NCBI GenBank assembly: GCA_022606425.2
Contig: JAHDVF020001352.1
Coordinates: 186,001 to 250,000 of the forward strand
Length of the DNA: 64,000 bases
From: Lepidostoma basale
Taxonomy: Eukaryota > Arthropoda > Insecta > Trichoptera > Lepidostomatidae
Direction: 5' to 3'
The notes under the pieces were generated by a model, which saw nothing but the letters and a program-made list of their open reading frames with translations, was not told where the DNA came from and made no database searches. Numbering within the stretch: position 1 is the first letter of the stretch; each line of letters opens with the position of its first letter. Made by a program: the position numbers and the translations under genes. This document shows positions 1 to 64,000 of the stretch, piece by piece.

Positions 1-34
1 TAACTATGACATCACTCTGTTGATTTCTGTACAA

Positions 35-558
35 CTGTGATTCTTAACCGGGGCGCCAGCGCCCCTTTGTGGGCATTTTGGAGGTCCGGCGGGGCGTTTT
101 CAAATGTTTAGCATTTAGGGGGCGCTGCAGAAGTTCGAGTGGGCATTGCATCAATATAGAAAAATAAGCTCATTCACGAGCTATTCACACTAATACACCT
201 TTACGATTTCTTTAAAAGCTTTGATTTATAAGTTCTGTTAAATAAACTACACTTTCACAACCAAAAATTTTAACTTGGGCATAATACTCAATATCATGTT
301 CTTCATATAAAATTAAAGCTCATTCAAAAAGGTTAATTATATCACCTATGATTGTTTTGATGATTTAGGAGCAATTTTGTACCGTACGAGACTTTTTTTG
401 ATTTATAGTAGGTAATCCATTGCATAAAATACATACCTACTTAGAGAAAAGCGTAAATTTTAAATTTCGTTTTTTGATTGGGGGGACGGGGGAGGGGGCG
501 TTGGATAATTTTACTGTGGTAAAGGGGGCGATTCTTTCAAAACGGTAAAGAAACACTG
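35..558. mobile_element. non-autonomous hAT-like element
   Basis: The left end reads about ACTGTGATTCTTAACC followed by GC-rich sequence. The reverse complement of the right end reads CAGTGTTTCTTTACC, also with a C-rich stretch (ATCGCCCCC) just inside. This CAGNG..TCTTAACC type of end is typical of hAT transposons. The flanks ctgtacaa and ctggtaca are similar but not identical, so no clean 8-bp duplication can be claimed. The interior is A+T rich and holds no transposase frame. Confidence 0.45.
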
Positions 559-1369
559 CTGGTACACTCATATATAATGTCATCAAGAAACTTGGTCCAA
601 AAAATTTATGTTTTAAGATTTACAACATAAAATAACATATGACTGTGGTCCAATTATGCATTTCTTATCGTTCCGTTATATTGTATGTCTCTAAAGTATT
701 GAGTTTTTAGGAGGATAATTTATATTATCTCATAAAAAAATTATTTCCGTTTTGATACGAGCAAAAGGCGTCAAACCAAGAAATATTACCGCTTAGAAAT
801 GAAAAACTGGTTTTGAGTGAATATAGGCAGGTGACTATAATGCTATTAAAAAGGGAAATAAAAATATCATAAAACCGATAACAAATTAAACAAAATATTG
901 GATATTGTCATGTTTGCTACAATGAACAGAGAGCAGATATAGTTACAGAGGTATTTAAAAATGTACGTACAATACATGTATTAGGAAATATATTGTACAT
1001 TGAGATATGTACAATACGTATTTTATAAAGTCATCAAATTAGACCGTGAATCTTTGGTACATTATAATAAAACATATGTATATAATATTAGACTGGTTAA
1101 AAAGGTCTGATCCGAAATTCTACAGTTTTCTAGTTGTTATATTACACTTTCTTTGAATAGAAATATATTAATAATAAATTGTTATCAGGGATTTGACGTC
1201 GTTTTAGATTTTTTATTTCGTTAATATTTGTACATTGTAATATTTTTTTCCACTGTGTTGAATAATGATATTAACCGCCATATTGAGTTTTTATTTCATT
1301 TTTATATTGGACAGTATTAAATAGAAAAAAATCTTAAACTATTTAATTTCAAACACTTTCTGTAAAACT
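559..1369. other. A+T-rich DNA, no gene seen
   Basis: This stretch has no open frame of note, no inverted repeat and no similarity to the repeat families elsewhere in the window. Confidence 0.6.
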
Positions 1370-1645
1370 GTGATATTATTTCAAATTCAACAGCTCTTAA
1401 TGTTGCAGTCACATAGTGTCTCTGCCGAAACAACGGCTCATCTAATCAGAAACAGTTAAGTTAAGTTGTTTGTAATATCTGATGACGCCTACGTTATGTT
1501 GGCAAAACAGCCGTCGTGATAGTTTTATAGAAATGACATGTAATTAAATAAATATATTGTGATATTATTACATTATTTCAAATTAAACAGTTCATATTGA
1601 AGAATCATAGTAAATTTTTTGCCAAAACAATTGATGATCTATAAA
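1370..1645. repeat. two diverged direct copies of a foldback family C arm
   Basis: Positions about 1370-1440 and 1567-1640 both read ATTATTTCAAATT.AACAG, then .CATAGT, then GCC.AAACAA. This matches the outer end of family C at 6320-6390. Between them, a CTGATGACGCC string near 1480 and GTCGTGAT near 1512 recall the family C core. The copy is old and heavily mutated. Confidence 0.4.
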
Positions 1646-2340
1646 AAAAGATCTTTTTCATATTAATATTTATTACAATAGTACGTGACTTTTAATGGTA
1701 TTATTGGATAGGATCAATAAAAAGGATTTTATTTGTAGCTACCACAACTGCCAATGAAATTAAGTATTATTGTATATGTTACTGTATACGAGTACATAAA
1801 TAAAAAAAAACGAAGGGTTAAACTAAAGTAGATTTAACAATAACTACCCGATTACACGGGGGTTTAAATTATCGAAGCTCTATTGGATTCATTACACATG
1901 CGAGTATGTTCATATAGGGGTTGTTTGAGAGATTGAAAAGAAAATTTAAAACATGAAACCACCCCCCTCGAATAGAGACTACAAGGATTAATAGCAGAAG
2001 GGTCAGTAGAACAAGTGGATTCATCAGTGCGAAAATAATATACTGCCCACAAATGTATATAAATTAGATGTTTTGCGTTCGTAAGTTTGTTAATTTTTTT
2101 TGTAATTATTTTTTTACCCTCACCCCTTTAGTTGTAATTATAAGGGGTCGTTTTTTTCTTTTCTTTGGAATGATTTTTGTATCGTATTTTTTGACAGTTT
2201 GATATTAATTTAAGCTTGAATAAAAGGCAAACGCATTCAACTTAATATAGCTTTTTGTTGTGAATATGAATGATTATGCATTTAAAACCAATTTAGGTGA
2301 AACATTTAGTTTAAAAAAATGATAATTTATATATTTATTT
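1646..2340. other. A+T-rich DNA, no gene seen
   Basis: Only short chance open frames occur here. None has coding-like composition or a recognisable motif. Confidence 0.6.
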
Positions 2341-2490
2341 AGAAGACGATCCTGTCGACCACCAGGACGACCGCCGAAGAGATGGAGACAAAGCTGGATG
2401 TCTTCATCACGTGACGAAATTTGAAATCCTGTCTAAACAGATCGCAAGATCTACATTTAGGAGAATAAGAAGATGGAGATGATCAATAAA
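2341..2490 (+). pseudogene. LINE-B 3' relic (non-LTR retrotransposon C-terminus)
   Basis: The plus strand encodes a PPGRPPKRWRQSWMSSSR-type string, the arginine-rich C-terminal motif of an insect endonuclease/reverse-transcriptase element. The following bases (tcttcatcac, then ...aacagatcgcaagatcta) match the 3' region of the minus-strand relic at 54985-55190. Only the last ~25 codons and the 3' untranslated part remain. Confidence 0.6.
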
Positions 2491-2539
2491 ATTAAAATAC
2501 AAACACACGTTTTTCAGAAGACACTTTTTACACAATTTT

Positions 2540-2612
2540 TTGACTTTGAAGCTGGGAGTGAGCTGCCGAAGCCGGTCGAAATTAAATAACAAGTGGATTT
2601 AAATAAATAAAC
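2540..2612 (+). repeat. foldback family F, one arm
   Basis: The sequence GAGCTGCCGAAGCCGGTCGAA, shared with 31190-31215, marks the core arm of family F. The AAGTGGATTTAAATAAATA end also matches that copy. The left arm is missing, so this is a half element. Confidence 0.5.
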
Positions 2613-3734
2613 GTTATGATGATTTTTTTCACTATGTACACATTTATTTTCAAAAATAATTTAGAACACTTGTGTACATACTTGTAGTTTTAAAACCACT
2701 TTATTTTGTTTTAAAGAACAATATAGTTTTGCTACCGCGGGAGCTTCGGTTATTAATTATGTTTAATAATGCCACACTACAAATTAAGTGCTCCATACGA
2801 AAACATATTTTTTTTAAAAAGATGATTTTTAATTAATTTTTTTTTTTTAAAGATAACAAGCAAGATAAATTTTATGTACAATAGCAATTAAACATTGTTA
2901 ATGTTTTATCGTTTCTTAGGGATAATATTAATTATTTTTTGAGTACTTATTTAAAATAAAAAAGTCGTTTGTATTATCCTTTACTTAGTCAAAACAAATA
3001 TCGTTGATATAAGTTCCATCTTTAAAATCTACGGGTTTCTCATTCATGGAAATTTTAAGTCAGTGATTGCTAACTCAACTTCAAATTAGAGAAATTAAAC
3101 ACACAATGCAGTACTGTGTTTATAAACAGTGAAACATTTACGCAACAAATAAAGTTTACGCCGAAAAACGCGGAGTAAATATTTTGTAGATGTCGGTCAA
3201 ATTAATCTTTGATGTGGGCAAACAGGCCGCTGCGTATGCAAAGTGAGTACATTCCGTCTGTAGCACACAAACTCTAAATTCATCCCAACCGACAAAGATA
3301 CCGATAGATCATAGGCCCTCGTACGAAATATCACAGATCACGCCAGCAAATAGACACGAACAAATATTTATTGAAATCGTTTTTAATTTTAACGTGTGAT
3401 TAACAAATCATTAGTATGCGCGAAAGCACCAAGTCAATAGGAGTCAAACACGGTCGCTTTAATCATATCCAGAAAGGAGCATCCTCATATGTATGAAATA
3501 CATTAATAAAGTTTGTAATAACGTATCACCTTACATTTATCACTTTAGCGTTCGCGATTATTTTATTATTACTATTATTTTGTTGAAAAGCTCATTTTCA
3601 GTGCGAGCCAAATTAATGTAAATGGTATGGTCTTTATAACATTAATGTTTTAAAGCAAATTTTCCTGAGTGATAATATATCAAATAACATTATAAATATT
3701 TTGCTTAAACAATAAAAAATATACTTAGGTGTTT
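2613..3734. other. non-repetitive A+T-rich DNA
   Basis: No coding frame is seen. About 3000-3480 is slightly richer in G+C, with no internal repeats. It could be old single-copy sequence, but nothing identifies a function. Confidence 0.5.
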
Positions 3735-4285
3735 TCACTTTATATTTAAGAACTCGAGATTGAGATTATGTAGTTCAGTCACGTTGAATTTTTAAATGCA
3801 AATAGATACTATCTTTTTATATTAAAGAAGTTGAGATTGAGTATAGTTTAGTCACGTTATATTTAAATCCAAGTAATCGTAGATACTATAACTTCTTATT
3901 CAAGATGTTGAGATTGAGTATACTTAAGTAACGTTGAATTTAAATACAAGTAGGTATATACTATCACTTTTTATTCAAGAAGTTGAGATTGAGTATAGTT
4001 CAGTCACGTTGAATTTAAATACAGTAGATACTATCACTTTATATTCAAGATGTTGAGATTGAGTTCAGTCACGTTGACTTTAATACATTTAGTACTATCA
4101 CTTTAAATTCAAAAAGTTGAGATAGAGTTATAGTTCAGTCACGTGGAATTTAAGTACAAGTAAATACTCCCTTTTTATATTCTAGAAGTTAAGATTTAGT
4201 ATAGTTCAGTCACGTTGAATTTAAATACATTCAGTACCTACTATTCAAAAAGTTGAAATCGAGTAAAGTTCAGTTGAATTTAAAT
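3735..4285. repeat. degenerate tandem repeat, ~64-79 bp unit, about 8 copies
   Basis: A unit containing TTGAGATTGAGTATAGTTCA, GTCACGTTGAATTTAAATAC and TAGATACTATCACTTTTTAT recurs. The TTGAGATT word falls near 3756, 3831, 3908, 3983, 4053, 4117, 4189 and 4253. Spacing varies between copies because of small indels. The array starts and stops abruptly and has no coding frame. It looks like a short local satellite-type expansion. Confidence 0.85.
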
Positions 4286-4965
4286 CCATTTCATATCATT
4301 TGAGTTACCATTTATGATTTGACGTGAGTAATAAGTAATAAAAATGTATGAAAGCTTTCAAAAATTGATAATATTATTTTATTTTTACTACACGGAAGGC
4401 AGATATCGCAGGGCTCTTATGAATACACACTTATCCAAAATTTACGGATGCCCGTATTAAAGAATTATCCCATTCAGATTGTATAATATGTTGGATTGCG
4501 ATTTGAAGAAAAACGAGCACTTAATTTTTAATCTGCAGCGGATCTCATTTATGTTCCGGCGCTTCCAAAAGCCGAACCGATATAGTTAATGTTATCTTAC
4601 TTACTCGTTGCACTCGCAAACAGCTCGGTTTCACACGCAACTGATGGCAGTACGATTATTTTGCGGCTGCCGTTTTGGGTATAAGTTGAGGACGTAATGC
4701 AATTTTCAAGGTATCTTCTTAAATCTTTTTGCTCCTGGTACCAACTCAACATCTCAAATATTAAATATTTATAAAGTCATTTTGTTTTTGATTAATAAAT
4801 AGCTCTTAAGAAACAATTCTCATATTAATTGTATCATAAACAATTATGATGAATTGTATCATAAAAAATCAGTATTAAATATTAATGAAATTGTCTGTTT
4901 TCGCGAATAATATTAAATTATATATAACTCACAATTTAACCTAATAATAATTATGTATTATTAGG
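4286..4965. other. GC-richer single-copy island near 4385-4700
   Basis: No repeat family is recognised here. The segment around 4520-4690 is visibly richer in G+C than its surroundings and has no long open frame on either strand. It may be old conserved non-coding DNA. This is inference only. Confidence 0.35.
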
Positions 4966-5150
4966 TTAAAGACCGACTGGAGTAAGACCTCTAGAAAGGA
5001 GTAGAGAGCGCCTAATGGACAATGTTTTGGCTGACCTGGCTAGGTTGGGCGAATCGGACTGCTGGGAGTAAAAGGCGCAGGATCGAGGAGCTTGGCGACA
5101 ATCATTAAGGAGGCTTAAACTCTTCAAGAGTTGTATGGCCATACAAAGTA
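4966..5150 (+). pseudogene. LINE-C C-terminal relic
   Basis: Reading the plus strand gives RLMDNVLADLARLGESDCWE, then a stop, then an AQDRGAWRQSLRRL-like string in the same frame. This D..DL..LG..W..AQDR..WR pattern is the usual C-terminus of insect non-LTR polyproteins. The stop and the short length mark it as dead. Confidence 0.6.
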
Positions 5151-5220
5151 AGTGAAAAATTATATATTATATAATTGAAATCTCTTGATAGAAGATCATT
5201 TTAAATAATAATTAAATAAA

Positions 5221-5306
5221 AAGATGTTTATTAAAAACAATTTCAACTCTTGTTTTTATTTCGAAAGCGACCGATTTCGCCAGGCTGTCTGATGTCGACA
5301 GACTAG
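5221..5306 (+). repeat. foldback family D, left arm
   Basis: The sequence AAGATGTTTATTAAAAACAA, then TTATTTCGAAAGCGACCGAT and TTCGCCAGGCTGTC, matches the left arms at 27983, 30691 and 36569. The right arm is absent. A family A element starts directly at the break. Confidence 0.6.
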
Positions 5307-5446
5307 TAGAAGTTTTATTATATTTTATGGGAATGACATATTTGACTTAAGTAATGACACTAGCGAAAATATAACATTTGATAATGCCTTAGCAAGGCGT
5401 AATAAGCCATTTCCATAAAATATAATAAAACTTCAAAAAACTGACG
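5307..5446. repeat. foldback family A copy
   Basis: The left arm AGAAGTTTTATTATATTTTA and the right arm TAAAATATAATAAAACTTC are inverted copies. Between them lie GGGAATGACAT and TTTGATAATGCCTTAGCAAGG, the family A core. The element abuts a truncated family D arm, so one probably inserted into or deleted part of the other. Confidence 0.75.
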
Positions 5447-6132
5447 TTGTCTTTCATATTAATTTTTTAATTTGAAGTTTTATATCAATGTTCGAGATAC
5501 AATAAATAATCATTAAATATTCTGTGTCAACATTAACACCGCACTGTGATTAATTTAAGAGTTAACGAAATATATGTTATTAAATAATGCAATGAATTAA
5601 CGATGGGACTATTAAAATAATCAGTAAAATAACGATTTAAGTCAGAATAATATTATGATGCAAAAAAGTTTATCTTTAGATGAAATAAAGATTAGCATTG
5701 TATTGCCATTTATTGGGATGTTAAAAAAATACGAGAAGACTTGAAATACGAAGAACAAACGCGAGAACTGGTGGCAAATGGTTTTCACGGGATCGGCAGG
5801 ATATCGTCCATATCTAAATTGGAAGCAGTAAAATACAGTGAGGGTTCAATTTGGGAATACGCAATTGGGCGCCGTACGCTTTATTTAGCTTCTCCATTTG
5901 GAGACCTTATCTCGGCATCTTCGCCCCCCCCCCCCCCGAATCCCGTGCCACTGTCTGGGATAATGAATTTAATTACATTTTATTTATTCCTCTTTTTGAG
6001 TGGCCTCCTTATCGATAATTTTAATTGCGCGTTTTAGCTTACATAATCACAAGTATGCAAAAGGAATCAACCAAGTTGACGGTGGAGGTTTTTGTTTTGT
6101 TGAACTCATTACAAATTATAATATCAAATGTG
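5447..6132. other. unassigned DNA with a 14-base C run
   Basis: An uninterrupted run of 14 cytosines lies at 5924-5937, inside an open frame that has no recognisable domain. That frame looks like chance. Downstream of about 6040 there is nothing clear until family C begins. Confidence 0.5.
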
Positions 6133-6350
6133 ATTATAAACTGTTGATTAAAAAAACTTTGTTTAATGTATCACATTGCATTTTATTTTTCGGGACAGCT
6201 GTTTCGTCAACCTATGCTGACATCATCAGGTGTTACAATAATATTGTAACACCTGATGATGTTAACATAGATTGATGAAATAGCTGTCGCGAAACATAAA
6301 AATACAAGTGTGATACATAAAACAAAGTTTTTTATTTAACAGTTTATAAT
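6133..6350. repeat. foldback family C, complete hairpin
   Basis: Two arms of about 106 bp are inverted copies around a 3-base centre at 6239-6241. From the centre outward each arm reads ATTGTAACACCTGATGATGT, then a small hairpin, GAAAC or GAAAT, AGCTGTC, then A+T-rich sequence ending ACAGTTTATAAT. There is no open frame. Each arm carries a hammerhead-like core, so each strand has one. Confidence 0.85.
6194..6229 (-). ncRNA. hammerhead-ribozyme-like core (family C, left arm)
   Basis: On the minus strand CTGATGA (6223-6229) is followed by one U and the stem GUCAGC / GUUGAC with an AUAG loop. Then come GAAAC (6201-6205), AGCU and GUC (6194-6196). These are the invariant core words of a hammerhead ribozyme, with a very short palindromic helix III. 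One extra base lies between CTGATGA and the stem compared with the textbook core. Activity is not shown. Confidence 0.55.
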
Positions 6351-6420
6351 GTTAAAGTATCATAGTGTTTCGGCCAAAACAATGGACTATAAAATGTGAT
6401 TCTTTGACTGGTTTTAAATT

Positions 6421-6612
6421 GATTTTATAATTATATTCTTCTTCTTCTCGGTATGAGACTTGGCCTCCTCCACTACAGTCTTGCCACTGGCTCCTGTCCC
6501 AAGCTCTCTTTCCATTCTCCAGATCCTTCTAATTTCTCTCAGTTCTCTTCCATTCAGTATTCTTTCATCCGCAGTCCGCCGACACAATTTTTGATGCTCT
6601 ACCATTTCTATA
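6421..6612 (-). pseudogene. LINE-E C-terminal relic
   Basis: The minus strand encodes a stretch ending VVEEAKSHTEKKK, preceded by RRIWRMERELG. It aligns with the plus-strand relic at 18223-18570, which reads DRSQWRTFVEEAKSHTG. Both are the C-terminal tail of one non-LTR retrotransposon family. Only ~55 codons remain. Confidence 0.55.
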
Positions 6613-6820
6613 AACTGTGTTTAGCATTCTTCTATAAACTATATTTATACAATATATAAAACATAAATATAAGTTAGAAAATGGTTTTCACCTTGCGAAG
6701 GAAACCTTCAACTATTCTGTAATTAAAAACACTCGAAACATCATACTACAATGACAATCTCATAAAAACCAATAAATGAATTCTGATCCGTGTAATTACA
6801 GTGTTCGATAATTAAAATAT

Positions 6821-6925
6821 TAATACGAATGAAAACGTCAGTTTTCTAGAAGTTTTATTATATTTTATGGGAACGACATGTTTCGCCCTTCTAAGGCATT
6901 ATCAAACATTTGATAATGCCTTAAA
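6821..6925 (+). repeat. foldback family A, left arm and centre
   Basis: It begins ATTAATACGAATGAAAACG, then TTTTCTAGAAGTTTTATTAT, then ACATGTTTCGCCCTTCTAAG and GGCATTATCAAA. The centre TTTGATAATGCC is present but the right arm is lost after 6925. Confidence 0.75.
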
Positions 6926-7029
6926 TTCCTTGGCATATAGAATGGAATAATACTCCTGGCGGCTTCTAACAATACGTTAAATAGGCGACAGCCTTCGCAT
7001 TGTGTTAATAAGGTAGTTTGCTAAATGCC

Positions 7030-7196
7030 GAAAATCATTCTCCATAGATGGCGTTAGTGGGTCGGTTGTATAGGTTAATCTTGAAAAATTCACAAGTGCA
7101 ATCAAATCTACATAGATGGCTAGTTGAAACTGACACGTGAAGATAGATATGGATTTGAAGTATATATACATCTTCCAAAAATTTGTCTTCCCCATC
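7030..7196 (-). repeat. foldback family E fragment
   Basis: The words TATATACATCTTCCAAAAAT and TTTGTC near 7165-7190, and AAACTGACACGT further left, match the right part of the copy at 63206-63520 in reverse orientation. Confidence 0.5.
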
Positions 7197-7799
7197 GGCT
7201 GTCGGGGAATGAATGAATCGGGCTGCAGAATCTCTAATGCGTTCCTGTTATTATGTTGTATTTTTATAATATTTTACATGTACTCAATAGATGCCTTAAA
7301 CATTTTGCTGTTTGAAATGTCTTTTGACCGGACCGACAATCCACTCTATACTAACATACTTCTTGAGTTTCTTCTATATTCATACATCGTCCCATGCACT
7401 TCGTTTTCTTGTCTTACCTTGTTAGGTCCCCATGATGTTGGTGATCACTGTGGCAAATGCTTTGTTACCATAGTGATTTCTTGGGAATGGTTATTTTAGT
7501 GGTTTTTGCCTTTAAGAAAATTATATTTAGAGATCTTAGAAACGATTTTATGAAAATGTGTTCTAAGGCACTAAAATCTATTGATAACCGTACAATATAA
7601 ACGATTATAAAATGCGGTTACATTTTTTTAATATCTGTAAATCTTCGCAAAGAGCCCGACATTAGCTAGGAATACGAAGGCGTTATCGATTCACGAACTT
7701 CATCAAGTAAACTATATTACAGAATAATGGGAGAGATCATATTTCGCGCAAGGCGCAACCAGTTTTAGAAACAAACCATAAATCATGAATATAAAGATC
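7197..7799. other. unassigned DNA, possible SINE 3' relic
   Basis: A GGTCCCC..GTTG..ATCACTG pattern near 7425-7455 resembles the SINE-T copy at 50505-50535, but the match is weak. An open frame over 7137-7499 has no recognisable domain and I do not call it a gene. Confidence 0.35.
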
Positions 7800-7925
7800 A
7801 GAGACGGGAACTCTTTGGCCTCGGGGCTAAGCTACCGCTTCATCAGCTTATTGGTTAGGCACTATTCGAGTCTACCCACCGCGGCCCTGCTCGAGACCTG
7901 CACTGCTTATGCGTGTTAATACAGT
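7800..7925 (+). repeat. tRNA-like SINE head
   Basis: A GC-rich block contains an ATTCGAGTCTACCC word near 7863-7876, which resembles the internal B box of a tRNA promoter. GGCTAAGCTACC upstream is a poor A box. No cloverleaf folds cleanly, so this looks like a SINE remnant rather than a tRNA gene. Confidence 0.35.
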
Positions 7926-7996
7926 ACAATCAATTATTATTGTTACGAGGACGGATTCAAATATTTGTGGCTCCCCATGGACTGCAAAATACAATA

Positions 7997-8585
7997 CAGT
8001 AAAACCTTGATATAACGGACCTGTGCCCATTTAACCAATTTCGGATATAACGGACAAAAAAATTGGTCAAATGTAAAAAAAATACAAACGTCCTGTTAAC
8101 ATTATACATGCTTAAATTCAAGTGCCGCCGCATGTAAACAATTTTGAGCGGCCATGATAATCACGTCATACGTCTAGCACTAGTATTTGAGACATAATTC
8201 CGAGGATGGAAGTGAAGATAGCGAAGAAGAAGAAACAACACTGCCAAAAATGAAGTTATGAGTGGTATGATTTAATTACATTTATTGGATATTCGTCGAA
8301 ACATGTCAAATAATGCATTTTCGTAATTTTAGAGAGTTAATTATAAAAAAAAACAGCAAACTTTAAAAGTGCAAACAAAACTTGATTCCATTTTCAAAGC
8401 AGGATTACCGAAAGCTAGCGCGTCGATATCAAACATCAACGTCACTTCACGACGAGTGTCCAAAGACAATGAATAGAATTTTGTTTGTGTTTTGTATTGT
8501 TTATTTATACCTAAATACAGTGTACACATTTAAAAAAAAGGTTTTGATTTATTTTAAACCTATTTTTATTTAACGGACTTTCGTC
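7997..8585 (+). mobile_element. deleted pogo/Tigger-like element
   Basis: The left end CAGTAAAACCTTGATATAAC, followed by a second GGATATAACGGAC, is the classic pogo-superfamily terminus. It is preceded by a TA at 7995-7996. Inside, a plus-strand stretch near 8331-8470 reads KKKQQTLKVQTKLDSIFKAG. This resembles the C-terminal tail of pogo transposases, which often carry a PCNA-binding Q..L..F motif. The DDE domain is missing. The right end is cut at TAACGGAC by a LINE-A fragment. Confidence 0.6.
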
Positions 8586-8589
8586 TGAA

Positions 8590-8656
8590 AGAGATCTCAT
8601 TTATACTGCATTTATTCTACTTTCATTCTTCTATTGCCAGTTCCATGCTTCGCTGA
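8590..8656 (-). pseudogene. LINE-A fragment
   Basis: GAGATCTCATTTATACTGCA and TTTATTCTACTTTCATTCTT are the minus-strand version of the LINE-A codons for DESRINAVEMRS. Only about 22 codons remain. Confidence 0.65.
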
Positions 8657-9161
8657 TTATAATCAGTTTTCTATAAAATTAAAGTTGATTATTATGGGGA
8701 AGTTTAGAAATAATTATCAATCTACTGATGATTATTATTAATTAAAAACTCTACACATCATATTAAGCTTTTAAACTTTAGTACGTACCTTGGCGCGAAA
8801 ACAAAAATTTGACACGAAATTGATTGAACTGTGTTCATATTTTATTTTATAATACTAATTTCACGAATATATTGACATTTCCCTGTACAAGAACGTCCAG
8901 CGTGTTAGTAAAATTTGCTCTAGCGAACGATTTGAATAAAAACGAGCTGAAATATGTGAGATGTCATAAGTGTTAATTTTATTTCACACGCGAACTTAAA
9001 AATCCCCGCATTATAAGTACATGTGTTAACAGCGTAATATAATTTATCTTAATTATTGATAAGTTTTAAGATCACTGTATGCATCAAAATTAATTAATTT
9101 AAATAAACTTAAAGTTGTTAACCCATTATGTTGTTTTATTAATTAAAACAAAAGAACGGAA
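8657..9161. other. A+T-rich DNA, no gene seen
   Basis: I find no repeat family member and no convincing open frame. Confidence 0.55.
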
Positions 9162-9590
9162 AGGCAAAAGAAGGATGAAAGTAGAATAAATGCAGTAGAA
9201 ATGAGATCTCTAAGACGAATGTGTGGCAAATTTGTATATGATAGAGTGACCAACGTAAGTATAAGAAGTGAATGTGGTGCAAATGAAAGTGTTATGAACA
9301 AAATAAGGAAAGGGTCATTAAGATGGTTTGGACACATGAAAAGAATGAGTGAAGACAGAATGGTAAAGAAGGTATATGTAAACGGCGTGAACGGAGCTAG
9401 AAATAGAGGAAGGCCGAGGAAAACGTTGCACGATCAAATCAATCAAATATTGAATGTCGGTCACGTGAGGAATCGGAGAAATCGACGTGCGTGCATGACA
9501 AGATGTATAAATGTAGAGGAAGCGAGAGAAGTATGTCAGGACAGAACAGTGTGGCGTTCCATTCTTTCTGCCTACCCCTCCGCGCAGAGA
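9162..9590 (+). pseudogene. LINE-A, 5'-truncated copy with open C-terminal frame
   Basis: Codons run from QKKDESRINAVEMRSLRRMC through RWFGHMKRMSEDRMVKKVYV, GRPRKTLHDQINQIL, RNRRNRRACMTRCINVEEA and CQDRTVWRSILSAYPS. This is the region after the reverse-transcriptase thumb in an RTE-like non-LTR element. The frame is intact over ~140 codons but lacks the endonuclease and polymerase domains. The usual end (GETA, stop, GTTA tail) is replaced by a GA-rich sequence, so the frame runs on to 9677. Confidence 0.8.
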
Positions 9591-10537
9591 AAAATAACGC
9601 AACAGAGGAAACAATTGTGTTTTAATAAAAAATATTATATGCTAGTATTAACGTCATTATTGTTGCACGAAAAATAATGTAAAATTCTATTTTGTTCTAA
9701 ATAATTCATTGGAGAGAAACAGTTTTTTTAATAAGTTTCATTCAATTTTATTTTATGTAAATTTCATTTTACTAAGTCATTTTCGAAAGTTTTTTTGTAA
9801 TTGTGAAGGTGTCTTAGCAAACTTTTGATAATGCTTTAACAAGGTGAAACATTTAATAAGAAGTTTTCAATCAGTGTTTAAGATAAAGTTAATCCATTTT
9901 AAGTATTTAATATTGGTAAGAATCACTTTTTTAGTTTTGTGAATGGTAGTGACATGGTTTGTATTACTATGGTATTATCAGATGCCAATTAAGGACATTT
10001 TTTTCCATAAAGTATAAAATACTTAAATTTACGTTTTTGTAAATACAACTACAATTCAGTATTGTATTTAGTATAGAACTAGTGAGTTATAATAGCATAC
10101 ATATTGTTTTTCAAGAAATCCATTAATTATGCTCGTTCGAATTTGCAAAATAATTTATAACAAGAAGCTAAATCGAATAAATTCATACGTTGAATATTAA
10201 TCAATGTCCAATTGCATATTAAACATATTTGAAAGTGAAATTACTGATAAATTGAGTGAAACCAGAAGATCGATACAATTTGTTCTTGGCCTTTCTCTTT
10301 GCAAATAATATACTGGATGGTTTCGACTTATTTGAAAAAATATATAGTCCTCTATTTCTTAATTACATTAAATTCAAATTCTACAATATTACTTTTGTAA
10401 GCATAGTATATCTAGAGGAATAAAAATTGTATGTTATATTTTATGCATTCAAATCAATTGGTTATGGACCTAGTTCATTTAGCAAAACTGATAGTAATTA
10501 AAAATACAGATATACTTAAGGCGTTAAGACTGTGGAA
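9591..10537. other. A+T-rich DNA with a possible family A relic
   Basis: Near 9820-9865 ACTTTTGATAATGCTTTAAC followed by AAGGTGAAACAT recalls the centre and right arm of family A. The rest shows nothing identifiable. Confidence 0.4.
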
Positions 10538-10720
10538 TTCCATAATGACGAATTTTTATGAATTAAAACACTGTTTTTTCCCCTTTTAGTTTATTTTTCT
10601 CGACTTGTTTCGAAGGCTTACACCTTCAACATCGTGGCAGCCTTCGAAACATGTCGAGAAAAAAAAACTCAAAAGTGGAAAAAACAGTGCTTTAAATCAT
10701 AAAAATTCGTCACTTATAAT
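10538..10720. repeat. foldback family B copy
   Basis: The left arm runs from ATTCCATAATGACGAATTTT through TTATTTTTCTCGACTTGTTT to CGAAGGC. The right arm is its inverse, GCCTTCGAAACATGTCGAG to AAAATTCGTCACTTATAAT. The centre has lost a clear CTGATGA word, so the ribozyme-like core is decayed here. Confidence 0.8.
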
Positions 10721-11927
10721 ACATTTAAAAAACTTTGTATTTTCTTAAGATATTACACTCTTCCAAAGATTATTCGGATGGTCTAACCCTTCGTCAGTGT
10801 AAACATTTTAACAATAAAACGGCACAAAATTACTCTTGTACTAAATTAAACGAGGGTTGGAGAATAAAAAAATAAAGGTAAGAGTAAATACAATCAGAGG
10901 TCCTATTAAATCAGAGCTGAGATTTTTTAAAGCTTTTAAAATTAGTTTATTTGTATGGAGAGCTCTTTGATTGTATTATTATATGATTATTCATATTAAA
11001 TGAATATATTTGCTGATTAGCGACCATTAACTAAACCCGAAATACCGTGTAGGTAATTGATAATGGTATTATATTACAAAACACTCAGATTATTATTAAT
11101 GCAGTTGTTATTCAGATCGTTCGCATCGCTGAACATTTTGTTATGTAAACTTAATGTTATTTTTTTCATCGGTTATGCAATTATACACTGCATTAAGATT
11201 GATGAAACCTTTCAACTCCAATAATCAAATTAGAGTGTTTTCAATCAATTCGTTTAGGTAGGTTGATTCAATTAATATAACAAATTAACCAAGTAGGTAT
11301 ATTTATGATGAAACTTCTAACAATAATATAATTTATTGCTGTTTCAGTCAATAAGAACATTTCTACAATAGAGCAAATGTTCAATTAATATCAAATTGAT
11401 CTACAATGCATATATATTTTTTTCTATTACGAAATCGGCATTTTTAAATACCATCAAATTTGTAATTTTTTAAACTTTAATTGCTTGCCCTATAGGGCAT
11501 AATAAAAAAATAAGTAAGGGGAAATTAATACATCATTTTCCAAGAAATGATAAAACACATTTACTTCATTTCAAAGTTTTCTTGGTATCTAAAATGATCT
11601 AAAATGACTGTTTGTCTGAAACATGTCTATATAATTTTATTTTTTTAATTAAAGTGTTGTATGTACAAAGGGGTATAAAATGAAAAATAGAAATAAACCA
11701 TCATAACAACACAAAGTATGGCGTATATAGAAGAAATTTATGATATGATTTAAGATTTTACTTTGGTAAGTGAAAAAGTTAACAAAACTATAAAAATAAA
11801 TAGCAGAAAAAACAACAAAGAGGCAATAATATGTTTAATGCTTCTATTAAAAAAGCAATTGATTTTTCAATACCAGATGCTCTTCAATAATTGAATATCA
11901 ATTAAGATTATTTACGTTGCCTTCGCG
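10721..11927. other. A+T-rich DNA, no gene seen
   Basis: No coding frame is seen. A GAAACATGTC word at about 11610 could be an isolated trace of the foldback core, but nothing around it supports that. Confidence 0.5.
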
Positions 11928-12100
11928 AGGCGGTGGCGCGCTGGTTATCGTGCTTGCCCTAGGGTTGGGCGGTCACGGGATCGACTCCTAATGGTGTCAG
12001 TAGCGAGCTGAGGGTGCCCTAGGCGGGCAGATCGGCTCCACGATCACTGTACTCTGAATATTCAATAAGGAGTTATTAGTTAACGTGGTGGAGATAAACT
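11928..12100 (+). repeat. tRNA-like SINE
   Basis: A GC-rich head contains GGTGGCGCGCTGGTTATCG and, about 45 bases on, CGGGATCGACTCC. These resemble the A and B boxes of a tRNA-derived polymerase III promoter. An unrelated body follows (GCCCTAGGCGGGCAGATCGG). No tRNA anticodon stem is evident. Confidence 0.5.
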
Positions 12101-12429
12101 TGATAACATAATTACTGTTTATATAACGGTTATACAATATGATATGATAAGTGCAGAGTAGATTTTCAAGCAGGGGAGTTGAATTTTTTTGAGAAGTCTA
12201 TCTTGTATTTATTTTAACATTACATTTATTAACTCACTAAGAATCAACTTGTCTCTCCGGAGGGGTATGTAGAGAATATAAATACTATGTCATCACACAC
12301 TTGCTTTTCGATTTTTCAAACATTTATATTAATTATTACTTCATCCCTTTTACATTATTTTATTATTTATTGAACAAAGCTGTAAAACTTTGTATTAAGT
12401 AATTATACTAACAAAAACACATGTATACG
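12101..12429. other. A+T-rich DNA, no gene seen
   Basis: Nothing identifiable was found between the SINE and the SINE-A copy. Confidence 0.5.
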
Positions 12430-12582
12430 ATTGGCGGCGATGAGGTTCGCAACCCATCACACCGCGTCTCCCGCGGAGCGAAAAGAGAAGGATGGAGTGC
12501 CGCATCAGTAAAAGTGTGACAGTCCATTCTTTCTGCCTACCATTTCGGGGAGACGGCGTGATGGTTAGTTAGTTAGTTAGTA
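12430..12582 (+). mobile_element. SINE-A copy
   Basis: The body GGCGGCGATGAGGTTCGCAA, then CCATCACACCGCGTCTCCCG and GGATGGAGTGCCGCATCAGT, is followed by the LINE-A-type 3' end (TCCATTCTTTCTGCCTACC, GGGGAGACGGCGTGATGG). It ends in GTTAGTTAGTTAGTTAG. There is no open frame. GGTTCGCAACCC resembles a B box. Confidence 0.75.
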
Positions 12583-12589
12583 ACACATG

Positions 12590-12668
12590 TATTCTAAAAT
12601 ACATGTTTCGCCTTGATAACATGTCATTCCAACAACACATTATATTATATTTATAATAAAACTTGTAG
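12590..12668 (-). repeat. foldback family A, right half
   Basis: ACATGTTTCGCCTTGATAAC, then ATGTCATTCC and TTATAATAAAACTTGTAGAT, match family A arm sequences. It directly follows the SINE-A tail. Confidence 0.55.
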
Positions 12669-13975
12669 ATAATATGCGTTTTTTAATAATAATTATTTAT
12701 CTCCTTTGTATTGAATATAAAAACAACTTATTTATAATTATGGTTAAAAAATTCACTGAAGAAGGATGTCGGCCATTCGAAATACACGTTTTTTTTAATA
12801 AATATATTTTCTTAATTTACAGGTTTTCTAGTATACTTACACCAATGTTGTATTTCATTATTATTGTTTTAATGAATTGAAACAAATATTTCTACTTTTG
12901 AGTTTACTTTTTTCGGTGCGTTAATATACCCACACCTTCATCACCATTTAAAATATAACATATAAGATAAATATTGCATTATTTCGTAAAAAAACTAAAC
13001 TTTATAAGTTGTGTTTTGATTATATTAAAATATACATTTACATAAAAAGTGAAGGTAAACTTTAATGAAAATCATGATATGATTTGAGGATATTACGCAA
13101 CAACATTAACATTAATCAACACTATTGATATCCTTCTAACTGCAAAATGTCATCAACTTCGCATTAATATAATTAGCGCGGACACCGAGAGCTCAACATC
13201 CTACCAATATGAACTAAATTCCCTCGCTTACACCTGGCGAGTTAATAGCTTCGATCCACAGCCTTCAGGTGCAATTTATCATTCTCTAAGAATAGTTGTT
13301 TCTACGCAATACTCCGACCGGCGAGCGCGCTATTAGTATCCAAACGGTCTGGTAAACCACCCGCGAAAGATACGCCCGAGGCCCATCGTGTCATCTGGTT
13401 CGCTCTTTGATCGTATTAACTCGTTAAAGTATGGGCCCTGCAGCAACCCATAATAAGGGCTACCGTGCGATTACATATTGCAACACCGTGTTGATTTGCC
13501 CCAGGGAAGGGCGTAATGGTAATATGTTATAAGCATGCTCACATACCTGGTGTTCTTTATTTGAATAAGATAATGAAAAGGAGGGTATTATAAAGGATGC
13601 ATTCATTGCAATAAATACATTCATTACATCATAAAGATGAATCTTGTTGTTTTCTCTAATGCATCTTTAATGCTTTATGATGCATATAATGATTATTACT
13701 TGGACTTGGATCTTCTGGCTTACAGAGGTTCAGCTCATGTGGCTATTCCTCTTACGTCTGATTGGAACATTGTTGGAAGGTGATTTGGTGGGTTGTTAGT
13801 TTATTCGGGGGCATGATTTGTGTGGCCCGGAGTGTTCCTCTGAAGGAGACAGTCATTATAAATACACTCTTAGTATAGCTAATTACATATTCATTTATGA
13901 ATCGCTTTGCGTAAAATATGCTAAAATCATTTCAGCATGTTTATTAAATGAATTAACTGGATGATTTTTTTAAAA
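12669..13975. other. A+T-rich flanks with a GC-richer single-copy island at 13140-13540
   Basis: The island includes ACCGAGAGCTCAACATCC, CCGACCGGCGAGCGCGC and GGGCCCTGCAGCAACCC. It has no open frame of note and no internal repeats. A weak hairpin (CATTACATCATAAAG with CTTTATGATGCATATAATG) lies at 13620-13690. The island is a candidate regulatory element only because it differs in composition and is not repeated here. Confidence 0.35.
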
Positions 13976-14180
13976 TAATTAAGACACTGTTTTTTTTCAT
14001 TAATGAGTTTATTTTTCTCGACATGTTTCGAAAGCTTTACACTTTTACCATCGGAAGAACGATATAAACTAGAATATATAACGTTCTCCCGATGATGCCT
14101 TCGAAACATGCCCAGAAAAATAAACTCAAGTGGAAGAAACAGTGTTTTAATTCATAAAAAAATTCGTCATTGTGGAATTC
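13976..14180. repeat. foldback family B copy
   Basis: The left arm reads GAGTTTATTTTTCTCGACAT, then GTTTCGAAAGC. The right arm reads GCCTTCGAAACATGCCCAGA, then AAAATAAACTC and ACAGTGTTTTAATTCAT. The centre CCCGATGATGCC is a decayed CTGATGA core. Confidence 0.75.
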
Positions 14181-14326
14181 ACCCGTTACGGCCTTTAGTT
14201 TATCAAAAATTAAGTCACGAGAAGTCACATTGTCTTTTATTTTAAATTTACTTGAATTATTAATAACAAACGAATAATTTATTTTTATTTTTGTTTTTAA
14301 AAAAAATTTATTATCATTAATATACA

Positions 14327-14400
14327 TCTGACCAGTTTCGACAGCTTAATAGTGGACCAGAAGATGGCAAAGCTACAAAAAAATCGATGGGAACTAATAA
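14327..14400. repeat. foldback family F, arm fragment
   Basis: CTGACCAGTTTCGACAGCTT is followed by GGACCAGAAGATGGCAAAGC. This is the same order as the family F arm and centre at 31125-31190, in a shorter and more diverged form. Confidence 0.45.
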
Positions 14401-14740
14401 AAAATAAGGTGAAGAAAAAATCTGAAAGTATTCGTATTAATTAACTCTCACTAATTAATTTCAATAAATAATACATTTTTTACATTTAAATAACATAATT
14501 ACTATTTTCAAGTATTAATTTAAAAGCGAACGCATTTTAATGTAATGTACGAGTATATTCAATGGTTTAATCGACATTTGTAAAGTTTTATTATTTGTTT
14601 TTCGTAGAGTTGATAATTGATAAAAGTTCAACGAAAGCTTAACTAAAGTATTGATATAATATAAATAGAACAAATACCGATTTAGAACAATCAAGGTTTA
14701 TTGAGGGCTTCATTTCAACAATTATAATACTACATTTTGA
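14401..14740. other. A+T-rich DNA, no gene seen
   Basis: No repeat or frame was identified. Confidence 0.5.
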
Positions 14741-15082
14741 ATGTACTCGTATACAAATACTTGTAGACGAATACTGGATTTACCCCATTGCGGATTATCA
14801 TTTTAAGGATTAATTGTATCTCAATAGAGACGAAGATGCAAATTGGAAACAGAATATGGTGGTCGAGGTTACAGGACTTATACAACCACCATATATACAT
14901 CTTCCAAAAATTTGTCAGACATGGTGGTCGTAAGAAGGTCGGAATGGGGAATGTTGTATTACATAAAGCGTGCGCTTAACCCAACCAATGACAATTCATA
15001 GGTCCTGTAAATGCCTCGACTACCATATTCTGATTCCAATTTGCATCTTCGTCTCTATTGAGATACAATTAATTATAATACT
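14741..15082. repeat. foldback family E, inverted copy
   Basis: ATTGTATCTCAATAGAGACG, then AAGATGCAAATTGGAAACAG and AATATGGTGGTCGAGG, is found at 14812-14870. It is inverted at 15015-15072. The middle has ATACATCTTCCAAAAATTTG. Unlike A-D and F it has no GAAAC..GTC core. Confidence 0.75.
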
Positions 15083-15334
15083 ATTTACCCAGTAGATAGC
15101 TTAATCTACTTTAAGGGAACCCATTGTCGTAGGAGGTTTCGTTGTTCTATGCAGCTTCTACGCAAGAGACATTCCGCCGGGGAGTTAGATCGAATCTAAA
15201 TGTTATTGCCCAGCCAACAAATATTAGAACGTGTATAATACTTTGAAAGAAAGCTGATAAATCTATTTTAGAAAGAACAAAAGGTGCTGAACGAAACGTA
15301 TTATTCTACATTTAGAGACACAATAAAACATGAT

Positions 15335-15493
15335 TCAAAATACGAGAGCCCATTCTTCTGATTTGACAGCAGCATCTTGGTCCATTCTTTCGATTCGGTC
15401 GTCCATAGGAATAAAATTGTCCGAATCATCCGGCCTCTCATCTTGTGATGGCTTATCTGCGCGATCAAACCAACGAACTTTTGGACCGGGAAT
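15335..15493 (-). CDS. unidentified short open stretch
   Basis: The minus strand is open for 52 codons before a TGA at 15335-15337. It is rich in charged residues, with strings such as VRWFDRADKPSQDERPDD and MDDRIERMDQDAAVKSEEW. This looks more protein-like than most open stretches nearby. It starts right after an in-frame stop, with no usable start codon at its head. It could be an exon or a fragment of a transposon protein. I do not recognise it. Confidence 0.2.
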   Translation of the reverse strand: MPGPKVRWFDRADKPSQDERPDDSDNFIPMDDRIERMDQDAAVKSEEWALVF

Positions 15494-15739
15494 TTATTGC
15501 CACTTGGTTAGTATATTCATCTAACACTAGGTTCGGTTTGTTAATTATAAACATCTGTACGGGTGACTTCAGAAAATAATCCATGCATGAAATATTTACA
15601 TACATACATAGCTAGATCCATATTAAATATTTTAATTGCTGTTAAACTTAACAGATTCTAATCAAGACCGAATTGCTAAGGAGAAAAAAAGGACCAATGA
15701 AAATCAATCCAGAATTTCTTCATATTTTTTCCAGATAAT

Positions 15740-16077
15740 CTTTTTTTCGTCAAGTGTTTAAAATCTTCACATTCGCCATCTAAAATATTCTTATTCCTTT
15801 CCCATTCGAGGTTGGACATCATAATGCCTATATCTCGAAGATTTTTTAGTCGGGATTGTCACCTTCTATTGACACTTATTTATTTAATTATTCTTTAGAT
15901 AAACGATTGCATCACTTGATGTTTTTTTGTTTCTTGTAACATCACATAGTTTCTCTTTTCTCATAACGTGTCCGAAGTATACAAGTTAACTGCGTTTCAT
16001 GGTCACATTTAATTATGGTTCTTTCTTCAATTGACGCAATAATTATTCGTTCGTGATATTTTTGATATTCTACGATA
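15740..16077 (-). pseudogene. LINE-D C-terminal relic, part 2 (downstream of the mariner)
   Basis: On the minus strand this continues YRRISKISRTNN, then a YFGHVMRKEKL motif near 15955-15990, and later SRLKNLRDIG near 15830. These are hallmarks of an RTE/BovB-type reverse-transcriptase C-terminus (FEMW.YRR, YFGH.MR, LRNLRDW). Stops and frameshifts are frequent, so it is an old copy. The mariner splits it from 17400-17440. Confidence 0.65.
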
Positions 16078-17399
16078 CGAGGTCTGTTCAAAAAGTATCG
16101 CGAATTTTGAATTTCCGCTGGCTACGTATATTTGATTTTTGATTTTTTTGTAGCGTTATGTTGGTACTCATGTCCCTTACTTATGCTGACAAGGTCGGTC
16201 ATTTTGAATGTTTAGTTAATTTTTGACAGCTGTTTTGCTTGGATGTGTTTTGGCTCGTCTTCGATTTTTGCCTATTCCAAAAAATGGATCAAAGAATCTG
16301 TATCAAATTTTGTGTGAAAAACAAAATAAAGTGCGCGGACGCATTTCAAATGTTGACTGTGGCATATGGTGAAGCTACCTTGGACCAAAGCAACGTTTAT
16401 CGGTGGTACAAAATGTTCTCAGAGGGCCGAGAAGATATGAACGACGAAGAGCGTGCCGGACGCCCGAGCACGTCAACAACAGACGAAAACATTGATAAAG
16501 TGAAGAAAATAGTATTAGCCAATCGTCGAATCACCGTTAGAGAAGTTGCTGAGGACCTAAACATATCGATTGGCTCGTGCCATTCGATTTTAACCAATGA
16601 TTTGGGCATGAGTCGGGTCGCCGCGAAATTCGTGCCAAAATTGCTCAATTTCGACCAAAAACAGCATCGCGTTAACATTGCTCAGGAGATGTTGGACTCG
16701 GTCCGTGATGACCCAAATGTGCTCCAGAGGGTCATAACTGGTGACGAATCATGGGTTTATGGTTATGACGTGGAAACCAAAGCTCAATCATCCCAATGGA
16801 AGCTGCCGCATGAGCCAAGACCAAAAAAAGCGCGCCAAGTTCGGTCGAACGTGAAGGTTTTGCTCACAGTTTTCTTCGATTGCAGGGGCGTGGTGCATCA
16901 TGAGTTCTTGCCACAGGGTAGTACGGTCAATAAGGAATATTACCTGCAAGTTATGCGCAATTTGCGCGAAGCAATCCGCCAGAAACGCCTGGATTTGTGG
17001 AAGAACAAAAACTGGCTTTTGCACCATGATAACGCCCCTGCTCACACATCGTTGCTTGTGCGCGAATATTTGGCCAAAAACAACACAGTAATGGTGCCGC
17101 AGCCACCGTATTCCCCAGACCTGGCCCCCTGTGACTTTTTCCTGTTTCCAAAACTGAAGAGGCCCATGAAAGGACGACGCTACGCCACGATTGAGGAGAT
17201 AAAGACGGCATCGAAGGAGGAGCTGAACAAGATCACAAAAAATGATTTTTTTAAGTGCTTCGAGGATTGGAAAAAACGTTGGCATAAATGTATTATATCC
17301 GAGGGGAATTACTTTGAAGTGGACAAAATTGATATTCATGAATAAATAAATGCTTTTTGAAAAAATATAAAATTCGCGATACTTTTTGAACAGACCTCG
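16078..17399 (+). mobile_element. full-length mariner transposon
   Basis: The element is 1322 bp. The first 31 bp (16078-16108, starting CGAGGTCTGTTCAAAAAGTA) and the last 31 bp (17369-17399) are exact inverted copies. A TA lies on each side (16076-16077 and 17400-17401), the expected Tc1/mariner duplication. It encodes one uninterrupted transposase on the plus strand. The identical ends and open frame suggest a fairly recent insertion. It lies inside LINE-D. Confidence 0.96.
16284..17345 (+). CDS. mariner transposase (DD34D), intact
   Basis: This 353-residue protein should catalyse cut-and-paste transposition by binding the 31-bp ends and inserting at TA. An N-terminal helix-turn-helix region (about residues 1-105) contains EATLDQSNVYRWYKMFSEGR. 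A KFVPKLL string near 115-121 matches the WVPHEL linker motif of mariners. The catalytic residues are visible: D154 in TGDESWVYGYD, D249 in HHDNAPAH and D284 in APCDFFLFPKLK. There are 34 residues between the last two, the mariner signature. YSPDLAP is at 276-282. An upstream in-frame ATG at 16239 would add 15 residues. I prefer 16284 because it has an A at -3 and gives the usual mariner length. No stop or frameshift is seen, so it may be functional. Genome annotation pipelines often label such proteins SETMAR-like. Confidence 0.95.
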   Translation: MDQRICIKFCVKNKIKCADAFQMLTVAYGEATLDQSNVYRWYKMFSEGREDMNDEERAGRPSTSTTDENIDKVKKIVLANRRITVREVAEDLNISIGSCHSILTNDLGMSRVAAKFVPKLLNFDQKQHRVNIAQEMLDSVRDDPNVLQRVITGDESWVYGYDVETKAQSSQWKLPHEPRPKKARQVRSNVKVLLTVFFDCRGVVHHEFLPQGSTVNKEYYLQVMRNLREAIRQKRLDLWKNKNWLLHHDNAPAHTSLLVREYLAKNNTVMVPQPPYSPDLAPCDFFLFPKLKRPMKGRRYATIEEIKTASKEELNKITKNDFFKCFEDWKKRWHKCIISEGNYFEVDKIDIHE

Positions 17400-17440
17400 T
17401 ACATCAACATTTCAAAGACTTCAAAAGTACATAAAAATTA
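17400..17440 (-). pseudogene. LINE-D C-terminal relic, part 1 (upstream of the mariner)
   Basis: On the minus strand it ends TFEVFEMLM and then TA. Joined across the mariner to 16077 it gives EVFEMLMYRRISKISRTN in one frame. This fits the FEMW.YRR.L.IS motif of RTE/BovB-type elements. That continuity shows the mariner jumped into an existing retrotransposon copy. Confidence 0.7.
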
Positions 17441-17715
17441 ACAAAAGTTTTCATAATTGATGTTAAAAAATACCAACTTAAAACTAATTATGGACGTTTA
17501 TTCAAATAATGTTATCACAAATATCCAAATTTTCATTAAAATATCGTATTATGTAACTAATGAAAATCATTTTTGATAAACATGTGGCATTAAAGCAGTG
17601 GAATTTCTTTAACGCAGATTTTTCATTAAAATTATATTTATCTAGCGAACTAAAGGTTTTACCATATCGAAACATACAAATTAATATATGTCTTGTAAAC
17701 ACTGTTTCGATTAAA

Positions 17716-17848
17716 TAAACTAACTAACTAACTAACTAACCATCACGCCGTCTCCCCGAAAGGGTAGGCAGAAAGAATGGACTGTCACACTTTTACTGAT
17801 GCGGCACTCCATTCTTCTCTTTTCGCTCCGCGGGAGACGCGGTGTGAA
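17716..17848 (-). mobile_element. SINE-A copy
   Basis: A (TAAC)n tail is followed on the plus strand by CATCACGCCGTCTCCCCGAA, GGCAGAAAGAATGGACTGTC, GATGCGGCACTCCATTCTTC and GCGGGAGACGCGGTGTG. This is the reverse complement of the copy at 12430. Its 5' end is truncated in the body. Confidence 0.75.
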
Positions 17849-18132
17849 AATTAAATAAAATTAAATAAAAATCAATAAAATATTACAATTTTATAAACTT
17901 ATGTAATTCAGCCCAATAAAAGTGTAACTAGGAAATAATAGATATATTTAAAAAATATATACATATATATCTTGAAACAAATGTATTAATTTATTGAATA
18001 GTTGATACAGTTCTCTTGATAATGAATGTATAATACTTTCAAAATATTCCAAGAAAAACAGACTTTAAAATGGTATAACAGCATTTATTTTTTGATGAAT
18101 CGTAAAAGGTTAATTGATGTAATTACTAACTG

Positions 18133-18605
18133 TTTTATAAAAACACTGTTATAAATTATCACAACCGATTTTTTTTTAAAATTGTTGCGACAGCTATTCC
18201 GGTAACCAATGTTAGGCATCATGGCATGGAGGATGGGACTTACAGAATTAAAAGAAACCTTGAACTTGAAGAACTAATTAACCAAGAAACAGTAGTGAGA
18301 TTCTGTAAGTCTCAACGCCTACGGTGGGCTGGCAATGTAGAAAGAATGCGAGGGTAGAACACCACAAATTATATCCAGTTGGGTGCCTCGTGAAAAGAGA
18401 TCAAGAGGCAGACCGAAGTAAAGATTGGCGGATTGAGTGGAAGAAGATTGGGAGAAAATGGAAGGAGCTGGGAAATGGAGAGAGATGGTCAGAGACAGAA
18501 GTCAGTGGAGGACCTTTGTGGAGGAGGCCAAGTCCCACACCGGGATGTAGCGCCGAGAAATTAATGAAGGAATGTTAGGCATCATCAGGGGTTATTATAC
18601 AATCA
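18133..18605. repeat. foldback family C, left arm, split by LINE-E
   Basis: Family C sequence (TATAAATTATCACAACC, GCGACAGCTATTCCGGTAAC) stops at 18222. It resumes at 18571 with CATCATCAGGGGTTATTATA. The word AATGTTAGGCATCAT is present on both sides of the insert. The minus-strand core reads CTGATGA ... GGAAT AGCT GTC, so the GAAAC part is mutated. Confidence 0.7.
18223..18570 (+). pseudogene. LINE-E, 5'-truncated insertion with 15-bp target duplication
   Basis: Codons resemble RIKRNLELEELINQETVVRF, then RLRWAGNVERM, SWVPREKRSRGRPK, and WREMVRDRSQWRTFVEEAKS. This is a non-LTR C-terminus (R.RWAGHV.RM and GRPK..W motifs). At least two in-frame stops and a frameshift are present. The fragment is 348 bp and is flanked by exact copies of AATGTTAGGCATCAT (18208-18222 and 18571-18585). 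This is the expected trace of target-primed reverse transcription into the family C repeat. Confidence 0.8.
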
Positions 18606-19339
18606 ACTGATATAATTCCAACTTTATGTGTGCATATGTCGAAGCGTAAATTCGATACGCTTTATATAACATATGTTTTAAAAGTATTCAGACTTAGTGT
18701 GAGTAAAACGTCTTAATTTAAATATATTCGAGTACGATTGAAAAAATCGGCCGATAGCCGTATGTAATTATTAACTGTTTCTCCATCATATGATTTGTGG
18801 ACTTCATTTACAGCATCTCGGCGGTGCTCGGATATACTCGGCTACATTCGGCTATCCTCGCGTTTGAGATAAGCTTTAATTATTGCAGATCACGAGCGGG
18901 CCGTTATTTGGAAATACATTTTTTTCGATCATAACTTTTTATGCTTCCTGGTAAACTGGTTCTGCGATCACGCTATTCTCCAGCACCAGGGTTGCCGGCG
19001 GAGGGAGATAGCGGCTTAAGGGTAAGACGAACTTTACACCAGAATAGACAACAAAGAAATAAGTAACAAAATATTAGTGGGGTGGGAATCCTCTATATTA
19101 TGTAAGCATATAAAAAAAACCCACTTTAAATGTCGTCTTTCAAATTCTATAAAATCTAACCACAATTTTTTTTTTATAAAATTGATAAAAAAAAAAATTA
19201 ACATTGACATATTTTGTTTTATACCATTTAATTTATTTTTAAAATTCTATCAAGTTTAGATACAAACGGAGCTTAATCAGGGTGAACAAATCTGTTTCTA
19301 ACAATAGTATTATTTATAATATTTGTTTAAGTACGTTAA
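18606..19339. other. unassigned DNA with GC-richer stretch at 18780-19040
   Basis: A composition shift contains GCATCTCGGCGGTGCTCGGA, then a repeated CTCGG..TA...CGGCTA pattern, and ACCAGGGTTGCCGGCGG. It has no open frame and no copy elsewhere in the window. Its function is unknown. Confidence 0.35.
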
Positions 19340-19665
19340 TGAAGGAAGAAAGTAGAATAAATGCAGTAGAAATGAGATCTCTTAGACGAATGTGTGAATA
19401 CTCTGTGTATGATAGAGTGTCGAATGAAAATGTAAGAAGTGAATGCGGTGCAAATGATGGTGTTATGATTAAAATAATGAAATGATAATTAAGACTGTAT
19501 GGACAAATGGAAATAATGAATGAAGAAATAATGGTAGAAAACATTATTTGTTAACGATGTAAATGGAACCAGATATAGAGGAAGACCGAGGAAAACGTGG
19601 CACGATCAAATAAATCAAATATTGAATGTCGGCCATGTGAGGAGTCTAGATAGGAGGAGAGATAT
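19340..19665 (+). pseudogene. LINE-A, truncated copy
   Basis: It starts KEESRINAVEMRSLRRMC and carries YDRVSNENVRSECGANDG. Later come the codons of NGTRYRGRPRKTWHDQINQI and NVGHVRS. A stop after IKIMK and a one-base shift break it. The last ~60 codons and the tail are missing; family C sequence begins at once. Confidence 0.75.
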
Positions 19666-19810
19666 ATTATTGTAACACCTGATGATGTCAACATAGGTTG
19701 ATGAAACAGCTGTCGCGTAAAATAAAATACAATTGTGATACAAAAAACGAAGTCATTTAATTAAACAGTTTAAAATGTTAAAGTATCATAGTGTTTCGAC
19801 CAAAATAATG
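19666..19810 (+). repeat. foldback family C, right arm
   Basis: It matches 6242-6390 closely, including TTGTAACACCTGATGATGT, CAACATAGGTTGATGAAAC, AGCTGTCGCG and GTTAAAGTATCATAGTGTTT. The other arm is absent. Confidence 0.8.
19679..19714 (+). ncRNA. hammerhead-ribozyme-like core (family C)
   Basis: CTGATGA occupies 19679-19685. One U follows, then the stem GUCAAC (19687-19692) / GUUGAU (19697-19702) with loop AUAG. GAAAC is at 19703-19707, AGCU at 19708-19711 and GUC at 19712-19714. All invariant core words are intact. Helix III would be the palindrome ACAGCUGU, too short to loop alone, as described for minimal hammerheads that act as dimers. The extra U before helix II is non-standard. Confidence 0.6.
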
Positions 19811-19844
19811 GACTATTTAAATAAATTAAAACTATATATTGTTT

Positions 19845-20003
19845 CTTGAACAATTATTTCGAACTCCATATTAAATAATTAATATGAATGAAAACGTCTC
19901 TCTTCTGGGAGTTTTTTTTAAAAATATTTAAGAATGAAATGTTTCTTGCGAAACATGTCATTCCATCTAAAATATAATAAAACTCCTAGAAAACAGACGT
20001 TTA
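19845..20003. repeat. foldback family A copy
   Basis: The outer part TTGTTTCTTGAACAATTATT and TCCATATTAAATAATTAATA leads into AATGAAAACGTCTCTCTTCT. The right arm ATGTCATTCCATCTAAAATA, ATAATAAAACTCCTAGAAAA and CAGACGTTTAATTTTATTA is the inverse. Confidence 0.75.
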
Positions 20004-20859
20004 ATTTTATTATGTTTCAACTAATTAATACGAAGTTGACAACCCTGTTAAAAGCTTTTAATTTTGACTTATCTTCTCGAAACGAATTAATTGTATGCGA
20101 GCTAGATTTAATAATCCTTATAACGAGATTAAATATTTCCCTGCATTCAATTTTTAGTTCCCCGCGTTAAGTCCACGTGATAAAGCTATTGAAAAGTACT
20201 GCAGATCAAAAAATAATCACACGTATATCTCAAGTATTCGAGAGCGTTCATAAAAAAATCTAATGTATGCACGAGACATCTAATTTTAACTAAGCCTTCG
20301 GTGTTAGCCATCTACCGGATTATGTCGGTATGCCTGACGGGGCTGACGGGGCATGAGGTGTTTTGCAAGTGTTAATAATTTGAGCACGTTAACAGGTCTC
20401 AGGAACAACACCGCTTTGAGTAACTCATTTGTTTTGGCAATGATTGTAATTACCTCGATTCATATTTCAAGCGAACACTAAAAAAAGGACAAAAAAACAT
20501 AGCTGTAAATCTGCTAATGTGTTTCAATAATTTGTGGGTTAACCATAATGGGTATTAACTTGTGTAGTAATACTTCCATTTTTTTTACACTAGTTATCAA
20601 TGAACGACGTATTTGGCATTGAAAAATACTAATAAATTAGTTAGTAGACGTGTGTCATATCATTATAAAGTGTAACTTAATATATAATATAATTACGTAT
20701 TTACAAATATGCGTTGTGTGTAATTATATAATTTATTTATTTGAATGAATTTGATTAATATCTTGAATATCGATAAAACCGTTTATTTTAAATTGTATAA
20801 CCATTACATAAATAATCAACTAATATGAACAATATATATTTTTAAAGTTATAGCATAAA
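20004..20859. other. unassigned DNA with GC-richer stretch at 20160-20430
   Basis: The region around 20290-20420 (GCCATCTACCGGATTATGTC, GGGGCTGACGGGGCATGAGG) stands out in composition and is not repeated in the window. The rest is A+T rich. No frame was identified. Confidence 0.35.
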
Positions 20860-20955
20860 CGGGAGATGCCTATTGGTGGCGATGAGTACCGCATCGGTTA
20901 AAGTTTGGCAGTCCATTCTTTCTGCCTACCCTTTCGGGGAGACGGCGTGATGGTG
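20860..20955 (+). mobile_element. SINE-A copy with internal deletion
   Basis: It reads CGGGAGATGCCTATTGGTGG and GCGATGAG, then jumps straight to TACCGCATCGGTTAAAG. It ends TCCATTCTTTCTGCCTACCC and GGGGAGACGGCGTGATGG. About 65 bases of the usual body are missing, and the GTTA tail is reduced to TGTATTATTATTATT. Confidence 0.7.
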
Positions 20956-22278
20956 TATTATTATTATTATTAGTATTAACTGAAACCACAAAATTGATTC
21001 AATAAAATGCTGTTTTTCTAACGTATAATTGGCTTGCCTGATACTATTCAATGGTAGCTACCCCTGTTACGTTTGACTAAGTAAAGAGGGTGATAAAAGA
21101 GCAAAGAAAGAAAATAACTTAATAAGCAATTAGTACATCTTTCATCGATTGAGATAATTTGTAAAACGTACAAAACTGTTATGATTTGCACGTACATTTA
21201 TAACATACATTAAATATAAGTAGTAACCTCACAGTGAGCAAGTGTATCAACTGGTTTTTAGATACATATGTGTTGATCTGTATTGGGAAACAAATATATA
21301 CGTAATTATTTGCTTACATATTATTATATTATAGCTTACTATAAAACGAATGAACATGTTAAGATAGGATAATAAAAAAAGTATTTTTGTGTTGTTCTGT
21401 TAATTTATTTTATAACAGATTTCAAGTAAAGTGCTACGTACTTTTAATAAAAGAGGAAAAGGAAAATAAATTGGGAAACTGTAGAATTATTTGGTTAAAA
21501 AAAATGGTCTTGAAACCAAAGTTTAATGGTAAATTTTAAACTAGTTAATATAATATTAATGTAACTGTATAATATATGAAAGAGTGCTAATGGTATTTAA
21601 AGATTTTTAGAATTTATCTCAACAGAAACCTACTACCATCCATTGCAAATAAAAAAAATACCTCGTATTTAGCGTAAGCTTGCAATGCCGAATCAGCAAG
21701 TAAGAGAATTAAATGTTTGGCCTTTTTCTCGTTTGTTCAGACATCCGCGAAATTAATTAAGATAAGATATGAGTGTGCTAGAGAAGAAGTGAATGAGTGG
21801 TACAATTATAAATCACATAAGTGTAGATAGACGTGTCCGTAAGGAGCGGGTCCTCATTAGCGAGAGGTATGCAAGAGAAAATGCGACCAAAATTCTAGAA
21901 TTGAAATCTTTGCCTGGGTGGGAATTCTTCACCGTACACACGATTAGCCAAGGTATTTGTTATGGATGTTGTTTTCGAAAGGAAATTTATTTTAAAAATA
22001 TATTAATGTGTACCCGTAGGAATGAGGTCGCCAGACGTTAAACCATTCCTCGTCACCAATAAAATAACAGTCTGCTTTGAAGCAAAAAAAAAGTATCGTT
22101 TTGCTAAACTTATTTATTTTACATAAATGAGACAAAACAAACAATAAACGACACCGGTGACCGACAAATAGACAGAGTTATTATTCAGTATTGCCAACAA
22201 TGTATTCGTATCTATTAAATATATCCTATCATATTTTATAGACAAACAGTGGTTATACTGAAATGTACTATATTTACA
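20956..22278. other. A+T-rich DNA, no gene recognised
   Basis: An 82-codon open frame at 21793-22041 has no known motif and sits in otherwise non-coding DNA. I treat it as chance. No repeat family member was seen. Confidence 0.45.
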
Positions 22279-22562
22279 AAGCTCCCAGTCTCTCCACACA
22301 GGTCAGACTGAATAGACTGAGAAGGGCCGGTCACGTGCAGAGGATGCCGTCATCGCGAACCCCAAAGAGATTGCTGGATTGGCACCCAGGTGGTAGAAGA
22401 CCAATTGGACGACCAAGGCTGCAATGGGAGGATGAAGTTGGGAGAGATGGGGCAAAATTGTTACGAATGTCAGATAGGAGGGTCGAAGCGGAGGACAGGA
22501 GGAGTTGGAGGCGAAGAATACTGGAGGCTATGACTCGATGTGGGCTGTAGGGCCATCGAAGA
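22279..22562 (+). pseudogene. LINE-F C-terminal fragment, open frame
   Basis: The open frame reads VRLNRLRRAGHVQRMPSSRT, then GRRPIGRPRLQWEDEVGRDG, EDRRSWRRRILEAMTRCGL and a stop at 22548-22550. These are the GHV.RM and GRPR..W motifs of a non-LTR retrotransposon tail. No stop interrupts the ~90 codons, so it is younger than most relics here, but the enzymatic domains are missing. Confidence 0.75.
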
Positions 22563-22637
22563 AGAAGACAGTGGTTATACTATATTCACATGAGTACACT
22601 ACTCATTCTGGAAAATGTATAATATATAAAAAATATT

Positions 22638-23363
22638 CAATAGAACGTCGTTTATCAGGACGTCAGTTAACCGGAACGTCAAAAATCCGGACAAGCCAAG
22701 ATGATGAAGCGCAAAAAAGACTAGGAAATCTTAATTAATACGAATGAAAACGTCAGTTTTCTAGAAGTTTTATTATATTTTATAGGAGTGACATGTTTCG
22801 CCCTTCAAAGGCATTATCAAATGTGACGAAACTTCAACTCGTTGCAGTTTATATACAATAGTAAATGGATCAGAATATGGTAATTATCGAAAATTGATGT
22901 GACTTTATACATTTTTAACAAATAATTATTTGGGTAGGTCAAGAAATATTAGAAGTGTTTCTTGGAACTCGTTAAGAAATTTTATGACAATAGTTGCATG
23001 GTTAGAGGATACAAAATGATATTATATAAATCAAAAAAAAGTTATTTGAGGTGGACAAAATATTTTTTGTTAAGTTATTTAATATGGAGTTTTACATCAT
23101 TGTTCAAGAAACTAGTTAAAATCTTGTTAAAAAAAATCTCTGATTATTTTACCAATACTGTAGAGTAATGTGAGCCTTTTGATGTACACACATACTTGTT
23201 TTTGCAGTAAAATTTTCAATTTCATAGCCAATAATTGAGCCGAGGAAAAAAAATCGATTTACACAATATTTCTGTAAAATAATTAGCGCCCGTTTGATTA
23301 TCCAGAAAAATCGGTATCCGAAATACCTCCTGTCCCAATTAGTCTGGATACGACGTTCTACTG
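22638..23363. mobile_element. non-autonomous pogo-like element
   Basis: The left end reads CAATAGAACGTCGTTTATCA, then GGACGTCAGTTAACCGGAAC. The reverse complement of the right end reads CAGTAGAACGTCGTATCCAG. These match each other and the general pogo/Tigger terminus. A TA follows the right end, but the left flank is TT, so the duplication is not confirmed. No transposase frame is inside. A family A half element lies at 22738-22825. Confidence 0.55.
22738..22825 (+). repeat. foldback family A, left arm
   Basis: AATACGAATGAAAACGTCAG, then TTTTCTAGAAGTTTTATTAT and GTGACATGTTTCGCCCTTCA. It lies inside the pogo-like element and is therefore probably younger than it. Confidence 0.75.
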
Positions 23364-24081
23364 TATTCTTATACATATACATCGTACAGAATTTGAATAA
23401 ACACATAATTTTGAATGCCTGGATAATTATACATTCGATAATCATTTTTATTAAACATGTTTTGACTTATATTTTTGTAATTAAGTACTTGAAAAATCAT
23501 ACAATCTAATTGTGTATCATATCTTGATGTTTCGTCTACATATCTCATCTCTATATCTTATCTCTGGATCAGCATCTGATTATCACGTAGTCTCATGTTT
23601 GTTATAATGATCACACATTACATTGTAATTTCTCATTATTTATAGTTCTCTGTTAATTTTACTAAAATGTCATATTTTAATTTATGTAACTGATAGAGTT
23701 TTTATATCTAACGGGATATTACTTATATTTTATACAATGCCATATATTTTGTATTGTATGAAAATGAATAAAAGTTTAGAAATAATTGGAATAGGAATGA
23801 ATGATTCCCGCTGATACCACTAATATGATTTATGGATACAATTTACGTAAGTAAATATACATTAAATAAAATATTTATTGCGTTTGATGTTAAATGATTT
23901 GATGATGAGTATAAATAAAATTATATCTGTTTAACGGCCGCAAGATCTGCCCATGAGAACTGATGCTCAATATATCGGATGGTGGCACTTCGGCTGCATT
24001 TTTTTCATAGTTTTATGACTCAAAAAGTAATTTAGAGTGAGAGAGTTCACGAGCTGGTCCCGTTAGCATTTCACGACGGCG
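23364..24081. other. A+T-rich DNA; GC-richer just before the Transib
   Basis: Nothing was identified over 23364-24000. The last ~80 bases before the Transib are richer in G+C and contain its CGGCG target (24077-24081). The flank continues beyond the element at 26213, so the Transib split one GC-richer island. Confidence 0.45.
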
Positions 24082-24117
24082 CACTACATACGATTCGACC
24101 AATCTAGCTAGACAAAA
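24082..24117 (+). repeat. Transib left terminal inverted repeat
   Basis: It begins CACTACATACGATTCGACCA. The first three bases CAC match the invariant start of Transib ends and of V(D)J recombination signals. Positions 4-7 (TACA) differ from the other end. Confidence 0.85.
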
Positions 24118-24630
24118 GTCGGAAATCATTATGTTGAAATATTGCTTTTCTTAAGTATTACTATGCTCTTGAATGTTTTCTTCAACCGATAGCGCACTCC
24201 AAACAAATATTGGCGCCACAGTTCCATTACTGTTGTTGAGCGAAATCGCTGTTTCGGCTTAGGGTAGCCCGTCCCCCGTTCAGCGTTACAGTGAACGTCG
24301 ACGTGTGCGGATGTCTTACTTTGTTCTGTGTGATTTCAAGTGCTTTTTAGTAATGGATTGTTAAACTAGAGGTAACTATTGATTTATTGTATTATTATAA
24401 TCCACCAAAATACTTGTGAAGGCTTCGGGATACTGTTTTAAAGAACATCATTTTCAAAACCACAAAAAAACGCATAAATTGACTTTGGATAGTCTTAAAG
24501 TCTAGAGTCACGCCGGGTCACGTCATGATTTAGGTCTTAAAATATTTTTGCATCATATAAGTTTGTTGAGAACATAATCGTTTTTTGCTATTATGTGCTA
24601 GAATAAAGATTTATATTTTTTTATTTATAG

Positions 24631-26077
24631 GTGCCCGGATTTCGCGAAAGTCATTATTTGAATTTTGGCGTTCTACCCCGTTCAAATGCAAATTAAACGA
24701 AGTTATAACGTTTGCAAAGTCAAGATTTGTTAATTTTGTCCTCAAACAAGATCAAGAGAAGCCCTTAAAGATATTTCTGAAAAGGGAATGCGAAAAGATT
24801 CGTTCGAAATGGCTTCGTAAAAATAGACAATTACATTTATTTTTAAGTGCACACTAGGATTGGTTAAATGATGAAATTGTATTTAATATGTTTTACGAAC
24901 CGCTCCCGAAACCAAATCCCAGTGTTGGCAGATCGAAAAAGCGTTTTGAAGATAGTTGCACTAAATCGAAACAGCGCAAAGTTCAGCATTTATTGGAAGA
25001 ATATAACGATGCACAGCTATCTTTTGGTGCACAATTAAGTGTGCGAGGCAGTAGTAAACGAGACGCTGCTAATTTAATACAGGAAGTGTCTACAGCTTCG
25101 CCAAGACGAGCTACCGAGTATAAAAAAGCTAGAAGAAGAATTACCATAAACAAAGAACAACGTCCTTACACCCCGGAGGAAGCGTTGGCTTTATTTGTTG
25201 CAAACAATTTCACTGTGCAGATGTACAAAAATATTCAACAAGAGTCGAATGAAAGAGGATTCCGTCTATACCCATGTTACGATCATTTAGTTAAAGTGAA
25301 AGAGCAGAGTTACCCTCCCGTCGAAAAACTAAAAAAACGTCGAATTCAACCACAATCGTAAGAGAACCTGATGAAAACATGTACAGCTTTGGGATATCAA
25401 GCTTGCATGCTTATATCCGCACAATAGAATGCCTGCTAAATATTACTTATAGAATGGAAATAGCTGAGTGGCAAGTTAGGGGAGAGAAAAATAAAGAAAA
25501 TTTTAAAAAGAAGAAGGATATGATAAAAGGTCAATTCAAAGAAGTTGGTCTCATTATAGACAAAATTAAACCAGGTTTTGGTACAAGTAACGATGGCAAC
25601 ACCGTAAGAGCGTTTTTTCACAATTATAAAACAACGGCTCGTATCACCGGTATTGAAGAAATTTTTATTTATCGTCTCAGTACTATTCTTGCAGCAATGG
25701 CGTCTGGCTATTAAATTGACTCTGATAAATTTAAACAATATTGTTTGGAAACTCGGGACTTATATCTTACTCTGTACCCATGGTATAACATGCCAGATAC
25801 ATTACATAAGATCCTGGTACATGGAGCAGAAATTATAAGACATTCTATCATACCAATAGGTCAAATGTCCGAAGAGGCTTCTGAGACAAAAAACAAAGAA
25901 ATTAGGAAGGTAAGATTAGGTCACACATTAAAAACATCTCGTGTACGCACAAACTATGACTTAATTAAGTATTTATTAATGTCGTCCGATCCATACATTT
26001 CACTGTTGCGGAAACTACAAAAAAAGAATACAATAAAACATTATACAGATTTAAAATCATTGTTAAAGTCAAATTAA
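24631..26077 (+). pseudogene. Transib transposase, inactivated by stops and an internal deletion
   Basis: The frame may begin after a splice-acceptor-like run (TTTTTTTATTTATAG) ending at 24630. The N-terminal part reads FVLKQDQEKPLKIFLKRECE, then hits an in-frame TAG (24855-24857). It continues in frame as DWLNDEIVFN and KPNPSVGRSKKRFEDSCTKS to a TAA at 25359-25361. A second frame takes over at about 25355 with REPDENMYSFGISSLHAYIR, WQVRGEKNKENFKKKK and KPGFGTSNDGNTVRAFF. It hits a TAA at 25712-25714 and runs on in frame through LYPWYNMPDTLHKILVHGAE to 26077. The H-x4-H-x2-EII string matches the zinc-binding HKTLAHVPEII region of RAG1. SEEASETKNK aligns with the RAG1 segment holding the third catalytic acid (Glu962). 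The usual middle section with the two catalytic aspartates is not found between the two frames and appears deleted. Confidence 0.88.
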
Positions 26078-26171
26078 ATTATATTTTATCAAGAAAATTT
26101 TGTTTTATTTACATCCATGTCTCTAAATTGCCATGAAAGATCATTTAAAATCATGTAGCTTTGATTCTGAA

Positions 26172-26207
26172 TTTTGTCTAGCTAGATTGGTCAAATCGTA
26201 CACTGTG
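26172..26207 (-). repeat. Transib right terminal inverted repeat
   Basis: Read inward on the minus strand it begins CACAGTGTACGATTTGACCA. Its first seven bases, CACAGTG, are identical to the consensus heptamer of vertebrate V(D)J recombination signal sequences. Confidence 0.85.
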
Positions 26208-26212
26208 CGGCG

Positions 26213-26856
26213 GGTCGTAATTTAATTTCGTATAAACGCCGCGCTACAATTTTTATTGATATCTTGCATCCGTTAAATGTGTTTTAATTACAAACATCAA
26301 AATTGATCGCCATTGCGGGGAGAACGTGACAAGAAAGAATTAAAAATCTGCTCTTTAGTGATGTAGTTTTTATCAATTAAATTAGATTTATCTCGGGCCC
26401 GGACGTGTACCGATACGATCTCGGGTAATTGATTGTTGTCTCGGAAGACTTCGGAGAAAAATCTAAAGAAACTGTTAAATCAAAATGATGAGATCAAGAA
26501 CTATCAAGATTTAAAAGTTTCTAACTATATATAATATATATAAGCACATACTACGGCAAATTGCAATGTAATATGTTTAAAATATAAAATAAACTTCTTG
26601 TTTTAAACGTACTCATTTGATGTGCGTTAAATGAACTGAAAAATATATTCTTCTTAAAATAAACATTTGTAAAATACCAAATAAAACCAACTATTTAAAT
26701 TGTATAAGAGATAAAAATACTATTTTGACAAATAAAATCGTTCGATTTTTAATTGTGAAGTATTAAAGTTAAATGTTAAACAACATGTAAAAAATCTAAT
26801 TTTAGAATTAAATACATAAAGTAGATGTTGTAGTAGACGTTAGAGGATTGAAGTTT
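26213..26856. other. unassigned DNA, GC-richer at 26213-26460
   Basis: Following the Transib, GGTCGTAATTTAATTTCGTA, CGCCGCGCTAC and CTCGGGCCCGGACGTGTACC form a composition island with no frame. The remainder is A+T rich. Confidence 0.35.
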
Positions 26857-27020
26857 GCGCGGGAGATGCCTATTGGTGGCGATGAGGTTCGCAACCCATC
26901 ACACCGCGTCTCTCGCGGGGGCGAAAAGAGATGGATGGAGTGCCGCATCGGTTAAAGTGTGGCAGTCCATTCTTTCTGCCTACCCTCTCGGGGAGACGGC
27001 GTGATGGTCAGTTAGTTAGT
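26857..27020 (+). mobile_element. SINE-A copy, complete body
   Basis: From GCGCGGGAGATGCCTATTGG through GAGGTTCGCAACCCATCACA, GGATGGAGTGCCGCATCGGT and TCCATTCTTTCTGCCTACCC to GGCGTGATGG, then TCAGTTAGTTAGTT. It is the cleanest example of the common part of the family. Confidence 0.8.
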
Positions 27021-27094
27021 TACACAGAAATTGATTATTCGTTAAAACAAATATTCAGAAAATTCTTTGCCAAAGCATTATATAAAAAAAATGT

Positions 27095-27175
27095 ACGTCT
27101 TAGCAAGACGAAATGTGTCATTCCAATTAAAATTTCTGTAATCGAAAACGGACATTTGCGTTCGTATTAATTATG
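27095..27175 (-). repeat. foldback family A, diverged right arm
   Basis: CTTAGCAAGACGAAATGTGT, then CATTCCAATTAAAATTTCTG and GCGTTCGTATTAATTATG. The GAAAC word has become GAAAT. Confidence 0.6.
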
Positions 27176-27716
27176 TGCTTAATATGGGTCATTGTTTAAA
27201 AAACAACAAATATCTAAAAATATATATTTATGTAACTACCACACGTAGGTCTAAAATATTTTATGTCACATTTTAGCGTAATAAAACCCAGCATCCGATA
27301 ATGCAAAGTCAGTTTCTTAATCAGTAAGAATGCTGCCTGAAGACAGTACGGGCTCGCTACCTCCCAGGAGGACAGAAGTCCATCTGATTGATGGTAAGGG
27401 AAGATATGCCTTGATTAATGTGGCTTCATTAGCAGTACGCCGAGCGCTAGTTAGGAGACATTCCAATACTCTGTAGCCCATTTTCCTATACAGTATTTTG
27501 ATACAAATTGTTCGACAAGCCGCTCGGGGATAATGTAGGCGACTATGAGACTTGTTTAATTAAAATATATTAATGGGAAGGCTTGTAAACGATTTATTTC
27601 CATTCACGTTTGATATTACATGTTCGCTTTGTGAAATGTCAAGAGCCAAAGTAAAGCATTTAATTAATATTAAGTGACAGCGTCTCTAACGGAAATACAA
27701 TAATAAAAAAATTATC
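27176..27716. other. unassigned DNA with GC-richer island at 27290-27560
   Basis: The island includes GCTGCCTGAAGACAGTACGG, GCTCGCTACCTCCCAGGAGG and GCAGTACGCCGAGCGCTAGT. It has no repeat copy and no long frame. It is a candidate conserved non-coding element, unproven. Confidence 0.35.
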
Positions 27717-27835
27717 AACTCTTCTAAAAGGATTCAAATTTGCAAACTTTCACTTTACAGGCGAATGCTCTATCCGTTAAAGCAAGATAATCGTGACCAT
27801 TGGGGTCAAGATTTAAATACCCATCGCTTAAATAA
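27717..27835 (-). repeat. tRNA-like remnant (SINE or tRNA pseudogene)
   Basis: On the minus strand GGATAGAGCATTCGCCTGTA, then AAGTGAAAG, gives a five-pair anticodon-type stem (TTCGC/GTGAA) around a loop CTGTAAA with a GTA triplet. A decayed B box (ATTTGAATCC) follows. The T arm does not fold, so this is not a working tRNA-Tyr gene. Confidence 0.35.
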
Positions 27836-27982
27836 TGCGACTGTTGTTGAAAAAATAAATTATTTTTAATTAGTTTTTACGTCAAACAATTGTTGTTTAT
27901 GACAAAATAAAATATTTTTAGAAATAATATTTTTTTTTAAATGTGATTTTACAACATGCATTTTCATATAATAATTAAATAT

Positions 27983-28115
27983 AACGATGTTTTTTTAATA
28001 TACAATTACTTCCACATTTGTCTTTATTTCTGGCCAGTCTGTCGTTGCCAGTGAGCTTGGCGAAATCGGTCGCTGAAGACAAACGTGGAAGTAGTAATAA
28101 AAAAAAACATCGTTT
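27983..28115. repeat. foldback family D copy
   Basis: The ends AACGATGTTTTTTTAATA and TAATAAAAAAAAACATCGTT are inverted. Within are ACTTCCACATTTGTCTTTAT and its inverse GACAAACGTGGAAGTAG. The core reads GAGCTTGGCGAAATCGGTCG, a decayed GAAAC..GTC motif. Confidence 0.8.
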
Positions 28116-28799
28116 TATTTCATTATTATTTAAAATAAACATCCATCTATAGATTTCAGTTCAATCATTTGATTATAGAAACTAATAGAAACACACCTTT
28201 GCAAATGTTCCTAAACTCAAGTTATAAATAAATAATCTTTGGATGAATGAGATAACGGTTTAATTTTTAAGTTAAAATGGAGTGATATTAAAATAAAAAG
28301 AAACTGAAATAGTGAAAAATACCAGTACAGATTAGTGCGGGTATTGGACATGGCAGATACAGAAAATGGGAACGATATGATTGACACACACGTCTGAACA
28401 GTTAGAGAAAAAACGGAATTATTTTTTGTCCCCAACACAAAAGGTTTCAGCGGAATCTCCGTAACAAAACCGAGTTAATTTTCTATGAATAAAAAAACGC
28501 GGAGATCTTCTAGCCGAATCAAAATGGTCGACAGGCGCTGCGCACACTTCTGTCTTGGGGGTATTGACAATGGCATGGAGCCAATTCCATTAATGATAAA
28601 TTATTTGGCGATTCAACAGTCACGTGCATGGCTCAAGTGCCACAAAAAGTTTAACGAGAAAAGTGACGGCAATTATACTCCAGAATCTCGGATCAGAGAC
28701 GTGGCTGAGACCAAAAAGATTCACTTGTCAACGACACAGGGTTTTTTTATTATTATTTTTTGAAACATGGATAATATTAACGTTTTTTCATATTAAATA
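28116..28799. other. unassigned DNA with two chance-level open frames
   Basis: Open stretches at 28217-28438 (minus) and 28485-28763 (plus) have no recognisable motif. Base composition over 28300-28740 is a little richer in G+C. I see no repeat family member. Confidence 0.4.
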
Positions 28800-28980
28800 A
28801 ATATTTTTCAACTTTAAGGCTTATTTTTAAAAGGTTTCTAAGGTTTCAAACCTTCATCATAGAGAGAACATAATAATTAATATTGTTCTGATGACGAAGG
28901 TGTAAAACCTTCGAAACATGTCGAAAAAAATAAATAACATTGTGTGAATTCAAAACAAATTCATCATTATGGAATTCATA
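28800..28980. repeat. foldback family B copy
   Basis: The left arm reads AAGGTTTCTAAGGTTTCAAA, then CCTTCATCAT. The right arm reads ATGACGAAGGTGTAAAACCT, then TCGAAACATGTCG and the outer GTGTGAATTCAAAACAAATT. The left arm is more eroded than the right. Confidence 0.75.
28888..28922 (+). ncRNA. hammerhead-ribozyme-like core (family B)
   Basis: CTGATGA is at 28888-28894. One C follows, then the stem GAAGG (28896-28900) / CCUUC (28908-28912) with loop UGUAAAA. GAAAC is at 28913-28917, AU, then GUC at 28920-28922. The core words are intact and helix III would be the palindrome ACAUGU. As in family C, one base is extra before helix II. Confidence 0.55.
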
Positions 28981-29033
28981 TTGTTTACGATTTATGTTTA
29001 TAAATAAACGGAACATTTGACTAAAACATGAGC

Positions 29034-29235
29034 CTTCTTCTTTTTGTCCTGTCACACTTCCGTGGTGCAAAGGGCCTCAAGGAACCTTCTCCACCCGACT
29101 CTATCGCATGCCTGATGCCTAACATCATCCCAAGTGAGGCCTGCTGCCTTAACCTCGTCCTGCAGGGCTCTTCTCTAGGTGGCTCTAGGTCTGCCTCGCT
29201 TCCTCTTTCCCCCCATAGGGGACCAGTCTAGTGCG
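29034..29235 (-). pseudogene. LINE-G C-terminal relic
   Basis: In the best minus-strand frame it reads RGRPRAT, a stop, then LQDEVKAAGLTWDDVRHQAC and DRVGWRRFLEALCTTEV. This is a non-LTR retrotransposon tail with an in-frame stop. A short plus-strand piece of the same family is at 29731-29800. Confidence 0.6.
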
Positions 29236-29281
29236 CCCTGAGCGATGCATGGAAAATAACTAACTAACTAATCCAGTTTAC

Positions 29282-29470
29282 ATGTGGAAGTGCGGGACAC
29301 AGAAGGAAATACAAAGTAGAGTAAATGTGGCCTGGCATCCCATTGTGTTTGCGTAAATTAAATGTATGTCCCGGATGGACGGGGACAGGCCTAGAAAGTG
29401 TACGAGCGAGGCTGACGAAAGGGTGCCGCTGCGCCCTATAACAGCCTCGGGTATGTGGTGGGAACCCTTC
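29282..29470 (+). repeat. GC-rich repeat R1
   Basis: GAGTAAATGTGGCCTGGC, GGATGGACGGGGACAGGCC, GCTGACGAAAGGGTGCCGCT and CCTATAACAGCCTCGGG are shared with two copies at 38049-38408. There is no open frame. Its type is unknown. Confidence 0.55.
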
Positions 29471-29487
29471 TGTGTTCCTCTCTATAA

Positions 29488-29605
29488 AATAACTAACTAA
29501 CCATCACGCCGTCTCCCCGCAGGGGTAGGCAGAAATAATGGAGAATGGTAGGCATCGTGTCATGCACGCGCGTCGATTTCTCTGACTCCTCACATGGCCA
29601 ACATA
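29488..29605 (-). pseudogene. LINE-A 3' end with internal deletion
   Basis: TAACTAACTAACCATCACGC and CGTCTCCCCGCAGGGGTAGG form the tail. About 50 bases are then missing before GCATCGTGTCATGCACGCGC and TCGATTTCTCTGACTCCTCA, the reverse complement of the codons for RSRRNRRACMT. Confidence 0.7.
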
Positions 29606-29730
29606 GAAAAACATGAGTTTCAAAATTTAAAAAAATTAAAAGATCTTCGAATGATTTCGCTAAAAAGTAAGTGTAACGTTTCTGGTGGGTATCAAACAAA
29701 TAAAAATAAACAAAATATATGGATAATGGT

Positions 29731-29800
29731 GTTGCGATAGAGTCGGGTGGAGGAGTATCTTTGGAGCCAGCATTCATTTGCCGATCTGCCTTTGCCGGAT
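29731..29800 (+). pseudogene. LINE-G fragment
   Basis: GTTGCGATAGAGTCGGGTGG, then AGGAGTATCTTTGGAGCC, matches the DRVGWR part of the relic at 29034-29235. Confidence 0.4.
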
Positions 29801-30690
29801 AATGTAAACTAATAAGTAATCCATTTTAGCAGTTATAGAACTATTCTATTTATAAAAAATATTTACGACTTAGTATAAGACAAAAAATCTCCATTCTAGT
29901 TACTGCATCGAAGCAAAAATGATGTAATTTAATTTAATTCTTTTTTTTAATGTCCTTTATTATCTAAGTAAATATAATGTGCAAATGCTACAAAGTTATT
30001 ACAATTGGTTTGAAAAATACAAGTATAATACATAACATAGCATACCAGTAGTTATGCGGAGGTCATTAGTTCAAATTACATTGCTTCCGACAGCTCTAAA
30101 CTAGAATTGTTTCAAGGAAACAGCGTGTAAAATATTGTTGTATAGAAACAAAAGCGGATTTATAAATAACGCAAAGGCACCAATTGGTAAGAAAAATCTC
30201 AATTTAATTGGTGGACAAAAATGTTGAAAAACGATTCGTTTGAAATTACACATTAAAGTTAGATGTAGCGTCTTTTGAGGTTAGTAGGAATAATCCATAG
30301 CGCTCGTGTGTACGTGAATACTGATACCAGAAGTGCTGGTCACACTGCAGATTGGAAACCGAGTTGACCGAACCAAAAATAAAGTGATTCGAGACGAGAA
30401 ATACTCCCAGAATAAGAATACCGGGAAGCCGGCATTGCTTCACGAGTGTACCACCCCGACAATGGACGGCGAATAAAGGAAATCGTAATAAAATTTAGAA
30501 AGAACGTTCTCAACCTCGACTAGTTGGATCCATTTCATGGTTCATTCAGCGATTGACAACGGGGCAGGGGAGAGCAACCAAAGGTTCTGACTCAATATAA
30601 TTTCATTCATATAACAATACACCTGTCATTACCGTGAAAACAGTAATATTTTTTTATCGAACCTTGACAAACAAAAATAATTTAAAATAA
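29801..30690. other. unassigned DNA
   Basis: The stretch 30250-30580 is less A+T rich and carries a 65-codon minus-strand open frame without a recognisable domain. No repeat family member was seen. Confidence 0.4.
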
Positions 30691-30811
30691 AACGATGTTT
30701 TTTTTTTTACTATTTCTACTTTGTGTTTATTTCGAAAGCAGCCGGTTTCATCAACAAACTTGTCGCTGTCGAAATAAAGACAAAAGTGGAAGAAGTTAAA
30801 AGACATCGTTT
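30691..30811. repeat. foldback family D copy
   Basis: The ends AACGATGTTTTTTTTTTTAC and AGTTAAAAGACATCGTT are inverted. The core has TTTATTTCGAAAGCAGCCGG and TTTCATCAACAA. Its minus-strand reading GATGAAACCGGCTGC is a decayed GAAAC..GTC motif. Confidence 0.8.
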
Positions 30812-31090
30812 TTTTTAATGATTATTTTAAATGAACTTTCAACAAAAGATTTCAATAAAATCATTTGACTATCCTAAAAACGCCATTGAAATACGATGCT
30901 TGAATAGAGTTAATAATCACTATACACTAAAGAAAAAGATGGAGTAAAAGTAAGCGATCGAAAATAAAAAAGTTCAAATCTTTATGAAATAAAAAACTAA
31001 CTGAATGAAATTTGTTTTATTTGAAATTTCTTGGTAGAAGATCATTGTAACTAAGGAAAATGTAAAAAAATAATTATAAATTCCATTAAA

Positions 31091-31250
31091 ATAAATATTG
31101 AGTTTAATTCCACTTGGTTGTATGGCTGCGACCGGTTTCGGCAGCAGCTCGCTACCTAATCTTTTAGTGAGGCTATACCAGAAGATGGCAGCGAGCTGCC
31201 GAAACTGGTCGAAGACACAAACATTAGTGGATTTTAAATAAATATTCATA
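31091..31250. repeat. foldback family F copy
   Basis: The left arm reads TTTAATTCCACTTGGTTGTA, then CGACCGGTTTCGGCAGC. The right arm reads GAGCTGCCGAAACTGGTCGA, then TTAGTGGATTTTAAATAAA. On the plus strand CAGAAGATGGCAGCGAGCTG precedes CCGAAACTGGTC. This is a hammerhead-like order in which the second base of CTGANGA has changed to A. Confidence 0.75.
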
Positions 31251-31287
31251 TTAACAATATTTTTTACAACAAAAAAAAAACATTTTG

Positions 31288-31445
31288 AGTGTATACAAAT
31301 TCTTGTAGACAAATACTGGATTTCACCCATTGCGGAAAAATAATTTTTTTATAAGGATTAATTGTATCTCAATAGAGACGAATATATAAATTGTTTTCTG
31401 GGAACAGAATATGGGAACAGTCTGACAAATTTTTGGAAGATGTAC
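31288..31445 (+). repeat. foldback family E fragment
   Basis: ATACAAATTCTTGTAGACAA, then ATACTGGATTTCACCCATTG, ATTGTATCTCAATAGAGACG and TGACAAATTTTTGGAAGATG. The central part of the longer copies is deleted. Confidence 0.65.
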
Positions 31446-31983
31446 CTACGAGTATATACTCGTATGCTAGAATACTACACTTATCTTCACATTTTTTTAG
31501 TTCACTCTAAACTAGCGTCATCAATTAATTTAACCATGTTTTAGGCAAATTAAGAGAATATAGGAAAATGGTTCGAGGACCAGCGGTGGTCGTCCCAGGG
31601 AACAACGCGGCGCAGCCGAGCCGGTAGCAGCACCGCGGCGGTAGCTCGTGGGAGGTATCGGCCGCTTTGTCAAAGGCCTCATCTTTTTGGGACTTTTTTC
31701 AGGAACGAATCACTTTTCGGAGTGGCCGGACGACATAATCGCTAGCGGTTATGTGTCGTGATTTTAAATTGAAACCGGCGCATAAAAAATCGATGTCATT
31801 GGAACCTGTGAGAAATCAACGCCTTCAAAGGCGTTTTTTGTTTCAGCCTCCGGCGTCACACCCCCGGACTTCGGTAAATCTAATCTATTACACAATTACC
31901 GCCGCACAATGGATGGCGCGCCTCGCCAAAATTGCTATTTTAAGTAACATAACAATAAATGAGAATACCATATTGACACCCTA
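31446..31983. other. GC-rich single-copy island at 31560-31900
   Basis: This is the most G+C-rich stretch of the window (GGAACAACGCGGCGCAGCCG, AGCACCGCGGCGGTAGCTCG). It has several CGG..CCG words but no repeat copy here. A 78-codon open frame crosses it but has no recognisable domain. It could be regulatory or promoter-type DNA; no TATA box or transcription signal can be assigned. Confidence 0.4.
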
Positions 31984-32257
31984 TTAAGGCACTTGATAAT
32001 AAGACGTTCTGCAAGATGAAAATTGTGTTTTAATACACATTTTTTTAAAATTGCATTTGTTGTCAAATGATTATCCACTGATTTGTAGAAGTAACCACCT
32101 AGAATAAGGCACTTAATAATAATACCACCATTAAGGCACTTAACAATACAACGTTTTGCAAGATGAAAATTGTGTTTTAACACACTTTTTTTAGAAAATA
32201 ACAATTTATTGTCAAATGATTATCCCCCGTTTGTAGTAGTGTAACCACCTAGAATAA
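31984..32257. repeat. imperfect direct duplication, ~145 bp unit
   Basis: AAGGCACTTGATAATAAGAC, then GCAAGATGAAAATTGTGTTT, TGTCAAATGATTATCC and GTAACCACCTAGAATAA occurs at about 31984-32105. It recurs at 32133-32257. Its identity is unknown. Confidence 0.75.
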
Positions 32258-33504
32258 CTTGTATTACGCTCACTTACAAAGTACAAATACTAAATGAATG
32301 CCGAACTCGAAATTATAAAGACAAGATGACAATTGCAAACTAGCGTTGAAAAAGACAAAAATAAATATCACACGCTTAATAGTAAACTGACTGATTATGG
32401 TTTAGGTCATAATTGAGTTAACATGAGACAGAGGCTTGTGTTAACGCTATCCATCTATTTTTCACAATGTTAACGCTATCCATTCGTACGTGTTTTTCGA
32501 CTATTTTTGTTAAAACACCGACTTATGTCAGATTGAGCAAAATTTGCTTTTTCGAGTTAAGCCAGTGTTCTTTTAAGCGTGCGATATAAAGAATAAAGAC
32601 TTCTATATTTTGTTTTTACACAACTTTATTTGTATAATCAAACTAACCGACTTCTCTCGCTGGAGCATCGACAGGGTTGCAAAAAACAAACATAATGGTG
32701 TAAAAACAAAGAACAAAAGTAATTTAGATTAATTTAAATGATGCCAACCACAAATAAACTGCTTCATATGAACGTTAAGACAAAGTAATTTGGCATCTTT
32801 GATATAAAATATAATTACAGTCCATTGGAAATAAAGAAAATAAAAATCTCTTAATAGTATATATTTAACATAATTCCACTTAGGTTTCATCTAAATGTAA
32901 TTGTACTCGTACATTCTATAAAGAAATTATACATATATTTATTTTTTAAAGAAATTATAAACAATAACATTAATACAATGCATTGTAATTTAATTAGAGC
33001 TTTAATTGATCGCAATTACATGATCATTGATCTAAGGATATAAAAGATAACGCCATACAATACAAAGTTGATTATAAATAAATACATACAAGATAAAGTA
33101 CTAGTCAGTCAATGGAATCCAAAACGAAAAGCTCCCATATACCACGGTGCGTAGCAACAATAAATCATTCCCCAAATTTAAACCGAAATGCAGAGAAAAA
33201 AATGCTAAGTTCGGTAGCTGTCAAAAAGTCAATCTCCAGGCGTAAAGGCCGGCCGTCTGCGAGTAATAATGTTTGACAATGGGTGTTATTACGTGAAAGG
33301 GGCCCGCGGGTACGGGTAATAACCGTGAATATTTAATAAGCCATTCCACACCATCATCGTGTGAGCTGGTAGCCCCGCACTACTGAACTATGCCTCTGTA
33401 CCTCAACTTACAGAGCACCTACCTCTACCATACTTCTCTGCAATGTACAGTGGCAATAGGTGAGTTTATTTTTTAAGAAACTAACTTATTTACTAAGTAA
33501 TCAA
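32258..33504. other. A+T-rich DNA with GC-richer island at 33190-33440
   Basis: The island contains AAAGGCCGGCCGTCTGCGAG, GGGGCCCGCGGGTACGGG and TCATCGTGTGAGCTGGTAGC. It is not repeated in the window and has no frame. The rest shows nothing identifiable. Confidence 0.4.
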
Positions 33505-33560
33505 TACGAAGTGGTAGGCAGAAATAATGAATCAAATCAAATCAAATCAAATCAAATCAG
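33505..33560 (+). repeat. LINE-A/SINE-A scrap followed by an (AATCA)n microsatellite
   Basis: GGTAGGCAGAAATAATG is a short trace of the shared 3' end (minus orientation). It is followed at 33530-33560 by five tandem copies of AATCA. Confidence 0.6.
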
Positions 33561-33788
33561 TTTATTTCATCAACAGACATCACAAAATTTATTTTTAAGG
33601 CATCTATTGAGAACAGGTAAAATAATATACTCGTATTATATATAGTATACTACCAGAAACGCATAAGAGATGGTTCAACATTAGGAAGACAGGATACTCT
33701 CCAGAATTGAGAGTATTTGCCTTCTGAACGTACTTTCACTAACATGAAAGACGTCGATCTCCGAGGAGACCGCGTTCAGCAGACTGAT

Positions 33789-33957
33789 GAACCGCCACAC
33801 TGTTCTCTCCTGACATACTTCTCTCGATTCCTCTATATTAATACATCGTGTCATGCACGCAGTCGATTACTCCGACTTCTCGCGTGGCCGATATTTAATA
33901 TTTGATTGATTTGATCGTAACACGTTTTCCTCGGTCTTCTTATTTTTCTAGTTTAAT
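33789..33957 (-). pseudogene. LINE-A copy, C-terminal part
   Basis: ACCGCCACACTGTTCTCTCC, ACATCGTGTCATGCACGCAG and TCGTAACACGTTTTCCTCGG are reverse complements of LINE-A codons from NRGRPRKT to the CQDR..WR region. The copy is cut at its upstream side by LINE-H and continues at 34146. Confidence 0.7.
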
Positions 33958-34145
33958 TTAAGTAGATTACATCTTCTCCTCCGGGCTCAATCTAATGATT
34001 GGTCTGCAGCAATGCGACGCATCTCCTCTTCCACTCCGCTCGGTCTTCGCAACTCTCTTCAACTGCGCATAAGAGGTGCAGCCTATATCTCGGCAAATCT
34101 GGTCCAGGTACTAGCGAGGTCGTCCTCTGCCAATCGATCCCTCGA
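33958..34145 (-). pseudogene. LINE-H C-terminal fragment inside LINE-A
   Basis: The minus strand reads RGIDWQRTTSLVPGPDLPRY, then EDRAEWKRRCVALLQTN. This is a non-LTR tail with the usual EDRA.WR motif but a different family. It separates two LINE-A parts that are adjacent in intact copies. Confidence 0.55.
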
Positions 34146-34560
34146 TTACATATACTTTGTTTTACCATTGTTTCTTCATTCATTCTTAACATATGTCCGA
34201 ACCATCTTATCCGAATATTCCTTTCATTATTTTGTTCAAAACATTTTCACTCACTCTGCTTTCACTTATATTTTCATTCGACACTCTTATCTTATACAGC
34301 TTTTTCACATATCTATCTAAGAGATCTCACGTCTACTGTATTTATTCTACTTTCGTTCTTATTTTGTCAGTTCCATGCTTTGCTTCCATACATAATAATC
34401 GGTACATTGTGCAGTGAGCTTTTTTGAATAGGCTTTTCTTTGCGACGACAACTTTAATTGCACCATTCACTTTATTGCCTGCCCCAAACCTTCTTTCCCT
34501 TAGCACTCTCCACTCGTCCATCATTTGTAAACATACTACCTAAACATACAAACTCATATA
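34146..34560 (-). pseudogene. LINE-A copy, upstream part
   Basis: The minus strand carries codons for MVKQ, RWFGHM-like, RINAVDVRSL, SEAWN-like and GAGNKVNGAIKVV. It runs to SDDEWRV-like sequence near 34520 and is truncated at about 34560. Several frameshifts are present. Confidence 0.75.
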
Positions 34561-35122
34561 TTGTTCGAAAATTATTTACGGATTCAAGATGACTTTATTT
34601 ATTAAGAAATTAATTCACCACAGAAAAATATTTAAACGCATAAACTGTAACAGTAACAAAAAATCACCGGGCCTCACTGCTCATTGTAGATCTCTATACA
34701 AAATACTCTGATCTGTAGTGGACTCTTGATTTGTTCGATGAGTAGGAATTAGGAATAAAAAAAAACTCCCAATGGAAAATACTCTTTATGTAACGAAAAA
34801 AAAAAACACACTGCTATAAAAGTACCTACTTAAAACATACAAATATTTTTTTCATTTTAATGGCTTTCTTTATGTTAGAAAAATGATGTATTTATAAGGG
34901 TTGCAAGTCTAATAATCTTCTTTGGAATGAGAGTCATTTCTCATGACAAACATGAAAAGAAACATCAATTTAGCATTTTTTTTTTAAATATATTCCATTA
35001 CGTTTATAATAGAGCTGAATTCATATTTCATATTTAGGAGGAAAAATTTCTAATCGTGTTTAAAATTATACGTTGTATTTGCCGTCCCCGCAAAATATAT
35101 TATATGATACATTATTTTATTT
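34561..35122. other. A+T-rich DNA, no gene seen
   Basis: Long A and T runs dominate. No frame or repeat family member was identified. Confidence 0.5.
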
Positions 35123-35416
35123 AAGGATCATTAAAGATGGTTTGAACATATGGAAAGAAAGAATGGTAAAAAATATATATATTAACGATGTAAATGGAAC
35201 CAGAAATAGAGGAAGACCGAGAAAAACGTGTCACGATCAAATATTGAATATTGTGCACGTGAGAAGTCAGAGAAATCGACGCGGGTGCATGATACGATGT
35301 ATGAATGTTGAGGAAGCGAGAGAAATATGTCAGGAAAGAAAAGTATGGCATTCCATTCTTTCTGCCCACCCCTCCGGGGAGACGGCGTGATGGTTAGTTA
35401 GTTAGTTAGTTAGTTA
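35123..35416 (+). pseudogene. LINE-A 3' end with (GTTA)n tail
   Basis: Codons read MVKNIYINDVNGTRNRGRPR, ILNIVHVRSQRNRRGCMIRC, MNVEEAREICQERKVW and HSILSAHPSGETA, then a stop at the GGCGTGATGG word. The tail is GTTAGTTAGTTAGTTAGTTA. The C-terminal ~90 codons are open. This copy shows best how LINE-A ends. Confidence 0.85.
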
Positions 35417-35978
35417 TAAATATGATTCCTTCTGCAAAAGCTTCCTCGTCAAACATTACTTCAAAATGGTTAAAGTTACCTTTTTCGTTTCTTATCACAT
35501 TTCAAATTAAGAAAGCATTATAAGATTTTTCAATTTAGTGAATAATCCTGTAAACATTTACTTCAAGCGATTGTATTTTCAATTATAAGTCAAAATCAAC
35601 AAATTGTATTAATGGCTAATGATTTTGTTTATCGATAGCGGCCTATGAGATTTTGTTAGTGCATCATTCTGGGAATTAATTTCCTACATAATTAAATATT
35701 TGTGAAGAGCGACGATGGGTGGATGACCGAGCGAGGACGTCCGCAGTCTCGTCTGGGCCACGTACCTCCGTAATAATATAACACACACACATAACAAGCA
35801 CTAAAAAAATCTCATTGTGCAATATCTAATAAGCTCTTCGATAAGTTAATAACGTTCAATGGGCTAGAGGTTCGCGATTATCGCAAGTGACGTCAAAGAT
35901 TGTTTCATTTAAGATACTAATATTTTTATACGGGCGCGCACTCAATTAATTTGATTTTTCTCTCCGACTATGCACAAT
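35417..35978. other. unassigned DNA
   Basis: Near 35700-35780 the sequence GAGCGACGATGGGTGGATGA and GAGCGAGGACGTCCGCAGTC is GC-richer. No frame or repeat was identified. Confidence 0.4.
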
Positions 35979-36140
35979 TGACGACCTTCGTGGCAGAATG
36001 GTAAGAGCTCTGACTCCCATACCGAAGGTCCCGGGTTCGATTCCCGGCGATTGCAGTGTGATTGTCACACTCTCTTTGTTCTGGTGTAGAATTCACGTAC
36101 CTATCTTATGTCACGAGAATCAATATAATAATAGCTAAAT
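35979..36140 (+). repeat. SINE-T, tRNA-derived SINE
   Basis: The head GTGGCAGAATGGTAAGAGCT resembles a tRNA A-box region. CCCGGGTTCGATTCCCGGCG forms a perfect five-pair T arm with a seven-base loop and B box. The anticodon stem does not pair, so it is not a tRNA gene. A diverged second copy at 50341-50575 supports a dispersed SINE. Confidence 0.6.
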
Positions 36141-36268
36141 ACAAATTGTATACAGTAATTAGGTTCAAACGACCTGTTGTATTATATATATTTAAAAAAT
36201 ATATTTCAATCTATTCATAAGCGATGAAACACTAAAATATGTCGATTACTTTTAAGAAGCACTATCGA

Positions 36269-36341
36269 ATAAATAAAACATTGAATGTCAGCCACGTGAT
36301 TAGTTGAAGAAATCGACCTACGTGCATGACACGATGTACGG
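36269..36341 (+). pseudogene. LINE-A fragment
   Basis: AATAAAACATTGAATGTCAG, then CCACGTGATTAG and TCGACCTACGTGCATGACAC, matches codons QILNVGHV..RNRRACMT. About 24 codons remain. Confidence 0.6.
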
Positions 36342-36568
36342 TACAGTACTGCTAAGGTATTATCAAATATGATACATAAGTATAGTGTAAAAGTATGCAA
36401 AATGTGTCACCCCTAAAAATAAAATTAATTCAAGAAAACTGACATTTTCAATATTTGATAGATCGCCAACATTCGGACGAAGTACATAATACATGCATGG
36501 TTAAACTAAATTGAACGATTTTACTGAAATCCTTGAACTTAAGTTAATTTTAAATATTAATTAAAAAT

Positions 36569-36760
36569 ACATGTTTTTTAATAACTATAATACATCCACT
36601 CTTGTATTTTTTCAACAAAGACCGATTGCGCCAGGCTGGCTCACATCGACAGACTGCGACTGAGACTAGTTGACAAGTCTGTCAATGCTGGACAGCTTGG
36701 TGAAACCGATCACTATCGAAATAAAGGTAAAAATGGAAGTAGTTATTAAAAAAACATTGT
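36569..36760. repeat. foldback family D copy
   Basis: ATGTTTTTTAATAACTATAA, then TACATCCACTCTTGTATTTT on the left. AGGTAAAAATGGAAGTAG and TTATTAAAAAAACATTGTTT on the right are the inverse. On the plus strand CTGGACAGCTTGGTGAAACC, then GATC, retains GAAAC. Confidence 0.75.
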
Positions 36761-37416
36761 TTAATTTAATTATCATGGTTTAAAATGAAAAAATTAACGC
36801 TTAACACTTCAATACTATTTTGGTCACAAACATGTGAAACAAAAGCTAAGAATTTGATATTAAAAATACCTGTTTATCTATCATCTACGGAGCCGTCCGG
36901 GTCTCCACACACCTCCCGTCTCACACACTTATGCAAATGCACTCTTTCAATTAATTTGATTCGTTTAAGGAGCGTTCGATTTAAATTGATGGCAGTAGGC
37001 GTTCTCGCCGCATAAAATTTTATAGCCCAGAAAATAAAACAGAATCCGAATCTTCATTCTGGTATTATCAGCCGTGCGAATTGGTCCGTCGCGAAAAAAC
37101 TCATCCATTTTTTCTCCACACACAAGGTACTAGATTTATTTTTCTAATCGCATTTTAATGCAAATCAAATTTATGTATATCGAGCGTTACATATTAATTA
37201 CGTTTTTATAGAGAAATTCTGTAGAAAAAAATAATTATATAACAGTACAAAATACCCGAGTTGTTTAATTAATTTTAAAATTGTCAACCTTGTGTGGGAT
37301 ACTATAGATCGATCTACAGATAGTATTAAAAAACAGTTTTAACCGATGTAAGGTTAATTTATTGGCAACAAAAAGAGTCATAATAAATAACCAATGCTTT
37401 AGTATTAATTATATTA
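36761..37416. other. unassigned DNA with GC-richer stretch at 36890-37120
   Basis: The stretch contains TACGGAGCCGTCCGGGTCTC and ACTTATGCAAATGC. The latter is a perfect octamer-type word (TATGCAAAT), which POU proteins bind, but one site proves nothing. No frame was identified. Confidence 0.35.
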
Positions 37417-37592
37417 ATTAATACGAATGAATACGTTCGTTTTTTTTTAGAAATTTCATTTTATTTTATTGGAATGTCATGTTTTGCCTGTCTAAGGTAT
37501 TATCAAATGTCCTTGATATTTGAAAATGCCATAGACAGGTGAAACATGTCATTCTCATAAATTATATTAAAACTTTTAGAAAACAAAAGTCA
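37417..37592. repeat. foldback family A copy
   Basis: ATTAATACGAATGAATACG and TTTTATTGGAATGTCATGTT on the left. GGTGAAACATGTCATTCTCA, TAAAACTTTTAGAAAAC on the right. The centre has TTGATATTTGAAAATGCC. Confidence 0.75.
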
Positions 37593-37661
37593 TCTATGAC
37601 GCTTTGAAATGTATAATTAAATAATTTCACGGTATATATTAATGATGTATATAGTAATATG

Positions 37662-37982
37662 AATAATGGTGTTATGAACAAAATAATGAAAGGATCATTA
37701 AGATGGTTTGGACATATGGAAATAACGAATGAAGAAAGAATGGTAAAAAAATATTTGTTAACGATGTAAATGGAACCAGAAATAGAGGAAGACCTAGAAA
37801 AACGTGGCACGATCAAATAAATCAAATATTGAATGTCGGCCATGTGAGGAGTCAGAGAAATCGACGCGCGTGCATTACACGATGTATGAATGTTGAGGAA
37901 TCGAGAGAAATATGTCAGGAAAGAAAAGTGTGGTAGACCATTGTTTCTGCCTAACCCTTCGGAGAGACGGCGTGATGGTTAT
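37662..37982 (+). pseudogene. LINE-A 3' fragment
   Basis: Codons read NNGVMNKIMKGSLRWFGHME, ERMVKK, NGTRNRGRPRKTWHDQINQI, LNVGHVRSQRNRRACITRCM and NVEESREICQERKVW. A one-base loss near 37750 and a stop (tag) at 37934 break it. It ends GGCGTGATGGTTATTATA with no clear GTTA run. Confidence 0.8.
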
Positions 37983-38048
37983 TATAAAATTTCAGTTCGA
38001 CGAGTGAATAACTTCAATCATGAGTTAATAATGGCCGAGCCATAGAGG

Positions 38049-38408
38049 GCTCCCTCCGCTTACCCAAAGCTGTTATAGGCACAGCGGCGCCTATCGTCAG
38101 CTTCACTCGTGCACTCCCTAGGCCCGTCCCCCGTCCATGCGGGACTTGGATACTATAGATCGTCATAATTTTATAATAGCCCATAAAATCATGTACCATA
38201 TTTTGCTTTGTTTTGTTAGATTTGGACATAGAAGTGGACTAAAATTAAACTGGATTAAATGTGGCCTATATACCCTTTTGCTTTTTTTCTGGAATGGTGC
38301 ATTCTCCAGCTAATGTAAGTCCTGCGTGGATGGGGGGCGGGCCTAGAAGCTGACGAAGGGGCGCCGCTGCGTCCTATAACAGCTTCGGCTAAGCGGCGGG
38401 TAACCTTC
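38049..38408. repeat. repeat R1, inverted pair
   Basis: The left arm (38049-38150) contains CGCTTACCCAAAGCTGTTAT and CTAGGCCCGTCCCCCGTCCA. The right arm (38316-38405) is its inverse: GGGCGGGCCTAGAAGCTGAC and ATAACAGCTTCGGCTAAGCG. The two face away from a ~165-bp A+T-rich spacer. A third copy lies at 29282-29470. Confidence 0.65.
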
Positions 38409-38469
38409 TATGTCTTCATTCAACTGTTAGTTTGTTCATTTTGCATTTGTATTAACAATCACTGTATTA

Positions 38470-38897
38470 AACACAAAAGTCCGGATCGTCCATGTCAACA
38501 TGTGCAACATCGAAAAAAAACATTACGTGTTATAACATTATGTGCTAAATTAAAAAAAAAAAACAGTGGGTTCGTGGAACATATATTGAATAGACAATAT
38601 GTACACCATCTAAAAAGAACATTTTGTGTTAAATTATTATTACTTTGTTATTTTATTTTATATCATTGTATTTTATATTATATTTATGTTTTAGATTTAT
38701 TTTGTGGGTGTTGGAAGATCGAAGTGTGCGCGAAAGATGCCTATTGGTGGCGATGAGGTTCGCAACCCATCACACCGCGTCTCCCGCGGGGCGAAAATAG
38801 AAGGATGGAGTGCCGCATCAGTATAAGTGTGACAGTCCATTCTTTCTGCCTACCCTTTCGGGGAGACTGCGTGATGGTTAGTTAGTTAGTTAGTTAT
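38470..38897 (+). mobile_element. SINE-A, long copy
   Basis: It begins ACAAAAGTCCGGATCGTCCA, shared with 47434. About 220 A+T-rich bases follow, then GATCGAAGTGTGCGCGAAAG, GCGATGAGGTTCGCAACCCA and the LINE-A-like 3' end with GTTAGTTAGTTAGTTAGTTA. Together with the copy at 47434 it shows the fullest extent of the family. Confidence 0.75.
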
Positions 38898-39454
38898 CAC
38901 TGTATTTTACCCTACAATAAATAAATAAATGTATATTTGCAACCAAGGGGGATCCAGACCACATTTAAGCTACGCTACTCTCCCTCGATGTCCCGCCGTA
39001 CACATAGCAATGAGATGATGGTGTAAAGTAAATCGCACCGACGCATAAATAACGTGTGATTTTGTCTAATAATATTTCGATACACACCGTAAAACAACAC
39101 GGCCGCGGGCACACCAGACTAACCCTTTAAGCGCATAGCCAATAATTTAATTTATAAACGTATGAGCGTGTTTGCAGTTGTCCCGCCTCACCTCGTAAAT
39201 TAATTCATGTTAAACAATATACACGTGTACTCGGACAGCGAGATGTGTTGATTTTAATCTCAAGCCTTTGACAGTTGAATGATGAATGTACTCTTGTGTT
39301 TATGCTTATATAAGGTATCCTTCTCTTATCTGTCATCTCTAATACATAATGTAAATTAATTTATTATACATATTTAAATAATTTAAATGACATTAATGTA
39401 CATACAGTTTATAGAAGAATACATAGAAAAATGTTTCTTGTGTAAAAACAAACT
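38898..39454. other. unassigned DNA with GC-richer stretch at 38940-39260
   Basis: GCTACGCTACTCTCCCTCGA, TGTCCCGCCGTACACATAGC and AACACGGCCGCGGGCACACC mark an unrepeated island. No frame was identified. Confidence 0.35.
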
Positions 39455-39662
39455 AACTAACTAACCATCACGCCGTCTCCCCGAAGGGGTAGGTAGAAAG
39501 AATGGACTCCCAAACTTTTCTTTCCTGACATATTTTTCTCGCTTCTTCAACATTCATACATCGTGTCATGCACGCGCCTCGATTTCTCTGACTTCTCACA
39601 TGGCCGACATTCAATATTTGATTTATTTGATCGGGCCACGTTTTCCTCGGTTTCTCGTGTAA
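39455..39662 (-). pseudogene. LINE-A 3' end with tail
   Basis: AACTAACTAACTAACCATCA and CGCCGTCTCCCCGAAGGGGT start the tail. Codons up to RGRPRKTWPDQINQ are recognisable in reverse. It is 5'-truncated at about 39660. Confidence 0.8.
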
Positions 39663-39696
39663 GTATGTAAATATTTATAATAACTATTTAAAATTG

Positions 39697-39872
39697 ACAT
39701 AAACGTCAAATTTTCTAAGTTTAATTCCTATATTTTATGGAGTGACATGTTTCGCCCTACGATAAATTGTTAGTTAAATCAACAAACGAATATTACATAG
39801 TGACCTTGCAGGCGTAACATTTTATTCCTAAAATATATTATATATCTTCTAGAAAATGAAACGTTTACATAA
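39697..39872. repeat. foldback family A, diverged copy
   Basis: AAACGTCAAATTTTCTAAGT, then ATTTTATGGAGTGACATGTT and TCGCCCTACGATAAATTG. The right arm is CGTAACATTTTATTCC and ATCTTCTAGAAAATGAAACG. It sits between two LINE-A copies. Confidence 0.65.
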
Positions 39873-39890
39873 ATCCTTAATGTAAAAACT

Positions 39891-40114
39891 ATAATAACTA
39901 ACTAACGATCACGCCGTTTCACCTAAAGGGTAGGCAGAATGAATGGACTGTCACACTTTTCTATCCTGAAATATTTCTCTCGCTTCCTCAACATTCATAC
40001 ATCGTGTTATGCACGCGCGTCGGTTTCTCTGATTCCTCACGTGGTCAACATTCAATATTTGATTTATTTGATCGTGCCACGATTTCCTCGGTCTTCCTCT
40101 ATTTCTAGTTCATT
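39891..40114 (-). pseudogene. LINE-A 3' end with tail
   Basis: AATAACTAACTAACGATCAC, then GCCGTTTCACCTAAAGGGTA. Reverse codons are recognisable from the stop to NRGRPRKSWHDQINQILNV. An open frame on the opposite strand is only a shadow. Confidence 0.8.
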
Positions 40115-41225
40115 TTTTTACTTAATGTATAAAAACATATATAATGAATTAATACAATTACATTTCGTCTATTACGAGTAATAAAACAATTTTTTTTTCT
40201 TTTAACAAAATATAGCCTTCCTTTTCATACAAATTTTAAAGTTTATACTTATAAAATATTTTATGAAAACACAAAGATTTAAATGTGAATCTACAATGCA
40301 AAGTAAAGGCAAATATAGAAGAAAAAACAATCTAATTGTTTTTATGTGAACAAATTAATCAAAATAAAATTATTATTTTAAATTATGAATACCATTTTTA
40401 AGATATATATTTAAATATTATTTAACAAAAGGTTATAATATTTTATGTAACAAGAAATGTACGTTAATATAACAATAATAATAATAACGTTTTCAAACTA
40501 TTACGCAACGGCCATTTTCAGACTATTTTGGTTGAATTTTAAATTAAATGATAGTCGTGTTTATTAATATTAAAATATTTTTTCAAAATTAATTCAATAT
40601 ATTTGAATCTAAATGAAAACCACAAATGGGCGTTAATGGGTTATAACCGGGCGCCCCTGAGTTCTGTCAGCCTACATCAATCTATCAATTACTGGTAAAC
40701 AAAAAAAACAGCCCATACAGAATGTACGGCGACCAGTGGCGGGTCCAAGAGAAGGCAATTAGAGAGACGCTGCGCTGAATTAATTTGGAGAATCGTAAGA
40801 TTTTATTGTTACGGCCGACACATGATTATCACATCACTAGTCGAGCTTTATGACTACGCCAATTGGTAGTCTGGCGCGATTCGTCTTCGTGTTATTTTTA
40901 GATTTATTGACGAAACGTATGGGATTTTGTTTATTTTCACCGGTAATAGGACAACTTTTTAGGCAGATATTATAAGGCACGTGAAAATTTTAATAATTAA
41001 CGCTTATGATTTCAGGCGTCACGCATTATAAAAACCAACATCGTTTTGGTAAATTAAAATGAAAAGTGAAGAACCTGAATTTGTTTCTGGTTTACGAGTA
41101 TACATTGTTTCAACCATGAATTATAATTTTTAATTATCGACCGGTTCTGAAATTGTTTTACAGATACATATGATAAAGTTGTTTAAAATAAATAAATAGT
41201 TTTGTTTTATAGAATTTGTTTTTTT
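40115..41225. other. A+T-rich DNA with GC-richer stretch at 40620-40900
   Basis: The stretch has TGGGTTATAACCGGGCGCCC, GTACGGCGACCAGTGGCGGG and TACGGCCGACACATGATTAT. It is unrepeated in the window and has no frame. Confidence 0.35.
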
Positions 41226-41473
41226 GTATACAAATACTTGTAGATAAATACTGAATTTTTACCGATTGTGGGTTAATCATTTTTTAAGGATTAATTGTAT
41301 CTCAATAGAGACGAAGATGTAAATTATTTAGAAACAGAATATGACAGTCGAGGCGTTTACAGAACTTATGATCTGTCATTGGTTCGGTTAAGTGATCACT
41401 TTATGTTTAACAACATTCACCATTCCGCCCTTCTTACGACACCACGTCTGACAAATTTTTGGAACTTGTATAC
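41226..41473 (+). repeat. foldback family E copy
   Basis: ATACAAATACTTGTAGATAA, ATTGTATCTCAATAGAGACG, GAGGCGTTTACAGAACTTAT, GTCATTGGTTCGGTTAAG and TCTGACAAATTTTTGGAACT match the copy at 63206 in order. Confidence 0.75.
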
Positions 41474-42707
41474 ATGTTTTGTATTATAAATAAACATGTA
41501 CGAGTATAGTACTAAACATCAATAATTTTACTTAATAATATTGTATGACAACATAAATGAAACTCTTAAAAAAATTATGCAACAAATATAAAACGCGTTG
41601 AAGCGATCATCTTATGATACATAAAGTTAGATTAATTATTTTTGAAATAAATCTATTTAAAGATAATAGCATAATTATTTACTAGGTGGATGAACTACTT
41701 ATTACGCTTAAATTTATTTATATTCAAAATGTTTTCCAAACACAACAGTAATGCCAATTATTATTCTATCCCGTTTTTAGAAAATATAACGTTTCGAGAT
41801 TTTATAAAATAAGAAGTTTATTTAAATAACGTCATCTTGATCATTTCATTTTACACGTGACATAAATACGACATAAAAAAATTATTACCCCACTCAGACT
41901 ATTTACTCGATCGGTCCATAAATATTTTCTAATGATTTACATTAATCGATAATTTATTTATTACGTACGCCAATGCCCAGACTTAGTCATAAAAAATGAA
42001 GGCGTGTTTTAGTTATTACCTTAATAGAAAGGTTTTTTAACGGACGGTCAAGTAAAAAAAAAACAATATAAAAACGGAACGCGCAATTTGTTTTGGAAGG
42101 AAGGCGCTACTCTTTTGTTTAGTGGGTTTTGAATTAGGTATAAAGGGTAACAATTAAGTGACACGTGGGATAAAGGGATATTTTGACTAGCGGCAATATT
42201 TGTTTTATTTGAAAGCATAATATCTTAATATGAGAACATAATTCTCATTTTTTTAAATTATTAGGTTTGTCTGATAAATGATATAAATTAAAAATTCTTA
42301 AACGACAAAATTAGTAAGTTTTCGTCGAACGCCAAATAAAGAAAAACATGTATTATACTATATAATACGAAGGACTCTTACATGTATCTAGAATCAAACC
42401 CAGTTTTTTGTTATAATTTAAATAAATAAACAACACGTAAAAATTGTGCGTAAATGGCATTTATTCCTTTCTGCTTTAGTTAGATTATTTATAACAAAGT
42501 GCAAATAAAAACAAGCAGAATCGTAAATTCGAAATATGTTAAGATAAACTTAATCATAAAAGTATATAAAACAGCGTTTTTAATTTGATTTTATTTTTAA
42601 TTCTGCAGTGTTAATGAGTTCCAATCTGTGTTTTGAAACAGAATTTTTTTATCAATTATAAAAACGACCAGATATGAACGTAAAAAGTCCATTTTGTTTC
42701 TATATTT
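41474..42707. other. A+T-rich DNA, no gene seen
   Basis: No frame or repeat family member was identified. Confidence 0.55.
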
Positions 42708-42780
42708 AATATAAACGAAAACGTAAAATTTCTTGAAGTTTTGTTGTATTATATGGAAATGACATAAAGCCTCACAAAAA
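42708..42780 (+). repeat. foldback family A, left arm
   Basis: ATAAACGAAAACGTAAAATT, then TCTTGAAGTTTTGTTGTATT, ATATGGAAATGACATAAAGC. The GTTTCG core is already lost. Confidence 0.5.
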
Positions 42781-44392
42781 CATAATATTTTTGGTAATGC
42801 TGTCAAATGAGAATCAGATCTTGAAAATGATCCGAGTCTTCGGACCTGGTGTTGCAGCGGGAACTTGGAGGCATGTGAGCAACTAAGAGATCCGTATAAT
42901 GACCCAGCAACCCCTTATAACGAGCAGTGAGGTCGCCTAGATTGGGCACGTATGCTGAGCTTGAGAGAAATGCGATAAAATGTTTTCCCTTAAATTACTT
43001 GTATGAATATAAAGTTCAAATCTATTCCACGAAAAGGGTATTTTTGCCTTTCTTATTGGTCACTTTCAGTCCTGTAAACGAGTTATTATACCCTCCCAGT
43101 AGACAATGGGTTAATATCATTCTAAAATTTCCGCGGTTTAATATAATACTTTCGTTTTTATGTGTACTACAAAATGTAAAACAAGCCATTTGATTATAAG
43201 TAATGTAAGAACATTGTATACACAACTGATAAAAATGACAAGAAAATTGATGGAGGTCGATAATGACGTCCTAGCGTAGCTCCGTAGTTGTTGGGCTCTT
43301 GTGGGCACGCATTACCCATCGGGAACCTTCGTTCTCGGACTGATAAAATCGTTCCGGATACTTTTAATTTTAAAATGAGGCGGACCTCTACCTGGATTAT
43401 TTAATAGAGGTATTATAATAATCATCTCTGACGAGGGGGAATGACCTGGAGAGCCCAAGGAACAAGCCGCCCGCCACCGCCACCGCCGCTCGAGCTTTTG
43501 GGATAATCTGTTATGGGATTAATTACACACTTCGTATTCGTTTCGAAGTTTACTCTAAACTCAGCCTACTTCATTTATTAAATGATTTTATATTTACATT
43601 TTTTTATTATCTTTTGATAAACTTAAAGCAAAAATTTAATAATATTACGGAATTTCATGATGTTAGTACCTTTAATCTATTTTATTTTCTTCTCGTTTAT
43701 TTCATATCAGAGATTGGACAAACAATACGAGTATCACTTTTTAATTAATGATAAAATTTCTGCTTTATTTTTACTTAAGAAATGTTACAACATTTTCTAA
43801 TGGTTTTGTTTCACAGAAAGCTTTCTAAATCCTTTATGGTAAAACTAGGCATGGATTCATGTAAAATGTATGGTGAGATTGTTACAGTTAATACATTAAG
43901 GAGGAATTCCGCGGGAATGGAGAGTCTTGTCTTATAGAATGCACCCATTTTCATCGGATGCGAAATGTTTAACCAAATTAAATGAATCGGCCGATACGTT
44001 TCTCGTGTTTTATTCAAACTGCATCTAACACGCTGCATTCGTTAATGCGTGACTCGAATGTATTAAATTATGAAAAGCTGTTTTTGGAAAGTCACTTGGA
44101 ATACGAGTCACATTCTGCCGACGATCAGGGAAAATGAAATAATGGGAAACGGAATAACTTTCTAGGGGACCGACGAACGCGAAGCTAGTAAGCTGCCCAT
44201 ACGCTTTCACGTGTAATGAAAGATATGTTAATTTGGTGTGAACTCTTTGAAATCACAAGTGTTTGTAAAGATTCAATTTCTTCACTCTGATTGAATAAAG
44301 AAATTTTGAGTCGCAATTGCGCATATGAATGAGGTTTTGTTTCGCATAACAAAGACAAGATGAAAAACTGAGAACATTTTTGGTTTGTAACC
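42781..44392. other. mostly single-copy DNA with several GC-richer stretches
   Basis: Stretches at 42830-42960, 43240-43500 (ending in GCCCGCCACCGCCACCGCCG) and 43800-44200 differ in composition from their surroundings. None matches a repeat family here. Open frames at 42927-43193 (plus) and 43811-44210 (minus) have no recognisable domain. This is the least transposon-loaded part of the window. Confidence 0.4.
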
Positions 44393-44424
44393 CAGACGAT
44401 CCTCCGGTGGGAGCGAAACCGGTA
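44393..44424 (+). ncRNA. isolated hammerhead-like core, decayed
   Basis: CAGACGA (44393-44399; consensus CTGANGA with the second base changed), then a CTCC/GGAG hairpin with loop GGTG. GAAAC (44415-44419), CG and GTA (44422-44424) follow. The order and spacing fit the cores of families B-F. The arms around it do not match those families. The U4 change would be expected to kill catalysis. Confidence 0.35.
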
Positions 44425-46049
44425 GTTTCTTAAAAATAATATAAAGAAGTGTTAAAACAAATTACAAAAATATATAATTGTTTTTAATTATTTGTTAGAA
44501 ATTTGTGGGATTTTCGCAATATTAGAGTGTTTTACTTTATTTTATAATTGATTTAAGTGACGTTTTTGAACAAATAAGAAATTTCTTACGAAATTCGGAT
44601 TTATCCCCTTGTCACTTTAATAACGGGATATAAGCTTTTGCTACTTTAATATCGAGTGCGACTCGACAAAGTACATCTTACAACGACATTTATATCGAGC
44701 TAGACTCGATATTATAAAAAGCATTGGGGGCAAAGAAGGTGTCTCTACGTACAGTGTTACTACACTATAACACCCGAAGCTCGTGGAAACGACACGAAGT
44801 CGGCCAAACCTTCCACCACAGTGGCAAGGGAAAGAGTAGAGAGGCCTTGCAATTGATACAAAGAAGAAAAGAAAAAGGATTTATAAGAAATACGCTTTCT
44901 AATCTATCCCAATATGATTGTTTACGCATTTTACGTTATATAAATAGGCGAAAATCCGGACGTCTTCAAAGAAACAGAACAAAAATATTTTGAATACAAG
45001 AGAGCGAAATAGGAATACTTTTAGTATCTCAGAAAGTAAGTCGAAGTGCACACAATGCGCATGCTCGAGAACGTTTCTGAGTTATTTTGAATTGTGTTCT
45101 TATTACAGTTGTATGACATTTAACAAAAAAATAAACCATGAAATTTAAGGATTTGGTTTATTTCCGAGAATATTTCATTAATTGTAAAATTTTTGAAGCG
45201 ATTTGTGGTACGTAAAAAATAACAATAAACGATTGCTAAGGGTTAAACAAGCTTAATAAATAGTTTTAGAACTTTGCTCTAGTTTTAACTGATAAGTATG
45301 GAAATTAAAAAAATGGCCAGGCTGCGCTGGCAAATGTAGGTAAGCGGCTCCACAGAAAATAGAGCAGTAGTGAAACACGAATTCTTATTCCCATTCTCAG
45401 ACTAGTTGTAAAATAAAGTCATTAGATAAATCTGAATCGAAAACAAACGCGATAAATTAAAACTAGCGTTATTCTCCACAAGATTGGCTCATGCGAGACA
45501 CCATTATAAATAAGCTAAATAGAGTATTAACATAAATTATGTCGTGTTTAAGTGTCTCCATAAAACCACGGTTTAAGCCAACAAGTGATCTCCGAGCGGT
45601 TCGGCTCTGCCCCGGTCTCTGACGGTAGAAGAAAAAAATGGATTGCTACATTTTTATAGGCGGAAGATTTATAGAACACGTCTGGTGAGTAAGAAAATAT
45701 AATTTCGCTCTGATTTGAAATACGGCACGATCTCGGAGAACGGATGCCGGTTGCGAGGGGTCCTTGAGTTGGGCAAGCGGCTAATTCGTTGTAGTCTAAG
45801 AAGTACTTATTTCACATTATTAAAAAACGCATGATCTTTCATTGCGAAACAAAATAATTGAACAAAATAAAATAAGCGTACATTATTATACATACACCTA
45901 CTATTAATCAAAAAAGATAATGAATTAGTTAGAACAACATAATAGTTTATCGTGAGAAATGATTTTAAAAAAATATATTTTTTTGATTAAATAAAAACAA
46001 CTATGTTTTGTTTCTTAAACAATTAAGTAAAGCTTCATATAATTTATTT
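44425..46049. other. mixed single-copy DNA
   Basis: A twice-repeated ATCGAG(T/C)..GACTCGA pair at 44652-44710 forms small inverted words. GC-richer stretches occur at 44710-44840 and 45540-45790. The candidate frame at 44724-44993 is listed separately. No transposon end was identified. Confidence 0.35.
44724..44993 (+). CDS. unidentified 89-codon open frame
   Basis: The frame is basic (many K and R), with strings such as SSWKRHEVGQTFHHSGKGKS and SNLSQYDCLRILRYINRRKS. I do not recognise a family. It has no signal peptide or membrane segment. It lies in DNA without known repeats, which makes it slightly more interesting than other chance frames. It could be a decayed exon or transposon piece. 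Confidence 0.2.
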   Translation: MGAKKVSLRTVLLHYNTRSSWKRHEVGQTFHHSGKGKSREALQLIQRRKEKGFIRNTLSNLSQYDCLRILRYINRRKSGRLQRNRTKIF

Positions 46050-46176
46050 GAAAGTTTCTAATGGGAGTAACACATATCGCCTTAATTGGGCATTATCAAA
46101 TTTTCTATAAGATGCTGTAATGCCCTACCAAGTAAAAACCAAGCAAAAACTTCTAGTAAAGTAACTTTCTCATTAA
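46050..46176. repeat. foldback family A, diverged copy
   Basis: AAAGTTTCTAATGGGAGTAA, then CACATATCGCC and TGGGCATTATCAAAT. The right arm has TGTAATGCCCTACCAAGTAA and AAAACTTCTAGTAAAG. Confidence 0.6.
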
Positions 46177-46293
46177 TATTATATAAAAAATATATCTCAT
46201 CAATATTATTATAGTTACAATGAAATTAATTTTGTTTTGGCCAAAATAATGGATCAACAATAAAATTGTTACTTACTGCATTAATAATTATTT

Positions 46294-46449
46294 AATTAAT
46301 ACGAATACAAACGCTGTTTTCTAGAAGATTTATCATAATTTATGGGAATGACTATGTCGTTATAATGGAATGACATGAAAGGCGAAACATGTTATTCCAT
46401 TATAATATAATAAAACTTCTAGAAAACGGCTGTTTTCATTCGAATTGAT
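46294..46449. repeat. foldback family A copy
   Basis: ATTAATACGAATACAAACGC, then TGTTTTCTAGAAGATTTATC. The right arm is GGCGAAACATGTTATTCCAT, AATAAAACTTCTAGAAAACG and TTTTCATTCGAATTGAT. GTC has become GTT. The centre of the element is shortened. Confidence 0.8.
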
Positions 46450-46493
46450 AAAAATATTAGTGGCGTGTTTTCTTTAAAGTATATATTTTAAGT

Positions 46494-46768
46494 ATGAATG
46501 CAGAAGACAGACCTAGGTGGAGAATAACAGTGCATAAAGGCACGCAAGACTTTGAAGCACAGCGCAGATACGACGTCGCAGAGAGGAGGAGGAAGAGAAA
46601 AAATAAACCCCTGAAAGACGGCGACGGCTCCATTACAAGGGCCTTCTCCTGCCCCAGGTGCCCCAGAATATGTGGGTCCAGGATCATGTTCTTCGGCCAC
46701 AAGCGGACCCACATCCGTGAAGGATAGTCTTCCTCGGACACGAGGGACAGCCGATGATGATGATGATT
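46494..46768 (+). pseudogene. LINE-I C-terminus with a C2H2 zinc finger
   Basis: The 77-codon frame reads MNAEDRPRWRITVHKGTQDF, then RRRKRKNKPLKDGDGS and SCPRCPRICGSRIMFFGHKR, TH. The C-x2-C-x12-H-x3-H spacing is a C2H2 finger. Such fingers close the polyproteins of some animal non-LTR elements (a ..RS.W...V..G...FE string before, C..CGR.C.SRIGL..H.R at the end). The element ends in a GATGATGATGAT run. It is 5'-truncated, and the initial ATG is probably an internal methionine. Confidence 0.65.
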
Positions 46769-47084
46769 TTAAGTATCTGTATGTAAGCCTGAGGTATGAA
46801 CTAATAAACAAGTACATTTTACTTGGTTAAAATGGAGAGAATTATGTATTTCATAGTACGTATGTACGTTATATGCGGTAGGTACTCACTTATCACGATC
46901 AGAGCCCTTCTTGGTATATCGTGTAGCCTGACTGAGCTGAGAGATCGGTAAGAAATGTTTTTATTAGAACCATCACTAATGGAATGGTAGATTATGTTTG
47001 CACAGGTGGCTTTCACATATTTAAAAATAAAATGAAAACAGATTTTACATAGGTACTAATGAAAAAATATATTGTTTCAATAAG
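46769..47084. other. A+T-rich DNA, no gene seen
   Basis: No frame or repeat was identified. Confidence 0.5.
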
Positions 47085-47310
47085 AAATAAATGGGTGAAT
47101 GGAGAGAGATATTGAAAGAAGAGTTAAGGCAAGTAACAAAGTCGATACTACACTCAAAGTTTTCGTTACAAACAAAATCTTTTCCAAAAAATCTAAAATG
47201 GTAGTGCATTGAAGTGTTCTAGTACCGAACTTTTTGTATGGAAGTGAAGCATGGATCTGGCAAAAGAAGAATGAATGTTTATACAATAAATGGAGTAGAA
47301 ATAATGTATT
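47085..47310 (+). pseudogene. LINE-A internal fragment
   Basis: It carries decayed codons of DIERRVKASNKVDTTLKVF, then PNFLYGSEAWIWQKKNE. This aligns with the SDVERRVGAGNKVNGALKIV and LYGSEAWNWQKKDE part of the copy at 58645-59402. Frameshifts are present. It ends before SLRRMC. Confidence 0.65.
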
Positions 47311-47433
47311 TAAGGATATGGACTAAATAAAAATTCGATAACAATTTGAAGTACTTGCTAGAATTGAATTGTTTTAAGTGCCTTATTACAGTTGTTTAAA
47401 AGTACAGTGGATACGTGTAATATAAATTAAATA

Positions 47434-47750
47434 AACACAAAAGTCCGGATCGTCCAGCTGACATGTGCACCATCTAAACGAACATAATGTGTTATATAAT
47501 TTTTATAATGTTATATAATTTTATATCATTGTATTTTATATTATTTGTTTTAGAATTATTTTGTACACGTTGGATGATCGAAGTGTGCGCGGGAGATGCC
47601 TATTGGTGGCGATGAGGTTCGCAAACCATCACACCGTGTCTCCCGCGGGGGCGAAAAGAGAAGATTGGAGTGCCGCATCAATTAAAGTGTGGCAGTCCAT
47701 TCTTTCTGCCTACCCCTTCGGGGAGACGACGTGATGGTAAGTAAGTAAGA
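47434..47750 (+). mobile_element. SINE-A, long copy
   Basis: ACACAAAAGTCCGGATCGTC, GATCGAAGTGTGCGCGGGAG, GCGATGAGGTTCGCAAACCA and CGGGGAGACGACGTGATGGT. The tail is AAGTAAGTAAG rather than GTTA repeats. Confidence 0.75.
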
Positions 47751-48137
47751 CTAAAGTAAAAAATAGTATTCCTAAGTAATGAAAATTACAAATTGTTATT
47801 ATAAATATATTTTATCATATTATAATTAAAAGGTCCATTTAGAATATTTAGCGTTCGGCATTTGAAATTAAAACACCGGAAGGTCTAATTTTGTACATAA
47901 TTTTTTTTGTTGATAAATCTATACAAAAAGTTAAATAAACGGTTCATTTCATCCAGCTGAGTTGCAGGTGAACGTTTACTAATTTAAATGTTTACTATTA
48001 AGAAGGTAAGAACACCTGAGCTATTGAAAATGTGTTCCAAAACTCGTTAATGAGATAACCGACCTAGGTGTTTCGCAGTTTCTAATAATATGTAATTATA
48101 ATTGTATTGCAAGTAGTTAAATAAAATGCATTATATC
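47751..48137. other. A+T-rich DNA, no gene seen
   Basis: No frame or repeat was identified. Confidence 0.5.
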
Positions 48138-48334
48138 AATTCATATGAATGAAAACGTCTGTCTTCTAGGAGTTTTATTATATTTAAGATGGAATAAAAA
48201 GGTTTCACCCTTCTAAGACATTATCAAACGTCCATCAAATTACATTTAATAATGCCTTAGAAGGGCAAAATATGTCATTCCATCTCAAATATAATAAAAC
48301 TCATAAGAGACAGACGCTTTAATTCATATTAATT
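48138..48334. repeat. foldback family A, near-complete copy
   Basis: ATTCATATGAATGAAAACGT, then CTGTCTTCTAGGAGTTTTAT and ATTTAAGATGGAATAAAAAG. The right arm ATGTCATTCCATCTCAAATA, ATAATAAAACTCATAAGAGA and CAGACGCTTTAATTCATATT is its inverse. The outer TTATTTAATATGGAGTTGTA also follows. The centre has TTTAATAATGCCTTAGAAGG. Confidence 0.85.
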
Positions 48335-48412
48335 ATTTAATATGGAGTTGTACAAGACATAATAAATAAAGTGTATTGTATTATTATAAAAAGTAATATA
48401 TAAAATATATCC

Positions 48413-48542
48413 CATCACACCGCGTCTCTCGCGATGGCGAAAAGAGAAGGATGGAGTGCCGCATCGATTAAAGTGTGGCAGTCCATTCTTTCTGCCTACC
48501 CTTTCGGGGAGACGGCGTGATGGTTAGTTAGTTAGTTAGTTA
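48413..48542 (+). mobile_element. SINE-A copy, 5'-truncated
   Basis: CCATCACACCGCGTCTCTCG, GGATGGAGTGCCGCATCGAT, TCCATTCTTTCTGCCTACCC, GGCGTGATGG and GTTAGTTAGTTAGTTA. Confidence 0.8.
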
Positions 48543-48689
48543 TATTTTCAAAATTGTCACATGTCATTTGTATTCAAATGTCAGACACCGATATAAAAAG
48601 AACGCATGACGTATGAGAGCATTATTTACAAAATCATTTATATATTAGGAGTAGATCACATTGAAATAATTCCTGAAAAAATATTTTTT

Positions 48690-48925
48690 CAGAAAGAGTG
48701 TATGTTAACAATGTGAACCGAACACAAAGTACACAATTAGAAGTTTAAAAACGTTGCACTATAACAGTTTTCAAGTCAACCTTGTAAGAAATAGAAAAAT
48801 CGACATGTTAGAACGACAAGTTGTATGGATGTAAAGGATGCTTGAGAAGAAAATTGTGATAGAGGAGTGTGGTGGTTAGTTGTATCTGCATACACCTTCG
48901 CTGTAACTATGTTATGGTTTTTCAG
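48690..48925 (+). pseudogene. LINE-A, heavily decayed
   Basis: ERVYVNNVNRTQ-like codons, then LVRNRKIDM, MDVKDA and a CDRGVWWLVVSAYTF-like end can be traced with many frameshifts. It ends ACTATGTTATGGTTTTTCAG. A LINE-A copy in the opposite direction begins 12 bases on. Confidence 0.5.
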
Positions 48926-48936
48926 TTATAGGGAAT

Positions 48937-49370
48937 ACTAACTAACTATCACGCCGTTCTTCTGGAAGGGTAGACAGAAAGGATGGGCCGAGACGTTATT
49001 ATATCCTGACAGCTCTCGAGACTCTTCTACTTTCGTACACCATAATACGCTCGTCCACTTTTTCCGACTTTGAGCTTGGTCGCCTTTAGTAATTGATTAA
49101 TTTGACTATGCCATTTTTTTACTGTCATCAAATTATTTTTCCATTTAAAATACTTCTATATATCTTTTTAACTATTGTCCCCTCATCCATTCGTTCCATA
49201 TGTCGAAACCATCTATGTGATTCTTAATTAATTTTATTTAAGACGCATTCATCTTTACCACATTCTTATATTAATTCATGGTTTGATATTTTGTCATGTA
49301 TTGTTTTTCGCACTTTCTTCTAATCGATTTAATTTTAACAGTATTAATCCTACTTCCATCATTTTTCTGG
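48937..49370 (-). pseudogene. LINE-A, decayed copy beside the minisatellite
   Basis: ACTAACTAACTATCACGCCG opens the tail. Reverse codons for RWFRHMERMDEGT and the RRINTVKI-like segment are traceable up to about 49365. The 25-bp minisatellite starts exactly where the copy stops. Confidence 0.65.
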
Positions 49371-49690
49371 GGAATACAAGGGAATCCATTTCAAATAAAT
49401 ACAAGGGAATCCATTACAAAGAAATACCAGGGAATCCATTACAAATCAATACAAGGGAATCCATTACAAAGCAATACAAGGGAATCCATTACTAAGAAAT
49501 ACAAAAGAATCCATTATAAAGTAATACAAGGGAATCCATTACAAAGAAATACAAGGGAATCCATAACAAAGAAAAACACGAGAATCCATTACAAAGAAAT
49601 ACAAGGGAATCCATTACAAAGAAAAACACGAGAATCCATTACAAAGAAATACAAGGGAATCCATTACAAAGACATGCGAAGGTATCCAGG
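49371..49690. repeat. 25-bp minisatellite, about 13 units
   Basis: The unit contains AATACAAGGGAATCCATTAC plus AAAGA. The GGAATCC word (AGAATCC in three units) recurs at exact 25-base steps from 49381 to 49656, with a decayed last unit at 49681. Units at 49581 and 49631 share the variant AAAAACACGAGAATCC and alternate with standard units, so the last part grew as 50-bp dimers. Because 25 is not a multiple of three and no unit has a stop, two long frames run through it. I regard these as artefacts. Confidence 0.95.
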
Positions 49691-50340
49691 AAATACGATT
49701 TGCGTAATTTAGAATTTTGTAGAACTTCTAAAATGAAGTGTTATTAGTATTACAATCATCCTAATATACACATTCCCATAGTACAAAAATGATTGTAAGA
49801 TTCTCATCAGAAGCGCGACGAGTATTTATTCTATAATAATAGTATTCAAGTTATGCTTTTTAAAACGCGTGTACCTTGAAGAATGTTTAATACTTAAAAT
49901 GACACATTTACAATAATTTTATAGCCATAATATACAACGGTCATAACTCTAAAGGGACACTGATAGTGCAATAGTAATGAATGCAGTTATTTTTCATCTT
50001 TACAATCCGACTTCTGGTTGCCTTACCATAAAACGGAGTTATTTTTCTAAATGGAAAATTGCTGTTCGTCTGATAAATTATACCTTCGTAATTTACAATA
50101 GTCTTTCACTATTTTGCCATCATCATTATAATTTTTACACAAAACTGGTTGACCGATGTTACAATAGCTTGAACAAAAATGTTTCTTGCGAGAGTTATTT
50201 ATGTTACAGTTTTATAATTTTATAAGTACAGATATTTTCCATCTTAATCCATACCCGATGTTTATAACTGTTAAATAATGTATCTAATATTGTAGCACTG
50301 TTTTATATACAATATAAATCATTATTTAGGAAACAAAAAA
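49691..50340. other. A+T-rich DNA, no gene seen
   Basis: An 82-codon frame at 49977-50225 has no motif. No repeat was identified. Confidence 0.5.
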
Positions 50341-50575
50341 ATTAACGATCACCATGGCAGAGCAGCAAGAGCTCTGACTGCCATACCGAAGTTCTAGGGA
50401 TTAATTTCCGGCAACGGCAAAGTGATTTCCGGCAACGGCAAAATCAATACAAAATCATTGGAAATCGAATGGAATTAAACTGCTTATTTCGGTGCCGTGT
50501 AAGGTCCCCCCAACGTTGACAATCACTGCAGCGAAGTCATTTTTGTCCTGCGCTACTTGGAACTTTGGATTTAAA
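50341..50575 (+). repeat. SINE-T, diverged copy
   Basis: ATGGCAGAGCAGCAAGAGCT, then CTGACTGCCATACCGAAGTT, aligns with 35989-36030. The B box has decayed to AGGGATTAATTTCC. The rest includes AAGGTCCCCCCAACGTTGAC and AATCACTGCAGCGAAGTC. Confidence 0.5.
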
Positions 50576-50869
50576 CTAAATATACATAATACAGGAATTT
50601 TTATGAAAGATGCTACGAAAATAAATAATTAAATGTTATGAAAATGGATTCTTTATAGAAATATAAAATATAAACAGAACATATCAATATTTTCTACTAA
50701 TAGTGATAAATTCAAAGTCACATAAACCAATCGAAAATTTTCCTAATAGTTTAAAATGATGATTTACAAACTTCAGTTGGACATTAATAACTCAAATTTT
50801 CAATTAAATAGGGAAACCTCGTCTAATACTCTGGTTATTTATTATAATAATTGATTGCGCTGCAAAACA

Positions 50870-51066
50870 CCATCACCGTGAACGTAGGAACAAGTCATGA
50901 ACTGGATTTCGTGGGTCGGGGGTCAAGTGTTGGTTGGGAAACAGTAAACGTCAGTCGGATGCCGGGTTCGAATCTCGCTCGTGACCGGCCCACCGAACTG
51001 GAGTGGAAATATTAAACGCCTGTTGCGCAAGACGGGCGCCAGGACCGGCTTCAGGGATTATCCTTC
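50870..51066 (+). repeat. tRNA-like SINE (SINE-U)
   Basis: GGGTCGGGGGTCAAGTGTTG, then GATGCCGGGTTCGAATCTCG, contains a good B box (GGTTCGAATC). It is followed by a GC-rich body (GCGCAAGACGGGCGCCAGGA). No cloverleaf was found, and it has no second copy in the window. Confidence 0.45.
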
Positions 51067-51185
51067 TCTTTTAATTATATTTTTAGTTTATTAAAATGGG
51101 TATTATATCATACAGTTTTATAAAATGTTTAAATCTGAAACACTGTTATTATACATATCACAATTTATTTTTAAGATATTTTCGC

Positions 51186-51221
51186 GACAGCTGTTTCGCT
51201 AACCTATGTTGGCATCTTCAG
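51186..51221 (-). ncRNA. hammerhead-ribozyme-like core (family C)
   Basis: On the minus strand CTGAAGA (51215-51221) fits CTGANGA. A stem GCCAAC/GUUAGC with one mismatch and an AUAG loop follows. Then come GAAAC (51193-51197), AGCU and GUC (51186-51188). The core words are intact. Confidence 0.55.
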
Positions 51222-51249
51222 GTGTAACAAGTTGTTTGTTATTGTAAAT

Positions 51250-51697
51250 TTTACAAACAAAAGTGCTGGAGCAGTTTGTGTTATCTGTGATGACCTATGG
51301 ATGCGAGACATAGTCGTTAACTAAAGAAGCAATGTACAATATTAAAGGTGCACAACGGGCCATGTTAGGTATCTCGCTTATAGACCATACGAGTATACCC
51401 AACATGGAGATTAGAAGACGCACCAGGGTCACTGATATAGGGATACGCATTGAGAGGATGAAATGGCAATTGGCTGGACATGTGTGCCGATGGAAAGAAG
51501 GAAGATGGAACCAGAGGGTTACTGAATGAAAGCCAAGGTTGGGCCGGAGAAGTCTCGGGAGACTGCTTACCAGGTGGAGCGATAATATTGTGCAGACGGC
51601 GGGAAGGGCCTGGAGAACACTGGCGAGAGATCAAGAGGGATGACGTGGGGATGGAAAGGCCTACGTCCAAGCCTTACGAGACAAGCTGACGAAGAAA
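51250..51697 (+). pseudogene. LINE-J C-terminal relic
   Basis: It reads KVLEQFVLSVMTYGCET, stop, SLTKEAMYNIKGAQRAMLGI, then RIERMKWQLAGHVCRWKEGR and RSLGRLLTRWSDNIVQTAGR. MTYG.E, M.G, W..AGH. and RW.D motifs identify the C-terminal third of a non-LTR polyprotein. At least three stops break it. Confidence 0.75.
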
Positions 51698-51852
51698 TTT
51701 AATAATGTTGAAGTATCATAGCGCTTGTTATTTTTATGATGCTCTTATAATTTAAAAAATAATATAACAAACTATATGTAATTGATCAGGTTCGAACATT
51801 TCGATGATGTAGGTAAGACATTCAAATTTTAAAATGAAAAAGTAATTGGGTA

Positions 51853-52111
51853 TGTTGAGGATGGGCGGGTTGAAGTGACGATGGGCTGGCCATATCTGTC
51901 GGAGAACCGACGGCCGATGGGGGATAGGGGTTCTGGAGTGGAGACCGCGTACAGGATTTCGCAGAGTTGGACGTCCCCTTGCCCGCTGGACCGACGATCT
52001 GAAGAGGATTGCTGGACATGGATGGATGGGAGCGGCAATGGATAGGGGGCGGTGGCGTGCTTTGGGAGAGGCGTACATTAAGCAATGAATGACAGACGAC
52101 TGATGATGATG
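51853..52111 (+). pseudogene. LINE-J family, second copy
   Basis: It reads RMGGLKWRWAGHICRRTDGR, VGRPLARWTDDLKRIAGHGW and DRGRWRALGEAYIKQ, then a stop. It ends in TGATGATGATG. It matches the tail of 51250-51697 and extends it to the natural C-terminus. Minus-strand frames over it are shadows. Confidence 0.75.
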
Positions 52112-52567
52112 TTTAAAAAAAAGTGTTTTAATTAATAAAAATTACAAAAATATATAATTTTACAATTTTAGAGTGTTGATACCTCAAATTAATTATAAAA
52201 TTAAGTGTGTTCCTTGGTTCGTCTCTGGTGATGGTGGGCGCTCCTTGGAATAGGGTTGCGATTAAATAACCTATTACAATAAAGATTCGGATCAGAGCTA
52301 TCTCGAGTCGTAAAATATAACCAAAAGTACCTAATTCGAACACACCGCTCGCCATTGTGACATATAAGGAAGTACAAGTGATTGATGGAAGACGAGAACT
52401 GCAGCGACAGTCCATTGCAGGGAAACCGTGACAGATAGAAATCGCAATTATTGTTTGTGCATAACAATGTCGTAGAAATTTCACGCTAATGCCAATTCTC
52501 AGCTCATAATAGATAGAACCAAATGTAAATATTAGATTGTACATATTTCCAAGAAATCATTTAAAAC
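52112..52567. other. unassigned DNA with a hydrophobic minus-strand frame
   Basis: A 138-codon minus-strand frame (52128-52544) is rich in hydrophobic residues but does not match a family I know. Composition is slightly richer in G+C at 52205-52440. I leave it unassigned. Confidence 0.3.
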
Positions 52568-53130
52568 TAAAACTATCTAACTAGCCATCACGCCGTCTCC
52601 CCGAAGGGGTAGGCAAAAATAATGGACTGCCACACTTTTCTTTCCTGACATATTTCTCTCGCTTCCTCAACATTCATACATCGTGTCACACACGCGCGTC
52701 GATTTCTCTGATTCCTCACATGGTCGACATTCAATATTCGATTTATTTGATCGTGCCACGTTTTCCTCGGTCTTCCTCTATTTCTGGTTCCATTTACATC
52801 GTTAACATATAATTTTTTTTAACCATTTTTTCTTCATTATTTTTTCCATATGTCCAAACCATCTTAATGATCTTTACATTATTTTGTTCATAACACCATC
52901 ATTCGCACCGCATTCACTTCTTATATTTTCATTCGACATTCTATCTGACACAGAGTATCTACACATAAGTCTAAGACATCTCATTTTTACTGCATTTATT
53001 CTACTTTCATTCATATTTTGACAGTTCCATGCTTCGCTTCCATACATAAGGGTCGGTAGAAGAACACCATTGTGCACTGCCATTCTAGCTTTTTTGGAAA
53101 GGTTTTTGTTTGCGATGACAACTTTAAGTT
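52568..53130 (-). pseudogene. LINE-A, second longest copy
   Basis: From the tail (AACTATCTAACTAGCCATCA) the reverse codons are NVEEAREICQERKVWQSI, GRPRKTWHDQINRI, RSECGANDGVMNKIM, MSNENIRSECG, and MNESRINAVKMRCLRLMCRY. The copy continues through LMYGSEAWNCQN, HNGVLLPT and a KKLE-like end near 53130. There are several frameshifts. Endonuclease and polymerase domains are absent. Confidence 0.85.
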
Positions 53131-53227
53131 ATTTAACAAATAATTTAAAATTTGTTTTAAAAAGTTTTTGTGTTTAAAAACTACGTGGAGATCATGAAAG
53201 GAAAAAAGTAGCATTAGTCTACCTCAA

Positions 53228-53345
53228 AAAAAGATAGGCCTGCTACCTAATCCCAATCCGGTGAAGAAGACGGACGTGAGTCGCACGGGATAGAGAACGT
53301 TTGAAGAGGTCTACACCCAGCAGTGGAGATATGCCTAAGTAAGAA
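53228..53345 (+). pseudogene. LINE-J-like 3' end
   Basis: Codons read RTFEEVYTQQWRYA, then a stop. This matches the ALGEAYIKQ end of the LINE-J copies. GTCTACACCCAGCAGTGGAG is a frequent 3' signature of such elements. Confidence 0.45.
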
Positions 53346-53414
53346 AAAGGAGAAGATTTTAAATTTATAATACTAATATAGCTGTCAACACCCGCACAGT
53401 TGACATTTACAAGA

Positions 53415-53618
53415 CCGGAGGGAAGACGCAGCGTGGAAAGACCGCGGCTCGTTGGCTTGACGATTTTTCGAAGGATCTGCAATTGTTGGGAATTAGTCCT
53501 GAGAAGTGGAAGTCGAGAGCTCAGGATAAGATCGGCTACAGAAACTTTTTGGAGGTGGCATGGTTCACCCCGGACTGTAAAGCCAGAGAGAAGAAGAATA
53601 TTGATATATCGATGATCT
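53415..53618 (+). pseudogene. LINE-L C-terminal fragment
   Basis: One frame is open for about 65 codons. It reads GKTAARWLDDFSKDLQLLGI, SPEKWKSRAQDKIGYRNFLE and VAWFTPDCKAREKKN. The RW.DD...DL..LG...W...AQD pattern is that of a non-LTR tail. It is truncated upstream. Confidence 0.55.
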
Positions 53619-53639
53619 GACAATCTGTGACACACTAAT

Positions 53640-54008
53640 TGTATCTCCTGAGATGATGAGGTCCAACTGTCCCTTCATCTCTTAGGTGATCTTCTAGATG
53701 GACGATGTCCAGTGGGAATGTTGTAAGCAGCTTTATATTCGAGTGTGTCACTATCCATTCTGGCTACATGTTCCATACAGTATCTTCTTTTGGATCTACT
53801 ACACCGAACGATGTCCTTTATTTCGTAAGTTTTTCTTATTTATACGGACACGACAATGGAGTGTTTTTCAAGTAATGGATCTCAGAACCTTCATCCTTGA
53901 TGTACTCAAAAGACCTTTAGTTCGTATAGTGTCGGCTCTCGTCTTTACTGCATACGTCACGATAAGTTGCACGCATGTCTTGTAAATTCTGACCTTGCTG
54001 TCAATATA
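53640..54008 (-). pseudogene. LINE-B internal relic
   Basis: The minus strand reads DSKVRIYKTCVQLIVTYAVK, TRADTIRTK, LLSTSRMKVLRSIT and then, after stops, HVARMDSDTLEYKAAYNIPT and GHRPSRRSPKR. KVRIYKTCVRPI.TY..ETR is a well-known block of an insect endonuclease/reverse-transcriptase family. Multiple stops are present. Confidence 0.75.
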
Positions 54009-54984
54009 ACATACATGTGTTTTATCCAGACCAATATTACTATATTAGTATCAATTTATTGTTATTTATTGATAATGCGTGAAATTTGTTTACATTATTA
54101 ACACATTTTTTGAAGTAAAGCAATCGATTTTGAATCATTGAAATAAAATGTAATAATGGCTTGTTTAATAATTGTTTCATAAAAAATAGCTGTCTTTTAA
54201 TTGTCGATTCAAAATTTAAATTATCAGTACGGTATTTTTAAAATGAATATTGAAAAACTTAAATATATAAAACGAATTTGACGCTGTTTACTAAAATAGC
54301 CTTTCACAAATATATAAGAAACTTGAGGTTTCGTAAATACACGAGCGTTGAAATCTTTTTAGTACAAATGTTAGCCGCTCACGTTAGTTATCCATTTAAC
54401 GTAAAAATGCTAAGTAATATAAAAAATATACTAAAATAGAACGAAATATGCAAATACCAAGTATTTTACTCGATCGTGCAATAACAATTTTAATTTTCGA
54501 TGATAATAATTTTGTTTTGTTTGACCAGCTTATAATGCATTTTAACGCTGTTTACTGTTAATACGTAAGATAAAACAATTTTTAAAATAAAGTTTTACAA
54601 AAAAATATTCGTACGATAAAACGTAGGTGTTCGTTCGTGAAGTTTTCGTCGTATTGAAGTCCACGTATTTACATGTATTTCATACAACGGAGAAGTAAGT
54701 TTAACAAACCATAAACAAGTCCAGAGGGGAGAAGTAATAAGGTGCCGAATGTGCAAAAGCCGAATGCGCATGCGCGGCTTGCAATCAATTATTGGGACAC
54801 AATTCACCCGCCCCACGAGATAGGACGACAGCGCAGAGAACAGACATTTGTTCAAGTAACAGATTTCGTTAATTGAATTGGCGGTGACTTCGTGGTCGGA
54901 AAATACTTATTCGTACACCGTGGAAGAATTGCCTTTACTTAAATAAGTATATTTTGCTGAGTATTAAATAAAATCAACTCTTCT
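54009..54984. other. A+T-rich DNA with GC-richer stretch at 54640-54890
   Basis: The stretch contains GTGCAAAAGCCGAATGCGCA, TGCGCGGCTTGC and CCCGCCCCACGAGATAGGAC. It is unrepeated and has no frame. Confidence 0.35.
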
Positions 54985-55190
54985 TCTTCTCTTTTTTTTA
55001 GATTTTGTGATCTGTTCAGATGGGATATCAGTCTTGGTTCTGTGATGAAGACGTCCAATATTCTCTCTATCTCTCTGGTGATTGACGGCTCTCTGAAGTT
55101 TCGTGCATTATGATTTTGAAAATCTTCGCCGGGTCCATAATCTCAACGTGGTCGAGAAATAAGACAGAGAAGACGATTCTAGACAGACCC
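54985..55190 (-). pseudogene. LINE-B 3' relic
   Basis: The minus strand carries REYWTSSSQNQD, then TGAACAGATCACAAAATCTA. This corresponds to the RQSWMSSSR part and 3' end at 2341-2490. The remainder is decayed. Confidence 0.5.
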
Positions 55191-55477
55191 TCCATCTTAT
55201 AATCAATTAAATATATAATACATATCCACAAAGCAAAAAATGTTTACTTAATATGCTAATTTATTGATTATATTTTAAGCCTTATCGCGAGTGACATAAT
55301 AGGAGAGAGAGAATAACATCAATATTAAATGCTGGAGATAATAAATTGCTTTATTTTATTTGCAAAATTTATTTATCGAAATATGAAATGTTGGAGGTAC
55401 ATTTATAATACAATAAGGCCAACGTTACGCTATATACGCGAGAATTACATTTTTCATTACTTTATTTTTATTGAATA

Positions 55478-55590
55478 TGTATTATTTCTTGAGGTTTTAT
55501 TATATTTTATGGGAATGACATATTAAGGCTTGCTCAGGCATTTGCAAACGTCAATAACTTTTTTAGTAATATTATATATTCAATATGAAG
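55478..55590 (+). repeat. foldback family A, left arm
   Basis: TTCTTGAGGTTTTATTATAT, then TTTATGGGAATGACATATTA and GCTTGCTCAGGCATTTGC. An outer-arm word (ATATGAAGTTTTACACCATT) follows directly, so the centre is deleted. Confidence 0.6.
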
Positions 55591-56154
55591 TTTTACACCA
55601 TTGTTCAAGAAACATTTTCTCTTTGCATTGAACGATTTTTTGTTAATGTATTTAAAAGTAATAATAACAACATTTTACTTCATTATATTGTACATTAAAT
55701 TGAAACAAAAATGCATTCTTACGTATAGCAAAACGTTGAACGAATTGGTTTTCTCTAATATGTATATTCTAATGTTCAGTACGATAACATATCCGATGTA
55801 ATATACCAGTTGCAAATTGCATGTTAGCTACTATCAGATGTCAGATATATCCTAAAGATTAAAGTATACACAAATAAAATATACAGCTAGAACACATCAA
55901 TACATGTTCTTGGCATTGATACATAATAAAGATTTACAAATATGCAAATTGTTTTCAAATAGATAAAGATTGTATTTTGAAGTGAAGTTCAATGATTGGC
56001 ATAACATTAACAAGAATTCAAACATTTACTTTGCAAACGCTGCTACCGGTGAGTTAGTTTTATATTAAATTATTCTTGTTAATTGAAAATTGTTGGTAAA
56101 TGTTCATTGCAAGTAATGAACATATTTTTTGTAAATAAAAAAAATCCATATAGT

Positions 56155-56222
56155 TTAATTTAACATAATTTTCAGTATCGACCGGTTTTGCAGCTCACTG
56201 TCTTCTAGAAGTGTAATACATT
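56155..56222 (+). repeat. foldback family F, left arm
   Basis: TTTAATTTAACATAATTTTC, then AGTATCGACCGGTTTTGCAG and CTCACTGTCTTCTAGAAG. The minus-strand reading CTAGAAGAC..AAAACCGGTC is a decayed core. Confidence 0.5.
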
Positions 56223-56385
56223 TAATTACATAATATAATGTATAAATATTACAAAGGAACTTTCTATTTTCGTTACTTTTTTTTTTCTTAAAAAAGACTA
56301 ATATCAAAGATTTACATCAATGATATTAGAATTTATTTTACAATCTTCAATGTGAGCAGAAAATAGCTCATTATTATGAAGAAGG

Positions 56386-56470
56386 AATCTAGTCGTGTCC
56401 AGGCTTGAACCCATGTCCCCTGGATCAGGAGCCAAGCGATCCATCCCCTAGACCACCACCCGAATATATT
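56386..56470 (-). repeat. tRNA-like SINE head
   Basis: The minus strand reads GTGGTGGTCTAGGGGATGGA, then CATGGGTTCAAGCC. This gives an A-box-like TGGTCTAGGGG and a B box (GGTTCAAGCC) 45 bases on. The T arm does not pair, so it is a SINE or tRNA relic. Confidence 0.45.
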
Positions 56471-56636
56471 ATATTAACAATTTACCTATACATAGATAAA
56501 TACAAATTCTGTTCACAAAAAAATTAACATTGATTCTAAATTTGTTAAAAAACTTTGTAAAAACGCATAAATTGATTAACTGGTCAATTCTAAATTATTG
56601 TTTCTTAAACAATGATATTAAACTGTATATTAAATA

Positions 56637-56796
56637 ATTCATATGAATGACAACGTCTATATTTTATGTGAATTATATATTTCGCATGTCTAAAGCATTA
56701 TCACATGTTTATGATAATACCTTAGGGCGATACATGTTATTCACATACTCTATTAAAAAAATAATCTAGAAAACATACGTTTTCATTCGTATTGAT
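56637..56796. repeat. foldback family A, diverged copy
   Basis: ATTCATATGAATGACAACGT, then TTATGTGAATTATATATTTC and GCATGTCTAAAGCATTATCA. The right arm has ACATGTTATTCACATA, AATCTAGAAAACATACGTTT and TCATTCGTATTGATT. Confidence 0.75.
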
Positions 56797-57640
56797 TGGT
56801 CAGTTCTTATTTGGTAAATATTATATATAATATTGAAGATGAGAGATTTGCTAATAAAACATCATTCAATAAAGACATTTTATACGTATTAATGCTTATT
56901 TTCAATTGGTTACCTATTCACATGCATTTCTATTAAAATTCAATTTGTGCAATTTGAATATTCACGTCAGTTTAAAATGGGCGTCGATATTGAATTACCG
57001 CGGACTAATTTAATTTTGTCACTTCAATGGCAGGCCGGATGGCTGAATGCCAGGCGCGACTGATCGGACCGGGATGTCGGGAACGGCCTGTCAGGTGCGC
57101 CTTCAGTCTCCCGCTACTTCTGCTGTCCTGGTAGCCGCCGTAATGAGAGTACCAGGGGGACATATCTTGTTATGGAATGGCGTGTCCCTGAGACGTATTT
57201 ATATCTGCTCTTAGTCCACGGCGGCGAGGGGTAATGGGAACCCGGAATCGACTCAAATAAGCTATTGGTATCAATCGTGAAGCGTAAACTGATCCACTCA
57301 CGTAAAAAAAATCGTATTCGTATATTTTACTCTGAGTACTAAATATAATATATTTTATTGTACTTATCAACGGAATTTTCTCACGTGACTCAAAATAAAT
57401 CCAAACAAGTTTTTTTAACATTTTAAAATCATTTCGTTCATTGTTTTAAATATAAGATTTCACATTTCGCTTGTCAAAATTTTCACAATTTTATTTCGAG
57501 TTGAATTTCCGTCTGTATTAAACAAGAACACGATATAAATAAATGCTTAATTGAATGATTACTAAGTATATATATTTTTTTATTTACAAGAATTTTATTA
57601 CCGTTATTCATAATTTAATGGTGTAAAACTCCATATTTAA
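56797..57640. other. unassigned DNA with GC-rich island at 57025-57250
   Basis: GGCCGGATGGCTGAATGCCA, GGCGCGACTGATCGGACCGG and CGGGAACGGCCTGTCAGGTG form a compact G+C-rich block with no copy in the window. It has no long frame. It could be conserved non-coding DNA or a SINE without a second copy here. Confidence 0.35.
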
Positions 57641-57752
57641 TATTAAATACGGATGAAAACGTTTTGCGTTGCCAAGCTGAAATGTCAGATGCTTGACTTC
57701 ATATAAAAATATAATAAAACTTCTAGAAAATTCACGTTTTTATTCGTATTAA
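57641..57752. repeat. foldback family A, internally deleted copy
   Basis: TTAAATACGGATGAAAACGT, then TTTGCGTTGCCAAGC. The right arm has TATAATAAAACTTCTAGAAA and CGTTTTTATTCGTATTAA. Confidence 0.65.
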
Positions 57753-58477
57753 ATATATATTACGGTTATCTAAATAAATTAAAAAAAAATACATAATAAA
57801 AATTATAAAATAATAAAAAAATATAATACGAACAATATAAAAACTTTCATGTTTTATTTATATCATTCGTGATATGTTTTCACAAAAAGCAAACTTTCTG
57901 TGTTTCAATAAGTGATCAATAGAATTTCAATAACAGCAAATGGTCAAAACAAATAATACGACAGGATATTAGAAAAAGAACGATTAAAAAGATACGTACA
58001 ATAGATAATGCATGACCAAAAAGTTACATCCGTAATCCTAGTGACATCGTATTCATTTGTAGCTTTATTTCCAAAACAATTTACTGCATTCCCACAGGAT
58101 TATACGCACTAACGTTATATAGGAGAGTGTCTAAGGGAACTTGATATCTCGGTATGCAAACAAGTGTAGCAAATGGCTTTAATGACGCATAAATAAACTT
58201 GCATGCGTCTCATTTACTGCAGTTGATGCTGTGATGTAGATTAATCTTCCTTGAATGTAACTGCTATGAAGAGACAATTAACAAGGTAGTATTTTACTCC
58301 TGGAACAGAATATATAATATATTAATTGGTCAACAATTTGTTGAGATCTATTTTCCGATTTGATAACACTTTACAGTAGTAGGAAAGGAACGTGTTGTGT
58401 GGATTTGAGTTGTATAATGAATATGAATGAAAACATGATATTTATAAGAATATCTTAATGAGTGATTTTTATATGAA
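57753..58477. other. A+T-rich DNA, no gene seen
   Basis: No frame or repeat was identified. Confidence 0.5.
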
Positions 58478-58640
58478 TTGAAATACTCTTATTCCACTAT
58501 AGAGTATATTTTTCTGGAAACGTTTTGAAGGTATAAAACTTTCATCGCCGGGATAACTAAATATACTCAACATACTGAGATTATTTAGTTTTCGTGCCGA
58601 TTAAGGTTCTCGATTTATCGAAAAAAATATACTCTCACAA
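58478..58640. repeat. foldback element, distant family B relative
   Basis: GAGTATATTTTTCTGGAAAC, then GTTTTGAAGGTATAAAACTT and TCATCGCCGGGATAAC on the left. The right side has GATTTATCGAAAAAAATATA and CTC. Arm pairing is weaker than in family B proper. Confidence 0.45.
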
Positions 58641-58644
58641 CAAC

Positions 58645-59402
58645 AAACAACAAACCATCACGCCGTTTCCCCGCAGGGGTAGGCAGAGAGAATGGACCGC
58701 CACACTACTCTATCCTGGCAAACCTCTCTAGCTTCCTCCACATTCATACAACGAGTCATACACGCACGTCGATTCCTCCGACTTCTAACATGACCAACCT
58801 TTAAAATTTGATTAATTTGGTCATGCCATGTTTTCCTCGGTCTGCCTCGACTTCGTACCCCATTTACATCATTAACGTATACTTTCTTAACCATTCTTTC
58901 TCCATCCATGCGTTCCATATGTCCGAACCAACGCAGCGATCCTTTCATAATTTTGTTCATAATACCTTCTTCCGCTCTACATTCCTTTCTTATATCAGCA
59001 TTTGAGATTCTGTCGTATATCGTTCTACCACACATACGTCTTAGGGACCTCATCTCTACCGCATTTATTCTACTCTCATCCTTCTTTTGCCAGTTCCATG
59101 CTTCGCTTCCATACATTAAGGTTGGGACCAGAACACCATTGTGAACGGCCGTTTTCGCTTTCATTGATAAATTCTTGTTTCCAATAACTATTTTTAAAGC
59201 TCCATTCACTTTGTTACCCGCACCAACCCTTCTTTCGACGTCACTATCCGCTCGGGCATCTGCTGTGAACATACTACCTAAATACACAAATTCCCTCACC
59301 TGTTCCAAGTTCTCTTCGTTCACACTTATATTACAAACTGTCATTTGCTCTTCCCTTTCGAAAACCATCACCTTTGACTTTCCGACATTCATCATTAATA
59401 TT
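58645..59402 (-). pseudogene. LINE-A, longest copy, open C-terminal frame
   Basis: The minus strand is open for 245 codons (59395 down to 58658). It reads MMNVGKSKVMVFEREEQMTV, FVYLGSMFTADARADSDVER, RVGAGNKVNGALKIVIGNKN, LVPTLMYGSEAWNWQKKDES, RWFGHMERMDGERMVKKVYV and VWRSILSAYPCGETA. This is the end of the reverse-transcriptase palm/thumb plus the C-terminal region of an RTE-like element. The first ATG is only the truncation point. No stop or frameshift occurs in 245 codons, so this is the youngest LINE-A copy seen. The tail is a weak CAACAACAAACAACAAAC on the plus strand. Confidence 0.88.
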
Positions 59403-59405
59403 AGA

Positions 59406-59757
59406 ATTTCAATATTATATTGAATGCCTCAAGTTTACCAAAAAATAATTCCCAATAATTAATAATGCCATTACCACAGATAAAGATACAGTAAACAATT
59501 GATAATAATAAAAATAAAAATTATTGCTTGAACAATGGTGTAAAACTCTATAATTTCGAGAAACTTTATATTCATTTTACGTGTTTTATGATAATTACCT
59601 AGCAAAACAAAATACGTTGCTCCCATAAAATTTGAAAGCGGGCATATTTATCAACATTAAATGTGTGATTATAGATCATAATAAAAATAGTCAAAATTCA
59701 TGAACCCTTGTTTTATTTGTTGATACTTGAACAACGATGTAAAATTCCATATTAAAT
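59406..59757. other. A+T-rich DNA
   Basis: Outer family A words (TTGCTTGAACAATGGTGTAA, AACTCTATAATTTC) occur at 59523-59556 and again just before 59758. Nothing else was seen. Confidence 0.45.
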
Positions 59758-59928
59758 AATTATTATAAATGAAATTTTTTATTTACTAGAAGTTTCATTA
59801 TATTTTATGGGTATGAGATGTTTTGCGTTGCTTACGAAAATAATTAGATATTGCCTCAGCAAGACGAAACATGTCATTCACATAAAATATAATGAAAATT
59901 TTAGAAAATAGAAGTTTTCATTCATATA
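59758..59928. repeat. foldback family A copy
   Basis: TATAAATGAAATTTTTTATT, TACTAGAAGTTTCATTATAT and TTTATGGGTATGAGATGTTT on the left. AAGACGAAACATGTCATTCA, TAAAATATAATGAAAATTTT and GTTTTCATTCATATA on the right. GAAAC..GTC is intact but the CTGANGA position reads TTAGATA. Confidence 0.8.
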
Positions 59929-60029
59929 TTCGGATTTAAGGAGCTATTTAAGGACTCAAATAGGATATGTATTTTGTAATGTGTATTATCATATATTATT
60001 TTTTGGTGGGTTGATATCATATAATATTA

Positions 60030-60470
60030 TGCAGTTAACTAACTAACTAACTAACTAACTAGCCATCACGCCATTTCTCCGGAGGGGTAGGCAGAGAGGA
60101 TGGATCGTCACAATGCTCTGTCCTGGCATACCTCTCGGGATTCCTCTGCATTCATACATATTACCATACACGCACGTCGATTATTCCGACTTCGAATGTG
60201 GCCGCCTTTTAGTAATTTATTAATTTGGTCATCCCATGTTTTCCTCGGTCGTCCTCAGCTTATATTTCCACTCACGCTGCTTTCGTACAACTTTTTAATC
60301 ATTCTACTCTCATCCATTCGTTCCATATATCCAAACTATCTCAGAAATTCTTTTTTAAACTTATTCATGATGCAGTCATCTGCCTTACATTTCTTTCTTA
60401 TGTCATCGTTTGGTATTCTATCATACAACGTTTTCCCGCACATTCAGCTTAGTGATCTCATTTCTTAGTA
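60030..60470 (-). pseudogene. LINE-A copy with long tail
   Basis: A (TAAC)n run of seven units precedes the 3' end (GCCATCACGCCATTTCTCCG). Reverse codons for CQDRALW, NRRACMVICMNAEE, KRWPHSKSE-like and HERMDESRMIKKLY are traceable up to the YDRIPNDDIRKKCKADDCIM segment. There are several frameshifts. This copy represents a LINE-A subfamily (KKCKADD instead of SECGAND). Confidence 0.75.
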
Positions 60471-60555
60471 ATAGTGTATTTTTTTATATTATCTAGATTT
60501 TAAATAATTGCATATATTATTGTACAAAATCATACTCATACATTGCACAATGCAC

Positions 60556-60690
60556 ATACTCTCATCCATTCGTTCCATATGTCCAAACCATCTCAGGGAT
60601 CCTTGTTTAATTTCATCCATTAGGCAGTCATCTGCCTTACGTTTCTTTCTTATTTCATCGTTCGGTATTCTATCATACAACTCTAATGTA
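60556..60690 (-). pseudogene. LINE-A fragment, same segment as 60300-60440
   Basis: The minus strand reads YDRIPNDEIRKKRKADDCLM, DEIKQGSLRWFGHMERMDES. This repeats the segment found 120 bases away in the same orientation. It is either a partial local duplication or a second insertion of the same subfamily. Confidence 0.75.
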
Positions 60691-62274
60691 GTATTTAATA
60701 ATAATTTTACTATCTATATATTTTAACGTTCTTTTAACCATAAATCCACTGCGGCTATCTCGAACACGGCTATTAATTTACCGCGATCCTGTGAATACTA
60801 GATAAGCAGGACGCTTTATAGAATATAGGCAGGAGATGCAGTAAAACAGGCCGTCGTAGAGCCGGTGCGGTCACGGCGGGCTAATGGATCTCCGCGGACA
60901 GCATCACTTCTGCTCTCCCGACACCCGGTTTCCTGTCCCACGTCTCGTACGAGGAGCATCCTCATCTCGGCCATTCAGAAATTATCTGCATTTGAATACA
61001 ACGAGATCAGGACGTGCGGACACTTAGGTCAGTGATGTACATTCGTTTATGTCCCAACGGTAGGAAAGTGACTTTACTTGTTGCCTAAACGTTATTTTAA
61101 ACTCGATTTTAATGTTTTCTTATCAATAAAACGTTTAATGTGTGTTTTGAACTTTCCAATAGTATTAGTTAAGGGGTAATTGGATCGGGTCACTCTGTCT
61201 TTAATGGCAATAGATTTTATTCTACGTTCACCATCACTGTGTTGTAGATTTATAATTGAATTTTTTTTTTACTTTGTAACACAACACATTATTTGAAATT
61301 TAAAGCTTAAAAGTTTAAAGTAATTGGGTTCAAAGGACATGTTGTATATTAAAAACATTTAAAGTTTTTTTTTTTGTTTTATTTAAAACGATTTTTTGCA
61401 ATGTCCTCATTCAAATAATTGTCAGTGAGCACACCTCCGAAATATACTTTGGGAAGCTCAAAATTAACTAGCATGAACATTACTGCAAGACAATAAAGAA
61501 ACAAAAACTAAGGCTCTAATTTAGAAAAACAGCAAATCCAGAAATTCTGTAATATAACATATATAAAGCACTCAAAATGTATGACGATATTCGAGGATGT
61601 CAGAAATGAAAAGAATATAAGCAAATTGTAACCTAATTATTATTTTTAATTATTAAATTTTTTACTAGACTAACTAATTTTTATTAGAATAACATTTTTA
61701 TTATGTACCATATATGTGTACTATTTTAAGTAAATAAATAAACAAAACAAAAAACCCAAGAATCCCCTTCATAGGGCGAGGAGATATAATTTATCAAAGT
61801 TTACGAAAATTAATAATGAAATCACAAGAAAGTTAAGAAACTTATAAACAGCAATAAATTATTTAATGACCTTTGCGATGGAGAATTTAAAAATATCTAA
61901 TTTGATGTGGAATTTTACACTATTGCTAATTCGACAATGAATGGATTCAAAATAATTACCGCTATGTAAATAACCAGCCCACGACGTAACGGTTCTTGCA
62001 GAGAAAAAAGATCGAATCCTCTGAAACAACACCTGAAATGTTCCAGCGGAGATGCAGGTCGTGATCATCGTAGATCCGCCAGAACAGCAAACGTCTGCGG
62101 CATTACTCATTGGGAAAGAGTAAGCAAAGTAGCTATTAACTTGTACGGGTATTTGCTCAGAGCTGAACCTCAATAATTAATAGGAGACTATCACGACGAA
62201 TGGTGGAAGGCTTTGAATTGAGTTACTTAAATTTTCTTATTATTAAAAACTAATTTTCTTAATTTAATAAACTC
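60691..62274. other. A+T-rich DNA with GC-richer stretches at 60740-61030 and 61960-62190
   Basis: The first stretch has GCCGTCGTAGAGCCGGTGCG, GTCACGGCGGGCTAATGG and CCGACACCCGGTTTCCTGTC. The second has GTAGATCCGCCAGAACAGCA. Neither is repeated in the window. A 104-codon minus-strand frame at 61859-62173 has no motif I recognise. Confidence 0.35.
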
Positions 62275-62650
62275 ATTACGTTTATTTCTCCAAAGGGGTA
62301 TTGCAAAAAGAATAAACCACCACTATATTCGATGTCGATTTCTCGTGCCAAGTTTTTTCTGATTTGATCATGCCACGTTTCCGCGGTCTTCTTCTATTCC
62401 TCTTTCCGTTCATATCCTTAACGTATGAGTATACTTATCCTCGTATACTTTCTTTATCGTTATTTGTTAGTGTACGTATAATATATTATTGTCATGTGTC
62501 TATCTTAATAAACCTTTTATTATTTTGTTCAGAACTCTTTCATTCGCACTGCCTAATGTTTGCATTTTAAAATCTATCGTATACAGATTTATCATACATG
62601 TATGTGAGGGATCTCATTTCTACTGAATTTATTCTACAATATTATTAGAC
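62275..62650 (-). pseudogene. LINE-A, heavily decayed copy
   Basis: CCAAAGGGGTATTGCAAAAA, TTGATCATGCCACGTTTCCG, CGGTCTTCTTCTATTCC, ATTATTTTGTTCAGAACTCT and GATCTCATTTCTACTGAATT follow the order of LINE-A in reverse. Most codons are scrambled by indels. Confidence 0.6.
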
Positions 62651-62841
62651 GGATATTTTGTTTTATAATTGAATACATATTTTTTAAAATATTTTAAAAG
62701 CAATTACTGCTACCAACAATATCATAATGTTAATTTCAAAACGCATGATTTTTCACAATTTATTGAAAGACTTGCTTGTAAGTATATTTCAATTTAAAAA
62801 AAGTTTTAACCATACACAAATGAAACCACTTATCTCTCATA

Positions 62842-63070
62842 AATTTGAAGAGAACCGTCTGAGATGGTATGGATACGTCATGCGGTGCACAGTCAACCAT
62901 GTTACACGGAAGGTGATGGAAACGGATCAGAAACCCAGAGGATGAGGTAGGCCAAAGTTGACGTGGATGGGACTTAATCAAAGAAGTCTCAAAAGAGACC
63001 GGATTCCACCAGACGCCACCCAAAACAGGCATTCCTGGAGTCACCATACTAGAAGAACCGATCTAAATAC
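62842..63070 (+). pseudogene. LINE-M C-terminal relic
   Basis: It reads ENRLRWYGYVMRCTVNHVTR, KVMETDQKPRG, stop, GRPKLTWMGLNQRSLKRDRI and SWSHHTRRTDLN. The RLRWYGHV.R and RGRPKLTW motifs mark a non-LTR tail. One in-frame TGA sits between PRG and GRPK. Confidence 0.7.
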
Positions 63071-63205
63071 TTTTACGAGTACTTTTACCTTGTATTGTAA
63101 ACTTTATTATATTATATGTATACTTTTATGTAGTGATATCCCTCACCAAGCACAGAAGTACTTCTTTTTGGTGAGGACCTACGATTATTGGTTTAATATT
63201 ATTTA

Positions 63206-63520
63206 ATTGTATCTCAATAGAGACGAAGATGCAAATTAGAAACTGAATATGGTTGATCAAGGTGTTTACAGGACTTATGACCTATCATTGGTTGGGTTAA
63301 GCGCACGCTTTACGAGTATGTAATTACAACATTCCCCATTCCACCTTTCTTTATGACCATGTATGACAAATTTTTGGAAGTTGTATATATGTTAAAGTCC
63401 TATGCCAGATTAAACATGTCAGTTTCAATGTGCCATCTATGAAGATTTTGATTATACATTTAAATCATGAATTGATAACCCACGGTGGGTGAAATCCAGT
63501 ATTCGTATACAATTATAAGT
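63206..63520 (+). repeat. foldback family E, longest copy
   Basis: ATTGTATCTCAATAGAGACG, GGTGTTTACAGGACTTATGA, CCTATCATTGGTTGGGTTAA, CAACATTCCCCATTCCACCT, ACAAATTTTTGGAAGTTGTA and then CATGTCAGTTTCAATGTGCC. The end, CCCACGGTGGGTGAAATCCA and GTATTCGTATAC, is the inverse of the left end at 14748-14785. Confidence 0.75.
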
Positions 63521-64000
63521 ATACATTCACAAATTTTTATTTATTGAATGTGTTATTTGTAATTTTTTTTTAACAATGTTAAAAATGAAATATATCAAAA
63601 TAATTATAAAAAAATAAAATAAAATAAAAAATACAGGGCTAGGAAAAAGAAGATAAACAAATGAAACTACGCTCGAACAATATACTATACACAAGGTTTC
63701 TCTGTGAGACACAAGAGATATATTTTCAACGTGTCAAATGTATTAGATAATACAAGTGTGCATACATTATGATTGGTATATCATATTTCGGATACAAAAA
63801 CATTAAAATTTTAATAAATTCTCTGCACGTATTTTCGTACGCCTAGGTCCTGCGTGAGTGAGTGGACTAGTTTGAGGAGCATATTGACATCCATAGGAAT
63901 CATCTACGGAGAGCGACCGGAATTATAAAAGCTCGGCTCGCATCTCCCTACTTGCCGTGAGACGGAGGCTGGGCTGAATGCTAATTAGAGAACCATTTCA
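63521..64000. other. A+T-rich DNA, GC-richer at 63840-64000
   Basis: No frame was identified. The final ~150 bases (CGGCTCGCATCTCCCTACTT, GAGACGGAGGCTGGGCTG) have a different composition and run off the window. Confidence 0.4.

Follow-up and report, generated by a model that had tools for sequence, protein, structure and literature searches.

Introduction

Minimal type I hammerhead ribozymes of Penelope-like elements (PLEs) were reportedly described by Cervera and De la Pena in 2014, and by Lunse, Weinberg and Breaker in 2017. In the accessible parts of two accounts, PLE hammerheads are type I ribozymes with almost no helix III, which likely act as dimers, lie in pseudo-LTRs and are dispersed in thousands of copies (PMC7761336, PMC6155905), whilst a third, also available in part, counts inverted pseudo-LTRs among the features of PLEs, along with short 3' extensions (PMC8969392). 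The Anolis PLE PAc combines an ORF for a reverse transcriptase (RT) and a GIY-YIG endonuclease with a hammerhead in its leader; its protein cuts and extends both target strands, starting inside the RNA, and the "tail" is the stretch between two internal start sites. Uncut RNA is the main substrate for its insertion, and the hammerhead is protein-assisted (PMC11167929). Departures from the invariant core are also on record: the accessible portion of one study reports U3/A8 in several natural hammerheads and cites such a pair as active in vitro, and describes a natural A6C hammerhead as slow (PMC3088659).

Here we consider a 64-kb stretch of DNA (the window), which forms part of an assembly of 768.8 Mb in 1,572 contigs, has a GC content of 33% and is rich in repeats throughout. 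A first-pass annotation had picked out hammerhead-like cores in small elements with inverted arms, and had likened them to PLEs. We hold it highly probable that PLEs left these cores behind, as minimal type I hammerheads in short leader (pseudo-LTR) insertions; judged by sequence, the repeats of the window would best be read as no new class of foldback.

Results

Hammerhead cores in the window and the genome

The hammerhead-like words lie where they had been placed, exact at 19679-19714 (+) and 6194-6229 (-), and with one mismatch in helix II at 51186-51221 (-). Because of this mismatch the last core is skipped by our strict descriptor (CTGANGA, zero or one extra base, a helix II of at least 4 bp, GAAA, H17 and a helix III that can pair in part with itself). 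The descriptor finds three cores in the window (6194, 19679 and 28888), where 100 shuffles that preserve dinucleotides yield 0.03 on average and never more than 1; this control, for which the first-pass annotation had called, helps to dismiss chance for the main copies. With one mismatch allowed in CTGANGA there are four matches, as opposed to 0.55 on average and at most 3 in the shuffles. Genome-wide, the pattern CTGANGAN{10,17}GAAACNNGTC (CTGANGA..GAAAC..GTC) has 16,278 exact matches (8,219 + 8,059), as opposed to 8 (3 + 5) for the reversed pattern. This count and the covariation of helix II bear out the proposal that several families have a strand-specific core in common.

The hoped-for Rfam match did not materialise: a scan with the Rfam covariance models turned up no hammerhead family in the 64-kb window (E <= 10), nor in the PLE loci L070, L048, L062 and L068 (E <= 5), likely because helix III is missing and a base is inserted. 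A match to Rfam MIR6438 at 6194-6288 was dismissed, with 33 bits against a gathering threshold of 58; foldback hairpins of the PLE loci also attract other weak Rfam miRNA matches. A home-made covariance model, trained on 16 aligned cores (15 of them distinct) drawn from several families, finds 35 window sites at E <= 10. The best five belong to its training set, nine others have E < 0.1, and among the weak sites, with E near 1 or higher, some are chance matches. The copies of the window are listed in Table 1.

Table 1. Hammerhead-bearing copies and related features of the window (distances are counted from the predicted cut)
Feature	Position	Strand	Details
Family A arm	19664..19816	+	Core 19679-19714; predicted cut after 19714, then leader
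PLE-type 3' tail of this arm	~19777-19816	+	Ends ..CCAAAATAATGGACTA
Family A foldback	6133..6389	.	Tailless minus arm 6133-6244 (core 6194-6229, -)
Tailed plus arm of this foldback	6238-6389	+	Decayed core 6253-6288
Likely target-site duplication of this foldback	6126..6135 (left), 6392-6401 (right)		AAATGTGATT
Family A arm	51156..51230	-	Core 51186-51221; likeness fades early on 3' side
Family B arm	28870..29010	+	Exact core 28888-28922; extra base C; helix III ACATGT
Family B foldback	10542..10717	.	Decayed core 10599-10635 (-), E 0.0092; weak core 10612-10658 (+), E 0.48
Family B foldback	13964..14163	.	Decayed core 14017-14054 (-), E 0.0032; weak core 14089-14115 (+), E 0.39
Family E foldback	31086..31254	.	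Core 31179-31213 (+, CAGAAGA); weak core 31127-31157 (-)
Family E core copy	2546..2580	+	Home-made covariance model, E 0.081
PLE5 pseudo-LTR fragment	5176..5308	-	84% identity to ORF-bearing PLE5; core 5266-5301, E 0.55
PLE5 pseudo-LTR foldback	27959..28176	.	Core 28039-28074 (+); arms end at +69 and +108
PLE5 foldback	30673..30872	.	Arms end at +62 and +108
PLE5 foldback	36514..36789	.	Arms end at +101 and +71
Family F copy	6810..6930	-	U3-A8 core TTGATAA 6875-6905
Family F copy	22734..22821	-	U3-A8 core 22790-22820
Family F foldback	48130..48341	.	Arms 48139-48229 (-) and 48245-48341 (+)
Family F foldback	37407..37584	.	
Family F foldback	59751..59927	.	
Family F foldback	46285..46459	.	
Further hammerhead-like site	1479..1518	+	E 0.011
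Further hammerhead-like site	12756-12793	+	E 0.11
Further hammerhead-like site	44393-44427	+	E 0.014

Other repeats share the window. An open frame of 372 aa at 16227-17345 (+) has mariner-type transposase domains (Transposase_1, 2.6e-18, and HTH_48). An abundant repeat family at 9147-9677 (+) and 58658-59428 (-), with many partial copies, carries a frame with GRPRKTWHDQINQIL..VWRSILSAYP, which we take to be LINE-like; Pfam has no match in the two frames of this family that were scanned, and its likeness stops at 19646, just before the family A arm at 19664. Three open frames in series at 24858-26077 (+), of 167, 139 and 120 aa, lack Pfam matches and are possibly one transposon protein with frameshifts, and some dozen tandem units of 25 bases (49373-49688) lie within an open frame.

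Helix II, an inserted base and a short helix III

In the alignment of 16 cores (15 distinct), four of the five pairs of helix II are changed on both sides, and 93.3% of cells are paired. The covariation score is 0.903 against 0.266 +/- 0.058 in shuffles, none of 500 scoring as high, and it drops to 0.20 and 0.29 when the partners are slid by one base.

One constant base in excess of the textbook core had been remarked before helix II, and it is real and nearly constant. In the register test, on 99 of 100 genomic C3-G8 rows among the matches listed, a 4-bp helix II with exactly one base after A9 is found in 75 of 97 testable rows, as against 0 of 98 with no extra base and 2 of 96 with two; the textbook arrangement, helix II directly after A9, is not that of these cores, and the doubt about catalysis that the first-pass annotation had drawn from the insert stands. 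As the extra base is A in 55, T in 42 and C in 2 of the same 99 rows, it is in most copies no partner of G12. The U3-A8 rows (58 among the matches listed) have the one-base register in 36 cases and the zero-base register in none, and 22, about a third, are without a 4-bp helix II. We found no published description of such a constant insert in a literature covered to a limited extent and partly in excerpt, which is not proof of absence.

Helix III is chiefly ACATGT, with ACAGCTGT, ACCGGT and ACTAGT also in use and some copies non-palindromic; in most copies it is short, self-complementary and able to pair in trans. When two RNAs were cofolded, a dimeric hammerhead was the minimum-energy fold for two of the five window copies tried, and another fold was preferred for three. 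A hammerhead core with a minimal helix III, as first proposed, is well supported by the descriptor, the genome counts, the register of helix II and its covariation.

A compensated 3-8 pair in the majority of copies

Families F, E and PLE5 (the name used here for the ORF-bearing family described below) depart from the invariant core by U3-A8, U4A and A6U, respectively, the last giving CTGTCGA. This change at A6 counts against our reading; a natural A6C hammerhead is described as slow (PMC3088659). Under one and the same genome pattern, the U3-A8 core (22,657 exact copies; reversed-pattern control, 47) outnumbers C3-G8 (16,278; 8), whilst the single changes C3-A8 (1,240; 10) and U3-G8 (1,435; 38) stayed rare; it is the compensated form that was amplified, its copies exceeding those of either single change by a factor of 16-18. 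A Watson-Crick 3-8 pair is kept in 38,935 of the 41,610 copies under the four patterns (94%), copies that are related and do not represent independent events. At least two unlike stem families, GCCTT..AGGGC and GGTTAC..GTAACC, carry the double change; given this and the relatedness of the copies, few founder events may underlie the counts. Taken together with the cofolds and the copy starts described below, the counts suggest that selection has likely acted on the hammerhead core.

These counts qualify the earlier description of some cores as decayed. It holds for cores in the family A and B foldbacks, but not for TTGATAA of family F, which is mostly the compensated U3-A8 core; decay as its whole account is ruled out by the excess of the double change over either single one.

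The link to Penelope-like elements

A genome search for GIY-YIG (PF01541), in which 150 of 541 candidates were scored, gave at least 62 matches, and in 18 of the 30 loci examined the match has a hammerhead-like core no more than 500 bases away. In locus L062 a 758-aa open frame with RVT_1 (1.4e-13) and GIY-YIG (6.6e-5) is flanked by inverted pseudo-LTRs (934-1551 versus 4443-3810, 95.4% identity) with cores at 1160-1192 (-) and 4169-4201 (+); its family is PLE5. The GIY-YIG match of L048 has inverted cores on its two sides, from a different stem family. In L070 a canonical core, CTGAGGA, comes some 40 nt downstream of a frame whose GIY-YIG match is partial (21.5 bits, below the cut-off of 22.6), and the preceding frame has a weak RVT_1 match (16.2 bits, below 29.6). 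The early comparison with PLEs was the right one.

No ORF-bearing parent came to light for families A, B, E and F, which we tentatively place among the PLEs by the tail signature of family A, by arms that are joined head-to-head and by the core that they share. Two of the 30 GIY-YIG loci look bacterial: L031 (region L065, G000:C102, UvrC by Pfam and dense long frames) and L033 (region L066, G000:C729, dense long frames only); the assembly seems to contain bacterial contigs, from a symbiont or a contaminant.

Many foldbacks pair a tailed with a tailless arm

In many PLE5 copies the sequence past the hammerhead cut stops at about +61 or about +105, with BLAST ends, accurate to a few bases, falling mainly 60-71 and 101-110 bases past the cut. 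We classified head-to-head PLE5 pairs with both arms at a known end, duplicates removed (pairs such as L051 were left out), and all 12 consist of one tailed and one tailless arm. Their outer flanks share 12-14 bases in nine of the 12 pairs; L039 shares 9 bases, L061 shares 4, and L062 lies within an AT repeat and is uninformative. Random stretches share 4.2-5.9 bases on average, with maxima of 7-13, and of 27 in two repeat-rich loci. By their BLAST ends, the three PLE5 foldbacks of the window obey the same tail rule (Table 1). Joints are often in or near the hammerhead in short pairs; symmetric joints as a rule were dismissed, as most long PLE5 pairs have asymmetric ones (L069 excepted).

Family A follows suit. 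Its copies stop sharply at ..GGACTA, some 101 nt past the cut, and of the nine partner arms that end within the stretch examined, five do so at +61 or +62 and the rest at +24, +68, +77 and +101. Among 13 hand-picked pairs (partner matches in L003, L014, L017 and L025 were left out), seven, that of the window included, share at least 9 flank bases and six share fewer; for L016 and L006, 7 and 2 of 60 random stretches reached the flank length observed. In the window's family A foldback (6133-6389) each arm starts at -50, one stops at +62 and the other at +101, and the whole is flanked by a 10-bp repeat, with none of 60 random stretches sharing 10 bases or more (p = 0.007 from 400 random flank pairs). 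It looks like one insertion, made of two head-to-head arms, tailed and tailless, between short direct repeats. It is the only foldback of the window with a clear flank repeat: the family F foldback at 48130 gave p = 0.035, and 13 of the 15 window foldbacks, copies that are more diverged and have uncertain ends, were not significant.

A pseudo-LTR, 5' truncation and an optional tail of 30-40 nt at one end are thus found in PLE5, in family A and in the window's own foldback. The elements had been described as small foldbacks with inverted arms: inverted they are, but their setting is that of PLE leader (pseudo-LTR) insertions, two copies of one arm head-to-head. The 45-nt tail of PLE5 (in L062, past the tailless end near 4262) contains ATGAACTTCCATCAAGAG.., and the family A tail ends CAATGGACTA; since the start sites of the Anolis PLE lie within its ORF, these tails may mark where an ORF begins.

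Inserted copies run past the predicted cut

The best 40 genome copies of the family A arm at 19664 are 93-100% identical to it over 144-157 bases. For the 5' ends we used a tail-only query and 37 of the best 40 copies (C1506, C532 and C1494 were left out), a sample that, like the other family A samples, favours young copies, because only the best 40 were scored, and to which copies truncated inside the tail do not belong. Not one of the 37 starts at the predicted cut (0 to -2); the starts of 26 fall in the range -56 to -3, and the other 11 begin upstream of it. For PLE5, 78 BLAST hits extend past the cut, of which four start at -2 and none at -1 or 0. These four are the two arms of one short palindrome (L042, 761-853), seen again in the overlapping locus L071.

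Since no sampled family A copy begins at the cut, the template for insertion was read past it, which points to a step for the hammerhead other than the making of the inserted template. This hints that the RNA used for insertion is mostly uncut, and we infer that cleavage is no prior step in the production of these copies. That it takes place in a dimer, or with a protein to assist, is plausible. The idea that the short arms come from RNA whose 5' end is sharply set at the edge of the hammerhead was also considered, and was abandoned because the starts seen with the tail-only query are scattered; the earlier sample that had suggested it was biased, its query having begun at that edge.

Discussion

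The simplest reading of a foldback is a single staggered cut, both 3' ends of which are extended and the resulting cDNAs joined head-to-head. We propose that the PLE protein would make this cut in AT-rich DNA, and that both 3' ends could then prime reverse transcription within the leader, on separate RNAs and each at one of two sites, about 61 or about 101-108 nt past the hammerhead cut. The two cDNAs would be joined at their truncated 5' ends to yield the foldback. As the inserted copies read through the cleavage site, the hammerhead would be put to use at a step outside template making, acting as a dimer with helix III paired in trans, and perhaps aided by the PLE protein.

Could the foldbacks instead be non-autonomous DNA transposons of the foldback or MITE kind, with the core merely a part of their terminal inverted repeats? 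We judge this very improbable: inverted arms, sharp outer ends and flank repeats of 9-14 bases would suit it, but the arms end unequally in all 12 classified PLE5 pairs and in the foldback at 6133-6389, single arms and ragged 5' ends are common, the inner ends are often unlike between arms, and the relative that carries an ORF codes for RT and GIY-YIG. Being small, non-coding and furnished with type I hammerheads, the elements also bring to mind animal non-LTR retrozymes, spread as circular RNAs that the hammerhead excises, and one tandem triple of identical U3-A8 cores at 269-base spacing (G000:C1:1464007-1464575, -) is of the sort that they would leave. Yet of 15 pairs less than 200 bases apart, judged by eye among the matches listed, 12 are head-to-head, two tail-to-tail and one on the same strand, and the absence of the cut from the starts of all 37 family A copies likewise speaks against excision; such an origin is improbable. 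As for chance matches of a short motif in AT-rich repeats, to which some of the weak sites of the home-made model can be put down, the probability is negligible in view of three cores against 0.03 in shuffles, genome counts of 16,278 against 8 and 22,657 against 47, and the covariation of helix II.

A subtler alternative is that the fold is kept for something other than cleavage, its self-complementary helices II and III allowing cDNAs of the same sense to anneal and be joined head-to-head. By eye, the centre of the foldback lies inside helix II in four of 20 small stretches (L074, L078, L080 and L081), and it is at the 5' edge of the hammerhead in L006, L010 and the window's foldback at 6133-6389. 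Centres outside the hammerhead are common in long PLE5 pairs, however, the 3-8 pair is kept though it serves the catalytic core and not annealing, and a later deletion at the tip of the palindrome would look alike; we therefore think this unlikely, if a better candidate than the preceding ones. Rather doubtful, and the most speculative part of our own reading, is the idea that the majority form is a re-coded hammerhead, with a U-A 3-8 pair and an insert, whose fold is kept for a protein-assisted step outside template making, perhaps the release of RNA or the joining of cDNAs. Were it true, searches with the CUGANGA consensus would miss more than half of the hammerheads of this genome.

Whichever step the ribozyme serves, a single genome offers a record of past insertions, in which 94% of 41,610 copies have a Watson-Crick 3-8 pair and none of 37 starts at the cut. 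The pairing of tailed with tailless arms between shared flanks provides genomic support for priming on both strands, as seen in vitro (PMC11167929), and the U3-A8 majority, along with the absence of Rfam matches, suggests that such motifs are under-counted in animals. Together, these counts, the regular pairing of arms and the lack of copies that start at the cut bring a question about these ribozymes within reach of a test.

How, then, do these elements compare with those described? With the Anolis PAc they have in common the RT/GIY-YIG ORF, the leader hammerhead, two internal start sites that bound a tail and, probably, priming on both target strands and insertion chiefly from uncut RNA; tandem repeats are the arrangement described for PAc, whereas inverted head-to-head pairs prevail in the loci examined here. 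The animal non-LTR retrozymes, as portrayed in the accessible part of PMC7229834, are likewise small and non-coding with type I hammerheads, some acting as dimers, but occur as tandem repeats with circular RNAs, while the elements here are mostly inverted pairs and solo arms. The U3/A8 variants in the available portion of PMC3088659 have the same compensated 3-8 pair, rare there as against 22,657 exact copies here. Closest of all are the minimal type I hammerheads of PLEs, which, in partial and second-hand descriptions, have the same architecture, tiny helix III, likely dimeric action, pseudo-LTR setting and wide dispersal, and from which the near-constant one-base insert and the U3-A8 majority set the present copies apart. 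It is to this known kind that the elements belong, the insert and U3-A8 being variations, each of a kind already on record.
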